Assembly (NCBI RefSeq): GCF_030690045.1
Contig: NZ_JAUYHK010000021.1
Span: forward strand, 62,001 to 126,000
DNA: 64,000 nucleotides
Reading direction: 5' to 3'
Source of the DNA: Thalassospira sp.
Lineage (GTDB): Bacteria > Pseudomonadota > Alphaproteobacteria > Rhodospirillales > Thalassospiraceae
Part shown: positions 1-64,000 of the stretch, in pieces
How the letters are laid out: each line of letters opens with the position of its first letter
How positions within the stretch are numbered: the stretch's first letter is position 1
Notes under the pieces: generated by a model
Told to the model about the DNA's origin: nothing
The model's input: the letters and a program-made list of their open reading frames with translations, nothing else
Databases searched by the model: none
Made by a program: the position numbers and the translations under genes

Positions 1-496
1 GTTCTTCCTGTGCGGCGGCCAGCCGTTCGAGGGCGGCCACAAGTTCCGGCTGATCGCCTTCAATCGTGATCGGGGACGATGGATCAAGCGAGGTTTGATC
101 CAGATTGAACTGCGCTGCAAAATTGTCCGAATTGAGCGGTTCAGTACTGTTTCCTTTGCCGACACTCGACAGCACAAGCTGGCCGATCAGCATGTCATCG
201 ACCGACACATAGCGGGCGTAGGCTTTCGCCGTCACACCCTCGGTCAGAGACTTTGAAACGCCCGGCACATCGACAAGCCCGAGATCCAGTGCAATCGGAT
301 CATTCTCGGGCAGTTCGGTCAGGGTTTTGGTGCGGGTCAGGATATTGACCTTTGCGACCATCGCATCGATCCCGGCAGCGGACGGATCGGCGACCGGGGC
401 CGGGGGGTGTGTTCCGGTGTCCTCTGTCATCTGCGCGGATACCGGCAGGGCAAGACATGACGACACCAGAAGCAATGCAAGCCATTTGCTTTTCAT
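1..496 (-). CDS. Putative exported conjugal transfer protein, partial (C-terminus beyond left edge)
   Basis: The frame runs off the left edge, leaving the first 165 residues. It opens with a clear signal peptide: a Met-Lys-Ser-Lys start, a leucine/valine-rich core and a likely cut after Val-Ser-Ala near residue 21. The mature part is rich in Asp, Ser and Leu and has no motif I can name. The start lies 5 bases after the virB10 stop, so it is probably the next gene of the same operon. VirB11 often follows VirB10, but this is an exported protein and not an ATPase. Function unknown; a periplasmic transfer-channel or entry-exclusion role is only a guess from position. Confidence 0.7.
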   Translation of the reverse strand, partial: MKSKWLALLLVSSCLALPVSAQMTEDTGTHPPAPVADPSAAGIDAMVAKVNILTRTKTLTELPENDPIALDLGLVDVPGVSKSLTEGVTAKAYARYVSVDDMLIGQLVLSSVGKGNSTEPLNSDNFAAQFNLDQTSLDPSSPITIEGDQPELVAALERLAAAQEE

Positions 497-501
497 GATT
501 G

Positions 502-1623
502 TTACTCCACTTCCTTGATATACCAGTCCGTTGCCGGACGGATTTGCAGGCGGGTGCCTTGCGGGATCGTGATGATCGGTTTGAGATCAATCGTTCGCTC
601 CAGCATGTCGGCGGTGATTTCCCCGAATTTGGTTGAGAGTTCTTCAGACGCCTTTTCGGCAGCGGCGGTTGCCACTTGCCCGTCGGCATCTTCTGTTTTC
701 GTGCTGGCGGCGGCATAGCGCACCGCAGTTGAAATCCCGGTCAGCAGGAAGGCATTGCCGTAGCGTTGCCAAAACCGGTTATCGACTTCCCCGGCGACCC
801 CCAACCAGCCTTGCTGATTGGTGACGTTGGATGCGACCTGGATGATTTCGGCGCGATGGCCCGCAATCAGAACGCGGTCGCACTGGATCGAAAGCTGTGA
901 ACTGCCCATATCTTCGGGCGGCTGATAGCTGCAAATCATCCTTGAGCCTTTCGGCAGCAGGACCATGCGCCCGTGATAGCCAAACACATCACGGGTTGTT
1001 TGCAGAATCACCGAACCGGGTTGATCCCCCCCGACCTGACTGTTGATCCCGGTTTCCAGTTGGACAGAGATGTAGCGGTCCTGGGCGATCTTCCTTGTGT
1101 TATCGACCGGCAGGGTCGAGTACCGGCGCGGCCCCTGATAATCTTCCGGTTCCTTCCCCACATCCTTCAGATCAAGCGGATCGGGTGCAATGCGGCGATC
1201 CATTTTCGGGATTGGCGCGATATTGGCTCCGCTATCCCCGCTATCCATTGAAACCGCAGGATCGTGATAGGCGGCAAGGGTCAGGCTTTGACTCTGTACC
1301 GCCCGCGACATGGCCGCCTGCAAGGCCAGCCGGTAAGGGTCTGGTGCAGGCATCGGGGCGGGTTCCGGTTCCTTCACAGGTTCCGGTTCCGGAGCCGGTG
1401 GTGGTGGGGGTGCCGGTGGTGCGGCCTGTTTGATGATCACGGGCGGAAAACGCGGCGGCGCTGGTTCCGGTGCCGGAGGTTCGGGCGGCGGCGGAGCCGG
1501 TAAAGCCCAAGCCGTTTCATCGTCAGCCGGTAGCGTCGGCGGGGCCTTGGCCTGTTCCGGATCGACACACAGACCATTGAAGGTCAGGCCGATCACCAGC
1601 GCGATGTCACAGAGCGCACTCAT
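502..1623 (-). CDS. virB10: VirB10/TrbI-family type IV secretion protein
   Basis: Predicted outer-to-inner membrane scaffold of a conjugative type IV secretion channel. The 373-residue protein has a hydrophobic N-terminal anchor, then a long Pro/Glu/Ala-rich periplasmic linker (roughly residues 25-95). The conserved C-terminal beta-barrel domain follows, with the typical LPKGSRM stretch, the antenna-like region near GNAFLLTGIS and the closing PQGTRLQIRP. The start overlaps the virB9 stop by four bases (ATGA), suggesting coupled translation. The cytoplasmic N-terminus is very short, only a few residues before the hydrophobic segment, compared with classic VirB10. Confidence 0.93.
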   Translation of the reverse strand: MSALCDIALVIGLTFNGLCVDPEQAKAPPTLPADDETAWALPAPPPPEPPAPEPAPPRFPPVIIKQAAPPAPPPPPAPEPEPVKEPEPAPMPAPDPYRLALQAAMSRAVQSQSLTLAAYHDPAVSMDSGDSGANIAPIPKMDRRIAPDPLDLKDVGKEPEDYQGPRRYSTLPVDNTRKIAQDRYISVQLETGINSQVGGDQPGSVILQTTRDVFGYHGRMVLLPKGSRMICSYQPPEDMGSSQLSIQCDRVLIAGHRAEIIQVASNVTNQQGWLGVAGEVDNRFWQRYGNAFLLTGISTAVRYAAASTKTEDADGQVATAAAEKASEELSTKFGEITADMLERTIDLKPIITIPQGTRLQIRPATDWYIKEVE

Positions 1624-2711
1624 GCGCCACCTGTGTATTCAATGCACATATATTTGAAGCCGCTTTTCAGGGTAATCAGCTTCTGTGTGCTTTCAACGAT
1701 AAAGGTTTGACCCTGTACGCGGGTATTGACCAGTTCGTCAAATTCATCAACGACCACATAGGCGGTTGGCAGTTCAAGGTCCTTCCATTTGTCGCCAAAC
1801 CGGATATAGGTGAAATGGTCATCGCGAAAGACCGTGACCGGCTCAAGATCGTCATCCCCCCAGAGCTTGTATTGTCCCCAACCGCGCAGCGCGTTGGGAT
1901 CAAACTTCGCTTCGGCGACAAAATCGCCCTCGGGCGTGCCGGGATTGGTGTTGGTCAAACCATTGACCGCATCCGCAACCTGGTCTTCTCCGTCGATCTT
2001 CATCTTTGGAACGGTCGCGGTCGCGGTCACGGCATCGGAGACATTTGTGCCGGCTGCGGTCGCGTCACTGACCGGCACCGACAGCGACTTGTCGATCTGG
2101 ACAACCCCGGCAATGCGAACGACCAGATCGGGCAGATTGGTCGAGTTCACGCCTTCGGCCCGCAGATAGATCGGATAGACCGCCCCCGATGCCCCATAAA
2201 CCGCCATTGATGTGTCGTATCCATAGCCATGCGGGCGCACGGCAATGCGGCGCTGACCGCGTTCGGCAATCGTCCAGTTGGATTTATCGCCGATATCAAT
2301 GGCGCTGATCACTTCGCCGCGCGGCAGTTCAATCACCGTCACCAGATATTCGCGAGTGCGGACCCGATAGGTGCAGTCCGCGCACATATCGGTGGTGTAA
2401 ACGCCATCTTCCTTGCTGGCGTAGTCCCAGACTTCCTGCACCTGACCCGAGGTGCGCGGGCGCACCAGCGTTCCGTATTCACCTTCAGCTTGCAGTTTCG
2501 CCTGATCGACAATGCTGTCAGGCACCGGCATTTGTGCCGAGGCGGTCGGGGGTTGAACGGATTGACCACCGGCAAACGGTGCTTCCTGCCCGGGCATGGC
2601 CGGGCGGGGTGTTTGCGCCATTGCATCAAGTGCGGCCATCCCCAAAAAGATCAGCAGGCACAGGAAGAGAATGACGTGAATGGCAATCCGGAGGGGTGTG
2701 GGTATTTTCAT
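1620..2711 (-). CDS. virB9: VirB9/TrbG-family type IV secretion protein
   Basis: Predicted periplasmic/outer-membrane core subunit that assembles with VirB7 and VirB10. The 363-residue protein starts with a hydrophobic segment (about residues 10-32) and an Ala-Gln signal cleavage site, then a Pro/Gln-rich linker. The N-terminal VirB9 domain carries the TREYLVTVIELPRGEVIS and GDKSNW stretches, and the C-terminal beta domain carries YIRFGDKW near residue 300. A linker rich in Thr/Val/Ala (about residues 205-250) separates the two domains. It overlaps virB8 upstream and virB10 downstream by four bases each, so all three are probably translated in a coupled way. Confidence 0.9.
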   Translation of the reverse strand: MKIPTPLRIAIHVILFLCLLIFLGMAALDAMAQTPRPAMPGQEAPFAGGQSVQPPTASAQMPVPDSIVDQAKLQAEGEYGTLVRPRTSGQVQEVWDYASKEDGVYTTDMCADCTYRVRTREYLVTVIELPRGEVISAIDIGDKSNWTIAERGQRRIAVRPHGYGYDTSMAVYGASGAVYPIYLRAEGVNSTNLPDLVVRIAGVVQIDKSLSVPVSDATAAGTNVSDAVTATATVPKMKIDGEDQVADAVNGLTNTNPGTPEGDFVAEAKFDPNALRGWGQYKLWGDDDLEPVTVFRDDHFTYIRFGDKWKDLELPTAYVVVDEFDELVNTRVQGQTFIVESTQKLITLKSGFKYMCIEYTGGA

Positions 2712-3481
2712 GATGCACCTCGTGAACGTAAAATCATGTCCGTCACGGTGATGCCGAACGGATTGATGTATTTCTCTTCAAGTGAAACGCTTTGTTCGCT
2801 TGTCACCATCGATACATAGGCCCGGAGCTTTGTCGGCTCTCCGACAGGCTTGCCGTTGCGGGTGTCGATCCGGGTAAAGTCGATGGCGAATTTGTAATCG
2901 CCCGTCAGGCTGGCAATTTGACTGGCACTTTCGATTATGATTTCCCGGCTCAAACCATCCCTGATCGCCTCGGTGATCTTTCCGCTGTCGATCCATTCCT
3001 TCTTGAAATCGGACCATTCCTTTTTTTCGGTCATCCGGGACACTTCGCGCTGGCGCTCTTCCTGCGTCACCCCGTCAATCTCAAGGCGGGCCTTGACATA
3101 GCGCCGCGCCTTGCCTTCCAGTTCGACATCAAAGGCTTTGACGTTTGGCACGACGGGTTTGATCTGGAAACGAACCTCGTCTTCCGTGGCCGGGATGATA
3201 AAGAACGGCACTTTTTCTTTCAGAGGCACCATTCCGGCGATCACATTGAAGGCGACGACAAGGCAGGCGATAAGAGCGATATTCATGCCTGCCGACATTC
3301 TCAGCATCCATGCGGTTCGCCGGTGGGAAGCTTCAAAAGCAAACGGGTCCGAAGCCGCCACAGAAGCATGGCGCCCGGGCTTGGGCTGATCGAATTGCGG
3401 TTCTGTGCCTGTGGCGTTCCTGTCAAGAAAGGCGGCTCTGCGGGCCTTTACACCTTGGAGGAAACCGTTTAGCCGACCCAT
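2708..3481 (-). CDS. virB8: VirB8-family type IV secretion protein
   Basis: Predicted bitopic inner-membrane assembly factor of the secretion channel. The 257-residue protein has a cytoplasmic N-terminus of about 60 residues, one membrane segment (about residues 63-85, IALIACLVVAFNVIAG region) and a periplasmic domain ending in the VirB8-like segment EKYINPFGITVTDMILR. That ending, and the position between a lipoprotein and virB9, support the call. Its start overlaps the lipoprotein gene by 13 bases and its stop overlaps virB9 by four. TrbF of IncP plasmids belongs to the same fold; VirB8 is preferred because of the gene order. Confidence 0.88.
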   Translation of the reverse strand: MGRLNGFLQGVKARRAAFLDRNATGTEPQFDQPKPGRHASVAASDPFAFEASHRRTAWMLRMSAGMNIALIACLVVAFNVIAGMVPLKEKVPFFIIPATEDEVRFQIKPVVPNVKAFDVELEGKARRYVKARLEIDGVTQEERQREVSRMTEKKEWSDFKKEWIDSGKITEAIRDGLSREIIIESASQIASLTGDYKFAIDFTRIDTRNGKPVGEPTKLRAYVSMVTSEQSVSLEEKYINPFGITVTDMILRSRGAS

Positions 3482-3639
3482 TCAAAACCTCCACTGTTGA
3501 ATTGGATCGGATCGCAAACGCACGGGCTTTTCTTCATTTCATCGGTGCCGGTACCTTCCTTTGGCAGTTCGACATCCTTGCCGGTCACGCAGCCCGACAG
3601 CAGAACGACAGCGGTAAAGGCGATGATCAGTTTTTTCAT
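3469..3639 (-). CDS. virB7: Small VirB7-like lipoprotein
   Basis: A 56-residue reading frame: Met-Lys-Lys, a hydrophobic stretch, then the lipobox Leu-Ser-Gly-Cys at residues 14-17, so it should be lipidated at Cys17. The mature peptide is about 40 residues, with two further cysteines near residue 40 that could crosslink to VirB9, as VirB7 does in Agrobacterium. It starts on an ATGA overlap with the upstream membrane gene and overlaps the virB8 start by 13 bases. Size, lipobox and place just before virB8 make VirB7 the likely role. Sequence alone cannot exclude an entry-exclusion lipoprotein. Confidence 0.8.
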   Translation of the reverse strand: MKKLIIAFTAVVLLSGCVTGKDVELPKEGTGTDEMKKSPCVCDPIQFNSGGFEWVG

Positions 3640-4091
3640 TTCTCAGGTCCTTTTTGAACTGTTGGAGCCGCCCCGGCGACCATCAAAGGCAGGGATTTTT
3701 CAGGCTTGGAAATCCCGCCAAAGATGAACAGACGGGTGCCGATATAGATGAAGAAAAAGCTGGTGTAGATTGTCAGAACCTTGATCAACCGGGCCTGTAT
3801 GTCGGTCGGGGACGCCGCTGATAGCTGGTTCAATATCCGGAAGGTTTGATCCGGATCGATGAGCAGGCCGAGAAACGGCACCATCACGATCAGCAGGACC
3901 AGCCCCTGAACAAACGAACTGCAAATCCAGATCACGAAATCGATCAGGTCGATCACGGCCATGCCAAAATTTCTGGCGAAGATCAAAACGCTCTTTCTGG
4001 TCAGGAGAAAGGGCGACAGGCCCGCCCACACGGCAATACGGAACAGCGTTGCCATCATTTGTGAGAAATAGCCGCGGATCAGATTTTTCAT
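3636..4091 (-). CDS. VirB6-related small membrane protein
   Basis: A 151-residue multi-spanning membrane protein of unknown role. Its N-terminus (YFSQMMATLFRIAVWAGLSPF) closely matches an internal segment of the virB6 product upstream (YFSQVMVTLFRVAVIAGLAPF). This suggests it arose from a partial virB6 duplication. Two or three further hydrophobic stretches follow, ending in a segment like LFIFGGISKPE that resembles the end of the neighbouring 114-residue protein. It begins on an ATGA overlap with that gene and ends on an ATGA overlap with the virB7-like lipoprotein, so it is an integral part of the secretion operon. Confidence 0.8.
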   Translation of the reverse strand: MKNLIRGYFSQMMATLFRIAVWAGLSPFLLTRKSVLIFARNFGMAVIDLIDFVIWICSSFVQGLVLLIVMVPFLGLLIDPDQTFRILNQLSAASPTDIQARLIKVLTIYTSFFFIYIGTRLFIFGGISKPEKSLPLMVAGAAPTVQKGPEK

Positions 4092-4432
4092 TTGGCACCT
4101 GTGTCGTTGGATTGATTTTCGGAAGAACCTTTCGCCCGGGCGAAAGCCGTGATCCGGCCAAAAATCAGAAGTTGAACGCCTGCCAGCACGAAGGCATAAA
4201 GCAGGGTCAAAAGGGCGGCCTTGTTGAGAAGGTCTGCCATGTCGAGGACTTCAAGGCTGGCGAAAGCCGTGACAACCAGAACGACGAATTCCGGATCGAA
4301 CAGCAGCGCCAGCCAGCCCACCAGAAGGCAGGCCAGCACGATCCCCCGAAGGGAGCGGACGGCATGGCGGACAACGCCGCCATAAACCGTCAAGAATGTC
4401 TTGAGAGACTTGTTCATCTCGAAATCTTTCAT
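4088..4432 (-). CDS. Small membrane protein of the type IV secretion operon
   Basis: A 114-residue protein with two or three membrane segments, around residues 25-45, 48-60 and 75-95. It has no family I recognise. The C-terminal stretch QLLIFGRITAFAR resembles the end of the next protein (RLFIFGGISKPE), so the two are probably related to each other. The first start overlaps the virB6 stop as ATGA and is preferred; a second Met lies five codons further in. Encoded between virB6 and the virB7-like gene, it is likely an accessory inner-membrane piece of the channel. Confidence 0.75.
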   Translation of the reverse strand: MKDFEMNKSLKTFLTVYGGVVRHAVRSLRGIVLACLLVGWLALLFDPEFVVLVVTAFASLEVLDMADLLNKAALLTLLYAFVLAGVQLLIFGRITAFARAKGSSENQSNDTGAK

Positions 4433-5607
4433 CCGTTTTTGGAAACGCCGCCGCGCCGCAACGTGTTCAGGTAATCGTCGAAACTTCCCGAAGAGGATCC
4501 GCGACCGAATTTGCCCAGATCGTTGACTGCGCTATCGTTGAACAGCACCTGCCGGGTTGCATCCAATCCTGATTGTGCGGCACCGGTTGCCTTGTCTGCG
4601 AAATTGAGGGCTTGTCTGAGACCCGGGGGGCCAATCTTTTTCGCCATATACAGGCCAGCCCCCATAGCCGCCCCCGCCATCGATGCGGCAGCAGTATTGG
4701 TGAACTGTGATTCAGCGATGGAATTGGCGACGGCTGTGGCTTCGGTTACGAAAACCGTCCCCATCACGCCCAGAATGACCGCCAGAAAACCGTTGCTCGT
4801 AAAGAACGATCCGGGATTAATGCCAGTGTGAATTTCAAGACTTGAAACGGCATAAAGGCAGATGCCGATTGCAAGCGTTGACCCGTAAAGAACCATTCCC
4901 GCCGCCATAAGGGATTTAAGCCCTTTCCAGACCATCCCCTGACTCCACTGGAACCCGACACCAAGCATGACGAAAGGAGCCAGTCCGGCGATAACGGCAA
5001 CCCGGAACAGCGTCACCATAACCTGACTGAAATAGACGACGATCAGCAGGAACCACGGAATGATGATCAAAACACCGGTCAATGGCCCCGTCAGGTTGCC
5101 AACCGATAAGGATTTCCAAAGCTCGAAACCGACATCAAGGACCTTCATGAATCCGCGTTCGGAGGCAAAAACAAGAAGCGTCACGCCGCTATAATGATCT
5201 GTGCCGCCTGCCGTCCAGTCGGTGCCGGAAACATTGCCAGCGGCGATCAGCACGGTACTGGCCGCCGCCGTCATCGATCCGATAGCCATGTCATAAATGG
5301 TTATGACCAGACCGGAACCCTCACCGGCGAGATCTACACGCTGGCCTGCGAGCAATCCTCCTGCTAGAATCACGAAGAATATTTCTCTACACAGACTTGC
5401 AAGATCAGCCCGGCCAAGTATCATCTTGATACCCTGCACCATCAACCAGACAGCGACGACGGCGATGAAAACCTTGATCATTCCATCCGACAGAACATCG
5501 GACAGCGAAACCACGAAATCCTTCGCTTTTTCCACATATTTCTGCGCGACATCACAGGTTGCGCAGAAGGGGGCGGTTATGATTGTTTGTTCAGGGTTTC
5601 TGGCCAT
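4429..5607 (-). CDS. virB6: VirB6/TrbL-family channel protein
   Basis: Predicted polytopic inner-membrane channel subunit of the type IV secretion system, 392 residues. It has several hydrophobic segments between about residues 45 and 320. A soluble Ser/Gly-rich tail follows a segment rich in small residues (Ala-Ala-Ala-Ser-Met-Ala-Gly-Ala). I chose the Met-Ala-Arg-Asn start because an AAGGA Shine-Dalgarno lies just before it; an upstream in-frame extension has no such site. Two cysteines near the N-terminus (Cys-Ala-Thr-Cys) are notable. The first 29 bases overlap, in antiparallel fashion, the start of the plus-strand secreted-protein gene. Confidence 0.88.
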   Translation of the reverse strand: MARNPEQTIITAPFCATCDVAQKYVEKAKDFVVSLSDVLSDGMIKVFIAVVAVWLMVQGIKMILGRADLASLCREIFFVILAGGLLAGQRVDLAGEGSGLVITIYDMAIGSMTAAASTVLIAAGNVSGTDWTAGGTDHYSGVTLLVFASERGFMKVLDVGFELWKSLSVGNLTGPLTGVLIIIPWFLLIVVYFSQVMVTLFRVAVIAGLAPFVMLGVGFQWSQGMVWKGLKSLMAAGMVLYGSTLAIGICLYAVSSLEIHTGINPGSFFTSNGFLAVILGVMGTVFVTEATAVANSIAESQFTNTAAASMAGAAMGAGLYMAKKIGPPGLRQALNFADKATGAAQSGLDATRQVLFNDSAVNDLGKFGRGSSSGSFDDYLNTLRRGGVSKNG

Positions 5608-6271
5608 TATGTTTTCCTTCTTGCAAATCGAAACAGCACAAGCGCGGTTCATGAGCGGAACACCGCAACACAACGATTTTTTCGATTTTGACCGGGCTGT
5701 GTCGTTCTGGAATAATTTGAAAACAGGCGAGCAGTACGACGCTGAATATGCGAAATGCAGTGAAAATGAAGATTACAACCGCTGGGATTCTCAATGGCTT
5801 TCGCGTAGCGCCACCACTATTGAAGACCTCACCCTTGAAGGTGAGGATGACCGCGAACTCATGGAATACTGCCACGACCTGAGCCGCACATATGACTTGT
5901 GGGCCAGCATCTACAAGAACATCATTGGCCTGATGCAAGATAGCTGGACGGGCCATCGCCCGGTGGCTGATGCCTGGAACGAGTGGTCTGCAAAAGCCTG
6001 TGAAACACGGATTTATGTCCATCCGTGGGGAGCGGAACATGGATATTACAATGCAAATATCTTCACCGGCGAATGCAACGATCTGCCCGACTGGCGTTTG
6101 CCAGATCAGGTGAAGGAATACGACACGATCCTTGCCAACAGTGTTATTCGCAGTGGCAAGAAGAACGAACAAAGTCGCGCTGTCGTCTCGAACTATCTTG
6201 CCAAGCATGGCGATACGCTCAGTCAGGCCGACCGCGACGCACTTGAAACGATCATCAAGGACCTTCAGTGA
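5579..6271 (+). CDS. Predicted secreted protein of unknown function, antisense within the T4SS operon
   Basis: A 230-residue frame on the strand opposite all its neighbours, in the gap between virB5 and virB6. Codon choice and the acidic, Trp/Tyr-rich product look like real coding sequence; the reverse frame reads like a shadow. From the ATG at 5579 the first 22 residues form a signal peptide ending Ala-Gln-Ala, preceded by an AGAAGGGGG Shine-Dalgarno. Later starts at 5609 and 5651 would lose part or all of it. The mature part has four cysteines (about residues 60, 98, 142 and 165), suggesting disulphides. In IncN/IncW-like plasmids this slot holds an entry-exclusion gene on the same strand, so exclusion is one guess. 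No family recognised. Confidence 0.75.
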   Translation: MIVCSGFLAIMFSFLQIETAQARFMSGTPQHNDFFDFDRAVSFWNNLKTGEQYDAEYAKCSENEDYNRWDSQWLSRSATTIEDLTLEGEDDRELMEYCHDLSRTYDLWASIYKNIIGLMQDSWTGHRPVADAWNEWSAKACETRIYVHPWGAEHGYYNANIFTGECNDLPDWRLPDQVKEYDTILANSVIRSGKKNEQSRAVVSNYLAKHGDTLSQADRDALETIIKDLQ

Positions 6272-6294
6272 AGTGCCGTAAACGCAAAGAGGGA

Positions 6295-7227
6295 TCATTC
6301 ACCACCTCCTGCGCTATTGCTGCCACCGGGAGCGTCAATTTTGCCTAATGCTTCATCAAGCGTTGCCTCGGGCGGCATCAGCTTCATCAAGGTTGCCGCC
6401 TGAATGCGAATGAGTTGGGCGCGTTGCTGTTGGGCCTGCACTTGCTGGCGGTTCTGATGCAGCAAAATCTTGTTCTGGACGGCGAGAAGTTCTTTCACAT
6501 CCTCCGACGCATCGGCCTCAGCTTCCAGTTCCTGGACAGTCTGTTCGTTGACCTCAACCTGATCAATAATCTGATCGGACTGTGAAAGGCCGGTATTGAT
6601 GGCGTCTTTGACGATCACATTCTGGCGATGCAGAACCTGTTCGCGGGCGCGATCCCGGGCAATTTTGTAAGCGATTTCTGCTTCTGGCGAGGCATCCGGG
6701 TTTTTCCAGTCTCCGGCATTGATATTCGCGCCCCAGTTTCCGCCTTCAGGAAAGGACCAGTCTTCAGGAGCGGAGCCATCATCGAATTTCCAACTGTCAG
6801 GATCATTCGGATCGAACCACAGCATTTCCTGATAGAAGCTGCGGCGGGCGCAAATGCTTTCCCAATCAAGTTCGTCAAGATTGATCCCCGGCATCAGGCC
6901 CGAGAGATCGGGCAGCAGGCAGCGGGCATCTTTTGAAACGGCCATCCCCAATTTGGCGAGATTGACAATTGGCATGGTGATGTTGCCAAGCTTGCCGATT
7001 GAATCGATCTGGTCCTGGGCAAGCTTGCTCATTTTGCCAAGGATTTCAGTTTGCTTCATCATCTGATCAAGCTGTTTTTGCAGGCTGTTGAACTGCTCCG
7101 TCAGCTTGACAAATGATGTGGCATCAAAAACCGGATAGGTGGCAAAGGCCGCGACCGGGGACAAAATCAATGCCCCGGCCAGCAGAAGGGTTTTCAGACC
7201 GCGCCTTTTCAGATGTGGTTTGTCCAT
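6295..7227 (-). CDS. virB5: VirB5/TrbJ-like type IV secretion protein
   Basis: Predicted periplasmic minor pilus component, 310 residues. It has an N-terminal signal sequence (Lys-Arg-Arg, hydrophobic core, Ala-Phe-Ala cut near residue 30), followed by a long helical region rich in Gln/Lys/Met (about residues 35-70). A second helical region rich in Glu/Gln lies near residues 190-270, typical of the VirB5/TrbJ helical-bundle proteins. The Met-Asp-Lys-Pro start is preferred; a GTG four codons upstream is possible. The start lies inside the end of virB4. The C-terminus ends in a Gly/Ser-rich tail. Confidence 0.82.
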   Translation of the reverse strand: MDKPHLKRRGLKTLLLAGALILSPVAAFATYPVFDATSFVKLTEQFNSLQKQLDQMMKQTEILGKMSKLAQDQIDSIGKLGNITMPIVNLAKLGMAVSKDARCLLPDLSGLMPGINLDELDWESICARRSFYQEMLWFDPNDPDSWKFDDGSAPEDWSFPEGGNWGANINAGDWKNPDASPEAEIAYKIARDRAREQVLHRQNVIVKDAINTGLSQSDQIIDQVEVNEQTVQELEAEADASEDVKELLAVQNKILLHQNRQQVQAQQQRAQLIRIQAATLMKLMPPEATLDEALGKIDAPGGSNSAGGGE

Positions 7228-9632
7228 TCCGGGCCCCACTTCTGTTTGAGTTGCGCAAGATGGTTGTTTGCACCCGGCCCGCTCTTGTAAAACCGGGCTG
7301 AATTGCCAAGCGGCGTCAGATCGACATCAAGGATGACGCTTTCCTCGTACCCGCTGGTTTCGTCGCGCTTGATGATCAGAACACGTCTGTCGTTCTTTTT
7401 GCGGCTCCGGGTACGGCCCCGAATGAACTGAATCTGTTCTTCATTGAGATTGAAGGGGATCAGGCTTTCTTCCGTCACTTTCGAGTTCGGAAAAAAGATA
7501 AAGGTGGCGGTGTTCTCAATGATGGCTTCATAGCCCTCGGATTTTGTCAGGGCGGCAGGATCCTGAAACACCATGCCGACCACACCGCCAAGTTTGCGGT
7601 ATTCGCGATACATCACGCTGCTCAAATCCCGGAAGCCCGGGTTTTGACGCAAACGCGCCGCTTCTTCGATAGTGATGATAAAACCACCCCGGCCTTCCCC
7701 TGCCGCTTTCGCGATTTCGGTAGCGGAATGGAAAATTGCTTCGGAAATATGCGCCACAATTGGCGCACCCAAACTGGGGTCGGCCAGTGCCTGGTTCATG
7801 TTGATGCCAACCATATGTGATTGGCTCAACATTCCGGACAGGCTGTCATGAGGCGAATTAAAGATATGGCTGCGAATGCCCTTGTTACCCTTGTCGTCAA
7901 CCACCCATTGCGCGTATGCGTCGCGCAAATTGGACCGGCGGGCAAAAGCATAAGGGTAAATTGCACTTAAGGTCCGGTCTGGCGGGTTAAGTGTGAACGC
8001 CAGTTCAACCGCCTTGTCGAGTGCCTTCATATCGTCGCTATCAAGATCGATAGCGGCAAGGGACTTAAGAATAAACCGGATGCGTTCCCGGTTTTTAGGC
8101 GTGTCTTCGCCAACATCCAGTGCATTCAGGGCCAGTTCGTCATAGCCCATGTAAATGCCGCCCATCGCTTCCACCATGAAGCGTGACCCTTCCTGAGAGT
8201 CAAAGAGGTAGGAACGGACATTCCTGAATTTCGCAAGCCCGCCCAACAAATGCATCATCAGGGTGGACTTGCCGCTGCCTGCCGGAGCGAACACAAGGAA
8301 GTTCGCAAGGGATAGCGGTTTGTTGACGACGTGGAATTGAAAAGAATAGCTTTGCCCTGACGGCGTGGAAAACCACCTGATTGGTTCGGGGCCAAGAGGA
8401 CTTTCTGCAAGGCCGTTGGGGGAGTGGGGAAACGCCCAGACGGAGGCAATATTCTGGTCGCGGAGGTCAAGGCTTGCCATCATCCGCCCGCCCGGTGGCA
8501 ATAATCCACCTTTGGTCGGTTTGGGCAAGCGGTTGAACCAGCACGACGGCGCACCAGCCGTCTGGATGGAATAACCTATCCGCCGATCACCAAGGATAAT
8601 GCAGATTTCGCGAATGAGTGCGTCGAGAGCTTCTTCGTTTTCTGCACGGGGAATGATGCAAAATTGCGTTGCAAAGAGAGAGGTGTGGTTCTCCTTCAAC
8701 AGTGAAATTATGGCCTGCGTTTCCTTCGCCGCCGCAGGGTTTCCAAAAAATTTGCCAATTTCAGATTGCAGGCGTCGGGCGAAGAAAATGGATGCCTGTT
8801 CCCGCCCCCAAGGTTCGCAGACATGGCTGATTTCCATGTCCCCCTCAAGGGCCATGATTTCGCTCAGGAATTGCGCCGTCAGAACTTCAGGCCAGTGGGT
8901 GACAGTTATGATTTTCTGAACATGCTGTCGCGGCACATGAGTTGTTATAGTGCCGCTTATTTTGTCAAAAGCGATATCTGAAGCAGGCAGGCAGCCCGAC
9001 AGATTGCGACTGGACGCCCGAAGGTCACGGCGATAGTCGCCACTGACCAGACCGTTCAGGAAACCGGTCAACAAACAAGGTTCATCTTCGGCCTCGGGCT
9101 TTTGAAGCAAGACGGGACGATAGGCCGACATTGTTGCCTGAATCTTGTCATCGGCGTCGGCCAGAGCCTGCATATCCGTGCCTGTCAGCACCAGATACCA
9201 GTCGATAAAATAACTGGATTTAAAGCGGCCAGCTTCGGCCTTGCCGATTTCATCAAGTACAGAATTCGGCCATGCAGCATGACTGTCGATAAAGCGTCTT
9301 CGCTTTACGCTGATAAGGCGATGTGACAATCCGGCTTTGCCAAGATCTGAGAACAAATCGGATCGCCCAAGCATCATGGTATGTTGTTCAGCATCGACCC
9401 GGGCATCGTAACTCGTGCCTTCGATGTGCCAGACACGGAAGAGCGAACCGTCTTTATTTCGACCGGTCACGGCATCGTTGTGATCGATGCAAACCAGTTC
9501 AAGTTCGTCTTGCAGCCAGTCCCGTTTCAGATCGCCGAGCATGAATTTACGGCTTGCCGGGATGACAAGACCGGCCCCCATGAGAGAAACGAGACCTGTT
9601 GCGACAACTTCGGTCCAGATCATTTGCGACAT
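7209..9632 (-). CDS. virB4: VirB4/TrbE-family conjugation ATPase
   Basis: Predicted cytoplasmic/inner-membrane ATPase that powers pilus assembly and substrate transfer. At 807 residues it has normal VirB4 length. The N-terminal half is the CagE/TrbE/VirB domain. Walker A is Ala-Gly-Ser-Gly-Lys-Ser-Thr near residues 451-457, and the Walker B-like region FIITIEEAARL lies near residue 640. A further conserved stretch, VGMVFQDPAAL, follows. A short hydrophobic segment at the very N-terminus (residues 10-25) may anchor it to the membrane. It overlaps virB3 at its start and virB5 at its stop. Confidence 0.95.
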   Translation of the reverse strand: MSQMIWTEVVATGLVSLMGAGLVIPASRKFMLGDLKRDWLQDELELVCIDHNDAVTGRNKDGSLFRVWHIEGTSYDARVDAEQHTMMLGRSDLFSDLGKAGLSHRLISVKRRRFIDSHAAWPNSVLDEIGKAEAGRFKSSYFIDWYLVLTGTDMQALADADDKIQATMSAYRPVLLQKPEAEDEPCLLTGFLNGLVSGDYRRDLRASSRNLSGCLPASDIAFDKISGTITTHVPRQHVQKIITVTHWPEVLTAQFLSEIMALEGDMEISHVCEPWGREQASIFFARRLQSEIGKFFGNPAAAKETQAIISLLKENHTSLFATQFCIIPRAENEEALDALIREICIILGDRRIGYSIQTAGAPSCWFNRLPKPTKGGLLPPGGRMMASLDLRDQNIASVWAFPHSPNGLAESPLGPEPIRWFSTPSGQSYSFQFHVVNKPLSLANFLVFAPAGSGKSTLMMHLLGGLAKFRNVRSYLFDSQEGSRFMVEAMGGIYMGYDELALNALDVGEDTPKNRERIRFILKSLAAIDLDSDDMKALDKAVELAFTLNPPDRTLSAIYPYAFARRSNLRDAYAQWVVDDKGNKGIRSHIFNSPHDSLSGMLSQSHMVGINMNQALADPSLGAPIVAHISEAIFHSATEIAKAAGEGRGGFIITIEEAARLRQNPGFRDLSSVMYREYRKLGGVVGMVFQDPAALTKSEGYEAIIENTATFIFFPNSKVTEESLIPFNLNEEQIQFIRGRTRSRKKNDRRVLIIKRDETSGYEESVILDVDLTPLGNSARFYKSGPGANNHLAQLKQKWGPEWTNHI

Positions 9633-9925
9633 CCTCCTGTTGAAAGGATGCTGTTCGTCCCCCGACGCTTCGTCCAGAAGCGCGGCGCAAGCATCAGTTC
9701 CTTGTCGTAAAAGGGGTTTTTGCGATATCTGCCGAGCAATATGAACCAGCTACCGGCGATGCCAATGACACCGCTTGGAATGGCAATTGCCAATGACCGC
9801 AGTAAAAGCGGAATAAGGAGCGCCAGCGCCCCGCCAATCACGACCAGCACAATCAACCTCATTGGCAAACCGGCCAATGTCATTTCATGCTGAATGTGAA
9901 CCTGCACTACACTTGCCGCCTTCAT
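9620..9925 (-). CDS. virB3: VirB3/TrbD-family type IV secretion protein
   Basis: A 101-residue inner-membrane protein with two adjacent hydrophobic stretches (about residues 22-42 and 48-68). The short soluble tail has the Arg-Lys-Asn-Pro-Phe/Tyr motif and an LMLAPRFW stretch that are usual in VirB3-like proteins near the VirB4 contact region. It lies between the pilin gene and virB4, overlapping virB4 by 13 bases, which is the standard order. A GGAG Shine-Dalgarno sits ahead of the start. Confidence 0.85.
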   Translation of the reverse strand: MKAASVVQVHIQHEMTLAGLPMRLIVLVVIGGALALLIPLLLRSLAIAIPSGVIGIAGSWFILLGRYRKNPFYDKELMLAPRFWTKRRGTNSILSTGGCRK

Positions 9926-9937
9926 CTCACGCTCCTG

Positions 9938-10270
9938 TTAGCTGATGAAGGAAAGCATTTGTTCGGCAATCGTCGGGGATGCCACACCAATAATCCCGCC
10001 AATAACCCTGGTCAGTGCCTGTTGTGCATCAAGCCTACCGGTGACAGCTCCCCAGCCCCCCCAGACACACAATCCGAGGCCAAGAAGAACGACGATAATC
10101 GCTCCGCCACCTTCTGAAATCAGTTTAAGGCCCTCGACAATGAAGCTGTACCATTTGGTGTCACCGGAACTGCCTCCAAGGTCTATGCCCTGAGCAAGTG
10201 CCGGATCGGTGATGGCAATCGTGGCAATCGCCGCAAGGGCCGCTATCGTTAAAAGATGTTTGGTCTTCAT
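9938..10270 (-). CDS. virB2: VirB2/TrbC-family pilin
   Basis: Predicted major conjugative pilin precursor, 110 residues. The signal peptide ends at Ala-Leu-Ala-Gln near residue 27. The mature peptide has two hydrophobic helices (about residues 53-73 and 85-105) separated by a short polar loop with Arg-Leu-Asp, the usual TrbC/VirB2 layout. The Met-Lys-Thr-Lys start is preferred over one seven codons upstream because a GAGGAA Shine-Dalgarno lies directly before it. It is the first of the virB-type genes after traM. Confidence 0.88.
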   Translation of the reverse strand: MKTKHLLTIAALAAIATIAITDPALAQGIDLGGSSGDTKWYSFIVEGLKLISEGGGAIIVVLLGLGLCVWGGWGAVTGRLDAQQALTRVIGGIIGVASPTIAEQMLSFIS

Positions 10271-10305
10271 TTTTTCCTCGTCGTTTTTCAATTTTGGGAC
10301 TGGTG

Positions 10306-10743
10306 CTATCGGATGGTTATGAACAGCACGCCGAGCGTGAAGAACGCGGCGAGCAAGTTCACGGCGGTCAGGATTCCCAGAGCGAATAGGGATTTTTTGA
10401 AGTTGGCCGTCGCACGGTCGGCCTGTCTCGCGGCCTCGTTCATGGCTTCGACACGTTCGCGCACCACATCGCCGATGGCTTCATTCTTGAAGGTCTGGAT
10501 CGAAACATTTACGTCGCGGGTGAAACCGTCCGCCGCAGCCTGAACAGCTTTTTCGGTATCCCGGCGTGTGCGTTCATTCAGCTTTTCTTGCTGATCGAGA
10601 GCGATGCGCAACATTGTGAAAACAAGCAGGATCGGATCATCTTTGCCGACCGAAACCTCATGTTTTTTCCACAAGAAAGTGCGCAGTTCATCGGACGTGT
10701 CGATGCTGTCTGGAAGTGGCGGCATGTCGTCGAGAGAAGACAT
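10306..10743 (-). CDS. traM: TraM-like conjugal transfer protein
   Basis: A 145-residue protein with a soluble acidic N-terminus, a middle helical region rich in Arg/Glu/Ala (about residues 45-110), and one or two hydrophobic segments at the C-terminus (about residues 118-143). Size, layout and position directly after a TraL-like gene match TraM of IncP plasmids. The start shares one base with the traL stop (TGATG), pointing to coupled translation. TraM is accessory for transfer and its biochemical role is not well known. The call rests on synteny and general layout rather than a motif. Confidence 0.7.
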   Translation of the reverse strand: MSSLDDMPPLPDSIDTSDELRTFLWKKHEVSVGKDDPILLVFTMLRIALDQQEKLNERTRRDTEKAVQAAADGFTRDVNVSIQTFKNEAIGDVVRERVEAMNEAARQADRATANFKKSLFALGILTAVNLLAAFFTLGVLFITIR

Positions 10744-11489
10744 CACAACATCGCCTCTTCCATGATATTGAAGAGCGTGCGCCATGTCGTTTTCAGGCGC
10801 TGTTTTGCCATGACCTTGAAATGTTCAGATCTGATCGCTTCGTCGAACGTCAGACGCGCTTGAGTCATCTGGGCAATGTCATGGCCATAAGTGGACTGAC
10901 GCACTGCCGGAAGTCGAACAAGGCTATGAAATCGGGCACTGTTTTTCTTGTAGAGCGCCGATTGTTCAAAGCCTTCCGGCTCTGCGCCGGGTCGGGTTCT
11001 CGCAACCCGGCCATAAACGAATTCATTGATCCACACGACAACAGGGATATCGGGCAGGTGAACAAGAACTTCGGCAAGCCCGCGCATGGTGTCATCAAGG
11101 GCTTGGCCGCCGACAAGTACGCAATGCAGTCGCACGTCATGACCTGATTCACGCAACATCGTAAGCACTTGTGATTCAAGCAGGTAAGACAGTAACGGAA
11201 GGAACGTGCTTGATCCGTTGTCGATGTTTGCGACCGCGTTTTCTGGCAGTGCGACAAGGTCTTCGATCAGATCATCGAAAAATCGTGGATTGATTTCATC
11301 TTCGCGCTCGCCAAGAATGACGACCTTGACCGGGAATGCCTTGTAACCTGCAAGGGTCTGATTCACCGGGTCGGTATCGAACCCGTGTGCTTCAATGTTT
11401 TTTTGATGGTAATATTGCATCAACAGGCTGTTGATGAATGATTTCCCAACGCCGCCTTTGCCCTGCAAGGTGATGTTAATCAACGCCAT
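10743..11489 (-). CDS. traL: TraL-like ParA-family ATPase
   Basis: A 248-residue P-loop ATPase of the ParA/MinD type, matching TraL of IncP plasmids in size and neighbours. The deviant Walker A Gly-Lys-Gly-Gly-Val-Gly-Lys-Ser lies at residues 9-16, and FDTDPVNQTL and the NIDNGSSTFLPLL region form the later nucleotide-binding parts. It starts at the Met-Ala-Leu-Ile-Asn codon; the longer frame upstream lies inside the HTH gene. It overlaps the HTH gene by 14 bases and traM by one. It probably acts in DNA processing or positioning during transfer, not plasmid partition, since no parB is next to it. Confidence 0.82.
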   Translation of the reverse strand: MALINITLQGKGGVGKSFINSLLMQYYHQKNIEAHGFDTDPVNQTLAGYKAFPVKVVILGEREDEINPRFFDDLIEDLVALPENAVANIDNGSSTFLPLLSYLLESQVLTMLRESGHDVRLHCVLVGGQALDDTMRGLAEVLVHLPDIPVVVWINEFVYGRVARTRPGAEPEGFEQSALYKKNSARFHSLVRLPAVRQSTYGHDIAQMTQARLTFDEAIRSEHFKVMAKQRLKTTWRTLFNIMEEAML

Positions 11490-11709
11490 CGGCGATAACT
11501 CCGTCTGAAATGATGATTTTGATGCCAAGCTCGTTGGCGAGTTTGAATAGCTTTGCGGCATCCAGATCACCGACGCCATTTTCAAAATTGCGATAGGTTC
11601 GTTCGGACACGCCAACAATGGCGGCAGCCTTTGGCTGCGCCAATCCAAGTGCCTTGCGCTGCTCCTGGATACGACGGTGGAAGGTCAGATAATCGCCCTG
11701 CCAGCTCAT
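11476..11709 (-). CDS. Small HTH (Xre-like) regulator
   Basis: A 77-residue protein that is almost entirely a helix-turn-helix domain of the Cro/CI type. The recognition region lies near residues 30-50 (AAAIVGVSERTYRNFENG), followed by a helical tail. The start is chosen for the strong GGAGGTCG Shine-Dalgarno. Placed between traK-like and traL-like genes on the same strand, it is a good candidate for the transfer-operon regulator. The perfect palindrome at 12301-12318 upstream of traK is a possible target, but nothing in the sequence proves it. Confidence 0.8.
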   Translation of the reverse strand: MSWQGDYLTFHRRIQEQRKALGLAQPKAAAIVGVSERTYRNFENGVGDLDAAKLFKLANELGIKIIISDGVIADGVD

Positions 11710-11851
11710 TCGACCTCCAATGGCAGAACTGGTGCGCGACAAATATGCTTCATGAATTTCCCCTCTGGTTTTCTGTCCTTATCGCCTGAAACCTGACTGT
11801 GATTGCCCGGGAAGAGGGGAGGATCGTTGCCGCAGGACATAACCACTCTGG

Positions 11852-12220
11852 TCATTGTTCGGCCTCATTCGGTTGCGTGTCGTCGTCCCAGAACTCTAAG
11901 GAAACTGGCGTCATGCGACCTTCAATTGTTGATGAGTTTGATGGCCCGCTGGGTGAGGGCATACGCCTGGGCAAAGACGAAACGGGTGCAGTCACCTGTT
12001 TCGATGCTTTTAGGACGGATTTCGGGAGAGAGATGGAGGAGGGGCTGGACAACAGGGTGTTGAACCAGAAATAGAATGATCGCTTGGACATGGTTATGCG
12101 ACCCGCCACGCGCAGATCGTGGTAAATCCGATGTCTGGATTTACCTTTCCCATGCTCATCAAAAATCTCACCGCGCAAGGCGATGAATTCGATTTTTGCC
12201 TGCCCCCAAATGGCGACCAT
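11852..12220 (-). CDS. traK: TraK-like relaxosome accessory protein
   Basis: A 122-residue protein. Its N-terminal half (IEFIALRGEI, then IYHDLRVAGRITMSKRSF near residues 34-52) resembles the DNA-binding region of IncP TraK, the protein that wraps origin-of-transfer DNA. The second half is Ser/Pro-rich and looks unstructured. Followed by HTH, traL and traM genes on the same strand, the synteny supports TraK. The Shine-Dalgarno is weak (GGGG seven bases before the ATG). The comparison is from memory, so a profile search is needed to settle it. Confidence 0.65.
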   Translation of the reverse strand: MVAIWGQAKIEFIALRGEIFDEHGKGKSRHRIYHDLRVAGRITMSKRSFYFWFNTLLSSPSSISLPKSVLKASKQVTAPVSSLPRRMPSPSGPSNSSTIEGRMTPVSLEFWDDDTQPNEAEQ

Positions 12221-12300
12221 CTAAAACCCCATCAGGTCATTAACGACTTGACAAGGAAGAGCGGTTTAGGGTTGCATCGCATTGCGAGTGAAAGTTTTCT

Positions 12301-12318
12301 TTAGGGATATATCCCTAA
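12301..12318. promoter_or_regulatory. Perfect 18-bp palindrome upstream of traK
   Basis: TTAGGGATATATCCCTAA reads the same on both strands and lies 81 bases upstream of the traK start. A half-site-like TTTAGGG recurs at about 12265. Its position and symmetry suggest an operator for the transfer operon, perhaps bound by the small HTH protein encoded downstream. The binding protein is inferred. Confidence 0.5.
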
Positions 12319-12348
12319 CTCGCAGGTCTTAAAATCTTTTGGGCGAAC

Positions 12349-12362
12349 GCCCCCGCAACCAA
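12349..12362 (+). other. Short copy of initiator tRNA 3' end (probable attachment-site remnant)
   Basis: GCCCCCGCAACCAA equals the acceptor strand, discriminator base and CCA of an initiator tRNA gene plus one base. It is shared exactly with 12517-12530. The sequence before it does not fold into the rest of a tRNA. A strong hairpin terminator follows at once, as would follow a real tRNA gene. Best read as one junction of an element inserted at tRNA-fMet. Confidence 0.6.
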
Positions 12363-12366
12363 CATC

Positions 12367-12396
12367 AAAAAGCTCGCCCTCGTGGCGGGCTTTTTT
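12367..12396. terminator. Bidirectional Rho-independent terminator
   Basis: AAAAAGC..CGCC pairs with GGCG..GCTTTTT across a five-base loop, giving a GC-rich stem flanked by A and T runs. It follows the first tRNA-fMet-like fragment. Confidence 0.7.
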
Positions 12397-12433
12397 ATTG
12401 TTCGTTTGCCGGGTGCAGATGGATGGGAAGATC

Positions 12434-12457
12434 GCAAACAGGCCAATGCCTGTTTGC
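12434..12457. repeat. Perfect inverted repeat between the two attachment-like sites
   Basis: GCAAACAGGC and GCCTGTTTGC form a perfect 10-bp stem around a CAAT loop. There is no T-run, so it is not an obvious terminator. It lies in the 155-base stretch between the two tRNA-fMet 3' fragments and could be an integrase arm or excisionase site. Role unknown. I see no gene in this stretch. Confidence 0.45.
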
Positions 12458-12510
12458 CAAGGTTCTTTGCGGAGCCCATAGGGCGGAGCTGGGCGACCGA
12501 AGGGAGACCT

Positions 12511-12530
12511 AATCCTGCCCCCGCAACCAA
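12511..12530 (+). other. Initiator tRNA 3'-end duplication, probable att site of the conjugative element
   Basis: AATCCTGCCCCCGCAACCA corresponds to the end of the T-loop, the T-stem 3' strand CCTGC, the acceptor 3' strand CCCCGCA with the A72 typical of initiator tRNA, the discriminator A and CCA. The upstream bases are not tRNA, so only the 3' end is present. That is the usual footprint of tyrosine-recombinase integration into a tRNA gene. A native-looking terminator follows, then ordinary metabolic genes begin. It marks the right border of the transfer region. Confidence 0.75.
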
Positions 12531-12531
12531 T

Positions 12532-12566
12532 AAAAACCCTGTCACTTCATCGGTGGCAGGGTTTTT
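12532..12566. terminator. Bidirectional Rho-independent terminator
   Basis: AAAAACCCTG pairs with CAGGGTTTTT, extended by CAC/GTG, around a seven-base loop. It lies two bases after the tRNA-like CCA. It would end both the former tRNA transcript on the plus strand and the M20 peptidase transcript on the minus strand. Confidence 0.8.
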
Positions 12567-12593
12567 GTTTGGGGCTCCGGTCAGTACACCTGT

Positions 12594-13985
12594 TTACCGT
12601 CCCGGCGCATTCACGCCCAAATCCCAGAATATCCCGGCCATGATTTGAAGTGCCTCGCGGCTCAGGCTTTTGAGGATATGTTCGTTGGGGGCGTGTTGCG
12701 AGCAGGCGGCATAGGAATGCGGGATCCACACGGTCGGCATGCCAAGGATATAGGCAAAGGTTTCGTTGGGCAGGGATCCGCCCAGATTGGGCAGAACTGC
12801 CGGGCGCAGGCCGGTGGTCGTGATGATTGAATTTTTCGCCCATTCAACCCACGGGTGATCGGGATCCAGGCGGGTGGCGCGGAAAAAGCCCTTGTCTGCC
12901 GGGATGATCTCGACATCGGTAAAGCCGTGATGATCAAGATGACGGCGCAGGGCGGGCAGGATATCTTCGGGATCGGTGCCGACAACATAACGCAACTGAC
13001 AATGGGCGATGGAGTCCGGAGCAATCGCATTGACAGGCCGGTCGGCATTGCCGGTTTTCGTGGCCAGCACGGCAAAGCTGTTCCAGCCATAGACCTTTTC
13101 CGACAGGCTGAGGCTTTCTTCGCCCCAGTCCGGGTCGATGGCCGGGCCGTTTTCGCTGTCGCGGATCGGGCAATCCTTTAAGGCCTCGCGCACTTCGGGT
13201 GTCAGGCTGTCGGGACGCCATTCGGGGATTTTGATCTGGCCGCGCCGATCCGTGATGGTGGTCAGCGCATGGGCCAGCACAATGGTCGGATCGCGCAGCA
13301 AACCGCCCCAATTGCCGGAATGATGGCCGCCATCACGATATTTGATCGACAGGGCAAAATTGATCGCGCCGCGTGATCCCATAAACAGGGTCGGGCGTTC
13401 CGGGCTGAGGCGCGGGCCGTCCGAGGCAATCAGAACATCGGCAGCAAACAGATCGCGATGTTCGGTGAACAATTCGGCGAGACCGGGAGAACCGGTTTCC
13501 TCGCCGGTTTCGATAATAACCTTGCAGTTAAATCCCAGCGTGCCGCGTTCCTGAAGCACGGCCCGAAGGGCGGCAAGATTGATGCAATGTTGCCCCTTGT
13601 TATCTGCCGTGCCGCGGCCATAAATCCGGTCGCCTTCGACGGTAATTTTAAAGGGATCCAGACCATCGCGCCATTGACCCTGCTGGGCATGAATGACATC
13701 GCCATGCCCATAGATCAGAATTGTCGGAAAGGTGCTGTCTTCGTGGCGTTCAGCAAACAGGAACGGGCCAAAGCCGGTTTTGGGATTTTCCATGACGCGG
13801 GTTGAAAATGCCATCCCGGACAGAAGCGGGATCATTTGTTCATCGAGATACCGGTACAGTTCGGTGATGCGTTCGGGCTTCTGGCTTTCGGTCGGGATTT
13901 CAACCAGACGGGTCAATTCGTCCAGAAAGCTGCCATCATCAAAATAACGGGTGATGGTATCAATTGTTTTGGCGCGCGTTGTCAT
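12594..13985 (-). CDS. M20-family metallopeptidase (dipeptidase-like)
   Basis: Predicted cytoplasmic zinc peptidase of 463 residues. Metal ligands are visible in order: His in YGHGDVIHA (near residue 95), Asp in [10 protein letters not shown] (about 130), the catalytic/bridging Glu pair in [10 protein letters not shown] (about 163), Asp in IASDGP (about 190) and a C-terminal His in HAPNEHIL. A dimerisation domain sits between. Substrate is probably a short peptide. Its start overlaps the gamma-glutamyltransferase stop by four bases, and the operon also encodes a peptide importer, so it may cleave the dipeptide left after gamma-glutamyl removal. That is inference. Confidence 0.88.
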
Positions 13986-15568
13986 TGCGTTTCTTCCTGT
14001 GTGTTTTCGGCGATGGCATCGCCCCAGGGCGACATGATTTCGGTGGCGCCCTGATTGGTATTGCCCCGGCGTTCGACCCCGGCCGGACAGGCAAAGGCAT
14101 AAGGGAAAACAGTGCGGCGTGTGGTCACGCATTGGTGCTGGTCGCGCAGACGGGCCAGGATATCGGGCGACAGGTTTTGATCGGCAATCACGGTATCGCC
14201 GCCACTGCTGTCGATGCGAGGTTGATGAAAGGCATCCTCAAGGCTCATGCTGTAATCCATCATGAAAGAGGTCAGTTGCAAGACAGCGGGCAATATCTTG
14301 CGTCCACCCGATGCCCCAATGGCAAAGCGCCGATCCCTGATCTGTCCAATCGCTGGGCAAACATTCATCAGGCACCGTTTGTTTGGTGCCAGCGAATTGG
14401 GTTTGCCGGGTTCGGGATCGAACCACAGAATGCCGTTATTCATTAAAAGGCCGCTGCCGGGCAGGACCACCTTGGAGCCGAAGATCGACAGCAATGTCTG
14501 GGTGACGGCAACCATATTGCCGTGCCGGTCCACAACGCTGAAATGGGTGGTGCAGGTTGGCGCACGGCTGTCATCCATGTCGCCCATCGTGCCCAGACGC
14601 CGGTGATAGGTGCGTTTCAAGGCATCGATACAGGCCAGATAAAATTCTGCCGTCGGGCGGTTTCCGGTGAAAGTTTGCTGGCCCATCATTGTCAGGCATT
14701 CAGCCAGATTGTCCCCGGCTGTCAGTGACGGTGCGGCAAATACGGTGCCGTCGCGATAGGGGACTTCCAGCGGGTCCTGCCATGTTGCACGGTATGATTT
14801 AAGGTCATCAAGGGACAGGCAGCCGCCCGCATCCTGAACCTCGGCAGCCATCTGGGCGGCAAGATCGCCCTCGTAAAATTCGCGTGGCCCCCTGTCGGCC
14901 AGACGGCGCAGGGTTTGGGCCATGGCGGCAAGATGGATGCGTTTGTCCGAAAGGGCCGTCCAGCCTGCAATGGTCGGCCAGATGCCATCTTCGAGAAAAA
15001 CCGCCGCTGCCGCCGGATTAGCCGCCAGTTCGCGGGTGCTTGAGGCAATGATCAGGGCGGCATACCAGTCAACGGCAAGGCCTTTGTCGGCCAGACCTGC
15101 TGCCGGAAGGATCAGATCGCGCCACGGTCGTGTGCCAAATTTGTCATGGGCCAGTTCCATGCCCGCCACAGTGCCGGGGACGGCAATGGCAGTTGCCCCC
15201 AACTGGTTGCGGTCATCGACAACGCGGGACCACGGAAACAAATCCCCGGCCTTGCCGGTTCCGCTCAGGGGATAATCCGCCGGGTTCAATCCCGCCGGGG
15301 ACCGCATGCCGAAATTAAGGGCATAGGTGCGGTTTTCGTTGGCGCGATAAATCATCATCGCCCCGCCCCCGGCCGGGCCACTCATCCAGGGTTCCAGCAC
15401 ACCCATGGCAAAGGAGGTGGCGATAGCGGCATCCACGGCATCGCCGCCATCGGCCAGAATGGCAGCACCAATTTGTGCCCCGCCTTTGTGCTGGGCCGCA
15501 ACAATGCCGCCATTGACCTTTGTCACCACAGGTTTTCGGGTGATCTGGGAATTGGAGAAATTATCCAT
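13982..15568 (-). CDS. ggt: Gamma-glutamyltransferase/hydrolase family protein
   Basis: Ntn-hydrolase that should cleave itself into two chains before the catalytic Thr at about residue 340 in Cys-Thr-Thr-His-Phe-Ser-Val-Val-Asp. Other family marks are [18 protein letters not shown] and GPAGGGA in the large chain. The small chain carries GNMVAVTQT and [10 protein letters not shown], and the expected GASGGRKI oxyanion region comes later. Unlike the periplasmic E. coli enzyme it has no signal peptide from the Met-Asp-Asn start, so it probably works in the cytoplasm on imported gamma-glutamyl compounds. At 528 residues it is slightly shorter than the classic enzyme. It is coupled to the M20 peptidase gene. 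Confidence 0.92.
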
Positions 15569-15622
15569 CAACGTCACTTTGCAGAATGTCGGAAAGAGAG
15601 GCAAAACCGGTTTGAGGGGGTG

Positions 15623-16582
15623 TTAGCCTGGCGCATAGAGATGGCATTCCACCCGATGGTCGTTTTGCTGAAAAGAAGGCGGGGCCGTTTTGGGGCAGGC
15701 ATCCATGACTTTGGCGCAGCGCGGATGAAAATGGCATCCGGTTGGCGGATCAATCGGATTGGGAAAGACCGCCCCCAGATGGGTTTCGGGCACGCCCAAA
15801 TCCGGATCGGGGGTCAGAACCGATTCCAGCAGGGCCGTGGTATAGGGATGTTGTGGCCCGGCAAACAGCGATGCGGCGCTGGATTCTTCGACGACACGAC
15901 CCAGATACATCACCGCGACCCGGGTTGCCAGATGTTCGATCACCGCAAGATTGTGGCTGATAAACAAATAGGTCAGGCCCAGCTCATTGCGTAAATCCGA
16001 CAGAAGATTGAGAATTTGCGACTGCACCGACACATCAAGGGCCGATGTCGGTTCATCGCAAATAACGATTTCCGGTTTCATGATCAGGGCGCGCGCTATG
16101 GCGACACGTTGACGCTGCCCGCCCGAAAGCTGGCTTGGATAACTGTTCAGGACCCGTTTGGGCAGGCCGACAAAATCAAGGATTTCGGTGGTGCGTTTTT
16201 CCCATTCCCGGCTGTCGCCGATTTTGTGGACGCGCAAGGGCAGGGAAATGATATCGCCGATATTCTTGCGCGGATTGAGAGATGAATAAGGATCCTGAAA
16301 AATCGGCTGAATCTTGCGGGCCAGATAGGATTGCCCATGTTTGGTGATGTCTTCGCCATCGACCAGAACCTGTCCTTCGGTCGGTTTTTCAAGGCCAAGC
16401 AGAATACGGGCCAACGTGCTTTTGCCACAGCCCGATTCCCCGACCAGCCCCAGAACCTCGCCTTTGTTCAGGCGCAGATTGACCTCGTTTACCGCCTTGA
16501 GAGGTTTGCGTTTGCCAAAAAACCCCTGTTTGATCGTGAAGGTTTTGGAGACGTTTTGAAGTTCAAGAACCGCATGGGTCAT
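15623..16582 (-). CDS. dppF: Peptide ABC importer ATPase (DppF/OppF-like)
   Basis: Cytoplasmic ATP-binding subunit of a peptide importer, 319 residues. Walker A is Gly-Glu-Ser-Gly-Cys-Gly-Lys-Ser near residue 52, the signature LSGGQRQRVAIARAL lies near 150, and Walker B is IVICDEPTSALD near 170. The C-terminal oligopeptide-transporter extension has the Cys-His..Cys pattern typical of the iron-sulfur-binding Opp/Dpp ATPases. It overlaps the DppD-like gene by four bases; both belong to one five-gene transporter cluster. Confidence 0.93.
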   Translation of the reverse strand: MTHAVLELQNVSKTFTIKQGFFGKRKPLKAVNEVNLRLNKGEVLGLVGESGCGKSTLARILLGLEKPTEGQVLVDGEDITKHGQSYLARKIQPIFQDPYSSLNPRKNIGDIISLPLRVHKIGDSREWEKRTTEILDFVGLPKRVLNSYPSQLSGGQRQRVAIARALIMKPEIVICDEPTSALDVSVQSQILNLLSDLRNELGLTYLFISHNLAVIEHLATRVAVMYLGRVVEESSAASLFAGPQHPYTTALLESVLTPDPDLGVPETHLGAVFPNPIDPPTGCHFHPRCAKVMDACPKTAPPSFQQNDHRVECHLYAPG

Positions 16583-17565
16583 GGCCGGACCTCCGGTTGC
16601 GCATTGTTATGGACGCAACGATAAAAATGGCCGGTTTTGTCAAACCGTTGGGGAATGTCACCGCCACAGGCATCGTTTGGCACATCGCACCGCCCGCGAA
16701 AGGCACAACCGACACTTTCCCCGATCAGGGACGGCACAATGCCGGGGATTGATCCCAGATGTTCGCCGGGCCTGGTCCGACCCGGAACCGGGATACAGCG
16801 CAACAGCCCGCGCGTATAGGGATGTTGGGGATTGATAAAGACATCGCGCGACAATCCCGATTCAACAACTTCGCCCGCATACATGATCGCAACCTTGTCG
16901 GCGACGCGCGCGACAATGCCCAGATCGTGGGTGATCAGGATCATCGCCATATTCATTTCACGTTGCAGATCGACCAGAAGACGCAGGATTTGGGCCTGAA
17001 TCGTGACGTCCAGTGCCGTGGTCGGTTCATCGGCAATGATCAGGTCCGGTTCGCCCATCAACGCCATTGCGATCATGACGCGCTGACGCAATCCCCCCGA
17101 AAGTTGATGGGGATATTGGCCAAGACGGCTGGCTGCGGCCGTGATGCCGACCTTTTCCAGCAATTCGATGGCCCGTTCCCGTGCTTTTGCCTTGCCAACA
17201 TTGCGATGGAGCAACAGGGCCTCGGTCAATTGGTCGCCGATGGTATAGGACGGGTTGAGCGAGGTCATCGGTTCCTGAAAGATCATTGAAATCCGGTCGC
17301 CGCGCAATTTGCGCATCTGTCGATTACTTGCCTTTTGCAAATCAATTCCGGCGAAATCCATCACATCGGCGGTGCGTTGGGCGCGTTTGGGCAGCAAATC
17401 CATCAGGGCAAGGGATGTCAGGGATTTGCCGCTTCCGGACTCGCCAACAATGCACAGGGTTTCCCCGCGGGCGAGGTCAAAATCGATCCCGCGCACCGCG
17501 TGCAGGGTTCCGGCGGCCAGTGGAATATCGACCTTCAGGCCGCGTACAGAGAGAATATTGTCCAT
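16579..17565 (-). CDS. dppD: Peptide ABC importer ATPase (DppD/OppD-like)
   Basis: Second ATP-binding subunit of the same importer, 328 residues. Walker A is Gly-Glu-Ser-Gly-Ser-Gly-Lys-Ser near residue 42, the signature is LSGGLRQRVMIAMAL (Leu in place of the usual Gln, as is common in DppD), and Walker B is LIIADEPTTALD. The C-terminal extension has the conserved Cys residues around Gly-Arg-Cys-Asp. I chose the Met-Asp-Asn-Ile start with its GGAGAGA Shine-Dalgarno; the longer frame reaches back into the permease gene. Confidence 0.93.
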   Translation of the reverse strand: MDNILSVRGLKVDIPLAAGTLHAVRGIDFDLARGETLCIVGESGSGKSLTSLALMDLLPKRAQRTADVMDFAGIDLQKASNRQMRKLRGDRISMIFQEPMTSLNPSYTIGDQLTEALLLHRNVGKAKARERAIELLEKVGITAAASRLGQYPHQLSGGLRQRVMIAMALMGEPDLIIADEPTTALDVTIQAQILRLLVDLQREMNMAMILITHDLGIVARVADKVAIMYAGEVVESGLSRDVFINPQHPYTRGLLRCIPVPGRTRPGEHLGSIPGIVPSLIGESVGCAFRGRCDVPNDACGGDIPQRFDKTGHFYRCVHNNAQPEVRP

Positions 17566-17581
17566 CTGTCTCTCTCCTTGG

Positions 17582-18481
17582 TTAATTGCGGTTTTCAGGG
17601 GCGGTAACATCCCGCAGGCCGTCGCCCATCAGATTGATCGCCAGCACCAGAACAAACAGGGCAACGCCGGGAATGGTGATCATCCAGGGTTCAAACAGCA
17701 GCATCTGCTTGCCTTCGGATACCATCAGGCCCCAGGACGGGGTTGGCGGCTGAACACCCAGCCCCAGAAAGGACAGGATGGCCTCAAGTAAAATGGCATG
17801 GGCCATTTCAAGGGTGACGATGACAATCAGATTGTTCAGGATGTTGGGCATGATCTCGCTAAAGATGATGCGCCGGGTGGAGCATCCGATGGCACGGGCC
17901 GCCGTGACATATTCCATCGATCGCAGTTGCAATGTTGCAGACCGCATCACCACGGCAAAGCGATCCCACAATAACAGACCGAGAACCATGATGACGATCT
18001 GAAGCGAACCGCCAAACAGCGCGACAACGGCCAGGGCAACCAGAACGACCGGCATGGCCAGACGAACATTGATCAAAAAGGTCACAACCATATCGACCTT
18101 GCCACCGAAATACCCGGCAGCGATCCCCATTGCGGTGCCGATCAAGCCCGATATGAGGGCGGCGATCAGGCCAATCGCCAACGAAATGCGGGAGCCATAG
18201 ATCAGCCGTGACAGATAATCCCGGCCCAGATGATCGGTGCCCAGAACATGTTCCCATGTGCCTTTGTCGTACCAGACCGGCGGGCGCATCCGGATCATCA
18301 GATTTTGATGATAGGGATCATGCGGGGCCAGCAACGGGGCAAAAATTGCAACCAGAATGACAAACAGCAAGACAAGCCCGCCGATCATCAGGCCGCGATG
18401 CCCGAAAACCTTGGATCGCATAATTTGTCCCGGTGTCGGACCGGACAGTTCACGGATCACAGTTTCAACAGTTTTTGCCAT
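17582..18481 (-). CDS. dppC: Peptide ABC importer permease (DppC/OppC-like)
   Basis: Inner-membrane permease, 299 residues, about six membrane segments. It has the N-terminal OppC-type region, the periplasmic HDPYHQN and GTDHLGRDYLSRLIYGSR motif characteristic of DppC, and the cytoplasmic EAA loop near TAARAIGCSTRRIIFSEIMPN that docks the ATPases. It starts one base after the DppB-like gene ends, so the two permeases are cotranslated. Confidence 0.93.
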   Translation of the reverse strand: MAKTVETVIRELSGPTPGQIMRSKVFGHRGLMIGGLVLLFVILVAIFAPLLAPHDPYHQNLMIRMRPPVWYDKGTWEHVLGTDHLGRDYLSRLIYGSRISLAIGLIAALISGLIGTAMGIAAGYFGGKVDMVVTFLINVRLAMPVVLVALAVVALFGGSLQIVIMVLGLLLWDRFAVVMRSATLQLRSMEYVTAARAIGCSTRRIIFSEIMPNILNNLIVIVTLEMAHAILLEAILSFLGLGVQPPTPSWGLMVSEGKQMLLFEPWMITIPGVALFVLVLAINLMGDGLRDVTAPENRN

Positions 18482-18482
18482 G

Positions 18483-19400
18483 TCAGCCCACCCTCATGCG
18501 GGGGTCAAGCCACGCATTCAACAAATCGGAAAGGAAGGTAAAAACGATATAGAAAAGCGAGAAGATCAGGATCAGCGCCTGCACTGTCGGCAAGTCGTTA
18601 CGCCCGATGGATTCCCATGCCAGATAGCCCGCCCCGTGCAGGGCAAAGATTGATTCCACCACAATTGATCCGCCCAGCATGAAGCCCATTTGGACGGCGG
18701 CCAGACTGACAACCGGGATGATGGCATTGCGCAGGGCATGTTTGAACATTACCCGCATTTCGCTGGCACCCTTGGCGCGGGCGGTGCGGATATAATCGGC
18801 ACTGAGAACATCGAGCATCCCGGCACGTGTCAGCCGCATGATGCCGGGCATGGCGTAATATCCCAGCACAATTGTCGGCATCACAAAATGCCGCCAGCTT
18901 TCAGACCCGGAAGGTGGCAGGATCTGGAACTGGATGCTGAAAATCACAATCAGGACGAGGCCAAACCAGAAACTGGGCATGGCCTGTCCCATGACCGAGA
19001 TGAAAAGAGCCACCCGGTCAATCAGGCTGTTGGGACGAACGGCGGCGGCAACACCCAGCGGCACTGCGGTCAGCAGGGCAAAGGTAATGCCGCACACCCC
19101 GAGTATCATCGTGACGGAGAGTCGGTCTGCTATGAGTTGTCCGACGGGCAATTGAAAATAATAACTTTGCCCGAAATCACCGCGCACTGCATTGAACAGC
19201 CACTCGCCATACTGGACAAGCAGGGGCCGGTCAAAACCATAAAATATGCGGATGGCCTCGATATCTGAATCCGACGCGGTTTCCCCGGCAATTGCCGCCG
19301 CAGGGTCACCGGAAAGATACAGCAAGGCGAAACTCAGCATGGAGACGGCAAGGGCGACCAATAAGGCAAGCCCCAGCTTTTTAAGTGTAAAAACCAACAC
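18483..19400 (-). CDS. dppB: Peptide ABC importer permease (DppB/OppB-like)
   Basis: Inner-membrane permease, 305 residues, about six membrane segments. It carries the DppB hallmark GDFGQSYYFQLPVGQLI after the first periplasmic region and the EAA loop YIRTARAKGASEMRVMFKHALRNA. The DppB-type SGDPAAAIAG motif lies near residue 30. It follows the binding-protein gene by 25 bases. Confidence 0.93.
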   Translation of the reverse strand: MLVFTLKKLGLALLVALAVSMLSFALLYLSGDPAAAIAGETASDSDIEAIRIFYGFDRPLLVQYGEWLFNAVRGDFGQSYYFQLPVGQLIADRLSVTMILGVCGITFALLTAVPLGVAAAVRPNSLIDRVALFISVMGQAMPSFWFGLVLIVIFSIQFQILPPSGSESWRHFVMPTIVLGYYAMPGIMRLTRAGMLDVLSADYIRTARAKGASEMRVMFKHALRNAIIPVVSLAAVQMGFMLGGSIVVESIFALHGAGYLAWESIGRNDLPTVQALILIFSLFYIVFTFLSDLLNAWLDPRMRVG

Positions 19401-19425
19401 CGTTCGTTACCCCGTTTTTGGAAAA

Positions 19426-20946
19426 TTATTTCCAGCTCATCTGGAAGAACCGCGGGATGTCATCCATGGCGGGCTTGTATTCCAGATCCTTGGTAAAGAT
19501 GTAGTTGGAGTTGTAGGAAAACAGCGGCACCCAATAGGCCTGATCGGCGATCTTTTTCAGGGCTTTGGCATAGAATTCCTTGCGGGTTTCGGGGTCGACC
19601 GAACTGTCGGCAACATCCAGCCAGTCTCTGACCTCTTCATCACGGGCAAGATCAAGGGACCCGAATTTGAAAAACTCGCTGGTGAAGGCCGAGGCATCAT
19701 TGATCGAATAGGACCCCCAAGTCTGGAACGAAATGGGCGTTCCACTCTTCATGCGCTGTTCGCGCAAGGCGGAGTATTGCAAAAACCGCAAGTTGGTCTT
19801 GATGCCGACGGCATTGAGATAATTCATCATTGCTTCGGCATAATCGCGTTCGCGATAGGCATAAAAATCTGTCTCGAAACCATCCGGATATCCGGCTTCG
19901 GCCAACAGTGCCTTGGCCTTTTCCGGGTCATAGTCATAGGACGTTACGTCTTCGGTGCAGCCAAACTGGGATGGAAAGCAGGCCGAATTGACAATGCGGG
20001 ATTTACCCTTGAGCAATGCATCGACGATCGCCTGACGGTCAATCGCGTGGTAAATTGCCTGACGCACGCGGACATCCATCATCGGATTGTTTTCGGTGCC
20101 GGTCAGTCCTGCGGCATCCATATCCAGATAGCCGATTCGCATGGTGCTTTCATTGGCGACGGTAAAGCGGTCCATTGCGGTCATTTTTTCCGCCTGATCG
20201 GCCGGAACTTCCCAAATCCAGTCCAGCCCGCCGCCAAACAGTTCGGCCGCCTGGGTATTGAAATCAGGGATGGTGCGGATATCAAGATTACCGATGGTCG
20301 GCTGCCCCTTGGGGCTGTCCTTGTGATAATTATCGAATTTTTCCAGAACGAAACGCTTGCCCGGTTCGACCTTTACCACCTTGTACGGGCCGGTGCCGAC
20401 CGGTTCAACACCCATGCCGGACGGGCCGACCTTGGCGTAATATTCGTTGGGGTAAATCGATACCGGCCCGGCGAGATATTCGATGGCGGCCGGGAAGGGT
20501 GCCTTCAGGTGAATGCGGACCTTGTATTTGTCGATCTTTTCCGCACTTTTCATCCAGTTGACATTGCGCTGGGTCTTGACGCCGTTCTTTTCATCGACGA
20601 CCCAGTTGACGGTATAAACGACGTCATCGGCGTCAAATTCTTCACCGTTATGGAAGGTGACACCCTCACGCAGGACAAGTTCCAGCGTGACATCGTCGAT
20701 CCATTCCCATTCGGTGGCAAGATTGCCCTTGTATTCGCCGTTATAAGGATCGCGATACAGCAGCCCGTCCCAGACATTGTGCTGCATGATCACGCCTTCG
20801 CGCGCCGAGTTGTAAAAACTGTCGACGCTTTCAAGTTCCTTGTTAAAGGCGATTTTCAAGGTGTCGTCGGCCTTGCCAGCCCATGCGGAACCGGCAGCAA
20901 CCATGGTCAGGGCGATGATACTCGCCCCCGCAAGCAGCTTTTTCAT
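19426..20946 (-). CDS. dppA: Peptide ABC importer periplasmic binding protein (SBP family 5)
   Basis: Periplasmic peptide-binding subunit, 506 residues. The signal peptide is Lys-Lys-Leu-Leu followed by a hydrophobic core and Ala-Trp-Ala cut near residue 24. The mature protein has the family-5 motif around WDGLLYRDPYNGEY and the LREGVTFHNGEEFDADDVVYT signature (residues about 80-100). The start is set by a GGAGG Shine-Dalgarno six bases upstream. It is the first gene of a seven-gene transcript running through permeases, ATPases, the gamma-glutamyltransferase and the peptidase. The ligand is probably a gamma-glutamyl peptide such as glutathione; this is inferred from the operon. Confidence 0.92.
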   Translation of the reverse strand: MKKLLAGASIIALTMVAAGSAWAGKADDTLKIAFNKELESVDSFYNSAREGVIMQHNVWDGLLYRDPYNGEYKGNLATEWEWIDDVTLELVLREGVTFHNGEEFDADDVVYTVNWVVDEKNGVKTQRNVNWMKSAEKIDKYKVRIHLKAPFPAAIEYLAGPVSIYPNEYYAKVGPSGMGVEPVGTGPYKVVKVEPGKRFVLEKFDNYHKDSPKGQPTIGNLDIRTIPDFNTQAAELFGGGLDWIWEVPADQAEKMTAMDRFTVANESTMRIGYLDMDAAGLTGTENNPMMDVRVRQAIYHAIDRQAIVDALLKGKSRIVNSACFPSQFGCTEDVTSYDYDPEKAKALLAEAGYPDGFETDFYAYRERDYAEAMMNYLNAVGIKTNLRFLQYSALREQRMKSGTPISFQTWGSYSINDASAFTSEFFKFGSLDLARDEEVRDWLDVADSSVDPETRKEFYAKALKKIADQAYWVPLFSYNSNYIFTKDLEYKPAMDDIPRFFQMSWK

Positions 20947-21004
20947 TAATGCCTCCATGACATTTTGTGTTTTGTCTGGCATTTATGCCAGTGACACTTA
21001 GTAT

Positions 21005-21018
21005 TGTATTATAATACA
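21005..21018. promoter_or_regulatory. Palindromic operator candidate between dppA and the IclR gene
   Basis: TGTATTATAATACA is a perfect 14-bp palindrome, followed at once by ACAG-TTTA-CTGT (21016-21027), a second small dyad. They lie in the 165-base divergent intergenic region, about 60 bases upstream of dppA and 95 bases before the IclR start. IclR-family regulators usually bind such AT-rich dyads and often autoregulate. Confidence 0.5.
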
Positions 21019-21111
21019 GTTTACTGTATATCGATAAACGATAGGAAGACAAAACCGGAGAGTCAATCAACAAATTCATCCGGAACGCGAAAACGAGGGA
21101 ACGTTTACGAC

Positions 21112-21891
21112 ATGAAAAAGACCGAAAATCAGCGTCAGGACACGCTTTATGTGGCATCCCTTGAAAAGGGGATGCGTATTTTGTCTGTTTTTTCCGAGGA
21201 TCGTTCCGAACTGGGATTATCCGAAATTGTGCGCGAAACCGGGCTGGAAAAAAGTGCAGCGCAGCGATTCGTCAATACGCTGCATCAACTGGGCTATCTC
21301 GATAAAAACCCGGAAACCCGGCGGTATCGACCGTCCCTGAAATATCTTGAGATGGCCTATAGCTATCTTTGGTCGGATAATTTGGTGCAATTGGCGATGC
21401 CCCGCCTGATTGAACTGAGCAACCAGACCCAGCAAACCATCAATATGGCCAAGCCGCTGGAAACCGACATCATGTATGTAATCCGGATGCCCAATTACCG
21501 GACCAGTTTTGCGGCATCGGTGATCGGTCGGCGGGTGCCTGCCCTGAATGCGTCATCTGGTCGGGTGATTCTGAGCCGCCAGTCCGAAGCCATGATCCGG
21601 GCCTGTGTTCAGGACTGGCCACTTAAAAAATATACCGGCAAAACCACGATGGATCGCGGGGCGATTCTGGAAAATATCCTGATGGCACGCGAAAAGGGTT
21701 ACTGCCTGACCCAAAAAGAAATTTTGCCCGATGAAATCAACGTTGCCGCGCCGATCTGTTCGATTGAAGGAACCCCGATTGGGGCCATTCACTGTTCGTT
21801 GCCCGCAATCCGCTGGACCATGGAAAAGGCCGAACAGGAAATCGTGCCGCTGATTGTGGAAACCGCGCAGGCGATTGTACCGTCACGGTAA
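21112..21891 (+). CDS. IclR-family transcriptional regulator
   Basis: A 259-residue regulator with an N-terminal winged helix (about residues 15-75: LEKGMRILSVF, GLSEIVRETGLEKSAAQRFVNTL) and the C-terminal IclR effector domain ending PICSIEGTPIGAIHCSLP. It is divergent from the peptide-importer operon and most likely controls it, with a gamma-glutamyl compound or amino acid as possible effector. The start is the Met-Lys-Lys codon with a GAGGG site upstream; the longer frame runs into AT-rich promoter DNA. Confidence 0.92.
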   Translation: MKKTENQRQDTLYVASLEKGMRILSVFSEDRSELGLSEIVRETGLEKSAAQRFVNTLHQLGYLDKNPETRRYRPSLKYLEMAYSYLWSDNLVQLAMPRLIELSNQTQQTINMAKPLETDIMYVIRMPNYRTSFAASVIGRRVPALNASSGRVILSRQSEAMIRACVQDWPLKKYTGKTTMDRGAILENILMAREKGYCLTQKEILPDEINVAAPICSIEGTPIGAIHCSLPAIRWTMEKAEQEIVPLIVETAQAIVPSR

Positions 21892-21954
21892 GGTTGTTGT
21901 GCGAGATGTGGGGGCAATGCGACTTGGTGTTGGTGCCGACATTCCTTGAAGATA

Positions 21955-21984
21955 CCGGCCAGAAAAGGCATCTGACCGGTTTTT
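21955..21984 (+). terminator. Rho-independent terminator after the IclR gene
   Basis: CCGG.CAGA pairs with TCTG.CCGG around a seven-base loop with one mismatch, followed by TTTTTG. It lies 63 bases after the IclR stop, in the gap between convergent genes. Confidence 0.65.
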
Positions 21985-22004
21985 GCCACTGTGATACCGG
22001 ATTG

Positions 22005-22937
22005 TTACCCGGCGATTTTCGCACAGAAAGCCTCGAATTCGGTCTTTGAGGCATAGGATTTCTGGGTGCCGGGGCGGGTGATGCTGTCGGCGGCATAGCG
22101 CACCGCCATATGCAGGGCGGCGTCAAGGTCATGATTTTCAACGTAATAGCGGGCAAAGCTGCCGATAAAGGCATCGCCGGCCCCGGTCGTATCAACCGGT
22201 GTGACCCGGACCGGTTCAATCTTGCGGGTGGGTTCGTTAGCGGTGACCAGCAATGCCCCGCGTGCGCCAAGGGTGACAATCACGGTGCGAATGCCGCGTG
22301 CGATCAGGCCACGGGCGGCATGTTCGGCATCGGTATCGTTTTCAACTTTCTGGCCGGTGATCGTTGCCAGTTCGGTTTGATTGGGCACCAGAAAAGTCAC
22401 CGTTTCGATCTTGCGCGTATCAAGGTTCGGATCGGCCGGTGCGGGGTTAAACAGGGTTTCAATCCCATGGCGCGCCCCAAAGGCAATGGTGTGATAGATT
22501 GTTTCCAGCGGGATTTCCTGCTGCATGACGATCAGATCACATTCCCTGAGCGCATCGGCCGCCCGGTCCACATCGGCCGGGGACAGGGTGGCATTCGCCC
22601 CCTTGATGATCAGGATGCTGTTTTCACCCGACGGTTCGACAAAAATCGGGGCAACGCCGCTGGAAGTGCCCGGTACGCGGTCGACAAAGCGGGTATCAAT
22701 GCCCGAAGTTTCAAAATTGCGGATGGTATTGTCGGCAAAAATGTCATCGCCGACCTTGGTCACCATCATGACATCGGCGCCCAGGCGGGCCGCCGCAATC
22801 GCCTGATTGGCTCCTTTGCCACCACATCCCATTTCAAAGCGCGGTGCCTCGATGGTTTCACCGGGGACCGGCATCCGGTCCGTATAGGTGATCAGGTCAA
22901 CCATATTGCTGCCAACAATGGCGATTTTACCGGCCAT
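22005..22937 (-). CDS. deoK: Ribokinase/PfkB-family sugar kinase, probable deoxyribokinase
   Basis: A 310-residue PfkB-family kinase that phosphorylates a sugar with ATP. Motif one is GGKGANQAIAAARLGADV near residue 38, and the C-terminal motif VTPVDTTGAGDAFIGSFARYY holds the catalytic Asp near residue 252. The start follows GGAGGAATTG. Ribokinase is the generic family call. The same operon encodes DeoC, a DUF4432 protein and a DeoR regulator, so phosphorylation of deoxyribose to deoxyribose 5-phosphate is more likely than ribose. That assignment is by context. Confidence 0.88.
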   Translation of the reverse strand: MAGKIAIVGSNMVDLITYTDRMPVPGETIEAPRFEMGCGGKGANQAIAAARLGADVMMVTKVGDDIFADNTIRNFETSGIDTRFVDRVPGTSSGVAPIFVEPSGENSILIIKGANATLSPADVDRAADALRECDLIVMQQEIPLETIYHTIAFGARHGIETLFNPAPADPNLDTRKIETVTFLVPNQTELATITGQKVENDTDAEHAARGLIARGIRTVIVTLGARGALLVTANEPTRKIEPVRVTPVDTTGAGDAFIGSFARYYVENHDLDAALHMAVRYAADSITRPGTQKSYASKTEFEAFCAKIAG

Positions 22938-22953
22938 CAATTCCTCCGTTCTT

Positions 22954-24033
22954 TTAAAATGCTTTTATGGTGCGTTCGGCCAGATTTGCATCATCGGGCG
23001 GCAGATATCCCAGCCGTACCGAAAAATGCCGCTGTTCGCCACCTTTTAGAACCTGCACATTGCCCTTGGCCTTTTCGGCCAGATAGCCTTCCGGCTCCGC
23101 CGTTGCGGGCAGGGCAAAGGCGCAGACTTTCTGATCGCTGTTGACCATCACCCAGCGCACGGTTTTGGGGAAATCGACCGGATCATAGGTGATGTAAAAA
23201 CCGTCACCTTCGCGGCGTTTCATCAGACTGGCGGTTTTGCCATCGGGGCCGGTTTTGAGGCCGCGAATGTAAAAAACCTGTTCCGGGTCATAGCGCAGGG
23301 GGTCTTTCATCACCTCCATCACCGAGGGATCGGCAGCCAGACTTACCAGCAAGGCATCGTAATCGGGATTGCGCGGCACATGGGCGGGGACTTTGGTCCG
23401 GACCACGGTGGCATCGGGCGTAAAGGGGGCGGGCTGAATGATCCGTGCGCCTTCGTAAAAGGCGAAATTGACATGGCACATATACATCAGGTCCATATCC
23501 GCACCCGACAGGTTTTCAACCGACATGCCAATGTCAAACAGGGCGGTGTCGGGGCGCAAAACCACGCGCGGGCGGGCGATGTAATGGTTGCCAAAGCCCA
23601 TGACATATTCACAAGACCCGATTACCGCCATATAGGGGCCATCGGCATCCTCGCCGATTTCAAGTCCCGCACTGTCCATTTTGGCGCAGGGCATTTCCCC
23701 ATGCAGCGGGTGACTGTCATCGGGGCCGGGGCAGCCATTGCGCAGCAACCCTGAATGAAAGGCAAAACAGCCATAGGTGCCGACAATGCTCTCGGCCGGG
23801 CGCGGGGCGCTGAACATGTTACTCATGGTCAGATCGACACCATGAAAAACCGCATCCCAGATCATCTGCCCGAAAAAGGGCAGCACAACCAGATGACCAC
23901 GACGATTGCCCAGCCGCAAGGCGGCGATGCCGGTGTCATAGCAAAACAGCCGGGCGGTTATGCCGTGGCTTTCAGCAACAAGCCGTTCCGCCTCGCCAAA
24001 GAAAGTGTCGCGCAAATGAAAGATTGTGGACAT
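22954..24033 (-). CDS. DUF4432 aldose 1-epimerase-like protein
   Basis: A 359-residue protein of the galactose-mutarotase fold family (DUF4432). The GQMIWDAVFHG motif near residue 53, the SGLLRNGCPGPDDSHPLHGEMPCA region near 95, and a conserved His/Glu pattern (CHVNFAFYEG near 200) fit the family. In Salmonella the related DeoX protein belongs to the deoxyribose genes with DeoK, DeoP and DeoQ. Here it lies between a kinase and the permeases in the same transcription unit. It probably interconverts sugar anomers after uptake; no enzymatic role is proven by sequence. Confidence 0.78.
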   Translation of the reverse strand: MSTIFHLRDTFFGEAERLVAESHGITARLFCYDTGIAALRLGNRRGHLVVLPFFGQMIWDAVFHGVDLTMSNMFSAPRPAESIVGTYGCFAFHSGLLRNGCPGPDDSHPLHGEMPCAKMDSAGLEIGEDADGPYMAVIGSCEYVMGFGNHYIARPRVVLRPDTALFDIGMSVENLSGADMDLMYMCHVNFAFYEGARIIQPAPFTPDATVVRTKVPAHVPRNPDYDALLVSLAADPSVMEVMKDPLRYDPEQVFYIRGLKTGPDGKTASLMKRREGDGFYITYDPVDFPKTVRWVMVNSDQKVCAFALPATAEPEGYLAEKAKGNVQVLKGGEQRHFSVRLGYLPPDDANLAERTIKAF

Positions 24034-24053
24034 CGGCTTTTCCTGTGTCTCGC

Positions 24054-25046
24054 CTAGCGGGAACGACCCTTGTACGCATTCAGGGCAATTACCAGCAACA
24101 AAAACGCACCCCAGATGAAATCAATCAGATGATTGGAAAAACGGAGAATCTGAAAGCCGCTGGACAGCAGCATCAGGGCGATGACGGCAATCGAAATGCC
24201 CAGAACCGTGCCGCGCCCCCCGGCCGGATTGGTGCCGCCCAGAACCGCAATCAACACCGCCTGAAGCAGATAGGACGTACCATAGTCGGATTTCGCGGCA
24301 TTGGTCCGCCCCGACAGGATGATCCCGGCCACCGATGCCAGAACGCCGGTCATCATATAGCTGTAAATCACCATTTTTTCGCGTTTCAAACCGGCAAACA
24401 GGGCGGCCTTGGGATTGGTGCCAATCAGCATCAGATTCATGCCAAATGTGGTGCGTGTCAGGATGAAGGCAATCAGGGATGCAATCACCACAAACAGTAC
24501 CAGCGGGGTCGCCACCCCGAAAATCTTGCCATTGCCGATAAAGGCCCAAGCATCGGGAAAGCCGACAATCGCCGGGCCGCCGGTCAGCACAATCGCCAGC
24601 CCGGTAAAGACCTGACCGGTGCCAAGGGTTGCCAGAATGGGCGTGATCCGCACCCTGGTAATCAAAAATCCGTTCAGCGCCCCGGCGACAATCCCGGTAC
24701 CCAGTGCGACAATCGCGCCCAGCATCACCACCGACAGGCCGGTATCGGCGACCCCGGCTTCGTCGGCAAATTTCTTGAACAAAATACCGGCCAGAATGCC
24801 TGACAGATTGGCAATCCCGATCACCGACAGGTCAATCCCGCCGGTCAGCATTGCGATCATCATGGCAATCGACAACAGGCCGAGTTCGGGAAAGATATAG
24901 GTGATGGATTCAAAATTGTAATAGCGCAGGAACTTGTCCGGGCTGAGTGCGGTCATGACGATAAAAATCAGGATCGTCATAAGGATCAACTGGACAATAT
25001 TGTTGTCCTGATTGATCAGACGGCGGAAATCCATTGAAAATTTCAT
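24054..25046 (-). CDS. Ribose-type ABC importer permease 2
   Basis: Inner-membrane permease of the RbsC/BPD_transp_2 type, 330 residues, about eight to ten hydrophobic segments. Typical stretches are GGIDLSVIGIANLSGI near residue 70, the GTGQVFTGLAIVLTGG region and the C-terminal LGGTNPAGGRGTVLG. The start follows the first in-frame Met near a GGGAT site; the longer frame extends into the previous gene. It lies 10 bases after permease 1. Two different permeases suggest a heterodimeric channel. Confidence 0.9.
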   Translation of the reverse strand: MKFSMDFRRLINQDNNIVQLILMTILIFIVMTALSPDKFLRYYNFESITYIFPELGLLSIAMMIAMLTGGIDLSVIGIANLSGILAGILFKKFADEAGVADTGLSVVMLGAIVALGTGIVAGALNGFLITRVRITPILATLGTGQVFTGLAIVLTGGPAIVGFPDAWAFIGNGKIFGVATPLVLFVVIASLIAFILTRTTFGMNLMLIGTNPKAALFAGLKREKMVIYSYMMTGVLASVAGIILSGRTNAAKSDYGTSYLLQAVLIAVLGGTNPAGGRGTVLGISIAVIALMLLSSGFQILRFSNHLIDFIWGAFLLLVIALNAYKGRSR

Positions 25047-25056
25047 GATTGATCCC

Positions 25057-26049
25057 TTATGCCTTTGCCCGGTTGTCACGCCATGCGGTGATTGCGGTTG
25101 CAATCACAATGATGACGCCGACAGCCACGCGCTGCCATGTGGTGTCAATTTTCATGATGATCAGGCTGTTTTTGACCATCACCAGCATAAAGACGCCCAG
25201 CATGGTGCCAATCACCGAGCCGCGACCGCCAAAGATCGAGGCCCCGCCCAGAACGACGGCGGCAATTACATCAAGCTCCATTCCGACAAAATCACGCGGA
25301 TTGGCCAGCCAGATCATGCTGCTGTGAAGCAACCCGGCAAACCCGGCCAGCGCACCGGCGACGCAATAGATAAAGAAAATCACCTTACGCAGGTCAAATC
25401 CGGCCCGGCTTGCCGCCTCGGCATCGCCGCCAAGGGCATAGACTCCGCGACCAATCATGGTGTGGCGCAAGACAAAATGCAAAAGCGCGGCAAGGACAAG
25501 ATAGACAACAACCATTGCCGTCAGTCCCGATGTGCCGCCATCCGCCCTGGTCAGGGTGATGACATCGGTTTTGGCGAAATCGATCAGGACATCAGGCATT
25601 TTGTTGATGTTGATGATGCTGGTGCCGACAACACCCAGCAGAAAGCCGCGCACCATGCTGGCGGTGCCCAGTGTCACGATCAGCGGGATCATGCGGAATT
25701 TATAAACAAAAAACGCATTGAGAGACCCCAGAAGGGCACCCATCGTTGCCGCCGCGACAAAGGGTAAAAACACGCCGTTATAATCGAAATACAGCATGCC
25801 CTTGATGGTCAGATACATTGCGGCAACGGCAAAGGCGGGAAAGGATACGTCAATCCCGCCGGAAATCATGACCAGAAGAACGCCGAGCGCCATGATCCCG
25901 ATGATCACATTGCTGCGCAACAGGCCAAACAGATTATCCATTTGCCAGAATGCCGGATTGACCAATCCGATAAGGATCATGGCGAGCAACAGGATGCCCG
26001 CGATGACCACTTCTGATTTGCGAAGCCAGGCCATCTTATTCCCTGTCAT
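25057..26049 (-). CDS. Ribose-type ABC importer permease 1
   Basis: Inner-membrane permease, 330 residues, related to permease 2 and to RbsC. It has GGIDVSFPAFAVAAMYLT near residue 66, IPLIVTLGTASMVRGFLLG near 118, and the signature AVVLGGASIFGGRGSVIGT near 270. Its ATGA start overlaps the ATPase stop. With permease 2 it should form the membrane channel of the sugar importer. Confidence 0.92.
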   Translation of the reverse strand: MTGNKMAWLRKSEVVIAGILLLAMILIGLVNPAFWQMDNLFGLLRSNVIIGIMALGVLLVMISGGIDVSFPAFAVAAMYLTIKGMLYFDYNGVFLPFVAAATMGALLGSLNAFFVYKFRMIPLIVTLGTASMVRGFLLGVVGTSIININKMPDVLIDFAKTDVITLTRADGGTSGLTAMVVVYLVLAALLHFVLRHTMIGRGVYALGGDAEAASRAGFDLRKVIFFIYCVAGALAGFAGLLHSSMIWLANPRDFVGMELDVIAAVVLGGASIFGGRGSVIGTMLGVFMLVMVKNSLIIMKIDTTWQRVAVGVIIVIATAITAWRDNRAKA

Positions 26050-27548
26050 TTGAGTGTCCTCAGCATGGTGCTGATCTGGTTGTCGGATGTATCGGCGCAG
26101 GGTTTTTCATCCACAAAACGGCCGCGATGCATCATGATGATGCGGTTACAATTCTGGATCAGTTCCGGCACGTCATCGGAAATCATCAGAACCGCCAATC
26201 CCTGCTGAACGGCAAGTTCGCGAATTATTCGGTGAATTTCAGCCTTGGAACCAACATCAACGCCGACGGTTGGGCCATTCAGGATCAAAATTCGGGGATT
26301 GGTCAAAAGCCAGCGGGCCAGAACGACACGTTGCTGGTTGCCGCCCGACAATTCCCGAACCATTTTCTTGCCCGATGTCGTGGCGATCTGCATTTCGGCA
26401 ATCATTTTATCGACCAGCATATCGGCGCGGTCGCGGTCAATGACCATCGACGGGGCCAGCCGTTCATAGGATGTTGACAGCATGTTCCGGTCAATGCCCT
26501 GGGTCAGGAACAGGCCTTCGCTCAGCCGGTCTTCGGGGACATAGGCGACCCCGGCGGCAATGGCATCCTGTGGTGTCGCCAGTTTCTTTTCCACACCGTC
26601 AATCAGGATTTTGCCCTGATAACCGGGCAACATCCCAAACAGTGCTAGTGCCAGTTCCGTTCGCCCCGATCCCAAAAGACCGGACAGGCCGACGATTTCA
26701 CCGGCATGGATTTTCAGATCGACAGGGTCAAAATGCCCCGGCACGGTCAGGCCACGGGCTTCGATGCGGGGCGGGGTGGTTGCCGTATTGGGCGCGGTCC
26801 AGACATAGGGTTCGCTGATAATGTCGGCACCGGTCATATGGCGGGTGATCAGGGCTTCGTCAAAATCGCCGGTCGGGCCTTCGGCCACCTTGTTGCCATT
26901 GCGGATCACGGTGATGCGTTCGCTGATTTCCAGCATTTCACGCATTTTGTGGCTGACAAACAAAATGGCAATGCCACGGGCCTGAATGTCGCGCACGATG
27001 CGAAACAGGGTTTCAACTTCCTTGCCGGTCAGGGCGGTGGTCGGTTCGTCCATAATGATCAGGCGGGCATCGGACATCAAAGCACGGGCAATCGCCACCA
27101 GCTGCTTGCCTGCGGTGGACAGTTTTTCAACGTCGGTATCAAGGTCAAGTTCAACGCCAAGGCGGTTCACCGCCTCGGTCGCAATTTCGCGGACGCGCCG
27201 CCAGTTCAGGATTTTCTTTTTTTCACGCAACTGAACATTCATCGCAAGGTTTTCGGCAACCGTCAGGTTCCCAAACAGCGAGAAATCCTGATAGATCACC
27301 TGAACGCCGTGATCGATGGACCCGATGGGCGACAGTTTTCCAACCGGTTTGCCATCAATCCAAATGTCACCGCCATCAGGCTGGTAAACACCGGACATCA
27401 CCTTGATCAGCGTCGATTTCCCCGATCCGTTTTCACCGGCAAGGCAATGAATTTCGCCTTTGCGGATATTCAGGGAAACATCGTTGAGGGCAACCATGCC
27501 GGAAAATTCCTTCCGGACGTTGCGAAGTTCGATAAATGAGTCAGACAT
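26046..27548 (-). CDS. Ribose-type ABC importer ATPase (two nucleotide-binding domains)
   Basis: A 500-residue RbsA-like protein with two fused ATPase domains. Domain 1 is intact: Walker A GENGSGKST near residue 39, signature LSTAGKQLVAIARAL and Walker B LIIMDEPTTAL. Domain 2 has a degenerate P-loop (LLGSGRTE, no Lys-Ser), a good signature LSGGNQQRVVLARWL, but ILILNGPTVGVD where Asp-Glu of Walker B/catalytic base are Asn-Gly. So only one site is likely to hydrolyse ATP. It is cotranslated with permease 1. Substrate, from context, is probably deoxyribose or a deoxynucleoside. Confidence 0.93.
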   Translation of the reverse strand: MSDSFIELRNVRKEFSGMVALNDVSLNIRKGEIHCLAGENGSGKSTLIKVMSGVYQPDGGDIWIDGKPVGKLSPIGSIDHGVQVIYQDFSLFGNLTVAENLAMNVQLREKKKILNWRRVREIATEAVNRLGVELDLDTDVEKLSTAGKQLVAIARALMSDARLIIMDEPTTALTGKEVETLFRIVRDIQARGIAILFVSHKMREMLEISERITVIRNGNKVAEGPTGDFDEALITRHMTGADIISEPYVWTAPNTATTPPRIEARGLTVPGHFDPVDLKIHAGEIVGLSGLLGSGRTELALALFGMLPGYQGKILIDGVEKKLATPQDAIAAGVAYVPEDRLSEGLFLTQGIDRNMLSTSYERLAPSMVIDRDRADMLVDKMIAEMQIATTSGKKMVRELSGGNQQRVVLARWLLTNPRILILNGPTVGVDVGSKAEIHRIIRELAVQQGLAVLMISDDVPELIQNCNRIIMMHRGRFVDEKPCADTSDNQISTMLRTLK

Positions 27549-27595
27549 GACAAGCCCGTCAGCTGGGATGAGAAGACAGCGATGGCTATACAGAA

Positions 27596-27620
27596 GGGGC
27601 GCCGGTTTTACCAGCGCCCC
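27596..27620. repeat. Stem-loop between binding-protein and ATPase genes
   Basis: GGGGCGC and GCGCCCC form a perfect 7-bp stem about 17 bases after the binding-protein stop, within the 88-base gap before the ATPase gene. It lacks a long T-run on the minus strand. It may act as a partial attenuator or mRNA-protecting structure that keeps binding protein above transporter levels, as often seen in such operons. Confidence 0.4.
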
Positions 27621-27636
27621 GATACTGCAAGCCGAT

Positions 27637-28683
27637 TTAGAAGTCGTACTTGTCCATGTTTTCCTGGGTCACACCGACCCAGCCCTGACCATAGACCAGA
27701 TTGGTGTTGCCACCTTCGGGGGTGCTGAGGTCGGTATAGCCCGGCAGGCCAAGGTCAAGACCGGCCTTGATCTGGTCGGCCTTGCCGTCCAGCGCCATGA
27801 CGGCCAGCATGTTCATGGCATATCCGGCAACGGCCGGGTCCCAGAACTGGATATACTGGATGTCGCCATTGGCGATATATTCACCGGCAACCGATACCAA
27901 ACCGGTGCCTGCAAAGAACAGTTTGTCCTTCATGCCGCGTTCGGAAATCAGACGACCGGCCCCGGCCGAAGTCGGCATCGGTCCGCCGACGATACCTTTC
28001 AGGTCCGGATAGGTCGTCAGGGTTTCCTTGAGTTTGTTATAGTCGGTATTGGCATCGTCATAGGTTTCAAGACGCTGGCCAACCAGTTCCATTTTCGGGA
28101 AGTTTTCTTTTTGATAGGCAACCGCGCCATCAATCCATTCGTTCTGGGATTTCGAGGTCAGGCTGCCGACGGTTGCGGCATACTGGCCTTCACCACCCAT
28201 ATAGCCGCCCAGAACTTCCATCAGTTTCGCGCCGTAGGCGTGATTGTCGAAAGCCTCAAGGATATAGTCGGCATTCTGGATGTTGGATGCTTCGTGGGCA
28301 ATCACGATGATGCCACGGTCACGGGCCTTTTTCAGGACAGGTTCCACGGCTTCGACCGAAAACGGCACGATGTTAATGGCGTCAACACCCTGCGCGATCA
28401 GGTTTTCGATCAGTTGAACCTGGGCGGCGGCGTCGGCCTGGCTTGGTCCGACCATCCATGTGTCATGGCCGGAATCTTCGCCAAACTGTTCAACGCCTTC
28501 GCGCATGCGGTCAAACCACGCAATGCCGTCAACCTTGATCACGGTGGCAATCGAATATTCCTTGCCGGTGGCATCCGATGTCATGGTGGTGATCAGATCG
28601 GGGGTTGCCACAGGGCTTTCGGCCAGTGCTGCACCCGATACAAGCGAACCGGCCACAACAAGCGACGTAAAAAGCTTGTTCAT
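27637..28683 (-). CDS. Ribose-type ABC importer periplasmic binding protein
   Basis: A 348-residue sugar-binding protein of the periplasmic-binding-protein type 4 family (RbsB/LsrB-like). The signal peptide ends at Ala-Leu-Ala near residue 21. The mature protein has the hinge region IEYSIATVIKVDGIAWFDRMREGVEQF and the NIVPFSVEAVEPVLKKARDRGIIVIAHE motif. An AAGGAGATAAAA Shine-Dalgarno marks the start; the longer frame upstream is not coding. It resembles LsrB/RhaS-type proteins more than RbsB. Ligand inferred from DeoC context as deoxyribose. Confidence 0.92.
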   Translation of the reverse strand: MNKLFTSLVVAGSLVSGAALAESPVATPDLITTMTSDATGKEYSIATVIKVDGIAWFDRMREGVEQFGEDSGHDTWMVGPSQADAAAQVQLIENLIAQGVDAINIVPFSVEAVEPVLKKARDRGIIVIAHEASNIQNADYILEAFDNHAYGAKLMEVLGGYMGGEGQYAATVGSLTSKSQNEWIDGAVAYQKENFPKMELVGQRLETYDDANTDYNKLKETLTTYPDLKGIVGGPMPTSAGAGRLISERGMKDKLFFAGTGLVSVAGEYIANGDIQYIQFWDPAVAGYAMNMLAVMALDGKADQIKAGLDLGLPGYTDLSTPEGGNTNLVYGQGWVGVTQENMDKYDF

Positions 28684-28825
28684 TTTTATCTCCTTGGAGT
28701 TGTTTTCCCATGAATGGTATCGATGCGCCCGGTCTTGTCGTTGCCGGGTTTTCCTGTCGTCCGCCGGATGTTTTGGGGCATATCCATTGAGTGGCAGGAC
28801 CGCAATTGCAGTCAGTCGTCCTTGA

Positions 28826-29497
28826 TTATTGTCCGATGATCGAAATGCTTGCACTGGCGCCAATGCGCGATGCACCGGCATTGATCATCCGCAAGGCATC
28901 TTCGGTTGTGCGGACACCGCCCGAAGCCTTGACGCCCATCGTCTCGCCAACCGTTTTGCGCATCAGGGCGATGTCGGCGACGGTGGCACCGCTGCTGGCA
29001 AAGCCGGTGGATGTTTTGACAAAATCCGCCCCGGCTTCTTTGGACAGGGTGCAGGCGATGACTTTTTCATCGTCGGTCAGCAGGGCGGTTTCAAGGATGA
29101 CCTTTAAAATCGCATCGCCACAGGCGACCTTGACGGCGGCGATATCATCGCGCACGGCGTCAAATTGCCCGGCTTTTAACAGACCGACCGGAATGACCAT
29201 ATCGACTTCGTGCGCCCCCTGTTTCACGACCCATTCGGCTTCGGCCACTTTCATCGCGGTCGATGTGGCACCAAAGGGAAAACAAATTACCGAACAGGCG
29301 GCAACGCCGGTTCCGGCAAGATCGGAAACGATTTGGGGGATGAAAATCGGATTGACGCAAACCGCCTTGAATTTGTATCGAGCCGCTTCATTGCACAGGC
29401 GGCTTATATCGGCCGGGGTGGCGTCGGGGCGCAAAATCGTATGATCGATATACTGTGCCAGATCGGACGGGGTCAGGGATGTTGCCGATTGTGACAT
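28826..29497 (-). CDS. deoC: Deoxyribose-phosphate aldolase
   Basis: Cytoplasmic class I aldolase splitting 2-deoxyribose 5-phosphate into glyceraldehyde 3-phosphate and acetaldehyde. The 223-residue protein has the DHTILRPDA start of the barrel, catalytic Asp near residue 99 (HEVDMVIPVG), the Schiff-base Lys at residue 161 in Val-Lys-Thr-Ser-Thr-Gly-Phe, and the second Lys in GVKASGGVRT near 194. First gene of the operon reading toward the importer, kinase and epimerase-like genes. This enzyme fixes the locus as a deoxyribose pathway. Confidence 0.95.
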   Translation of the reverse strand: MSQSATSLTPSDLAQYIDHTILRPDATPADISRLCNEAARYKFKAVCVNPIFIPQIVSDLAGTGVAACSVICFPFGATSTAMKVAEAEWVVKQGAHEVDMVIPVGLLKAGQFDAVRDDIAAVKVACGDAILKVILETALLTDDEKVIACTLSKEAGADFVKTSTGFASSGATVADIALMRKTVGETMGVKASGGVRTTEDALRMINAGASRIGASASISIIGQ

Positions 29498-29537
29498 ATG
29501 GTTTCCTCCTGCTCAGGGATGTGTTATTGCCCTGATT

Positions 29538-29553
29538 TGTTATTTTTGTAACA
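29538..29553. promoter_or_regulatory. DeoR operator candidate upstream of deoC
   Basis: TGTTA-N6-TAACA is a symmetric pair about 40 bases upstream of deoC in an AT-rich stretch. CATTTTAT repeats follow at about 29552 and 29573. The 269-base gap between deoC and the divergent DeoR-family gene holds no other gene. Assignment to the DeoR-family regulator is inference. Confidence 0.45.
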
Positions 29554-29766
29554 TTTTATGACAGAATAATTTCATTTTATCCTTGGCAGGTCAAGATGAA
29601 AACATCGATAAAGCGACAACAAGGTGGTCGTGCGATGGTGTGTCCCACCAAAGGATAAGACCGGCGCGGAAACAATGATGCGTCTTGCGACCGGGAATAC
29701 ATGTATTCTTGGCACAAAGGTCGGAGAAAAATCAGAATGCAGGCCGACACAAGGCAGGGAAATGTG

Positions 29767-30534
29767 ATGTCCAAAAAAAGGGAGAGCCGCCTTGACCGCA
29801 TCATGGGTCTGTTGGAAACCCATGGTTTTTTACGGTTAAAGGATGCAGCCGAATGTCTGGATGTTTCGGAAATGACGGTGCGGCGGGATATTGCGGCCAG
29901 CGAAGACCGGTTCACTTTTTTGGGGGGCTATATCAGCCCGGCCCGCAAAACGCCGGGTGGGATGGGATATATTCTGGACCGTGAACGGGCGGCGCATTCG
30001 GATTTGAAGCAGGCCGCCAGTCAGGCCGCGATTGGACTGATCCGTCCGGGGGAAACCGTGTTTCTCGATTGCGGCACCACCATCCCCTATCTTGCCAGCC
30101 TGCTTCCGGCCAACAGCGATATTACGGTGATCTGTTATTCGATGAATGTTGCCGAAATTGTCTGCAAAAAACCGGGTACGCGGGTGATCATGCTGGGTGG
30201 GTTGTATGAAGTATCGTCAGCATCGTTTTCCGGCCCGGCAGCATTGGAAACCCTGCGCGGCATGGCGATCAATACCGCCTTTTTATCGGCGGGGGGCGTG
30301 CATGATGAACGGGGGGTGAGTTGTTCAAACTTTCACGAGGTCGATATCAAACAGCTTGCCCTGTCGCGGGCGATGACCAAGGTTCTGGTGGTTGATTCAA
30401 CAAAGTTTGACAGCATCAAGCCGGTATTGTTCGGGCAACTGGATGATTTTGACATTGTATGTTGCGACAATGACATCGCCGAAAATCACATCGGGCAGAT
30501 CGAACGTGCCGGGGCGACATTGCGGACACCATAA
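29767..30534 (+). CDS. DeoR-family transcriptional regulator
   Basis: A 255-residue sugar-phosphate-sensing repressor. The N-terminal winged helix (about residues 6-60) has the classic LKDAAECLDVSEMTVRRDI recognition region, followed by the DeoRC sugar-binding domain with FLDCGTTIPYLA near residue 100 and HDERGVSCSNFHEVDIKQ near 180. It is divergent from deoC and probably represses the deoxyribose operon until a phosphorylated sugar binds, like DeoQ/DeoR. Confidence 0.92.
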   Translation: MSKKRESRLDRIMGLLETHGFLRLKDAAECLDVSEMTVRRDIAASEDRFTFLGGYISPARKTPGGMGYILDRERAAHSDLKQAASQAAIGLIRPGETVFLDCGTTIPYLASLLPANSDITVICYSMNVAEIVCKKPGTRVIMLGGLYEVSSASFSGPAALETLRGMAINTAFLSAGGVHDERGVSCSNFHEVDIKQLALSRAMTKVLVVDSTKFDSIKPVLFGQLDDFDIVCCDNDIAENHIGQIERAGATLRTP

Positions 30535-30543
30535 ACCGACCCG

Positions 30544-31344
30544 TCAGGAAAAGCGGCGAAATCGCCCGCGCCGTTCCCGACAGATCAGGGTCAAACCGGC
30601 CTGCCGTGCCAGATTGACCGCCGTCAGGGTGGGACCAGACAGGGTGACAAGCCCGCCAATACCACATTGTACGGTTTTGGTGACGATTTCATAGGAACAG
30701 CGGCTGGTCATCAGGATAAAGCCACCATCGGTGGCGATAGTGTCACGGGCCAGTGCGCCCAGAACCTTGTCCAGCGCATTATGCCGCCCGATATCCTCCC
30801 GCGCCAGAATGATATCGCCCCCGGCATTGGCAAAGGCGCTGGCATGCAACAAACCACCGCTGTCGCGGTTGCGTTTCTGGAATTCCGGCAGGGCATCAAT
30901 GGCACGAAGTACGACATCCTGCGACATATCACCCGGCGTTACCTTGCGTGTCGCCTCCAACGACAGTGCCTCAAGTGATTGAATGCCGCACAATCCGCAG
31001 CCTGACCGGCCTTCCAGTGTGCGTTGCCGGTCCGATAACCGGTCGGCACAGATCGGATCAAGATCGGCATCAAGGACATAGCCGCGCAAGGTCTGACGCA
31101 CCGATTTGATCTGCACCTGTGATGCATCATCAATAATGCCCTCGCTCAGGCAAAAGCCGGTCAGGAAATCTTCCAGATCATAGGGGGATACCATCATCAC
31201 GGCATGGGATGTGCCGTTAAAGGTCAGGGCTGCCGGGACTTCGGGTTGCAAGATCACCGCGTCATCCCCGGCATCGGCCGGGGCGGCGCGGGCAGGGTCG
31301 CGATTGCGATCATCAATAATGTCGGGTGCAGAACGGTTTGTCAT
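30544..31344 (-). CDS. fdhD: Formate dehydrogenase accessory sulfurtransferase FdhD
   Basis: A 266-residue cytoplasmic protein that passes sulfur to the bis-molybdopterin cofactor of formate dehydrogenase. The essential Cys-Gly-Leu-Cys pair is at about residue 136 in SGCGLCGIQSLE. FdhD marks such as FLTGFCLSEGI, AFANAGGDIILAREDIGRHNALDK and the C-terminal LTLICRERRG region are present. It overlaps the delta-subunit gene by four bases (ATGA), so sulfuration factor and enzyme are made together; its counterpart in Rhodobacter is called FdsC. Confidence 0.95.
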   Translation of the reverse strand: MTNRSAPDIIDDRNRDPARAAPADAGDDAVILQPEVPAALTFNGTSHAVMMVSPYDLEDFLTGFCLSEGIIDDASQVQIKSVRQTLRGYVLDADLDPICADRLSDRQRTLEGRSGCGLCGIQSLEALSLEATRKVTPGDMSQDVVLRAIDALPEFQKRNRDSGGLLHASAFANAGGDIILAREDIGRHNALDKVLGALARDTIATDGGFILMTSRCSYEIVTKTVQCGIGGLVTLSGPTLTAVNLARQAGLTLICRERRGRFRRFS

Positions 31345-31568
31345 GATGCGGGTTGTTTGACCTTGCGGATCAGCGGGGCGGCTTTGATTACCATCGGATC
31401 AAAACCACCCCTGCCTTGTGCGATCAGATCAAAAAGCTGCGCACGCATGCGCGGTTCCCAGAAATCGCTGATATGTTGGGCGACCCCGTCAATCGCACCA
31501 TCGCCGGGTTGGGATTTAAAAAACGTGGCAATCTGATTGGCCATGTAAACAAGTTTTTCAGGCGACAT
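31341..31568 (-). CDS. fdsD: Formate dehydrogenase delta subunit
   Basis: A 75-residue protein of the FdsD family. It has the typical KLVYMANQIATFFKSQP start, a central HISDFWEPRMRAQL segment and a short C-terminal helix. In Fds-type enzymes this small subunit aids assembly or stability. It lies 15 bases after fdsA and overlaps fdhD by four bases. Confidence 0.9.
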   Translation of the reverse strand: MSPEKLVYMANQIATFFKSQPGDGAIDGVAQHISDFWEPRMRAQLFDLIAQGRGGFDPMVIKAAPLIRKVKQPAS

Positions 31569-31583
31569 GAATGGTGACTCCTG

Positions 31584-34463
31584 TCATTCGGCAGCATCGG
31601 GGTGCGGCAGGATGCGGCGCGATTGTCTGGCCTGTTCGTCATATTCAATCTGCCAGTCGGTCGGGCCGTTTGATGACGAAACCTGAACCGCTGTCACCTT
31701 GTATTCCGGGCAATTGGTTGCCCAGTCCGAAAAATCGGTGGTGATGACATTGGCCTGGGTGCCGGGATGGTGGAAGGTGGTGTAAACCACGCCGGGGGCG
31801 ACCCGGTCGGTGATCAGGGCACGCAGGCTGGTATCGCCAGACCGGGATGCCAGTTTGATCCAGTCACCATCCTTGATACCGCGTTGTTCGGCGTCATGGG
31901 GATGAATTTCCAGAAGGTCTTCGGGGTGCCATGCCACATTTTCGGTGCGGCGGGTTTGCGCCCCAACATTATACTGGCTGAGAATCCGCCCGGTGGTCAG
32001 CAATAACGGGAAACGCGGGCCGGTTTTTTCGTCGGTGGCGACATATTCGGTGACGACAAAATGCCCCTTGCCGCGGACAAACCCGCCCAGATGCATGACC
32101 GGGGTACCGGTCGGGGCCTTGTCATTGCAGGGCCATTGCACCGATCCTTCGCGTTCCAGAAGGTCGTAATTGACTCCGGCAAAGCTGGGTGTGGTGGCGG
32201 CGATTTCATCCATGATTTGTGACGGATGGCTGTATTGCCAGTCCAGTCCCATGGCGCGGGCCAGATTTTGGGTGACTTCCCAGTCGGCATAACCGTTTTT
32301 GGGCGTCATCACCCGGCGCACCCGATTGATCCGGCGTTCGGCATTGGTAAAGGTGCCGTCTTTTTCCAGAAAGGTCGATCCGGGCAGAAAGACATGGGCG
32401 TGATTGGCGGTTTCATTCAAAAACAGGTCATGAACAACAACGCATTCCATCGCCGCCAGACCGGCGGCAACATGTTTTGTATCCGGGTCGGATTGCAAAA
32501 TGTCTTCGCCCTGAATGTAAATGCCGCGAAATGTGCCTTCGACGGCGGCATCAAGCATATTGGGAATGCGTAATCCCGGTTCGTCGTTCAGTTTGACCCC
32601 CCACAATTTTTCAAAAATATCGCGGGTGGCGTCGTCGCTGATATGGCGATAACCGGGCAATTCATGGGGGAAGGACCCCATGTCGCAGGCCCCCTGTACA
32701 TTATTCTGCCCGCGCAGCGGATTGACCCCGACGCCCGGACGGCCAATATTGCCGGTCGCCATCGCCAGATTGGCAATTGCCATCACTGTGGTTGATCCCT
32801 GGCTGTGTTCCGTCACACCCAGACCATAATAAATGGCACCATTGCCGCCGGTGGCAAACAGGCGGGCGGCCTTGCGCAGGGTATCGGCGGGAACACCCGA
32901 CAGGATTTCAATGGATTCGGGGCTGTGGGCCGGGTCGGCGACAAAGGTCGCCCAGTCTTCAAATTCGGACCAGTCGCACCGTTCGCGGATAAAGGCCTCG
33001 TCATACAGGCTTTCGGTGACAATGACATGTGCCAGTGCGGTCAGAACCGCGACATTGGTACCGGGGCGCAACGGCAGATGGGCGCTGGCCTCGATATGCG
33101 GGGTGCGGACCAGATCAATGCGGCGCGGGTCGATCACAATCAGTTTGGCCCCGGCACGCAGACGTTTTTTCAGGCGCGAGGCAAAAACCGGATGACCATC
33201 CGTCGGGTTGGCCCCGATCAGGATCACCACATCGGTATGTTCTACACTGTCAAAATCCTGCGTCCCGGCCGAGGTGCCAAAGGTGGTTTTCAGGCCATAA
33301 CCGGTTGGCGAATGGCAGACGCGGGCACAGGTATCGACATTGTTATTGCCAAACCCGGCCCGGATCAGTTTTTGCACCAGAAAGGTTTCCTCGTTGGTGC
33401 AACGCGATGAGGTGATCCCGCCAATCGCCCCCTTGCCATGCCGGGCCTGAATGTCGCGGAATTTGGTGGAGACATAGGTCAATGCCTCTTCCCACGAAAC
33501 CTCGCGCCACGGATCGGACGTATTGTCGCGGATCATCGGGTTTAAAATGCGGTCCTTGTGACTGGCATAACCATAGGCAAAGCGCCCTTTGACACAGGAA
33601 TGACCGCGATTGGCCTTGCCATCCTTGAAGGGCACCATGCGCACCAGTTCTTCGCCGCGCATTTCCGCCTTGAATGAACATCCCACCCCGCAATAAGCGC
33701 AGGTGGTGACAACCGAATGTTCCGGCTGACCGATATTGATGACCGATTTTTCCTGCAAGGTGGCCGTCGGGCAGGCCTGCACACAGGCCCCGCAAGACAC
33801 ACATTCGGAATCGAGGAAATTTTCGTGCATGCCGGGCGACACACGGCTGTCGAAGCCGCGACCTTCGATGGTCAGGGCAAAGGTGCCCTGAACTTCTTCG
33901 CAGGCCCGGACACAGCGCGAACAGACAATGCATTTCGACGGGTCATAGGTGAAATACGGGTTGCTTTCATCCTTGGGCATATAGCGGATATTGTCGCCAT
34001 CCCCCTGCCGGGTTTTGACGTGATTGCCGCCATCATAGCCATAACGCACATCGCGCAGGCCAACCGCACCGGCCATGTCCTGCAATTCGCAATCGCCATT
34101 GGCCGCACAGGTCAGACAATCGAGCGGATGATCGGAAATATAAAGTTCCATCACCCCGCGCCGGATGTCCTTGAGGCGACCAGTCTGGGTGTGAACCACC
34201 ATGCCATCGGCAACCGGGGTCGTGCAGGAAGACGGGGTGCCGTTGCGGCCTTCGATTTCTACCAGGCACAGGCGGCATGACCCGAATGCATCGACCATAT
34301 CGGTGGCGCACAGCTTGGGGATTTGAATCCCGGCCTCCATCGAGGCGCGCATGATGGATGTGCCTTCGGGCACGCTTACTTCAAACCCATCAACCTTCAG
34401 GGTTACGGTTTTGTCCGATGAAACCGCCGGGGTGCCGTAATCAATTTCTGTGATCAGGGGCAT
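31584..34463 (-). CDS. fdsA: NAD-dependent formate dehydrogenase alpha subunit
   Basis: Catalytic subunit oxidising formate to CO2 at a bis-MGD molybdenum centre, 959 residues. In order it has a 2Fe-2S plant-type domain (Cys near 52, 63, 66, 80), the His-Cys3 4Fe-4S segment (HPLDCLTC...C, residues 112-125), two 4Fe-4S motifs (CIVCSRCVRAC near 178 and CVSCGACVQAC near 221), the CAYCGVGC motif near 255, and the molybdenum domains. The metal ligand is Cys383 in Arg-Val-Cys-His-Ser-Pro-Thr, so it is the cysteine rather than selenocysteine form. The long internal frame is intact. Start set at Met-Pro-Leu-Ile-Thr. Oxygen-tolerant enzymes of this kind are soluble. Confidence 0.97.
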   Translation of the reverse strand: MPLITEIDYGTPAVSSDKTVTLKVDGFEVSVPEGTSIMRASMEAGIQIPKLCATDMVDAFGSCRLCLVEIEGRNGTPSSCTTPVADGMVVHTQTGRLKDIRRGVMELYISDHPLDCLTCAANGDCELQDMAGAVGLRDVRYGYDGGNHVKTRQGDGDNIRYMPKDESNPYFTYDPSKCIVCSRCVRACEEVQGTFALTIEGRGFDSRVSPGMHENFLDSECVSCGACVQACPTATLQEKSVINIGQPEHSVVTTCAYCGVGCSFKAEMRGEELVRMVPFKDGKANRGHSCVKGRFAYGYASHKDRILNPMIRDNTSDPWREVSWEEALTYVSTKFRDIQARHGKGAIGGITSSRCTNEETFLVQKLIRAGFGNNNVDTCARVCHSPTGYGLKTTFGTSAGTQDFDSVEHTDVVILIGANPTDGHPVFASRLKKRLRAGAKLIVIDPRRIDLVRTPHIEASAHLPLRPGTNVAVLTALAHVIVTESLYDEAFIRERCDWSEFEDWATFVADPAHSPESIEILSGVPADTLRKAARLFATGGNGAIYYGLGVTEHSQGSTTVMAIANLAMATGNIGRPGVGVNPLRGQNNVQGACDMGSFPHELPGYRHISDDATRDIFEKLWGVKLNDEPGLRIPNMLDAAVEGTFRGIYIQGEDILQSDPDTKHVAAGLAAMECVVVHDLFLNETANHAHVFLPGSTFLEKDGTFTNAERRINRVRRVMTPKNGYADWEVTQNLARAMGLDWQYSHPSQIMDEIAATTPSFAGVNYDLLEREGSVQWPCNDKAPTGTPVMHLGGFVRGKGHFVVTEYVATDEKTGPRFPLLLTTGRILSQYNVGAQTRRTENVAWHPEDLLEIHPHDAEQRGIKDGDWIKLASRSGDTSLRALITDRVAPGVVYTTFHHPGTQANVITTDFSDWATNCPEYKVTAVQVSSSNGPTDWQIEYDEQARQSRRILPHPDAAE

Positions 34464-34467
34464 GATT

Positions 34468-36024
34468 TTACTCCGCTGCAATGTCAAGCGCATGAGGCTT
34501 GAAATCATTGGGGAAATGGGTCAGCGCGCTCATCACCGGATAAGGCGTAAATCCGCCAAGCGCACAAAGCGATCCGAATTTCATGGTCTGGCACAGATCG
34601 GTCAGAAGGGCGATCTGGCGTTCGGGGTCTTCGCCACGGGCGATTTTATCGACCACCTCGGTCCCCCGGACCGATCCGATCCGGCAGGGGGTGCATTTGC
34701 CGCATGATTCAATGGCGCAAAATTCCATCGCAAACCGCGCCTGTTTCATCATATCGACACTGTCATCAAACACCACAATACCGGCATGACCAATCAGACC
34801 ATCGCGTTTGGCAAAGGCCTCGTAATCAAAGGGGGTATCAAACAGGTCGCGCGGGAAATACGCACCCAAAGGCCCGCCAACCTGCACGGCACGCACCGGT
34901 TTGCCGGTTGCGGTGCCGCCCGCAATATCATCGACAATTTCGCCCAGCGTCAGACCAAAGGCGGTTTCAAACAATCCGCCATATTTGACATTGCCGGCAA
35001 TCTGGATCGGAATTGTGCCGCGTGACCGACCCATGCCAAAATCGCGATAAAAATCCGCACCCTTATCCAGAATGACCGGGACCGAGCACAGCGATATCAC
35101 GTTGTTTACAACCGTCGGCTTGCCCAAAAATCCTTCATGGGCGGGTAGGGGGGGCTTGGCCCGCACAACGCCGCGTTTGCCTTCAAGACTGTTGAGAAGC
35201 GATGTTTCCTCACCACAAACATAGGCACCGGCCCCCATGCGGACTTCGATGTCAAACGCCTTGCCCGATCCCAGAACATCCGGCCCCAGAACCTTGTGGG
35301 CGCGGGCAATGTCGATGGCCTCTGTCATGATGCGGATCGCATCGGGGTATTCGGAACGGGTATAGACATATCCTTTGGTGGCGCCGGTGGCGATCCCGGC
35401 GATGATCATGCCTTCGATCAGAACAAACGGTTCGCCTTCCATGATCATGCGGTCGGCAAAGGTGCCGCTGTCGCCTTCATCGGCGTTGCAGACAATGTAT
35501 TTCTGATCGGCCGGAGCATCAGCGACGGTTTTCCATTTGATCCCGGTCGGGAACCCGGCCCCGCCACGACCGCGCAGGCCGGAATCGGTGACCTGTTGCA
35601 CAATATCGGCCGGATCAAGTTTCAGGGCCTTTTCAAGCCCGGCCCATCCGTCATGGGCGCGGTAATCCTCTGGCGATAGCGGATCAATAATACCGCAACG
35701 GGCAAAGGTCAGACGGGTTTGCTTTTTTAAAAACGGGATTTCTTCGGTTTTGCCAAGTGACAGGGGATGTTCCCCACCCGTTATAAACCCGGCGTCAAAC
35801 AGCGCATCCACATCATCCGGCGTCACCGGGCCATAGGCGATGCGCCCGTTATCGGTCGCAATTTCGACCATCGGTTCCAGCCAATACAGCCCGCGTGACC
35901 CGGTCCGGATCAGGGTAATGTCGATACCGCGCATATCGGCGGCTTTTGCGATGGCGGTGGCGACATCATCGGCCCCCAATGCGACCGATGCGGAATCAAG
36001 CGGGATGAAAATTTTAAGGCTCAT
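34468..36024 (-). CDS. fdsB: Formate dehydrogenase beta subunit (NuoF-like, FMN/NADH binding)
   Basis: Diaphorase subunit of the Fds complex, 518 residues. An N-terminal thioredoxin-like domain is fused to a NuoF-like part. Visible motifs are FMN-binding GRGGAGFPTGIKW near residue 150, the NADH/FMN segment GAGAYVCGEETSLLNSLEG near 250, and the 4Fe-4S motif ESCGKCTPCRIGSVRG near 440. It accepts electrons from FdsA and reduces NAD. Start overlaps fdsG stop by four bases. Confidence 0.96.
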   Translation of the reverse strand: MSLKIFIPLDSASVALGADDVATAIAKAADMRGIDITLIRTGSRGLYWLEPMVEIATDNGRIAYGPVTPDDVDALFDAGFITGGEHPLSLGKTEEIPFLKKQTRLTFARCGIIDPLSPEDYRAHDGWAGLEKALKLDPADIVQQVTDSGLRGRGGAGFPTGIKWKTVADAPADQKYIVCNADEGDSGTFADRMIMEGEPFVLIEGMIIAGIATGATKGYVYTRSEYPDAIRIMTEAIDIARAHKVLGPDVLGSGKAFDIEVRMGAGAYVCGEETSLLNSLEGKRGVVRAKPPLPAHEGFLGKPTVVNNVISLCSVPVILDKGADFYRDFGMGRSRGTIPIQIAGNVKYGGLFETAFGLTLGEIVDDIAGGTATGKPVRAVQVGGPLGAYFPRDLFDTPFDYEAFAKRDGLIGHAGIVVFDDSVDMMKQARFAMEFCAIESCGKCTPCRIGSVRGTEVVDKIARGEDPERQIALLTDLCQTMKFGSLCALGGFTPYPVMSALTHFPNDFKPHALDIAAE

Positions 36025-36500
36025 GACCGCACCTCTTTGATCATGCGATCAAGGCGGTCGTTATCAAGCCGGGCGACCAGTTTGCCATCGACCATGGCCG
36101 CAGGGGCGCAGGCGCATAATCCCAGACAATAAACCGGTTCGAGTGTGACCGATTGATCCGGGGTGGTTTCGGACCAGCCAATGCCCAGCTTGCGTTGGGC
36201 CTGATTGGCAATCGCATCGCCACCCATCGCCTGACAGGCTTCGGCCCGGCAGATTTTGATCACATGACGTCCGGGGGCATTATGGCGGAAATCATGATAA
36301 AAGCTGGCAACGCCGTGGACTTCGGCCCGGCTGAGATTAAGTTTTTTGGCAATGGTTTGCAGGGCACCTTCGGGAATGAACCCCCAGGTTTCCTGAACCT
36401 CGTGCAGGATCGGCAATAACGGGCCTTCAAGACCGGCCAGATCATCACAGATCGCCGTCACGCGGGTAGATATTTCCTCGACCGTCTGGGATAACGACAT
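36021..36500 (-). CDS. fdsG: Formate dehydrogenase gamma subunit (NuoE-like)
   Basis: A 159-residue thioredoxin-like 2Fe-2S subunit. The cluster ligands are Cys in ICRAEACQAMGG and in YCLGLCACAP, matching NuoE. A helical N-terminus precedes them. Met-Ser-Leu-Ser-Gln is the chosen start; an upstream Met five codons earlier lacks support. First gene of fdsGBA-delta-fdhD. Confidence 0.94.
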   Translation of the reverse strand: MSLSQTVEEISTRVTAICDDLAGLEGPLLPILHEVQETWGFIPEGALQTIAKKLNLSRAEVHGVASFYHDFRHNAPGRHVIKICRAEACQAMGGDAIANQAQRKLGIGWSETTPDQSVTLEPVYCLGLCACAPAAMVDGKLVARLDNDRLDRMIKEVRS

Positions 36501-36612
36501 GCAAGCCTCTCTCACTTGGGATCGTTTGAAATTATTTTTTATTCTGAATAGTGTCGGTTATGCGGGCCGACTGTTCAATAAAGCCATTCCGTTACGCGAT
36601 AGCGAAAACCTA

Positions 36613-37509
36613 TCAAAGGGCGGGTTCCGGTTCCGATATCCGTTGCGCTTCTTTTAACAGTGCAGAAATCAAGGGCGTAAAGGGTTCGCGGCGGGCCGCG
36701 ATCATTCCGACCAGATGTGCAGCATCGGGATGGGTGATCGGGATGGATTTAACCCGGTCCCGCATACCGAAACTTTCCACCATCTTGACGGGCATGATGG
36801 TCGCCCAATTGCCGGTTTGTACATGGGTAAACAGGGCAATCATCGAATCAGATTCCAGTGCCGGGCTGATCTTTGCGCCTGATTCCACAAGATGCTGATT
36901 GATGATGCGGCGATTTTGCATGTCGGGTGTTAGCAGGCATAACGGCAATTCAGCAGCTTCGCGCCATGTGATGCTATCACGATCCCCGATATCCTCAAAA
37001 TTGGATGTCACCAGATGATAACGTTCAACATAAAGCGGGATCGATGTCACCCGCCCCAATGGCTCGTTCGCAAGATAGGTAATCCCGACATCAATTTGCA
37101 GATCATCCAGCAATGCCTGAATTTCGACCGAGGTGCGCGACAGGATCGAAAATGTCACATCGGGATGTTTGAGACGAAACGGCGTGGTCAGTTCATGAAT
37201 CATCGCCAGTGCCGTCGGTATGACGGCAATCTGGACTTGCCCGGTCAGGCCGAACCGCATGGCGCGCATTTCATCGCGCATTGACCGGCTGCTGCCGACA
37301 ATATGACGGGCCCATTCCAGAACCCGTTCGCCTTCGGGGGTCAATCCCTGATACCGGGATCCGCGCCGGACCAAAATCACACCAAGATGGTCTTCAAGAT
37401 GGCGCAATGCACTGGAAAGGGTGGGCTGTGTGACCCCGCATTCTTCGGCGGCCCGGCCAAAATGCTGTTGGCGGGCAAGGACCATAAACATTTCTAGTTT
37501 GTCTATCAT
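36613..37509 (-). CDS. LysR-family regulator, probable FdsR
   Basis: A 298-residue LysR-type regulator: winged helix at residues 1-65 (FGRAAEECGVTQPTLSSALRHLEDHLGV) and a periplasmic-binding-like effector domain. It lies directly upstream of fdsG on the same strand, 112 bases away, and probably activates the formate dehydrogenase genes in response to formate or a related acid. Similar LysR genes (fdsR) sit next to fds operons elsewhere. Target and ligand are inference. Confidence 0.88.
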   Translation of the reverse strand: MIDKLEMFMVLARQQHFGRAAEECGVTQPTLSSALRHLEDHLGVILVRRGSRYQGLTPEGERVLEWARHIVGSSRSMRDEMRAMRFGLTGQVQIAVIPTALAMIHELTTPFRLKHPDVTFSILSRTSVEIQALLDDLQIDVGITYLANEPLGRVTSIPLYVERYHLVTSNFEDIGDRDSITWREAAELPLCLLTPDMQNRRIINQHLVESGAKISPALESDSMIALFTHVQTGNWATIMPVKMVESFGMRDRVKSIPITHPDAAHLVGMIAARREPFTPLISALLKEAQRISEPEPAL

Positions 37510-37641
37510 GGCGTATCAGGCACCGTTTAAAAGGCGGTTTTATATGGTTCTACGGGATGTCGTAAACGGGTGATGTCAGGCGGACAGGATAACCTGTTTT
37601 ACCAATTGTTTTGCAATAAACCGGATGAAAAACACAGCCGA

Positions 37642-37674
37642 CCAGAACGATCGGGAATTCCCCGACCGTTCTGG
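37642..37674 (-). terminator. Long imperfect hairpin, probable terminator of the carrier gene
   Basis: CCAGAACG.TCGGG pairs with CCCGA.CGTTCTGG, a 13-pair stem with one mismatch and a short loop. It lies 13 bases after the stop of the MFS gene and is followed on the minus strand by a TGTGTTTTT run. Confidence 0.65.
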
Positions 37675-37687
37675 CCAAAATATGTTT

Positions 37688-39430
37688 TCAGGCTTCGGAC
37701 GGTGCCTCGCGACCGGCTTGGGTCACTTTGGCATCGTCTTTTGCGGTTTCCATATAATGTTTGTCGGCAATGGGGCGTACCAGTGCATTTGCCACAAGGG
37801 CAATGACCAGCAAGGCTGCCATGGCATACATGGTGGTATTATAAAGGCTGGATGTCGGATCAATTGTTCCGGCCGGGGCGATTTCCATCAAACGGGCGAT
37901 GGTGACGGTTTTGGCCGCAACAAGCTGATCAAGCTGGGCAATGCCCGCCCCGAACTTTTCCTGAAACGCCGCAGGATCGACCTTGGATGCCAGATCCCGG
38001 ATCGAACTGGTAATTGAGGCATCCCGCAATTTTGTAATTGCGAGGGGGCCAAGAACACCGGCGGTACTCCATGCGGTCAGCAACCGGCCATGAATGCCCC
38101 CGACATATTTGGTGCCAAAAATATCGGCAAGATAGGCCGGAATGGTGGCAAAACCACCGCCATACATGGTGAAAATGATCATGGTCGCGGCATAGAACAT
38201 CACAAGCCATGTGACGACAGGATTGACGCTGATTTGTCCGGCGGCATAGGGGATCGACAGATACAGGACGATGCCAAGGACAAAAAACACATGATAGGTG
38301 TTCTTGCGGCCAATATAATCCGATGTCGAGGCCCAGAAGAACCGCCCGCACATGTTAAACACCGAAATCATGAAAACATAGGTGGCGGCAAAGCCGGAAT
38401 TGACGATCAGGGGCAATGTGCTGCCAAAGATTTCCGTCATCATGGTTTTGGCAACACCGATCACCCCGATTCCGGCGGTGACGTTAAAGCACAGAACAAT
38501 CCACAGCAGATAAAATTGCGGGGTTTTCAGGGCCTGATCGATATGGACATTGTTCTGCGTGATCATGCGGCGATTGGCTGCATCGGCAGTAGGGGGTGTC
38601 CAACCCGCAGGTTTCCAGCCTTCGCGTGGCACGCGATAGGAAAATGCGGCGATGATCATGATGATGAAATAGGCAATGCCGAGGGTCAGAAAGGTTCCTG
38701 CGGCCCCGGTATTGCCGGTTCCTGCAACATAGACACCGGCTTCCAGCGGGATCGGCATTGATGCCACCTGTGACGCACCGGCGACAACGACTTCGACCAT
38801 CTGGCCATTGAATTCGGCCATGCGGCGACCGCCTTCGGTCACCAGGCTGACGGCCCCTTCTGCCCCCAGATATTCAGGGGCCTTGAAAAAGACGCCCAGC
38901 AACCATTCCTTGATCGGGGTGGCGATCATCGCCCCGCCGCCAAAGCCCATGATTGCCATGCCGGTTGCCATGCCGCGCCGGTCAGGAAACCAGCGGATCA
39001 GGGTTGAAACCGGCGATACATAGCCAAGGCCAAGCCCGCAGCCGCCAATCACGCCATATCCCAGATACACCAGCCAAAGCTGATGGTTCATAATGCCAAG
39101 ACTGCCAATGATAAAGCCACCACCCCAGCAGAATGCGGCGACAACACCAACCATGCGCGGGCCAACTTCTTCAAGCCATTTACCGGCAAAAGCGGCAGAC
39201 AGGCCCAAAAAGACAATGGCGACAGAAAAAATCCAGACGACCGATTGCAGGCCCCAATCGCCCGACGATGCGGCGACAACCCCGAATTCCTTGATCAGGG
39301 GCGGGTTGAAAATGCTCCATGCATAGACAGAACCGATACAAAGATGAATGGCGATGGAGGCTGGTGGTACTTTCCAGCGATTGAAATCGTCATCTGCGAC
39401 GATGTGTTGTTTCTTGAGGCGATCAAACAT
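37688..39430 (-). CDS. Oxalate/formate antiporter-family MFS transporter
   Basis: A 580-residue major facilitator with about 12 membrane segments and an OFA-family start (NRWKVPPASIAIHLCIGSVYAWSIF). The GRFFWASTSDYIGRKNTY loop lies between the halves, and the long hydrophilic insertion near residues 210-290 and extended C-terminus make it longer than OxlT. Its place beside the formate dehydrogenase genes suggests formate or another short carboxylate as substrate, but OFA members also carry other monocarboxylates. A sigma-54 promoter upstream, 196-211 bases before the start, suggests control by the neighbouring NtrC-type pair. Confidence 0.88.
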   Translation of the reverse strand: MFDRLKKQHIVADDDFNRWKVPPASIAIHLCIGSVYAWSIFNPPLIKEFGVVAASSGDWGLQSVVWIFSVAIVFLGLSAAFAGKWLEEVGPRMVGVVAAFCWGGGFIIGSLGIMNHQLWLVYLGYGVIGGCGLGLGYVSPVSTLIRWFPDRRGMATGMAIMGFGGGAMIATPIKEWLLGVFFKAPEYLGAEGAVSLVTEGGRRMAEFNGQMVEVVVAGASQVASMPIPLEAGVYVAGTGNTGAAGTFLTLGIAYFIIMIIAAFSYRVPREGWKPAGWTPPTADAANRRMITQNNVHIDQALKTPQFYLLWIVLCFNVTAGIGVIGVAKTMMTEIFGSTLPLIVNSGFAATYVFMISVFNMCGRFFWASTSDYIGRKNTYHVFFVLGIVLYLSIPYAAGQISVNPVVTWLVMFYAATMIIFTMYGGGFATIPAYLADIFGTKYVGGIHGRLLTAWSTAGVLGPLAITKLRDASITSSIRDLASKVDPAAFQEKFGAGIAQLDQLVAAKTVTIARLMEIAPAGTIDPTSSLYNTTMYAMAALLVIALVANALVRPIADKHYMETAKDDAKVTQAGREAPSEA

Positions 39431-39625
39431 GTAGTCCTCCCGATATTTTGTTTTTCAACTCTTCAGGGTCGATCCGTTCAAATCCTCAAAGGTCCATTTT
39501 TGTGGTCCCCAAAACGATTTTATGTCTGATTCGGAAGGTGTTTTTGCTGCGTCGCAAAATCAAAGGTTGCAGTCGCACACAATGAGGCAGGGTAGATCAA
39601 GCCCCCGGATCAGACATGATCAGGC

Positions 39626-39641
39626 AGCAAACATCATGCCA
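39626..39641 (-). promoter_or_regulatory. Sigma-54 (-24/-12) promoter for the MFS carrier
   Basis: On the minus strand TGGCATGATGTTTGCT matches the sigma-54 pattern TGGCAYG-N4-TTGCW exactly. It points toward the OFA-type carrier and predicts a leader of about 185 bases. Two palindromes lie 55-124 bases upstream of it, where NtrC-type activators bind. The adjacent regulator has the sigma-54-contact motif GAFTGA. Confidence 0.75.
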
Positions 39642-39695
39642 TTCAATGTTTTGGGCGGTTTTCTGGAATATTGTCGGGGAGGGGTTGGTGGAATT

Positions 39696-39708
39696 GGACA
39701 AAATGTCC
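39696..39708. promoter_or_regulatory. Upstream activator site 1 (proximal palindrome)
   Basis: GGACAAAATGTCC, a GGACA-AAA-TGTCC palindrome, occurs here and again 42 bases further on, about four helical turns. Both lie upstream of the sigma-54 promoter and just past the kinase stop. They are the likely binding sites of the NtrC-type regulator encoded next door. Confidence 0.65.
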
Positions 39709-39737
39709 AAATTCAACCTGAGATTTTATTTTCGGAT

Positions 39738-39750
39738 GGACAAAATGTCC
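39738..39750. promoter_or_regulatory. Upstream activator site 2 (distal palindrome)
   Basis: Second exact copy of GGACAAAATGTCC, 42 bases from the first centre to centre and about 100 bases upstream of the -24 element. The exact repetition and helical phasing support cooperative binding of two activator dimers. Confidence 0.65.
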
Positions 39751-39765
39751 TGGTTTGTGCGGGGC

Positions 39766-41790
39766 TCAACTTGCCTCGGGCAGCCAGATTGTGAATGTCG
39801 TTCCCTGATCGGGGGTGCTGGTAACGGAAAAATCGCCGCCTTGTCGGTCGATCAGGGTTCTGCTGATGGAGAGGCCAAGGCCCGTACCTTCGCGCCGTTT
39901 GGTGGTGAAGAACGGATCGAAAATCCTTTCCAGTGTTTCGGGCGTCATGCCGGTGCCCGTATCACGGACTTCGATGATCACACCCCGATGTCCTTTGCGG
40001 TCTTCGTCGTAATCGCGCAATGTCAGTTTGCCCGGTTCGGGCATGGCGTGAACGGCATTGACAATCAGATTGACCAGAACCTGTTGCAGTTCGGTGCGAT
40101 TCATCAACACAAGCCGTGTTGCGCGATGATCAAAAACAACATCAATTTCTCCACGGGTCAAAAGATGCTGAACCAGCGGCATGCAATCCCTGATGACATT
40201 GGCGGGAACATGCCGTTCGACATAACCGGCATATTCTTCGGGCCGGGCAAATTGCAAAAGTTTGGTCACGATCAGGGCGATGCGCGTGACCTGTTCATCA
40301 ATCAGGCGAAATTCGGTGCTGGCGATATCGGCGCGATCACCCAGCAAGCTGTGCATGACCTCCAGATTGCCCTGCAAGACGGCGATGGGGTTATTGATTT
40401 CATGCGCGACACCGGCGGTAATTTCGCCAATTGCCGCCAGTTTTTCGGACATGATCAATTGTTTGGTCGTGGTTTCCAGTTGCCGGTTGGCTTGTTGCAA
40501 TTCCCTGGTACGTTCATCAACACGGGTATTTAACTGTTCGTTCCATGTCCTTAATGCCCGGTCGCGTTCCTGAACCTGTTCCAGCAAATCATCCAGATGC
40601 ACCGCGACGCGGGTAATTTCATCGCGGGCCAGCGTCAGGCCGGTTCGGGCACCGAGATCGCCGCTTTCGACCTTGGCGATGGTCTGTGTCATGCGTTCAA
40701 GCGGCTTGAAAATACCCCGTGCCCAGCGCAGGAATAACGGAACAGTAAAGATTGTGACGGCTAGAAATGCCGCAATGATCATCAACAGGGTTTCATTTTT
40801 TGTCTGGCGAAAGGGGGCCTCAAGAAAACCGACATACAACATGCCGACCCGCGTGCCAAAACTGTCGATGATCGGCTCGTAGGCCGATATATACCAGTCA
40901 TTGACGACAAAGGCGCGATCCAGCCAGACGCGACCCTGCCCCAGAACGGTGTCACGTACCACTGCTGAAACCCGTGTACCCAAAGCCCGCCGGTCTTCAA
41001 ACAGGCGGACATTGGTGCTGATGCGGACATCATCAAGAAACAGGGTTGCGGTGCCCTGACTGCCTTCCGGAAGGCTGGCCTTGCGGTAGACCAGATCATT
41101 GATGGTATCAATGAAAACAAGATTTTGGTTCAGTAAAATCCCGCCGATCAGGACAGCTTGCCTGCCATCTGAAAGCCTTACCGGGCTTGCGGAATGCACG
41201 ACCATGCCACGGGTTTCGCTTTTGCGGCTTGTGGGAACGGCATTGGGTGTGAGAACCAGATCAAGTCGGGCCCGTTCTGCCAAATCCGGGGAAATTGCAG
41301 CCAGATCGTTATCTTCAAAAATATCAATGGCGGTGGTGGCTGTGCCGTCAAGGGCCGTGGCAATAACCGGCCAGTTCATATTTGCGTCGGGTTGGGCCCC
41401 AAAGGGCGAGGCTGCGCCAATTGTGCCATCCCGATCCGTTATATAAAGAAAATCAAGGCCCAGTTTTTTGCGGTTTTCTTCCAGCAGGATTGCCAGTTTT
41501 CCGGGGTCTTTGGTATCCATCACATTCCGAAAGGACACGGACTGGCCCAGTGACCTGATATGTTCCCCGGTATTGTCCAGAATATGGCTGACATATTGAT
41601 GGGCGATGGTCAGATCGCCATTGACCTTCGAGATCAGCAGGCTGTCAAATTTGGTGTTCCAGCGGGCCATCATGACGCCCAGCAACAATGGCAATATCAC
41701 CAGTGTTGGCAACAGGGCAATCGCCAGCAGGCGAAAGCGGACGGATCGCCGTTCTCCGGAAAAGATATTGTTTTTCAATAATTCAATCAT
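39766..41790 (-). CDS. Membrane sensor histidine kinase (Cache-type sensor, HAMP)
   Basis: A 674-residue kinase: membrane segment at residues 20-42, a large periplasmic Cache-like sensor (about 43-330), a second membrane segment (334-354), HAMP (355-405), a short coiled coil, and the HisKA box with the phosphorylated His at residue 463 (GVAHEINNPIA). The ATP-binding domain follows, with NAVHA, DTGTGM and GTGLGLSIS. The layout is that of DctB-like kinases. It overlaps the response-regulator gene by eight bases. The sensed molecule is probably a small carboxylate, since the pair seems to control the OFA-type carrier; that is inference. Confidence 0.93.
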   Translation of the reverse strand: MIELLKNNIFSGERRSVRFRLLAIALLPTLVILPLLLGVMMARWNTKFDSLLISKVNGDLTIAHQYVSHILDNTGEHIRSLGQSVSFRNVMDTKDPGKLAILLEENRKKLGLDFLYITDRDGTIGAASPFGAQPDANMNWPVIATALDGTATTAIDIFEDNDLAAISPDLAERARLDLVLTPNAVPTSRKSETRGMVVHSASPVRLSDGRQAVLIGGILLNQNLVFIDTINDLVYRKASLPEGSQGTATLFLDDVRISTNVRLFEDRRALGTRVSAVVRDTVLGQGRVWLDRAFVVNDWYISAYEPIIDSFGTRVGMLYVGFLEAPFRQTKNETLLMIIAAFLAVTIFTVPLFLRWARGIFKPLERMTQTIAKVESGDLGARTGLTLARDEITRVAVHLDDLLEQVQERDRALRTWNEQLNTRVDERTRELQQANRQLETTTKQLIMSEKLAAIGEITAGVAHEINNPIAVLQGNLEVMHSLLGDRADIASTEFRLIDEQVTRIALIVTKLLQFARPEEYAGYVERHVPANVIRDCMPLVQHLLTRGEIDVVFDHRATRLVLMNRTELQQVLVNLIVNAVHAMPEPGKLTLRDYDEDRKGHRGVIIEVRDTGTGMTPETLERIFDPFFTTKRREGTGLGLSISRTLIDRQGGDFSVTSTPDQGTTFTIWLPEAS

Positions 41791-43180
41791 TCCATGCCGC
41801 GCATTTGCGGTCGATGGTTTTGCGCGATATTCCCAACCGGCGGGCGGCCTCGCTGCGATTGCCATCGGTTTTTAACAACATGGTCATGATGTGACGCCGT
41901 TCGACATCTTCCAGTGTTTCGACCGGTTCGTCGTTGTTTTGACCAGAAAGGGACTGTTTGCGAAATTCGACCGGAAATTTGCCAAGGATCAGGGATCGTT
42001 CGATCAGATTGCGCAATTCGCGCACATTGCCGGGCCAGTCATAGGCGGCCAGTCCGGCCTGAACCGAACCGTCAATCAGGACAGGTGGCATGCCAAGCTG
42101 TTTGGACAGTTTCGCCATAAACAGTTTGGCCAGTTCAAGCGAATCATCACCGCGCTGGCGCAGGGGCGGCATGGCAATTTGCATGACATTGATGCGATAA
42201 AACAAATCGGCACGAAACCGACCTTTTTCGACTTCCTGTTCCAGATTGGCATTGGTGGCAAAGACAAAACGCAGATCAACCGGGACTTCGCGTTCCGATC
42301 CGACAGGCCGGATGCGCCGGTCTTCGATGGCGCGCAGCAACTTGCTTTGGGTGGCAAAGGGTAATTCGGCAATTTCATCCAGAAACAATGTCCCGCCCTG
42401 TGCATGCATGAACAGGCCGTCGCGTGCCGATTGCGCCCCGGTAAAGGCACCTTTCAGATGGCCAAACAATTCCGCCTCGATCATATCGGTGGGAATTGCT
42501 GCGCAATTGACGGGGACAAACGGCTTTTGGGCGCGGTCTGACAAGGCGTGGATCGACCGGGCGGTGACTTCCTTGCCAGTGCCGGATTCACCCGAAATCA
42601 GGATGGTGGTGGGCAAATGGGCGACCCGTGAAATCGTATCGCGGACCTCCTGAATTTCTGGTGAAAACCCGATCAGTTTGTCGCGCAACAAAACATGGTC
42701 GGAGGTTGCCTGCAATTCGTGGCGCAAGACATAATTTTCACTGCGTAACTGCATACGATCCAGACAGCGCGCGACCGCATTCAAAAGCTGGTTGGAGCGA
42801 AATGGCTTGAGGACAAAATCAACCGCCCCGGCCCGCAGGGCCTTGATCGCGGTGTCAAGATCGGCATAGGCCGTCATCAGGATGGCATCGGCGAAAAAAC
42901 CGATCTTGCGTTGTTCGGCAAGCCATTCTACACCGGTTTTTCCGGGCATGATGTTATCAAGGATCACGACATCATAATGATTGGCATCAAGCTTGCGCGA
43001 GGCGTCGGCGGCATCGGATGCTTCTTCAAGATGTTTGCAGCGCGGGCCAAGGGTTCGGACCAGAAAATTGCGCATTCCCGGTTCATCATCGACAATCAGG
43101 ATGGATGCCTGCGCCAGCCAGGGACCAAATTCCGGTCCGGTTGCTGTCTCGGCAATCTTGCCTGGCGCGGTCGATCTCAT
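41783..43180 (-). CDS. NtrC-family sigma-54-dependent response regulator
   Basis: A 465-residue activator. Receiver domain about residues 25-140 with the phosphorylated Asp75 (VVILDNIMPG) and Lys in VLKPF. The central AAA+ domain has Walker A GESGTGKE at 197-204 and the sigma-54-contact loop GAFTGA at 244-249, plus LFLDEIAEL. The C-terminal Fis-type helix-turn-helix is RSEAARRLGISRKTIDRK. It is cotranslated with the sensor kinase. The likely target is the sigma-54 promoter at 39626-39641. Confidence 0.95.
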   Translation of the reverse strand: MRSTAPGKIAETATGPEFGPWLAQASILIVDDEPGMRNFLVRTLGPRCKHLEEASDAADASRKLDANHYDVVILDNIMPGKTGVEWLAEQRKIGFFADAILMTAYADLDTAIKALRAGAVDFVLKPFRSNQLLNAVARCLDRMQLRSENYVLRHELQATSDHVLLRDKLIGFSPEIQEVRDTISRVAHLPTTILISGESGTGKEVTARSIHALSDRAQKPFVPVNCAAIPTDMIEAELFGHLKGAFTGAQSARDGLFMHAQGGTLFLDEIAELPFATQSKLLRAIEDRRIRPVGSEREVPVDLRFVFATNANLEQEVEKGRFRADLFYRINVMQIAMPPLRQRGDDSLELAKLFMAKLSKQLGMPPVLIDGSVQAGLAAYDWPGNVRELRNLIERSLILGKFPVEFRKQSLSGQNNDEPVETLEDVERRHIMTMLLKTDGNRSEAARRLGISRKTIDRKCAAWND

Positions 43181-43270
43181 GGCGTTCCTCCGATGATATG
43201 ATTTTTCTTGTTTGAGGGCAGCTTAGATGAGTCTCGCCTGAAATGTAAAATGATCAAGCAATCAGGATGA

Positions 43271-44182
43271 TTATTCCATCAGCCCGGTTGCGGCGTGATC
43301 GCGCAATTGCCGGTGCAAAAAGTCAACAAACAGCCGGACCTTGGCTGACAGATTATGACGTTCGGGATAGACAGCATAAATATCGGTATCAAGCTGGGCG
43401 TATTTCGGCAGGACAAGTGCCAGCCGCCCGGCATGAACATGGCGGGCGATATCCCATTCGGACCGCAACATGATGCCATGCCCGTCCAGCACCCATTTCA
43501 GGGCGATTTCGCCGTCATTGCTGCTGAGTGTGCCGCGTACCTTCACACTTTCGGTCTGTGTTCCGCGCTGGAGGCGCCATAAATCATAACTTTCGGTATC
43601 CTGACGCAGGATGATGCAATTGTGACCGGTAAGGTCGGTCAGGCGTTTGGGGGTGCCGGCCTGTTCAAGATAGGACGGGGCCGCGCATAAAAAACGCCGG
43701 TTGCGGTGCAGTTTGCGCGCCGTCAGGCGGTTGTTGGGCAGGCCACCAAACCAGATGCCAAGATCAAATCCTTGTTCAACCAGATTGATCGGCGCATCGG
43801 TCAGGACCAGTTGCACCTCGACATCCGGGTAACGCCGGTAAAATTCCGATATTACCGGGGCGACATATTCGCGCCCGAACCCGAATGTCGCATTGACCCG
43901 CAGCAACCCGGCGGGGTTTTGCCGCGCCGTGGACAGGCGTTGCTCGATCTCGTCGATCTCGTGCATGATTTTGACGGCACTTTGGTAATAGGCCTCGCCC
44001 TCGCCGGTCAGGCTGACGCGGCGCGTGGTGCGGTTCATCAACCGCACACCCAGCCGGTCTTCGAGTTTCGCCAGCCTTTTGCTGATGGCAGGCGGCGACA
44101 GGTTCAGTTCAAGGGCGGCGGCGGACAAATTGCCCTTGCGCGCCAGCAAGACAAAAAAGGCAAGGTCGCTGTCTGTGGCCAT
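43271..44182 (-). CDS. LysR-family transcriptional regulator
   Basis: A 303-residue LysR-type regulator with the helix-turn-helix near residues 18-45 (NLSAAALELNLSPPAISKRLAKLEDRLGVRLMNRTTRRVSLT spans the domain in pieces) and the effector-binding domain after it. The Met-Ala-Thr start has an AGG-TTAAAA spacing; a Met six codons earlier is possible. It is divergent from two tartrate/malate dehydrogenase-like genes across 112 AT-rich bases and likely controls them. This resembles the ttuA-ttuC and dmlR-dmlA arrangements. Confidence 0.88.
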   Translation of the reverse strand: MATDSDLAFFVLLARKGNLSAAALELNLSPPAISKRLAKLEDRLGVRLMNRTTRRVSLTGEGEAYYQSAVKIMHEIDEIEQRLSTARQNPAGLLRVNATFGFGREYVAPVISEFYRRYPDVEVQLVLTDAPINLVEQGFDLGIWFGGLPNNRLTARKLHRNRRFLCAAPSYLEQAGTPKRLTDLTGHNCIILRQDTESYDLWRLQRGTQTESVKVRGTLSSNDGEIALKWVLDGHGIMLRSEWDIARHVHAGRLALVLPKYAQLDTDIYAVYPERHNLSAKVRLFVDFLHRQLRDHAATGLME

Positions 44183-44294
44183 TTTTAACCTGTGCGACAT
44201 AATGAAATAAATAATCGGAAATTATACTGATTCGATAAAAAATATACAGTGCAAATGATCAATTGTTTTGCGTCCAAATACGGGATTGTAGCTT

Positions 44295-45371
44295 ATGAAA
44301 AACTATCGGATTGCCGCCATTCCCGGTGATGGTATTGGCAAGGAAGTCATTGCGGCGGGTGTCGAGGTTCTGGAAATTCTGGCAAAGCGCGATGGCGGGT
44401 TTGGCCTGTCATTTGACCATTACGATTGGGGATCGGATTATTACAAACAACATGGCGTGATGATGCCCGCCGATGGCCTTGCGCAAATCCGGAATTGCGA
44501 CGCCATTTATTTCGGGGCGGTTGGTGCGCCCGATGTGCCGGATCATCTGACATTGTGGGGATTGCGACTGGCGATTTGTCAGCCGTTCGATCAATATGCC
44601 AATGTCCGCCCGACCCGTATTTTGCCGGGTATTGAAAGCCCGCTGCGCAATGTCGGGCCGGGGGATCTGGACTGGGTGATTGTGCGCGAAAATTCCGAAG
44701 GTGAATATGCCGGACAGGGCGGGCGGTCACATCGTGGCCTGCCCGAAGAAGTGGCAACAGAGGTATCGATTTTCACCCGGGCCGGGGTGACGCGGATCAT
44801 GAAATTTGCCTTTGACATGGCACGATCCCGCCCGCGCAAGAAACTGACGGTGGTGACCAAATCCAATGCGCAGCGCAACGGCATGGTGATGTGGGATGAA
44901 ATCGCCGCCGAGGTCGCGGCAGATTACCCGGATGTTACATGGGACAAGATGCTGGTTGATGCCATGACCATGCGTATGACCTTGCACCCGGAAACGCTTG
45001 ATACCATTGTTGCGACCAATCTGCATGCCGATATCCTGTCTGATCTTGCGGCGGCGTTGGCCGGGTCGCTGGGCATTGCGCCGACCGCGAACCTTAATCC
45101 CGAAGGCATCTTTCCATCGATGTTTGAACCGATTCACGGGTCGGCGTTTGACATTACCGGCAAAGGCATTGCCAATCCGGTTGCCACATTCTGGAGCGCG
45201 GTGATGATGCTGGAACATTTGGGTGAACCCGCCGCGGCCGGGCGTTTGATGCGGGCGGTGGAGCGGGTCACCGCCGACCCGGCGCTGCATACGCCCGATT
45301 TGGGCGGGGTGGCAACCACCCGCGATGTGACTGATGCGGTAATTGCGGCCATTCATGGCGACAATGCCTGA
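44295..45371 (+). CDS. Tartrate/D-malate dehydrogenase-like decarboxylating enzyme 1
   Basis: A 358-residue NAD-dependent member of the isocitrate/isopropylmalate dehydrogenase family. It has the GDGIGKEV nucleotide/substrate loop near residue 11, the ENSEGEYAGQGG substrate region near 135, Arg in ARSRPRKKLTVVTKSNAQ near 178, metal-binding Asp residues in VDAMTMRM and HADILSDLAAALAG near 240, and FEPIHGSAFDI. The family acts on tartrate, D-malate or similar beta-hydroxy acids; TtuC and DmlA are the closest models. It pairs with a second copy downstream. Confidence 0.88.
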   Translation: MKNYRIAAIPGDGIGKEVIAAGVEVLEILAKRDGGFGLSFDHYDWGSDYYKQHGVMMPADGLAQIRNCDAIYFGAVGAPDVPDHLTLWGLRLAICQPFDQYANVRPTRILPGIESPLRNVGPGDLDWVIVRENSEGEYAGQGGRSHRGLPEEVATEVSIFTRAGVTRIMKFAFDMARSRPRKKLTVVTKSNAQRNGMVMWDEIAAEVAADYPDVTWDKMLVDAMTMRMTLHPETLDTIVATNLHADILSDLAAALAGSLGIAPTANLNPEGIFPSMFEPIHGSAFDITGKGIANPVATFWSAVMMLEHLGEPAAAGRLMRAVERVTADPALHTPDLGGVATTRDVTDAVIAAIHGDNA

Positions 45372-45419
45372 TGGCCTTTTCGGGCTGATTTTTGCAAAAC
45401 GATGTGTTGTAAGGAATGA

Positions 45420-46502
45420 ATGATGACACCCAAAAGCCATAAAATCGCAGTCATCGCCGGGGACGGTATTGGCACCGAAGTCATGCCCGAAGGGGTGCGT
45501 GTGCTGAATGCTGCTGCACAGAAATTCGGCATTGATCTGCATTTCGAGACGTTCGATTTTGCTTCCTGCGATTATTACCTTGAGCATGGCAAGATGATGC
45601 CCGACGACTGGAAATCGCAAATCGGTCATCACGATGCGATTTTCTTTGGCGCTGTGGGCTGGCCCGCCAAGGTACCCGATCATATTTCCCTGTGGGAATC
45701 GCTGATCCTGTTTCGGCGTGAATTTGATCAATATGTCAATTTGCGCCCGGTACGCCTGATGCCCGGCGTGCCATCGCCACTGGCCGGACGCAAACCGGGC
45801 GATATTGATTTTTACGTGGTGCGCGAAAACACCGAAGGCGAATATTCATCGGTCGGCGGCAAGATGTATCCGGGGACGGACCGCGAAATCGTTTTGCAGG
45901 AAACTGTGATGTCACGGATCGGGGTGGATCGTATTTTGCGATTTGCCTTTGATCTGGCCCAAAAACGCGACCGTAAACATCTGACATCCGCCACCAAATC
46001 AAACGGCATTTCCATCACCATGCCCTATTGGGATGAACGGGTGGAAGAAATGGCGAAAAATTATGGCGATGTGCGCTGGGACAAATACCATATCGATATC
46101 CTGACTGCGCATTTCGTGCTTAATCCTGACCGGTTTGATGTGGTGGTGGCGTCCAATCTGTTTGGCGATATTCTGTCCGACCTTGGTCCGGCCTGTACCG
46201 GCACCATTGGTATTGCGCCGTCGGGCAATATCAATCCAGAAGGCAAATTTCCGTCACTGTTTGAGCCGGTGCATGGTTCGGCCCCGGATATTGCGGGCAA
46301 GGGTATTGCCAATCCGATTGGTCAGATATGGGCTGGGGCGATGATGCTGGATCATCTGGGCCATCGCGACGCCCATGACGGTATTTTGCGTGCAATCGAG
46401 GCGGTGCTGGTGGATGACAATCTGCGCACCGGCGATCTTAAGGGCAAGGCCGATACCGTCACCTGCGGCAAGGCGATTGCCGATGCGGTTCTCGCCCTGT
46501 AA
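45420..46502 (+). CDS. Tartrate/D-malate dehydrogenase-like decarboxylating enzyme 2
   Basis: A 360-residue paralogue of the gene before it, with the same motif order: GDGIGTEV, ENTEGEYSSVGG, KRDRKHLTSATKSNGI, FGDILSDLGPACTG and FEPVHGSAPDI. Starts at 45420 or 45423 are both served by an AAGGA site; the second has better spacing. The Leu-Phe-Gly-Asp variant in the metal-binding loop and the more usual SAPDI suggest a somewhat different substrate from copy 1. Transcribed with copy 1, 48 bases apart. Confidence 0.88.
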   Translation: MMTPKSHKIAVIAGDGIGTEVMPEGVRVLNAAAQKFGIDLHFETFDFASCDYYLEHGKMMPDDWKSQIGHHDAIFFGAVGWPAKVPDHISLWESLILFRREFDQYVNLRPVRLMPGVPSPLAGRKPGDIDFYVVRENTEGEYSSVGGKMYPGTDREIVLQETVMSRIGVDRILRFAFDLAQKRDRKHLTSATKSNGISITMPYWDERVEEMAKNYGDVRWDKYHIDILTAHFVLNPDRFDVVVASNLFGDILSDLGPACTGTIGIAPSGNINPEGKFPSLFEPVHGSAPDIAGKGIANPIGQIWAGAMMLDHLGHRDAHDGILRAIEAVLVDDNLRTGDLKGKADTVTCGKAIADAVLAL

Positions 46503-46515
46503 CCGGGCAAAGAAA

Positions 46516-46544
46516 AACACCGCCGGGCGAAACCCGGCGGTGTT
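46516..46544. terminator. Bidirectional terminator between convergent genes
   Basis: AACACCGCCGGG pairs perfectly with CCCGGCGGTGTT around a five-base CGAAA loop. It lies 14 bases after the dehydrogenase stop and 27 bases from the stop of the convergent membrane-protein gene. Confidence 0.8.
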
Positions 46545-46570
46545 GAAAATCTGTTGGTGGCCTGATCCGA

Positions 46571-47128
46571 TCAGGCCTTGGCGGTCGCCGCACCCGACGG
46601 ACCGGTCGTCTTTTTGGCATCGCCTTTGACAAATTCGGAGGCCTTGCGTTTGCCTTCTTCAAATTCGTCCTTGAAGCGTTCCTTCATTTCGGCGGCGTCA
46701 AAATCGACCGTCGTGCCACCCTTGGCAAAGTGCCATGCAAAAACGCGGCCCAGCGCATAGGTCGAGGCAGCGGCAAGGGCGGGCATGGCGACCATGCCAA
46801 ACACGGAACCGATCACCGGAACGCCCCGGACCAGCGATGCGGCGGTATAGCCGACACCGGTTGCCGGAAGGACGGTTGCGATCAGGGTGCCAATGGCATT
46901 TTTAACGGCATATTCTGAAAAACGAACGTCGTAAATATCGCAAAGTTTGGCGATCATCCGGATTTGAACGGTGCTGCTGGTGGCCATTTCAAGGAACGGC
47001 ACCGGTATCAATCCGCCAACAGCCGCATAAATCGCATGGCGATGAATGCAGTCTTTCGACAGCGCCAGAGTTTCATCTGCGACAGAGATTTCGTCTTCTG
47101 ACACAGTCGAGGTTGCTGCTTCGCTCAT
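46571..47128 (-). CDS. DUF697-like membrane protein A
   Basis: A 185-residue protein with two or three hydrophobic stretches: residues about 30-50 with HAIYAAVGGLIPVPFLE, about 80-100, and about 105-130. It ends in a charged Lys/Glu-rich tail. The repeated pattern Gly-Gly-X-Ile-Pro-X-Pro, X-Ile-X-Met-X-X-X-Leu-X-X-Tyr, and His-Phe-X-X-Gly-Gly-Thr is shared with two other genes in this window (48886-49410 and 53993-54511). They resemble the DUF697 group; function unknown. Single gene, convergent with the dehydrogenase pair. Confidence 0.8.
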   Translation of the reverse strand: MSEAATSTVSEDEISVADETLALSKDCIHRHAIYAAVGGLIPVPFLEMATSSTVQIRMIAKLCDIYDVRFSEYAVKNAIGTLIATVLPATGVGYTAASLVRGVPVIGSVFGMVAMPALAAASTYALGRVFAWHFAKGGTTVDFDAAEMKERFKDEFEEGKRKASEFVKGDAKKTTGPSGAATAKA

Positions 47129-47256
47129 AACGGCCTCTTTCCTTTGGAATTCAAAAACTGTTTTGACCCAACCGCAAGTCTAAATGCCATCATAGTGTAT
47201 TCAGCTGGGTCATGCAACTAACGGAATCTATTGCAAATATGACAAATCCTGCGGTT

Positions 47257-48522
47257 TTATTGCGGCGCGCGCGGTGCCGGGGTTGCTTCTGATTCATTCA
47301 GGGTGCGCTGATGTTCCGGCAAGGCCGGGGTGTCGCCCTGTGCTGCGTCGGTCAGCGGCACGGGAACCTGTGGCAAGCTGGATGACGGATTCTGGTCGGT
47401 GGCGGGGCGAACCGGTGTCATTCTGGCACCATCAACACCGGGCGAAACCGCATTTTGCGGGGCGATATCGCGCAGGCGGGCATTCATTTCCGTCGGGTTG
47501 GCGGCTGGCGCACGGGAATCTTCGGTCAGTTCGGCGTCGGTTGCCGGTTGCGGTTCATCGGGCCCGGTATTGAGAATAACTGGCAGGCCATCCTTGCCGC
47601 CAATGATGATGGTCTTGCTGTTGCGCGATGTGGCAAGGGCCATCGTTGCCTCGATCCCGCGCAGTTTCAGATATTCACCGGTAATGGTGCGCGCGACGAT
47701 ATCCTGAAATTCCCGGATACCTTCGGCTTCGATGCGTTTGCGTTCTTTTTCTTTTTCTTCGCGGGCAATGCGGAAATCATATTCCAGCATCGCCTGATAT
47801 TGTTCGGCCTTGCGTTCAATCGCCTCGGCCACCCGTTCAGGCAGGGTCACACTGCGGATCAGGACATCTTCCACCGTTACCATGCGTCCCTGAAAACTTT
47901 GATTGATCAGGGATGATCCCAGTTCATTGACCATGCGTTCGAGAATTTCGGCCTGAATGAAGGCGCGGGTTTCGGTATAGAGCTGTTCCGGGGTGTAACG
48001 CGAGATCAGTTCGCGGGCCTGTGATCCGATTTCCGGATAGACCAGAATTTCCGGGAAATTCGGCCCGACCAGTTTGTGCAGCATGCCTGCGGTATCGGGG
48101 TTGATGCGATAGCGCACGGCGATATCCACCTGCATCGCCAGACCATTGGATGAAATGGTGTCATAGATGCGCGCATTGTTTTGCAGACGCGCATCATAGA
48201 TATACATTTCATCCCACGGGAAAATCATGTGGATGCCTTCGCCAAAACTGCGATCAATCACTGTTCCGCCAAAAAAGCGATACCACAATACCCCGGTATG
48301 ACCGGCTGGGATGGTAATGAAAATCCGGGGGGCCAGCACGATCATGCCGATCACGATGAAAAACAGGGTGATCAGGATCGACATCGAATGACGATGGATC
48401 AGGCGTGCCACGCCATCCAGCATCCGCTGGACATGGCGGCGCAGGGAAAACCGTTTCGGAGTCGGGGTTGCCGGAATGTCCGGGCCTGATGCCGTGTTGT
48501 CGGTGTCGCGTGTGTCAGCCAT
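47257..48522 (-). CDS. SPFH/band-7 (prohibitin-like) membrane protein
   Basis: A 421-residue protein with one membrane segment (about residues 47-70), then a band-7/prohibitin domain (about 70-260: GHTGVLWYRFFGG, VDIAVRYRINPD, TRAFIQAEILERM). A helical Glu/Lys/Arg-rich segment (about 255-285) and a long disordered Pro/Thr/Ala-rich tail follow. Such proteins form rings that organise membrane microdomains and guard membrane proteases. Flanked on both sides by DUF697-like membrane proteins on the same strand. Confidence 0.92.
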   Translation of the reverse strand: MADTRDTDNTASGPDIPATPTPKRFSLRRHVQRMLDGVARLIHRHSMSILITLFFIVIGMIVLAPRIFITIPAGHTGVLWYRFFGGTVIDRSFGEGIHMIFPWDEMYIYDARLQNNARIYDTISSNGLAMQVDIAVRYRINPDTAGMLHKLVGPNFPEILVYPEIGSQARELISRYTPEQLYTETRAFIQAEILERMVNELGSSLINQSFQGRMVTVEDVLIRSVTLPERVAEAIERKAEQYQAMLEYDFRIAREEKEKERKRIEAEGIREFQDIVARTITGEYLKLRGIEATMALATSRNSKTIIIGGKDGLPVILNTGPDEPQPATDAELTEDSRAPAANPTEMNARLRDIAPQNAVSPGVDGARMTPVRPATDQNPSSSLPQVPVPLTDAAQGDTPALPEHQRTLNESEATPAPRAPQ

Positions 48523-48580
48523 TCAAAATCTCGTTCACGGCCTGTAAAATAAGGTTTTGCATAAGGGTCGTGATCCGGGG

Positions 48581-48778
48581 TTATTCGATTTCAGTATCGT
48601 TGATCTTGCGGCGCAGCGCACGCGAAGGCCGGGCCACAAGTTGCACCAGAAAATCGCCAAGCGGCGTGATGATCAGGGCCAGCACAAAATGTCCGATAAA
48701 GCCAAATGCCGTTTGGCGACCGATCAGGCCGCACAATATTGCAGCGATCAGATACAGAATAATAACGGCGACGTACAT
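48581..48778 (-). CDS. Small two-segment membrane protein
   Basis: A 65-residue protein. Two hydrophobic stretches (about residues 3-20 and 24-46) and a basic C-terminal tail are visible. The Met-Tyr-Val start has a GGGGGA Shine-Dalgarno; a longer frame upstream is not supported. Encoded between the SPFH gene and a DUF697-like gene on the same strand. No family recognised. Confidence 0.7.
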   Translation of the reverse strand: MYVAVIILYLIAAILCGLIGRQTAFGFIGHFVLALIITPLGDFLVQLVARPSRALRRKINDTEIE

Positions 48779-48885
48779 GATTTCCCCCTGTGTGTCCCCG
48801 AAACCGGGTCCATAGTCTGTCATCGTAGGGCCGTTGCCCGATACCGACAATCCCAAATTCCATTCCATGCAGAACGGTGCCGACT

Positions 48886-49410
48886 TCAGGCGGCTTTCGG
48901 GCTGTATTTTTCGGCAACGACTTTTTTGCCTTCATCGAATTTTTCGCGGAAATAACTGTCGGTTTTTTTCGGGTCGAAGGTCAGAATCGTGCCGCCTGCG
49001 GCGAAATGTTGCTGAAACACCTTGCCCAGCGCATAGGTAAAGGCGGCAGTAAAGACCGGCATTGTCAGGGCCTTCAGGCCATACCCCAAAACCGGAACCA
49101 TTCTGGCGATCCCGTAAAACAGGCCCGACCCGACCAGCGACTTGCCCATCAGATTGGCCGTCAGGCTTGTCAGGAGGGAGGCGACTACTGATTTTCCACT
49201 GTTATAGGAAAACGGCACCTCGTAAACATCGCTGAGCTCGGCCAGCATTTTAAGCTGGATGGCGATTGTTGCCGATGTATCCACCACCGGTATCGGGATC
49301 AGCCCGGTGCCCAGCGCCCATAACATATTGTTACTGATCACATTATTGCCGCGCAAATGGCGGCGGCGTTCTGTCTGGATTTGCTTTTTGTCGTTTTTGT
49401 CGTTGCTCAT
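48886..49410 (-). CDS. DUF697-like membrane protein B
   Basis: A 174-residue relative of the proteins encoded at 46571 and 53993. Hydrophobic stretches lie near residues 28-48 (GTGLIPIPVVDT), 70-85 and 95-125. The family pattern continues with IAIQLKMLAELSDVYEVPF and QHFAAGGTILTFD, and the C-terminus is Lys/Glu-rich. The start Met-Ser-Asn-Asp-Lys is preferred over an upstream Met that would add a poor 28-residue leader. It is divergent from the five-gene sensor operon across about 197 bases that hold no gene I can see. Confidence 0.8.
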   Translation of the reverse strand: MSNDKNDKKQIQTERRRHLRGNNVISNNMLWALGTGLIPIPVVDTSATIAIQLKMLAELSDVYEVPFSYNSGKSVVASLLTSLTANLMGKSLVGSGLFYGIARMVPVLGYGLKALTMPVFTAAFTYALGKVFQQHFAAGGTILTFDPKKTDSYFREKFDEGKKVVAEKYSPKAA

Positions 49411-49607
49411 GACCGGTTTTGCCCCAACCTGTTCAAACCAAAAAGAAAGTAAACGCTTGCACGCCGCCCCGCAATCGTTAATGGAAAACAGCACGGCTAC
49501 TTGACGCTGACGGTTTGTCGGGCAAGCATGAGGTGGGGGAAATCAATGCGGAAATACCATATGACCAATGTCACCGGATTCGTATCACGCAATATCGGGA
49601 AACGATT

Positions 49608-50357
49608 GTGAGTCTGTCTTTCAAGATCGGGATGTCGTTGTCGTTGGTGCTGGCAGCGGCCCTTGCCCTGACCACGGTTCTGAATTTTCTGCGGTTTGAT
49701 GAAACCCTGCATGATTTTCTGAGCCAGCGCATGACCGTGATCCTCAGCGAGGCAAGGCGCGAAATGCTGACGGGACTCGATCTGGGCCTGCGGCTGGAAA
49801 ATCTGGAAAATCTGTCGGACGGGCTTGAACGTCATATGCGTGCCGCCGATGACATCCGGGCGATCGAGGTTTTGGGATGTGACGGCAGCCTGATCACCGG
49901 TGCTGGTGATGTTGGGGGCTCATATGCGGGTTTTGTCACACCAACGACCGATCAATGGGAAATTTTGGGCGAGGCGGATGTGATTTCCGGGGCGATTTTG
50001 CGTGACAGTGTCGGGCAATGCGCGGGTTATGTCCGCATCATTGCCAATATTGCCGATTACCGCGCCACCCTGGACCGGGCCTTTGTCAATTTGTGGCAGG
50101 CCGCCGCCCTTGGCATGATGACCATCGTGCCGGTTTTGCTGGTTCTGGTGATATTGATGCGCCGTCGTCACCGGATTTTTGTCGAATTGCAAACCGATCT
50201 TGACCGTGCCATCGCCGGGGAACAATCGGGCGGGCCGACCCATGATGGCGATGCCCTGACCGCCGGGGAACGGCAGATGATTGGCCTTTATCGCGAAGTG
50301 CGCGATAAATTGACGACGGATCATCCGTCCGGCAATGGCAGAGGGACAAAGCCATGA
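49608..50357 (+). CDS. Membrane-anchored periplasmic sensor-like protein
   Basis: First gene of a five-gene overlapping operon. The product, about 249 residues, has a membrane segment at residues 8-28, a periplasmic domain of about 140 residues, a second membrane segment (about 165-188) and a short cytoplasmic tail that may be HAMP-like. There is no kinase, cyclase or methyl-accepting domain. No ATG is in frame before residue 9, so I use the GTG at 49608 with a GGGAAA site; the exact start is uncertain. It has the same layout as the N-terminal part of the next protein. Function unknown, probably signal input. Confidence 0.7.
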   Translation: MSLSFKIGMSLSLVLAAALALTTVLNFLRFDETLHDFLSQRMTVILSEARREMLTGLDLGLRLENLENLSDGLERHMRAADDIRAIEVLGCDGSLITGAGDVGGSYAGFVTPTTDQWEILGEADVISGAILRDSVGQCAGYVRIIANIADYRATLDRAFVNLWQAAALGMMTIVPVLLVLVILMRRRHRIFVELQTDLDRAIAGEQSGGPTHDGDALTAGERQMIGLYREVRDKLTTDHPSGNGRGTKP

Positions 50358-52303
50358 CGGCGATCCCGGCGAAACGGAAAACCGGTTTTTTCGGCGGAAC
50401 GATCTGGATTCTGCTTTTGGTCAGTGTCGTGGCGTTGTGTATTTCTCTGGTCGGGATTTCATGGCGGGCGGCCAATCTGGCCGAAAATGATTTGCGCATC
50501 GATATGGGCAAAAAAGCCCAGATTGAAATTCATGTTCTGGCGACCAAGATTGAACGCGCCGAAAGGCTGGGCATACCGATTCCCGATCTGGTCGGTTTTG
50601 CCGATTTGTTTGCCGGGATGCAGGCCGGTGATCCGGATTTGATGTTTGCCGCAATTCGCGATTCCGGCGGGATGATCCTGCATGCTGCCGGGGTGTCGAA
50701 AACCGATATTGCCAGCAGTCTGGAACAGGGGAACGACGCCGGGGATACGTCCCATATCGTCACTTGGCGGCAATTGGGCGCATATCAACTGGTGATCGGT
50801 CATGACCGGGCGGCCCTGATGCGGCCCCTGACCGATAATCTGTTTGATATTGTGGTGGTGCTGGTGGTGGCGCTGGCGCTGTCGTTTGAATTGATGTTGC
50901 TGGTTCTGACCGTCAATGTCGCCTTGCCGGTCCGGGTCGCCAGCCGGGTTCTGGACAATATGCGCGATGGCAAATTTTCCCTGCTGCACGGGCAAAGCAG
51001 CCGTGATGAAATTGGTCAGTTCATGGCCCGGATCAACGCGGTCATCACCAGTACAGCCCGCAATATTGGTGCCAAGGCCAAACCGGCCCGCGAAGTCCGT
51101 CTGATTGGCGTGCGGATGCTGGCGTTTTTGTTTGTCCTGTCCGAAGAACTGGCCCGCCCGATCATGCCGACCTTTTTTGCCGAGGTGACGGCAGGAACGA
51201 TGGACGGGCAACTGGGGGCCGGAACGGTAATGGCGATCCATCTTTTGATGATTGCGATTGCCATGCCGTTGTGCAGTCTGGTGCAAGGGCGGATCGGGTC
51301 GTTGCGGATGTATCTGGTTGGGGCGGGGCTTGCGACGATTGGTCTGTTTGGCACCGCCTTTGCCGGTGGTTTTTGGGATCTGGTGATCTGGCGGGCTTTT
51401 TCGGGATTTGGCTATGCCACCACCTTTGTCGCCTGTCAGGGATATGTTCTGGACGCGACAAGCGATAAAAACCGCACCCAAGGGTCGGCGATGATGGTTA
51501 GCGGCATCATGCTGGCCGATATTTGCGGCCCGGCGATTGGCGGCATCATCGCCAGCCATGTTGGATCGGCAGTGGCCTTTATGATGGGCGGGGGTGTGGC
51601 GTTGCTGTCGGTGGCGCTGGCATTTTTGCTGATTGACGGGGCTGTTCGGGGTGACAAAGCCCCGCCGGTGCCGACAAAGGCAGCATTTCGGGCTTTGTTG
51701 CGCAATCGGCGTTTTGTGGTGCTGGTTCTGTTTGCCGCCGCCCCGGCCAAACTGATCCTGAGCGGATTTTTATATTATATGGTGCCATTTGCCCTGTGGC
51801 AGACCGGGGCCAATATTGCCGAAATGGGTCGTGTGATTATGATTTATGGTCTAGTGGCGTTGTTGTCGGGCTGGTTCATTGCCCGGTGGACCGACGCCAA
51901 ACAGGCAGAAACCCGTGCGGTTGGTATTGGCGGCGGGCTGACCGCCCTTGGCCTGATCGGGGCGGGGTTGGTGCCGGGATTTGGCATGATGGCATTGGCG
52001 GTTGGTTTGTTGGGGTTGGCACATGCGACATCAATCCCGGCGCAATTATCGGCCAGCCTGAAACTGAGCAAGGATTTTGTCGATCTTCATGGTTCCGGCC
52101 CGGTTCTGGCAGTCTTGCGCCTGTCGGAACGTCTGGGCGGAGCGTTGGGTCCGATCAGTGGGGCATGGCTGGTGGTGACGTTTGGGGTGGTGGATGCGAT
52201 GTTGTATATGGGGTTGTTTGCCCTGTTTTGCGTCATCTGCTTTGAAATTCTGATTGGCAAGGTGCCAAAAGACACCACCCCGCAAGCGGAAGGTACAAAA
52301 TGA
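50354..52303 (+). CDS. Sensor-HAMP-MFS fusion transporter
   Basis: A 649-residue protein of unusual build. Residues about 15-35 span the membrane, 36-160 are periplasmic, about 165-190 span again, and a HAMP-like linker follows (about 190-245, VRVASRVLDNMRDGKFSLL, SRDEIGQFMARINAVI). The rest (about 255-640) is a major-facilitator transporter with 12 segments. The MFS part has the QGRIGSLRMYLVG loop and a GFGYATTFVACQGYVLDAT segment. A sensory input joined to a transporter suggests a gated carrier or transporter-like receptor. The ATGA start overlaps the previous gene. Confidence 0.85.
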   Translation: MTAIPAKRKTGFFGGTIWILLLVSVVALCISLVGISWRAANLAENDLRIDMGKKAQIEIHVLATKIERAERLGIPIPDLVGFADLFAGMQAGDPDLMFAAIRDSGGMILHAAGVSKTDIASSLEQGNDAGDTSHIVTWRQLGAYQLVIGHDRAALMRPLTDNLFDIVVVLVVALALSFELMLLVLTVNVALPVRVASRVLDNMRDGKFSLLHGQSSRDEIGQFMARINAVITSTARNIGAKAKPAREVRLIGVRMLAFLFVLSEELARPIMPTFFAEVTAGTMDGQLGAGTVMAIHLLMIAIAMPLCSLVQGRIGSLRMYLVGAGLATIGLFGTAFAGGFWDLVIWRAFSGFGYATTFVACQGYVLDATSDKNRTQGSAMMVSGIMLADICGPAIGGIIASHVGSAVAFMMGGGVALLSVALAFLLIDGAVRGDKAPPVPTKAAFRALLRNRRFVVLVLFAAAPAKLILSGFLYYMVPFALWQTGANIAEMGRVIMIYGLVALLSGWFIARWTDAKQAETRAVGIGGGLTALGLIGAGLVPGFGMMALAVGLLGLAHATSIPAQLSASLKLSKDFVDLHGSGPVLAVLRLSERLGGALGPISGAWLVVTFGVVDAMLYMGLFALFCVICFEILIGKVPKDTTPQAEGTK

Positions 52304-53304
52304 TCCGCAAAATTGTCCGATGCGTGTTGCTGGTTGGGGTATTACTGGTTATGGCGGCCCCGGTGTTGCGGGCACAGGAAGCCGATCCGTTTCGCATCGC
52401 CCTGATTTTGTGGCGGGGCGAGACCGAGGTGGAGAAAGGCTTTCACGATTATTTCACCAGCCAGAACATCCCGGTTGTCTTTGAAACCTACAATCTTGAT
52501 CGCAATATGGATGCGATGCCGGGCATTCTGGAAACCATCCGGCGCGATCCGCCCGATCTGGTCTATACATGGGGAACCGGCATTACGATGGCGGCGGTCG
52601 GACCGCATGACGCGGTTGATCCGGCCCGCCATATCACCGATATCCCGGTGGTGTTTGTGATGGTGTCGGCCCCCTGGCAAACCGGCATTGCCGCACCGCA
52701 AGGACAAACCCGCCCCAATGTCACAGGGGCGGCGCATATCGCGCCGTTATCGGCCCAGATCAATGCCATTCGCGCCTATCGTCCGATGGATCGTCTGGGG
52801 GTGGTGTTTAATGCGGACGAGGCAAATTCGGTCGCCAATATCGCCGATCTGACGGCATTGGGACAGGAAATGGAGTTTGAAGTCCTGCCCGCCCCGCTGG
52901 GCGATGGAGATTCCCCGGCCAACCCCGAAGACATTGCAGGCAAAGTGGCAGAACTGGCGAAACAGGGGGCCGATTTTTTATATATCGGGCCGGATAACTT
53001 TATTGGCACCTATCGCGATATTCTGACCGGGGCCGGGTTTGACAATGGTCTGGCAACCTTTAGCGCCACCGAACTTGAAATTCGTGATGGGCAGGCCATG
53101 TTTGGACTGGTCAGTCGTTATGAACTGGTCGGGCGACTGGCGGCGACCAAGGCGGTGCAGATTTTGCGCGACAATGTTGCACCTGGCGATATTCCGGTGG
53201 AAACACTGGAAAGGTTTTCCTATCTGATCCGGCTGTCGGCGGCCAAACGTCTTGAATTATACCCGCCTCTGCCCTTGCTTGATTACGCGGAAATTATTGA
53301 ATAA
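52300..53304 (+). CDS. ABC_sub_bind-type periplasmic binding protein without ABC partners
   Basis: A 334-residue exported protein. Signal peptide to about residue 25 (LLVGVLLVMAAPVLRA), then a two-lobed binding fold of the TrpX-like ABC_sub_bind family: FRIALILWRGETEVEKGF, PPDLVYTWGTGITMAA, IPVVFVMVSAPWQTGI, and RLGVVFNADEANSVANI. Such proteins usually deliver aromatic amino acids or other small molecules to ABC permeases, but no permease or ATPase is here. It may instead present a ligand to the sensor or MFS proteins encoded before it. Its ATGA start overlaps the MFS stop. Confidence 0.85.
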   Translation: MIRKIVRCVLLVGVLLVMAAPVLRAQEADPFRIALILWRGETEVEKGFHDYFTSQNIPVVFETYNLDRNMDAMPGILETIRRDPPDLVYTWGTGITMAAVGPHDAVDPARHITDIPVVFVMVSAPWQTGIAAPQGQTRPNVTGAAHIAPLSAQINAIRAYRPMDRLGVVFNADEANSVANIADLTALGQEMEFEVLPAPLGDGDSPANPEDIAGKVAELAKQGADFLYIGPDNFIGTYRDILTGAGFDNGLATFSATELEIRDGQAMFGLVSRYELVGRLAATKAVQILRDNVAPGDIPVETLERFSYLIRLSAAKRLELYPPLPLLDYAEIIE

Positions 53305-53996
53305 TGCAGATCAAACGCCTGCAAGACCGGCATCTGGCCGATATTATCGCCCTGCATCATCTTGTGCTGGCCGGAATTCCGGCGGGGTTTGCGGCGCGTG
53401 AAAGCGATGATTTTTTTGCCGGTCATCTTGACCAAAGTGGTCGGATTTTTGGCATTTATGCCGAAGGTACCCTGATGGTCTATGGCGTTTTGGGATTGCC
53501 CAGACCGGGTGATGCCAATTTTGGCAATGATCACCATCTGCCCACAGAACTTTTGCCCAAGGTTGCCCATATTGACGGGGTGGCGGTGCATCCGGCATGG
53601 CGCGGGCAGGGATGGCAACGCAAAATGATTGCCTTTCGTCTGGCACAGGCTCCCCAATTTGGGCGCGACATTGCGTTATCAACCGCCGCACCGGCCAACC
53701 GGCCCAGTGTGATCAGTTTGTTGTCCTGCGGGCTGAGCATTCGGGGCATTGTCGAAAAATTTGGCGGGACGCGCTATTTGATGCGGCGCGATCTTGTCAC
53801 CGGGGTGAACAATGATACCGCTATATCAGCAGACGCCATGACATCGTCGCAATGGCTGATTATGGATGATCTGCAACAACAGCAACAGGCATTGGCGCAA
53901 GGGCGGATCGGATATGCCTTTGCGCAGACAGACGGGATCGATATGATCGCCTATGGTCGGGCCACTATGGATCATTATGGCAGGGTGAGTAAATGA
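53304..53996 (+). CDS. GNAT-family N-acetyltransferase
   Basis: A 230-residue cytoplasmic protein with the acetyl-CoA-binding motif GVAVHPAWRGQGWQRKMIAFRL near residues 92-113 (Arg/Gln-X-X-Gly-X-Gly/Ala form). The beta-strand region before it and SLLSCGLSIRG after it complete the GNAT core. Start and previous stop share a base (TAATG). Substrate unknown. The enzyme's place in a receptor/transporter operon suggests it acts on the transported or sensed compound, or modifies a partner protein. Confidence 0.83.
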   Translation: MQIKRLQDRHLADIIALHHLVLAGIPAGFAARESDDFFAGHLDQSGRIFGIYAEGTLMVYGVLGLPRPGDANFGNDHHLPTELLPKVAHIDGVAVHPAWRGQGWQRKMIAFRLAQAPQFGRDIALSTAAPANRPSVISLLSCGLSIRGIVEKFGGTRYLMRRDLVTGVNNDTAISADAMTSSQWLIMDDLQQQQQALAQGRIGYAFAQTDGIDMIAYGRATMDHYGRVSK

Positions 53997-54511
53997 TGAC
54001 GCAGCAAACCACAACGATGGCAGAAGATGTTGCAGAACGTGACGTTCTGATCACCCAATTGCGCCAGTCACGGGCACAGGAAACGGTAGAACGCCATGCG
54101 ACCTATTCCGCCGTTGGCGGGTTTATACCCTTGCCGCTGGTTGATATTGCCAGCGTGATCGCGGTTAATGTCAGCATGTTGCGATCCCTGTCGGAATATT
54201 ATGATCAGCCGTTTGAACGCAGTCGGACGGTGGCGCTTGTCGGTGCGGTGGCAACATCACTGTTGGCATCGGGATCAGGGTCGGTGGCGACATGGGCCTT
54301 GGCGCGAATCGTGCCGGGGGCCAATGTGATTGGTATGGCGGCGGCATCGACGGTGGCGGCCATTCTGACCCGGCGTCTGGGCGGCGTTTTTATCGCCCAT
54401 TTCGAGGCAGGCGGCACCATTTTCGATTTCAACGAAGACCAGTTGCGCGAAGCGATTGACGCCTTGCGCGCAGCCTCTGCGCAAAAGCGTGGCAAGACAG
54501 CCCCGGCCTGA
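53993..54511 (+). CDS. DUF697-like membrane protein C
   Basis: A 172-residue third member of the local family, with HATYSAVGGFIPLPLVDIA near residue 36, MLRSLSEYYDQPFERS near 62, hydrophobic stretches near 80-100 and 110-130, and AHFEAGGTIFDFNEDQ near 142. It closes the five-gene operon; its start overlaps the GNAT stop as ATGATGA. The next gene is convergent, 8 bases away. Confidence 0.82.
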   Translation: MMTQQTTTMAEDVAERDVLITQLRQSRAQETVERHATYSAVGGFIPLPLVDIASVIAVNVSMLRSLSEYYDQPFERSRTVALVGAVATSLLASGSGSVATWALARIVPGANVIGMAAASTVAAILTRRLGGVFIAHFEAGGTIFDFNEDQLREAIDALRAASAQKRGKTAPA

Positions 54512-54519
54512 CGGCGCGA

Positions 54520-55755
54520 TCAGTTACTGTAATTGCGACGGGGCTGGGGGATTTCCTCTGCAAAATTCTGTTGCCAGGTGCAGGCATTGTCGCCCGCCTG
54601 CCAATAGCAGGCCGCCCCGTCATGGAAAGGCAGGAAATTGCCCTTTTCCTTTAAATCGCTGGCGGTCAGGCTGTGAAAAGCCGGATGCATGGTGCGCAGT
54701 TCCGCAATATTTTCATGGACCACCCGCGACAGCCAATAAATGACATAGGGATTGGCCGGGGCATAGGCGATCACTGATGCCTTGAAACCATAGGATTCAA
54801 CAGGTTCGTTTTGCCCCGGATAGGTGTTGGCAGGCAGGGCCTGATGGAAAAAATAACTGTTTTTGTCGATCAGTTGATCCGTTCCCGGCCCGCCCATACC
54901 AACCACCCGCGCCTTGCAGGCCGATATCGTATCGAGAATCGGTGTTGCCGGATGGCCGATCCACAGGCCATAGGCATCAATGAAATCATCACAAATGCCG
55001 ATCTGGTTATAATCCTGCGCCACGCCGTAAATCGTTCGCAGGTCTTGTGCGGTGATGTCATAGCTGCTTAAAAGTTCGGTCCACAGGGCGCGTGATGCCG
55101 ACCCTTCTGGGCCAACATTGATACGTTTGCCCCGCAAATCGGCGACGGAACGAATTCCGGAATCCGGACGAACCACCAGCAACCCCATTTCATCATGCAA
55201 GGACATGACTGATCGTGCGCCGGGAATCGGGCTGATACCCTGGGCGGCATCCCAATTGGTGTTGGATTGCACGATGGCGACCTGAACGCGGCCTTCTTTC
55301 ATCAGTTCGACATTGCTGGCGACCCCGCGTGACCGCAAGGGTACGCAGCGGATATGATGCTGCTCATAGGTCTGGCGCATCAATTCGCAAACTTTTCCGG
55401 CGACCTGAAAATAAACGCCGGTCGTGCTGCCGCTATAAATTGCCAGATAATATTCTTTCTGGCGGCGGGTGCTGTTGTTGTCACTGTCGGTCATGCCTGG
55501 CACGCCATCAACACCTTGCCAGTCAGTCTGATATTGTGACAGGGGAATCGCGTCGGGTTTATAGGGGTATTCGCTGAAATTGCTGCGGTTTGATGATGTG
55601 CCGTTTGCAAGAGATTCTGTTGGGACCTGGTTTAGCGGTACCATGACATCCTGTGCCAATGCGTGGCCGACCCATCCGGCGCAGGCGATGATCGCAACGC
55701 CAAGCAGACCACAAATTCCGTTAAGGCAGGGCGAATATGTGCGCGCAGATGTCAT
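54520..55755 (-). CDS. TAXI-family TRAP-type solute receptor (orphan)
   Basis: A 411-residue exported protein. An N-terminal signal or anchor (about residues 12-36, ending Ala-Leu-Ala) is followed by a Ser/Asn-rich linker and a TAXI-type binding domain. That domain has YYLAIYSGSTTGVYFQVAGKVCELM near residue 103, CVPLRSRGVASNVELMKEG, and RGKRINVGPEGSASRALWTEL near 215. No TRAP membrane protein is present nearby. Ligand unknown, perhaps an amino acid or dicarboxylate. Divergent from an ammonia-lyase-like gene 90 bases away. Confidence 0.85.
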   Translation of the reverse strand: MTSARTYSPCLNGICGLLGVAIIACAGWVGHALAQDVMVPLNQVPTESLANGTSSNRSNFSEYPYKPDAIPLSQYQTDWQGVDGVPGMTDSDNNSTRRQKEYYLAIYSGSTTGVYFQVAGKVCELMRQTYEQHHIRCVPLRSRGVASNVELMKEGRVQVAIVQSNTNWDAAQGISPIPGARSVMSLHDEMGLLVVRPDSGIRSVADLRGKRINVGPEGSASRALWTELLSSYDITAQDLRTIYGVAQDYNQIGICDDFIDAYGLWIGHPATPILDTISACKARVVGMGGPGTDQLIDKNSYFFHQALPANTYPGQNEPVESYGFKASVIAYAPANPYVIYWLSRVVHENIAELRTMHPAFHSLTASDLKEKGNFLPFHDGAACYWQAGDNACTWQQNFAEEIPQPRRNYSN

Positions 55756-55845
55756 GATTACTCTTGAAGACACGGAAACTGAAACAACCTACATGATGAG
55801 GATTAGCATAATCATCGTCGATATTTAAGATTATCATATAAACTT

Positions 55846-57021
55846 TTGAGGCGGGCCGATATTCTGCACCCCCGAACATCTGAAGCGAGACAAGAATTGC
55901 CCGATGCGTTGCCTTTTTTACCGGATGCGAGACCTGCCGATGCAACAATTGTGGGGGATGAAACGGCGATTCTGAGCCGCGATTGTATTGCGCAGGCGCA
56001 GGCGACAATGGGCGGGTGGCCGGAATACCGGCCCAGTCCGCTATTGTCTGCGCCCGGTCTGGCGAAAATGCTGGATGTCGGGGCGGTGTGGATCAAGGAT
56101 GAAAGCGAACGGTTCGGCCTGGGCGGTGTCAAGGCGTTGGGCGCACCCTATGGCCTGTTGATGATGCTGGATGATCACGGGGTTCCACCGGGCAGTGATG
56201 CTTGCGGTAACTATACCGCCGTGGCGGCGACCGATGGCAATCATGGTCTGGCGTTGGCATGGGCGGCGGCGCGGTTTGGCTGTCATGCCCGGATTTATGT
56301 CGGGCGCGATATCGATGTTGGTCGGACGCAGCGCATTCGCGATGCCGGGGCGGAAATTGTGGTTGTTGAGGGGACCTATGACGATGCGGTTCTGGCCGCC
56401 GAACGTGATGCCGAAACCCCGTCCGTTTTGCTGGTGACCGACACCGATTATACCGGTGATCTGACGGTGACACGGGCGATCATGGCGGGATATGCCATTC
56501 TGGGGATCGAAGCCGCCAGACAGTTAAAGGATGCGGGGGCGCAGCCATCGCATGTTTTCCTGCAATGCGGCGTTGGCGGCATGGCGGCCGGAATTGCCAC
56601 CGGACTTTGGCAGGCCAGCGGCGTCAAACCGGCGGTGATCACGGTGGAGGCGACGAATGCTGCCTGTCTTGATGCCAGCCTGCGGGTGGGTAAACCGGTT
56701 GCCGTTCCCGGTACGCTGGCAACCCGGATGGTCGGGTTATCCTGCGGGCGGCCCAGCAAGCCTGCCTTTGATATTTTGCGCGATCTTGCCGTGGGCAGCG
56801 TGATTGTCGATGACGATACCGCGAAACAGGTGCAGGACACGATGATGGCCGGGGTCAATGGCGATGCCCCCCTTGCCACCGGGGATACCGGGGTGGCGGG
56901 CATTGCCGGATTGTGGCAGGCTGCAACGTCCCCCGATCTGCGCAGCCGTCTTGGGCTGAACCGGCAAAGCTGTGTTCTGGTGGTCAATAGCGAAGGGCCG
57001 TTGCCACCGCAATATGCCTGA
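55846..57021 (+). CDS. Diaminopropionate ammonia-lyase-like PLP enzyme
   Basis: A 391-residue fold-type II PLP enzyme close to diaminopropionate ammonia-lyase (YgeX/DpaL), which splits 2,3-diaminopropionate to pyruvate and ammonia. The PLP-binding Lys is at about residue 96 in ERFGLGGVKALGAPYG, the cofactor Asn/Gly region is AATDGNHGLALAWAA near 126, and GVGGMAAGIA near 240 is the phosphate loop. No ATG or GTG lies in frame near the N-terminus. The frame opens at a TTG (55846) without a clear Shine-Dalgarno, so the start is uncertain. Serine/threonine dehydratase is a less likely alternative. Confidence 0.83.
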   Translation: MRRADILHPRTSEARQELPDALPFLPDARPADATIVGDETAILSRDCIAQAQATMGGWPEYRPSPLLSAPGLAKMLDVGAVWIKDESERFGLGGVKALGAPYGLLMMLDDHGVPPGSDACGNYTAVAATDGNHGLALAWAAARFGCHARIYVGRDIDVGRTQRIRDAGAEIVVVEGTYDDAVLAAERDAETPSVLLVTDTDYTGDLTVTRAIMAGYAILGIEAARQLKDAGAQPSHVFLQCGVGGMAAGIATGLWQASGVKPAVITVEATNAACLDASLRVGKPVAVPGTLATRMVGLSCGRPSKPAFDILRDLAVGSVIVDDDTAKQVQDTMMAGVNGDAPLATGDTGVAGIAGLWQAATSPDLRSRLGLNRQSCVLVVNSEGPLPPQYA

Positions 57022-58650
57022 TTATTTTACCGTTTCGATCTGACCGTCGCGCATGTGATAGATATGATCTGCGCGGTCGAACCAGCGGTCATCATGGGTG
57101 ACACAAATGATCATTTTGCCCTGCGCCCGCAATTCGGGCAGCAGTTTTTCATAAAAGAACGCCCTGAAATGCGGATCCTGATCGGCGGCCCATTCATCAA
57201 GGACCAGAACCGGCTTGTTTTCCAGCAATGCTGCAACAAGGGCCAGGCGCTTGCGTTGTCCCTGTGACAGGTCGGTGGTGGAAAAACGGTTGCCGGTCAG
57301 GGTGACCTTGGTGTCGATTTCCATCTGATGCAACAGGCGGTTGGCCTGATCCGGGTCGATATCTTCATGTCCGTAAAGTTCAGAAAACAAATGATAGTCG
57401 GAAAACACCGTGGCAATGCAATCGCGCCATGATTGCATCCGGGTAGGGTCAATATCCACATCATCCACTGCAATCGCCCCGGACGCCACCGGGCGCAATC
57501 CGGTCAGAAGGGCGATCAGCGTGGATTTTCCCGATCCGTTGCCGCCGGTAATAAAACTGATTTCACCACGCCGAAAGGTGATGGAAAGCGGCCCGACGGC
57601 AAAACCCCGGCCATCAGTCGGATCGCGATAGGCAAAACTGGCATCGCGCAGTACGATTTCGCGGGGATCAAGTGCCGGCCATTGCGCCGTGTTGTCGCTG
57701 CCATGATGATCGCGGGCGAGTTCATCCTGCATTTCCTGATCCAGCGCATTGAGGCGCGACAGGGCATTTTCGGCATCGCCAAGGGCGGGGATGGTTTGCA
57801 TGAAAGCACCAATCGGGCCGATCATGAACAGGGCGGCGGTGGTGGTTTGCATTGCCATGTCGTGATAATCGGTGGTGAACATCGGCACGACAAACACCAT
57901 CATTCCCATCATCAGATAGAAGGCGAGTTGAATCATCGCAAATTCCCGCCCCCATTGTTCCTTGATGGTGGTTTTGGCCGTGCGGGCATCGTGGGAAAAA
58001 CCATGCAGATCGGTCAGCAAATCCTGTTCGCGGGTGCGATTCAGGCGGACTTCCTTAAAACCATGTAAAAGGTCGGTCAATCCGCCAAACAGGCGACCTT
58101 CATCGGCGGTGGCCTTTTGTCCGGCGGCCAGAACGGCGCGCATGCGATGAATATGGACAAAGGCGGCGACTGCGCTGAAAATCGCGATCATCACAAAAGC
58201 AATGACCGATAATGATGCCAGATAAAGACTGACAAAGACCAGCATGACCATCTGTTGCACGCCAATCAAAATCATCGGCAGGGATGTGGAAATATTTTGC
58301 ATTTCCTGGGTCAGGGCGGACTGCAAACGCCCCTGTCCGATGCGGGCCAAAAGATCCGGCCCGGCGGCGCGTACCCCGTCGAACAGCCGCACCCGCATAT
58401 CATGCAGGATATATTCAACTTCGCGGGCGGTAATCAGATTGGCCTTTTTTTGTGCCCAGGCAAAACCCAGAACCGATACCGCCATCAGGGCGAGCAGACG
58501 TAAACTGACATCCCCATTGGATGCCTGTTCGGCGGCCATATTGACGACCATCAGGATCAGGGTGGTGGAAATTGCCGCCAACGCCGACAGGGCAATTACC
58601 CCGCGCAGGCTGACCCGTGCCCGGGTTCGGATCAGCTTAATCAGCAGCAT
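57022..58650 (-). CDS. Cyclic-peptide-exporter-like ABC half-transporter 1
   Basis: A 542-residue fused membrane/ATPase half-transporter of the SyrD/PvdE-like family. Up to six membrane segments precede residue 310. The ATPase has Walker A GGNGSGKST near 385, signature LSQGQRKRLALVAALL, Walker B PVLVLDEWAADQDP and the switch His in ICVTHDDRWF. The signature reads Leu-Ser-Gln-Gly-Gln, a family trait, rather than Leu-Ser-Gly-Gly-Gln. Start at Met-Leu-Leu-Ile-Lys has a GGGAGGG site and overlaps half-transporter 2 by 14 bases, pointing to a heterodimer. Substrate unknown. Confidence 0.88.
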   Translation of the reverse strand: MLLIKLIRTRARVSLRGVIALSALAAISTTLILMVVNMAAEQASNGDVSLRLLALMAVSVLGFAWAQKKANLITAREVEYILHDMRVRLFDGVRAAGPDLLARIGQGRLQSALTQEMQNISTSLPMILIGVQQMVMLVFVSLYLASLSVIAFVMIAIFSAVAAFVHIHRMRAVLAAGQKATADEGRLFGGLTDLLHGFKEVRLNRTREQDLLTDLHGFSHDARTAKTTIKEQWGREFAMIQLAFYLMMGMMVFVVPMFTTDYHDMAMQTTTAALFMIGPIGAFMQTIPALGDAENALSRLNALDQEMQDELARDHHGSDNTAQWPALDPREIVLRDASFAYRDPTDGRGFAVGPLSITFRRGEISFITGGNGSGKSTLIALLTGLRPVASGAIAVDDVDIDPTRMQSWRDCIATVFSDYHLFSELYGHEDIDPDQANRLLHQMEIDTKVTLTGNRFSTTDLSQGQRKRLALVAALLENKPVLVLDEWAADQDPHFRAFFYEKLLPELRAQGKMIICVTHDDRWFDRADHIYHMRDGQIETVK

Positions 58651-60304
58651 TTTGCGACCCTCCCGGTGCGGTATTGGTGGTGATTTCATCCAGACGTCCA
58701 CCTTCAAGATGGAACCGGCGGTCGGCGACGTCGAAATAATGGTCGTCATGGGTGACGGCGATCACCATCATGCCACGCGATTTCAGATCGGGCAGAATTT
58801 CGTGGTAAAATTTGCGCCGGAAATACGGGTCCTGATCGGCAGCCCATTCATCAAGCACAAGGATCGGCCGGTTTTCCAGAATGGCAACCAGCAAGGCAAG
58901 GCGTTTGCGTTGGCCCTGCGACAGGTCGGTGGTGACAAAACGGCCATCGCGAATGGCGGTAACATGATCGATTTCCAGCCGGTGCAGCCAGAATGCCGCA
59001 TCGTCGGGGTTGATATCGGACATGCCATACAGCCGCGCAAACAGATGAAAATCAGAAAACACCGTGGCGATCAAACCGCGCCATGCCGGAATGCTTTGCG
59101 GGCCGATGCGCAGATCATCAAGGGTGATATGGCCGCGATCCGGGCGATAAAGGGCCGTCAGAAGTTTGATCAGGGTGGATTTTCCCGACCCGTTACCGCC
59201 GGTGATAAACACCAGTTCATCGCGTTTAAGCGTGATATCAATCGGCCCCAGATGAAATCCATGCGCCGGGTCATCGCGGCCATAGGCAAATTCAACATCC
59301 TGAAAGGTAATGGTTTTGAAATCATCCGGAATGGTGATCGGCGCACCATCGGCCACCGGTTCAACCATTTTTTCCAGATCGGCGGCAAGGTCGATCATCC
59401 GGGCGGCGGCATTTTCGGCTGCCCCCAATGTTGACCATGATTGCACGACCATGCTGATCGGGCCGATCATGAATAAAACGGCGGTACTGACTTTCATCAC
59501 CGATCCGCTGAAATCCGGGGAATAGACAGGTACGACAAACACCACAACGGCCAGCAGCACATAAAACGCGACCATGCCAATGATCGATTGTTGAAAAATC
59601 AATCCATGCAGGGCAGTGCCAGATATTTCCTTTTGTTCGGAAATGTCGCCAAAAGCCGCGCCAAGGGCCGCGCTGCGGCGTGATGACATGCGAACTTCCT
59701 TGATGCCGTAAAACAGGTCGGCAACCCGTTCAAACATCCGGTTTTCAATGCCGCAGACTGAATAATAAATCGCGCCAAGCTGTTTGCCTGATTTCAGATA
59801 AATGAATGTACCTAGCGCAATGACGGTGATCACCAGAACAAAGGCCAGTGTGGACAGCCAGAAAATATACAACATCACCGCAATCACCAGCAGGGCAGAC
59901 CGAAAGGCGATGGCCAGTACCGGCGAATTTTGCGAGATTGTCTGACTGTTTTGGGTGATGCTTTCATAGAGGCGGGCCTGACCGAATTGTTCGAGCCGGG
60001 CAAAGTCGGCCCGCGCAATCAGATCCAGCAGATTGCCACGCACCCGGTCAATGCCGGTTTCGACTTGTGCGCCGATGCGGCCAATCAGGTAAATTTCCGA
60101 CAGGAAATAGACAGTCGCGGTAACGGCAAAGGCTCCGGCCAAAAGCCAGTCGACCTGATCAACACCATTATCGACGATTTCGGCGGCCGCGGTATTGACG
60201 ATGCCCAGCAAAACCGCACTGCCGCCGCCCGAAAGGGCCGCGCACACCGTCAGACGGGTCAGAAGCCTGTGATCGCCAGAAGACAGCAGATCAAGCAATT
60301 TCAT
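58637..60304 (-). CDS. Cyclic-peptide-exporter-like ABC half-transporter 2
   Basis: A 555-residue paralogue of half-transporter 1 with the same plan: membrane region to about residue 310, Walker A GGNGSGKSTLI near 370, signature LSQGQRKRLALLVAIL, Walker B PILVLDEWAADQDP and His in AVTHDDHYF. Both halves keep the catalytic Glu. First gene of a two-gene unit, 154 bases after the iolG stop; a terminator lies in that gap. The neighbouring ammonia-lyase and TAXI genes hint at amino-acid-derived substrate, but nothing proves it. Confidence 0.88.
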   Translation of the reverse strand: MKLLDLLSSGDHRLLTRLTVCAALSGGGSAVLLGIVNTAAAEIVDNGVDQVDWLLAGAFAVTATVYFLSEIYLIGRIGAQVETGIDRVRGNLLDLIARADFARLEQFGQARLYESITQNSQTISQNSPVLAIAFRSALLVIAVMLYIFWLSTLAFVLVITVIALGTFIYLKSGKQLGAIYYSVCGIENRMFERVADLFYGIKEVRMSSRRSAALGAAFGDISEQKEISGTALHGLIFQQSIIGMVAFYVLLAVVVFVVPVYSPDFSGSVMKVSTAVLFMIGPISMVVQSWSTLGAAENAAARMIDLAADLEKMVEPVADGAPITIPDDFKTITFQDVEFAYGRDDPAHGFHLGPIDITLKRDELVFITGGNGSGKSTLIKLLTALYRPDRGHITLDDLRIGPQSIPAWRGLIATVFSDFHLFARLYGMSDINPDDAAFWLHRLEIDHVTAIRDGRFVTTDLSQGQRKRLALLVAILENRPILVLDEWAADQDPYFRRKFYHEILPDLKSRGMMVIAVTHDDHYFDVADRRFHLEGGRLDEITTNTAPGGSQNAAD

Positions 60305-60404
60305 CGGTTTACCATTTCCCCAACGCGCACCGGTCACATTTGGGCGACTGTAAACATGGCCCTGCCTGCTGTCCAGCCATGCATATCAGAACCACCCGGA
60401 AATC

Positions 60405-60440
60405 AAAACGGCCCACCCCAAACAGGGCAGGCCGTTTTTT
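60405..60440. terminator. Terminator after the inositol genes
   Basis: AAAACGGCC pairs with GGCCGTTTT around a 16-base loop. T-runs lie on both sides, so it can end the iol transcript on the minus strand. It sits 19 bases after the iolG stop. Confidence 0.65.
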
Positions 60441-60458
60441 ATCATAAAGGCGACAAAT

Positions 60459-61451
60459 TTATCCGCCGATCATGACTTTTTTGCCGGTTTCAAGCGACAA
60501 AAGGGCTGCATCGGCCAGTTCCAGTGCCTTTAACCCGTCCTGCCCGGTCGGGAAGGCGACGTTTTCGCCATTGACCATGTTGCAGAACGTGGTCAGTTCG
60601 TTGCGATAGGCTTCGGCATAACGTTGCATGAAGAAATCCAGCAACGGTTCGGCAGTATAACCCGTGCTGCTGGCAATCGATACGGATGTGGCGCGGTGAT
60701 TGTCGGCCTGCACCATGCCTTTTGACCCATGTACCTCAACCCGCTGGTCATACCCATAGGTCGCACGGCGGGAATTGGTGATGACGGCCATTTTGCCGCT
60801 GGCGGTGCGCAGGGTGGCGGTGGCGGTATCGACATCGCCGGTCGCCTTGATCGCCGGATCGGTCAGGACTGCGCCGGTGGCATAAACTTCGGCGACTTCT
60901 TCGCCCAGAAGGAACCGCGCCATGTCAAAGTCATGGATCATCATGTCGCGGAACAGGCCACCGGACCGTTTGATATAATCGACAGGCGGCGCACCTGGAT
61001 CGCGCGATGTGATTTGCACCAGTTCGACCGCGCCAATTGTTCCGGCGGCAATTTCGGCCTGAACGCGGGCAAAGCTGGGATCGAAACGGCGATTGAAACC
61101 AACCATCAGTTTGGTGCCGGTATCGGCAACAACCTCCAGGCATTCGCGCACCCGTGCGGCACTCAGGTCAACCGGTTTTTCGCAGAAAATCGCCTTGCCT
61201 GCCTTGGCCGCCAATTCGATCTGGTCGGCGTGAAGATCGGTCGGGGTGGCGATGATTACCGCTCCGATAGCGGGATCGGCCAGAATCTCTTCAACACTGG
61301 CGCGTTTGGCCCCGGTCAGGGCGATGGCGGCGGACGCCGCCGCATCAATCGGGTCATAAATAGCAGCAATGCGCGCATTGGGCAGCGATTGAACGGCCTT
61401 TGCGTGGGTGACGCCAATACGACCGGCGCCAAGCAATCCGATATCAAGCAT
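60459..61451 (-). CDS. iolG: Inositol 2-dehydrogenase
   Basis: A 330-residue Gfo/Idh/MocA-family oxidoreductase that oxidises myo-inositol to 2-keto-myo-inositol with NAD. The dinucleotide-binding start is GLLGAGRIGVTHAK, the catalytic Lys sits in CEKPVDLS near residue 95, and the substrate region is GGLFRDMMIHDFDMARF near 170. The Met-Leu-Asp-Ile start is chosen; a start seven codons upstream is possible. It lies 13 bases after mmsA in the iolE-iolB-mmsA-iolG order. Confidence 0.93.
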   Translation of the reverse strand: MLDIGLLGAGRIGVTHAKAVQSLPNARIAAIYDPIDAAASAAIALTGAKRASVEEILADPAIGAVIIATPTDLHADQIELAAKAGKAIFCEKPVDLSAARVRECLEVVADTGTKLMVGFNRRFDPSFARVQAEIAAGTIGAVELVQITSRDPGAPPVDYIKRSGGLFRDMMIHDFDMARFLLGEEVAEVYATGAVLTDPAIKATGDVDTATATLRTASGKMAVITNSRRATYGYDQRVEVHGSKGMVQADNHRATSVSIASSTGYTAEPLLDFFMQRYAEAYRNELTTFCNMVNGENVAFPTGQDGLKALELADAALLSLETGKKVMIGG

Positions 61452-61464
61452 GTTTTTGGTATCC

Positions 61465-62967
61465 TTAACCAAGTGTCGGCATGGTGAATTCAGGGTCCGT
61501 GCGCTGTCCGGAAGGCCAGCGGGTGGTGGTGGTTTTCAGGCGGGTATAGAAACGGATACCTTCCATGCCATGCATGTGATGGTCGCCAAAGATCGAAGCT
61601 TTCCATCCGCCAAAGCTGTGAAAGGCCATCGGGACGGGGATCGGCACATTGATGCCGACCATGCCGACCTCGATATCCTGACTGAAGGCGCGGGCGACGT
61701 CGCCGTCACGGGTGAAAACGGCCGTGCCATTGGCATATTCGTGGCTGTGAATCAGATCGACGGCATCCTGATAGCTGTTACGGCGAACCACCGACAGAAC
61801 CGGGCCGAAAATTTCGTCACGGTAAACCGACATATCGGGCGTGACATGATCCAGAAGGGTGCCGCCAATATAATAGCCGTTTTCATAACCCTGTTTGTCC
61901 TGACGGAAAGTACGGCCATCCACAACGACTTTGGCGCCTTCCTTTTCACCGGCATCAATATAACCATGCACTTTATCAAGATGCTGTCTGGTGACCAGCG
62001 GCCCCATTTCCGATGCCCGGTCGGCGGCCGGACCGATTTTAAGGGCGTCGATTTGCGGCACCAGTTTGGCAACCAGCGCATCGGCAACGGCATCGGTGAC
62101 GGGAACCGCAACCGAAATCGCCATGCACCGTTCCCCGGCTGAACCAAAGGCCGCCCCCATCAGGGCATTGACCGCCATATCCAGATCGGCATCGGGCATG
62201 ATCACCATATGGTTTTTTGCCCCACCCAGTGCCTGCACCCGTTTGCCGTTTGCCGTTCCGGTGGTGTAGATATACTGCGCAATCGGGGTGGACCCGACAA
62301 AGCTGATCGCCTTGACATCGCGGTTGTGCAACAGGGCATCTACGGCTTCTTTATCACCCTGAACAACGTTGAAAACGCCATCCGGCAAACCGGCCTCGGT
62401 CAACCATTCGGCAATCAGAAGCGATGGCGACGGATCGCGCTCGGACGGTTTGAGGATAAAGGTATTGCCACAGGCAAGGGCGACCGGGAACATCCACATC
62501 GGCACCATGCAGGGGAAATTGAACGGAGTGATCCCGGCCACGACGCCCAGTGCCTGACGCACTGAATGACTGTCAACGCCGGTGCCGACATTTTCGGTAA
62601 AGTCGCCCTTTAACAGATGTGGTGCACCAGTGGCAAATTCGACAACTTCAAGACCACGGGTGACTTCGCCCAGCGCATCATCATGGGTTTTGCCATGTTC
62701 GGCGCTGATGGCTTCGGCCAGTTGATCGGCGCGTTCCCACAGGATGGTTTTAAACCGGTCCAGAATACGCGCCCGGCGCAGTGGCGGGGTTTTGGACCAT
62801 GCGGGCCATGCGGCCTTGGCAGCGGCAACGGCTGCATCAACCTCAGCCGTGCTGGCAAGGGCGACTTTTTTGTCGGTATCCCCGGTTGCCGGGTTAAAGA
62901 CATTCTGACTGCGGCCAGACGTGCTGGCAACGCGGGTTCCATTGATGTAATGGGCAATTTCTGACAT
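61465..62967 (-). CDS. mmsA: Methylmalonate-semialdehyde dehydrogenase (CoA-acylating)
   Basis: A 500-residue aldehyde dehydrogenase. In the inositol pathway it turns malonate semialdehyde into acetyl-CoA and CO2 (IolA role); it also acts on methylmalonate semialdehyde from valine. Family marks are [14 protein letters not shown] near residue 150, the [15 protein letters not shown] nucleotide region, and the catalytic Cys in [11 protein letters not shown] near 285. The missing classic general-base Glu of non-CoA aldehyde dehydrogenases (here LGGAKNHM) fits the CoA-acylating type. It lies between iolB and iolG. Confidence 0.95.
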
Positions 62968-63003
62968 TTTCTTCCCTAATCTGGTTGTGTGGACTGGCGG
63001 CGA

Positions 63004-63807
63004 CTATTTGCTGTCGCGCTGAAAAATCCAGTCATGGTCGGGATGATTCTGGAAACGCCATTTGCGGATCGGGCCCGCCATGACGTTCAGATAATACATT
63101 TCATAGCCATAAGGTGCGCCGCAAGGATGATGCCCCCTGGGCACCAGCACCACGTCGCCATCCGCCACCGCCATGGTTTCATCCAGCGTTCCGTCTTCGG
63201 TAAAGACCCGCTGAAAACCGAAACCCTGTCGGGGGTTCAAACGGTGATAATAGGTTTCTTCAAGATAGGTCATGTCGGGGAATTTATCCTCGTCATGACG
63301 ATGCGGCGGGTAACTGGACCAGTTACCCTGCGGGGTGAAAACCTCGGTCACCAGCAGGCTGTCGGCGATATCGGATTCTTCCATCGCAATCGGATGGATA
63401 TAACGGGTATTGGCCCCTTTGCCGCGTTCAACCAGCGCAACGTCCCTGATCACACGCGCCGGATAATTGCCCTTGCCCGGTGCGCTACAAATCGCAAGGG
63501 TGCACTCGGTGGTCGCCGTTGCCGTCCATGTGCTGTCATTGGGGGCATAGACACTGTGCGGGCTTTTGCGTTCAAAAACACTCATGCGGTCGCCCAGTTC
63601 GCCGAAATTATGGCCATCGACCGCAATTTCCGCCTTGCCTTCGACCAGCACCAGAATGATTTCGCGATCCCCGGTGGCCTCGGACACGGTTTCGCCGGGT
63701 TTTAAGTGATAAAGCCCGAAACCGACATATCCCCAATTGGCCGATTGGGGGGTGATGTCATGCACCTTGCCGGTTTTGGCAATGGGCTTGCGCAGCAGGT
63801 CGGCCAT
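63004..63807 (-). CDS. iolB: 5-deoxy-glucuronate isomerase
   Basis: A 267-residue double-cupin enzyme of the inositol pathway. The metal-binding cupin has PPHRHDEDKFPDMTYLEETYYHR near residue 170 and VLVPRGHHPCGAPYGYEMYYLNVMAG near 230. It converts 5-deoxy-glucuronate to 5-dehydro-2-deoxy-gluconate. Its ATG shares one base with the iolE stop, so the two are translated together. Confidence 0.95.
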   Translation of the reverse strand: MADLLRKPIAKTGKVHDITPQSANWGYVGFGLYHLKPGETVSEATGDREIILVLVEGKAEIAVDGHNFGELGDRMSVFERKSPHSVYAPNDSTWTATATTECTLAICSAPGKGNYPARVIRDVALVERGKGANTRYIHPIAMEESDIADSLLVTEVFTPQGNWSSYPPHRHDEDKFPDMTYLEETYYHRLNPRQGFGFQRVFTEDGTLDETMAVADGDVVLVPRGHHPCGAPYGYEMYYLNVMAGPIRKWRFQNHPDHDWIFQRDSK

Positions 63808-64000
63808 CAGGCGTCTCCTTTGTCCAGTCCGGTGGATCGGGCCATCGCACGCAGTGATTTCAGGCCCATGCTTTGATACTCAAACGGATTGCGGACAGCC
63901 GGGTCCTGTTCGGCCTCGATCACCAGCCAGCCGCTATAATTATGTTCGGCAGCAATTTTCAGAACCGGTTCAAATGCCACACCGCCTTCGGGATCGCCGG
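63807..64000 (-). CDS. iolE: Inosose dehydratase IolE, C-terminal fragment (runs off right edge)
   Basis: The last 64 residues of a TIM-barrel sugar-isomerase-like protein. The stretch [20 protein letters not shown] near the end is typical of IolE, which dehydrates 2-keto-myo-inositol. The stop overlaps the iolB start as TGATG. The rest lies to the right of the window. Confidence 0.85.

What the first reader, a model, noticed from the sequence alone, without database searches (positions are those of the whole stretch)
49608..54511. Five-gene overlapping operon joining sensors, MFS, orphan binding protein, GNAT and DUF697
Every junction overlaps by one or four bases. The set is a membrane sensor without output domain, a sensor-HAMP-MFS fusion, a periplasmic binding protein without ABC partners, an acetyltransferase, and a small membrane protein. 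I know no described system with this set. A plausible reading is a transporter-like receptor: the binding protein loads a ligand, the HAMP-MFS protein moves or senses it, and the GNAT modifies ligand or partner. This is the best candidate for an undescribed system here.
Basis: partly seen in the sequence, partly recalled or inferred. Interest (0 to 1): 0.78.

Follow-up and report, generated by a model that had tools for sequence, protein, structure and literature searches.

The report
Binding-protein, sensor and HAMP-MFS receptor
Three of the five genes form a membrane unit that stays together in many proteobacteria (a loose periplasmic binding protein, a sensor, and a second sensor joined to a drug-pump-like carrier); it probably senses an outside molecule and helps control secretion or export, but its signal and its output are not known.

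Summary
The five overlapping genes are real (overlaps 4, 4, 1, 4 bases), but they are not one five-gene system. The conserved core is three genes: a Cache-like sensor without output domain, the sensor-HAMP-MFS fusion, and an orphan PF04392 binding protein. In 73 loci (the window plus 72 named records) the sensor is present in 73, the binding protein in 71, GNAT in 37, and DUF697 as a downstream member in 9. Sensor and fusion are one protein in 23 of 94 homologues. The MFS part has the drug/H+ antiporter fold and keeps its charged residues. Relatives carry SpoIIE-type phosphatases nearby in 31 loci, T6SS-type genes in 11, and an SPFH/TAXI/ABC-exporter locus in 24, 16 of these with NRPS/PKS genes in reach; 7 are unresolved. 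The window is of the exporter type, but its genome has no condensation domain. Best reading: a binding-protein-loaded HAMP-MFS receptor feeding control of export and antagonism. Ligand, direction and output are inferred. Six searches of open-access papers found no description.

The parts
49608..50357 (+). Membrane sensor without output domain (core gene 1)
   Evidence: ORF; dCache_1 matched in 10 of 30 such sensors, best 9.1e-5, but not in the window's own; present in 73 of 73 loci, 70 separate and 3 fused
50354..52303 (+). Sensor-HAMP-MFS fusion (core gene 2)
   Evidence: MFS_1 1.8e-31; 94 homologues listed, the query's own protein included; model of relative P0031 pLDDT 85.7, pTM 0.82; antiporter-type fold
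52300..53304 (+). Orphan periplasmic binding protein, PF04392 (core gene 3)
   Evidence: ABC_sub_bind 2.6e-14; in 71 of 73 loci; within 3 kb of the fusion in 32 of 34 genomes
53304..53996 (+). GNAT-fold protein (accessory)
   Evidence: Acetyltransf_1 2.5e-6; in 37 of 73 loci; acetyl-CoA loop altered
53993..54511 (+). DUF697 protein (sporadic last gene)
   Evidence: DUF697 1e-18; downstream on the same strand in 9 of 73 loci
46571..47128 (-). DUF697 protein of the divergent block
   Evidence: DUF697 5.3e-9
47257..48522 (-). SPFH/Band 7 protein of the divergent block
   Evidence: Band_7 3.7e-24; found in 23 of 73 loci
48886..49494 (-). DUF697 protein of the divergent block (longest frame; true start not known)
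   Evidence: DUF697 2.6e-11
54520..55773 (-). TAXI-type binding protein with no TRAP permease beside it
   Evidence: TIGR02122 1.7e-54, over cut-off; relative found in 23 of 73 loci
55846..57021 (+). Diaminopropionate ammonia-lyase family enzyme
   Evidence: NF006058 309.9 bits, cut-off 276
57022..58749 (-). Cyclic-peptide-type ABC exporter
   Evidence: TIGR01194 305.1 bits, cut-off 286.2
58637..60337 (-). Second cyclic-peptide-type ABC exporter (longest frame)
   Evidence: TIGR01194 321.8 bits, cut-off 286.2

Best explanation
The first three genes make a three-protein inner-membrane receptor. The periplasmic binding protein picks up a small ligand (inferred: amino-acid-like) and docks on a pair of Cache-like sensors, one from gene 1 and one from the N-terminus of gene 2 (inferred). 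The signal passes down TM2 into HAMP and changes the state of the MFS domain directly behind it. The MFS works as a carrier-like switch, perhaps with some transport, and acts on partner proteins; in relatives these are probably SpoIIE/PP2C phosphatases with STAS proteins, or a Ser/Thr kinase with a PP2C. The target is export or antagonism machinery: T6SS, a peptide exporter of the NHLM kind, or cyclic-peptide ABC exporters with or without an NRPS. Shown: composition, gene order, overlaps, sensor-fusion fusions, co-occurrence, MFS fold, conserved residues. Inferred: ligand, sensor pairing, direction of the signal, output. In the window no kinase or phosphatase lies in the locus, so its output partner is unknown.
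For: Core kept in 73/73/71 of 73 loci; SBP within 3 kb of the fusion in 32 of 34 genomes of one order (positions compared by eye); sensor and fusion one protein in 23 of 94 homologues and in 3 of 73 loci; recurrent 4-base overlaps; confident model of the sensor-fusion protein P0031; SpoIIE genes in the flanks of 31 of 73 loci, Ser/Thr kinase and PP2C in 9, T6SS cluster around it in 2, and SpoIIE again in 4 of 10 further stretches; SBP 32-49% identical between context types in 9 loci compared, which suggests one ligand class; UhpC as precedent for an MFS receptor (PMC7607045, passages) and NspS-MbaA for an orphan binding protein that signals (PMC5646818, passages).
Against: No kinase, phosphatase or T6SS gene in the window's own locus; its genome has no TssK, and its one SpoIIE is on another contig and differs in make-up by my reading of the translation. 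The MFS keeps charges expected of a working carrier. 7 of 73 loci show none of the contexts, and 4 of 10 further stretches have core genes without SpoIIE beside them. Neighbourhood is not proof of interaction, and the closest loci are not independent.
Confidence: 0.5

Rival explanations
1. Gated transporter: the MFS is a working H+-coupled efflux or uptake carrier, and the SBP-loaded sensors open or close it through HAMP. Transport itself is the output.
For: MFS fold nearest to VMAT2, NorA and SotB, MdfA also in the list; E264 79, R347 81, K466 79, D514 79, E592 79, R593 78 of 81; HAMP sits directly before the MFS, the place of an output domain; cyclic-peptide exporters in the window's locus.
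Against: A transporter alone does not explain SpoIIE/STAS, Ser/Thr kinase/PP2C or T6SS neighbours. UhpC shows that an MFS protein can be a receptor.
Confidence: 0.27
2. In the window's genome the locus is a leftover or self-protection set: kin make a nonribosomal product, this strain has lost the synthetase and keeps sensing, export (ABC pair) and breakdown (ammonia-lyase) to live beside producers.
For: 16 of 24 loci of this type have NRPS/PKS genes within the stored flanks; the window does not, and its genome has no condensation domain and only 26-29% matches to the adenylation part of one kin NRPS.
Against: Does not explain the core in SpoIIE and T6SS loci; 8 of the 24 loci lack NRPS in reach (two cut by contig ends), so loss is not shown; the product and its link to these genes are unknown; the genome is 97% complete.
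Confidence: 0.12
3. The five genes are an unrelated string without common function.
For: GNAT (37 of 73) and DUF697 (9 of 73) come and go.
Against: 71 of 73 and 32 of 34 co-occurrence of the core, fusions, recurrent overlaps.
Confidence: 0.03

Closest known systems
UhpC of the UhpABC system (MFS-type glucose-6-phosphate receptor)
   Same: An MFS protein without enzymatic output domain used as a receptor that acts on a partner protein (PMC7607045, passages).
   Different: Here the MFS carries its own periplasmic sensor and HAMP, has a binding protein, and no histidine kinase was found next to it; linked genes in relatives are PP2C/STAS or Ser/Thr kinase.
NspS-MbaA (orphan binding protein with membrane sensor)
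   Same: A periplasmic binding protein acts on a membrane sensor rather than serving import (PMC5646818, passages).
   Different: MbaA ends in GGDEF-EAL domains; here the part behind the sensor is an MFS, and the SBP is of family PF04392.
TrpX/CD0873-type PF04392 binding proteins
   Same: Family and fold: 6hni, 3lkv and 3lft are the three sequence matches and lead the fold list of P0042.
   Different: No ABC permease or ATPase in the operon; TrpX model 71.6 bits against a cut-off of 390.
Drug:H+ antiporters (NorA, SotB, MdfA, VMAT)
   Different: N-terminal sensor and HAMP and a binding protein, which these structures lack.
SpoIIE/STAS partner switching and PpkA/PppA-type control of T6SS (names recalled)
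   Same: Relatives sit beside SpoIIE with STAS or Ser/Thr kinase with PP2C and, in 7 of 9, TagF.
   Different: The sensor-MFS-SBP unit is not part of those pathways as I recall them; the link here is by neighbourhood only.

Membership tests
UhpC-type MFS receptor | MFS fold without cytoplasmic enzyme domain | tested here: met
   MFS_1 1.8e-31 and no other family over cut-off in the fusion; fold of relative P0031
UhpC-type MFS receptor | Adjacent histidine kinase and response regulator | tested here: not met
   None among the neighbours scanned between 46571 and 60337; a response regulator lies at 41783-43180, about 6 kb off
UhpC-type MFS receptor | Kinship to organophosphate antiporters | tested here: inconclusive
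   Only a weak PgtP-family match below cut-off (TIGR00881 2.4e-5, cut-off not reached); G6PT chains appear in the fold list but below VMAT/NorA
Orphan-SBP receptor (NspS-MbaA kind) | Binding protein without ABC partners in its operon | tested here: met
   Neighbours are sensor-MFS fusion and GNAT; core order in relatives
Orphan-SBP receptor (NspS-MbaA kind) | Partner with GGDEF-EAL output | tested here: not met
   No such domain in sensor or fusion
Orphan-SBP receptor (NspS-MbaA kind) | SBP binds the sensor | not testable with these tools
   The model of P0042 has pTM 0.70 and its fusion may be an error; docking not judged
Tryptophan ABC transporter (TrpX) | NCBIfam TrpX equivalog cut-off and ABC partners | tested here: not met
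   71.6 bits against 390; no ABC importer gene in the operon
Drug:H+ antiporter (DHA1) | Fold | tested here: met
   (on relative P0031)
Drug:H+ antiporter (DHA1) | Transport activity | not testable with these tools
   Needs an assay; charges conserved
T6SS component | T6SS in the same genome | tested here: not met
   No TssK (PF05936) in the window's genome; met in L086, L089 and, by TssK, L055, L056, L091
GNAT acetyltransferase | Acetyl-CoA loop Q/R-x-x-G-x-G/A (recalled motif) | tested here: not met
   R100 in 38, G103 in 18, Q or H at 105 in 38 of 38 rows, one of them a second copy of the window's; Pfam match itself is over cut-off

The most novel reading that the evidence does not exclude
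A new class of envelope receptor in which a binding-protein signal runs through paired Cache-like sensors and HAMP into an MFS carrier used as a switch: a shared 'competition sensor' plugged into different weapons and exporters (T6SS, NHLM-kind peptide exporter, NRPS/cyclic-peptide export) through Ser/Thr phospho-signalling, all reading one ligand class.
Probability: 0.25. Interest if true: 0.87.

Novelty: new variant of a known kind. Interest (0 to 1): 0.66.

Why it matters
HAMP domains are known for driving kinases, cyclases and chemoreceptors (recalled). A conserved HAMP-MFS protein with its own binding protein would mean that a periplasmic signal can set the state of a carrier, or that a carrier serves as a signal output. 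Its repeated placement beside PP2C/STAS, Ser/Thr kinase, T6SS and peptide-export genes would give a testable input for secretion control. The binding protein is the easiest handle: it is well conserved across contexts and can be purified and screened for ligands.

Tried and rejected
Annotation artefact (two genes read as one): rejected; single frames spanning sensor and MFS occur throughout the loci.

Five-gene system: rejected; DUF697 is a downstream member in 9 of 73 loci, GNAT is in 37.

The one fusion-SBP protein, P0042: kept as weak evidence only. It is one record and keeps an apparent signal peptide (my reading) between MFS and SBP, so a frameshift or assembly error could have made it. 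Its model (pLDDT 90.9, pTM 0.70) is not used for docking.

T6SS as the window's target: rejected for this genome. SpoIIE partner at the window: none in the locus; the one in the genome is on another contig.

Promoter scan: 3 sites against 3.1 expected, none upstream of the operon; uninformative. Terminator-like sites 12 against 5.9 expected; not used.

Sensor fold: not searched alone; the structure list was filled by MFS chains, as itself warns. Cache rests on Pfam matches in 10 of 30 sensors, not in the window's own, and on the model's alpha-beta pattern. Matches to HAMP in most relatives are below cut-off.

The sensor profile was built in three rounds and took in fusion sequences, so 'sensor and fusion N-terminus are related' rests on that merged profile and on full-length alignments; direct BLAST of the window's two proteins shows no real match (0.52).

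Tree: a quick search with long-branch warnings; only the 24-row exporter-type clade (support 100) is used. L105 (27% identity, residues 290-443) was dropped as spurious. NRPS counts are limited to stored flanks of 9 kb or less; L034 and L050 are cut by contig ends. Near-identical loci (L038/L039, L035/L043, L033/L034) were not collapsed. L084 is labelled Ignavibacteriota and may be a mis-binned record. The 94 homologues are from a capped candidate list and include the query's own protein and two weak partial matches (P0093, P0094).

Literature: searches found no description (the few papers listed were unrelated by title and abstract start); searches likewise by listing; for comparators. Opened: passages of PMC7607045 and PMC5646818. 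All other papers: listing and start of abstract only. Only open-licence PMC papers were searchable.
Full report
Observation. The five ORFs and overlaps are as described. The operon begins at a GTG at 49608 and faces a minus-strand block of DUF697, SPFH, a 95-aa ORF and DUF697. Downstream, pointing back at it, is a TAXI-family binding protein, then a diaminopropionate ammonia-lyase family enzyme and two cyclic-peptide-type ABC exporters. All three DUF697 proteins found in the genome lie here. The genome groups with Thalassospira: the nearest fusion proteins are from that genus (63-65%; 68% to L044 in the tree alignment).

What travels together. A homology search listed 94 fusion relatives, the query's own protein included. 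One scan of GTDB genomes gave 73 loci; I dropped L105 and added the window, which again makes 73, in alpha-, beta- and gammaproteobacteria plus one record labelled Ignavibacteriota. The sensor is present in 73 (70 separate; fused in L046, L086, L089), the PF04392 binding protein in 71 (missing in L040 and L087), GNAT in 37, and DUF697 as a downstream co-directional gene in 9. In a sample of 150 genomes of the same order, 34 have the fusion at E<=1e-30; in 32 of these 34 the SBP lies on the same contig within 3 kb (compared by eye). The exceptions are G090 (fusion at a contig end, SBP on another contig) and G137 (no SBP match). SBP matches without a fusion match occur in G005, G006, G037 and G066. 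The sensor search at E<=1e-8 found 19 of 150 genomes; it is the least conserved core protein, so single-sequence searches miss it.

Fusions. In 23 of 94 homologues the first gene's protein is fused in front of the second's, Vibrio proteins among them. An iterated sensor profile also matches the fusion's own N-terminal sensor, so a paired arrangement is natural. P0042, which joins fusion and SBP, is treated as weak.

Neighbourhood (tree). (a) 24 loci, one clade with support 100: SPFH, TAXI, ammonia-lyase and exporters, not every gene in every locus. 16 of the 24 have NRPS/PKS matches within the flanks (for example C-A-PCP-KS-AT-ACP in L048, A-MT-PCP-TE in L042). The window lacks them, its genome has no condensation domain, and the L042 synthetase finds only seven 26-29% matches to its adenylation part. 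(b) 31 loci with a SpoIIE phosphatase in the flanks; the three examined by Pfam carry HAMP matches, one below cut-off. 28 of the 31 also match STAS and/or HATPase, the latter sometimes within the phosphatase itself. In 7 of the 11 Roseomonas-type loci an exporter close to the NHLM kind follows (TIGR03796 810 bits, below its cut-off of 853). (c) 11 loci of T6SS type: 9 Oxalobacteraceae with Ser/Thr kinase and PP2C, 7 of them with TagF and 3 with TssK in the flank, and 2 Vibrio loci where the unit sits inside a T6SS cluster between ClpV and a second binding protein/FHA. In the tree these are two separate groups. (d) 7 loci with none found, 3 of them on short contigs (L059, L063, L103). L112 has no SBP match.

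Reading. A sensory unit with SBP, paired sensors and HAMP should pass a signal inward, yet the only thing behind HAMP is an MFS domain. Either the MFS is the regulated output (gated transporter), or it is a switch that talks to partners (UhpC-like; PMC7607045 passages). The repeated neighbourhood with PP2C/STAS and Ser/Thr kinase genes makes the second more likely to me (0.5 against 0.27). Between three loci of each context type the SBP is 32-49% identical, while the sensor is 14-32% identical to the window's outside Thalassospira and Fodinicurvata. This suggests a shared ligand class and sensors adapted to partners; the two comparisons are not like for like. One of the closest solved SBPs holds L-Trp (3lft title), so an amino-acid-like ligand is a first guess.

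GNAT. It is in all 24 loci of set (a), the 9 Oxalobacteraceae of set (c), one of 31 SpoIIE loci (L068) and three of the unresolved ones (L063, L075, L080), and in L110 and L115. Its acetyl-CoA loop is altered, so ordinary acetyl transfer is doubtful; another acyl donor or a binding role is possible.

Novelty. Each part is of a known kind; the combination SBP + sensor pair + HAMP + MFS was not described in the papers searched. I call it a new variant of a known kind, an orphan-SBP receptor crossed with an MFS receptor, with a 0.25 chance that it deserves a class of its own.

Noticed in passing
window 46571-60337 against L033-L057: The window carries the export, SPFH, TAXI and ammonia-lyase genes that accompany an NRPS/PKS cluster in 16 of 24 related loci, but no condensation domain exists in its genome.
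   Followed up: partly
L048 240-6338, L042 706-4230, L033 18709-19488, L037 3264-4034: NRPS/PKS genes, a thioesterase and a possible phosphopantetheinyl transferase (weak match, below cut-off) beside the unit in Thalassospira and Pleomorphomonas relatives; product unknown.
   Followed up: partly
window 54520-55773; L086 11788-12528: A second orphan binding protein sits by the unit: TAXI type in the window, SBP_bac_3 in Vibrio.
   Followed up: no
L086, L089: In two Vibrio records the unit lies inside a T6SS cluster, between ClpV and FHA/TssJ/TssK.
   Followed up: partly
L047, L048, L053, L054, L057 (for example L053 12432-13325): A ParA/MinD-like ATPase gene lies between GNAT and DUF697.
   Followed up: no
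L119 4060-8020: Two further sensor-like genes precede a SpoIIE gene next to the unit.
   Followed up: no
window 48581-48868 (-): A 95-aa ORF with no Pfam match has relatives at about the same place in 5 other loci (L041, L044, L045, L046, L051).
   Followed up: no
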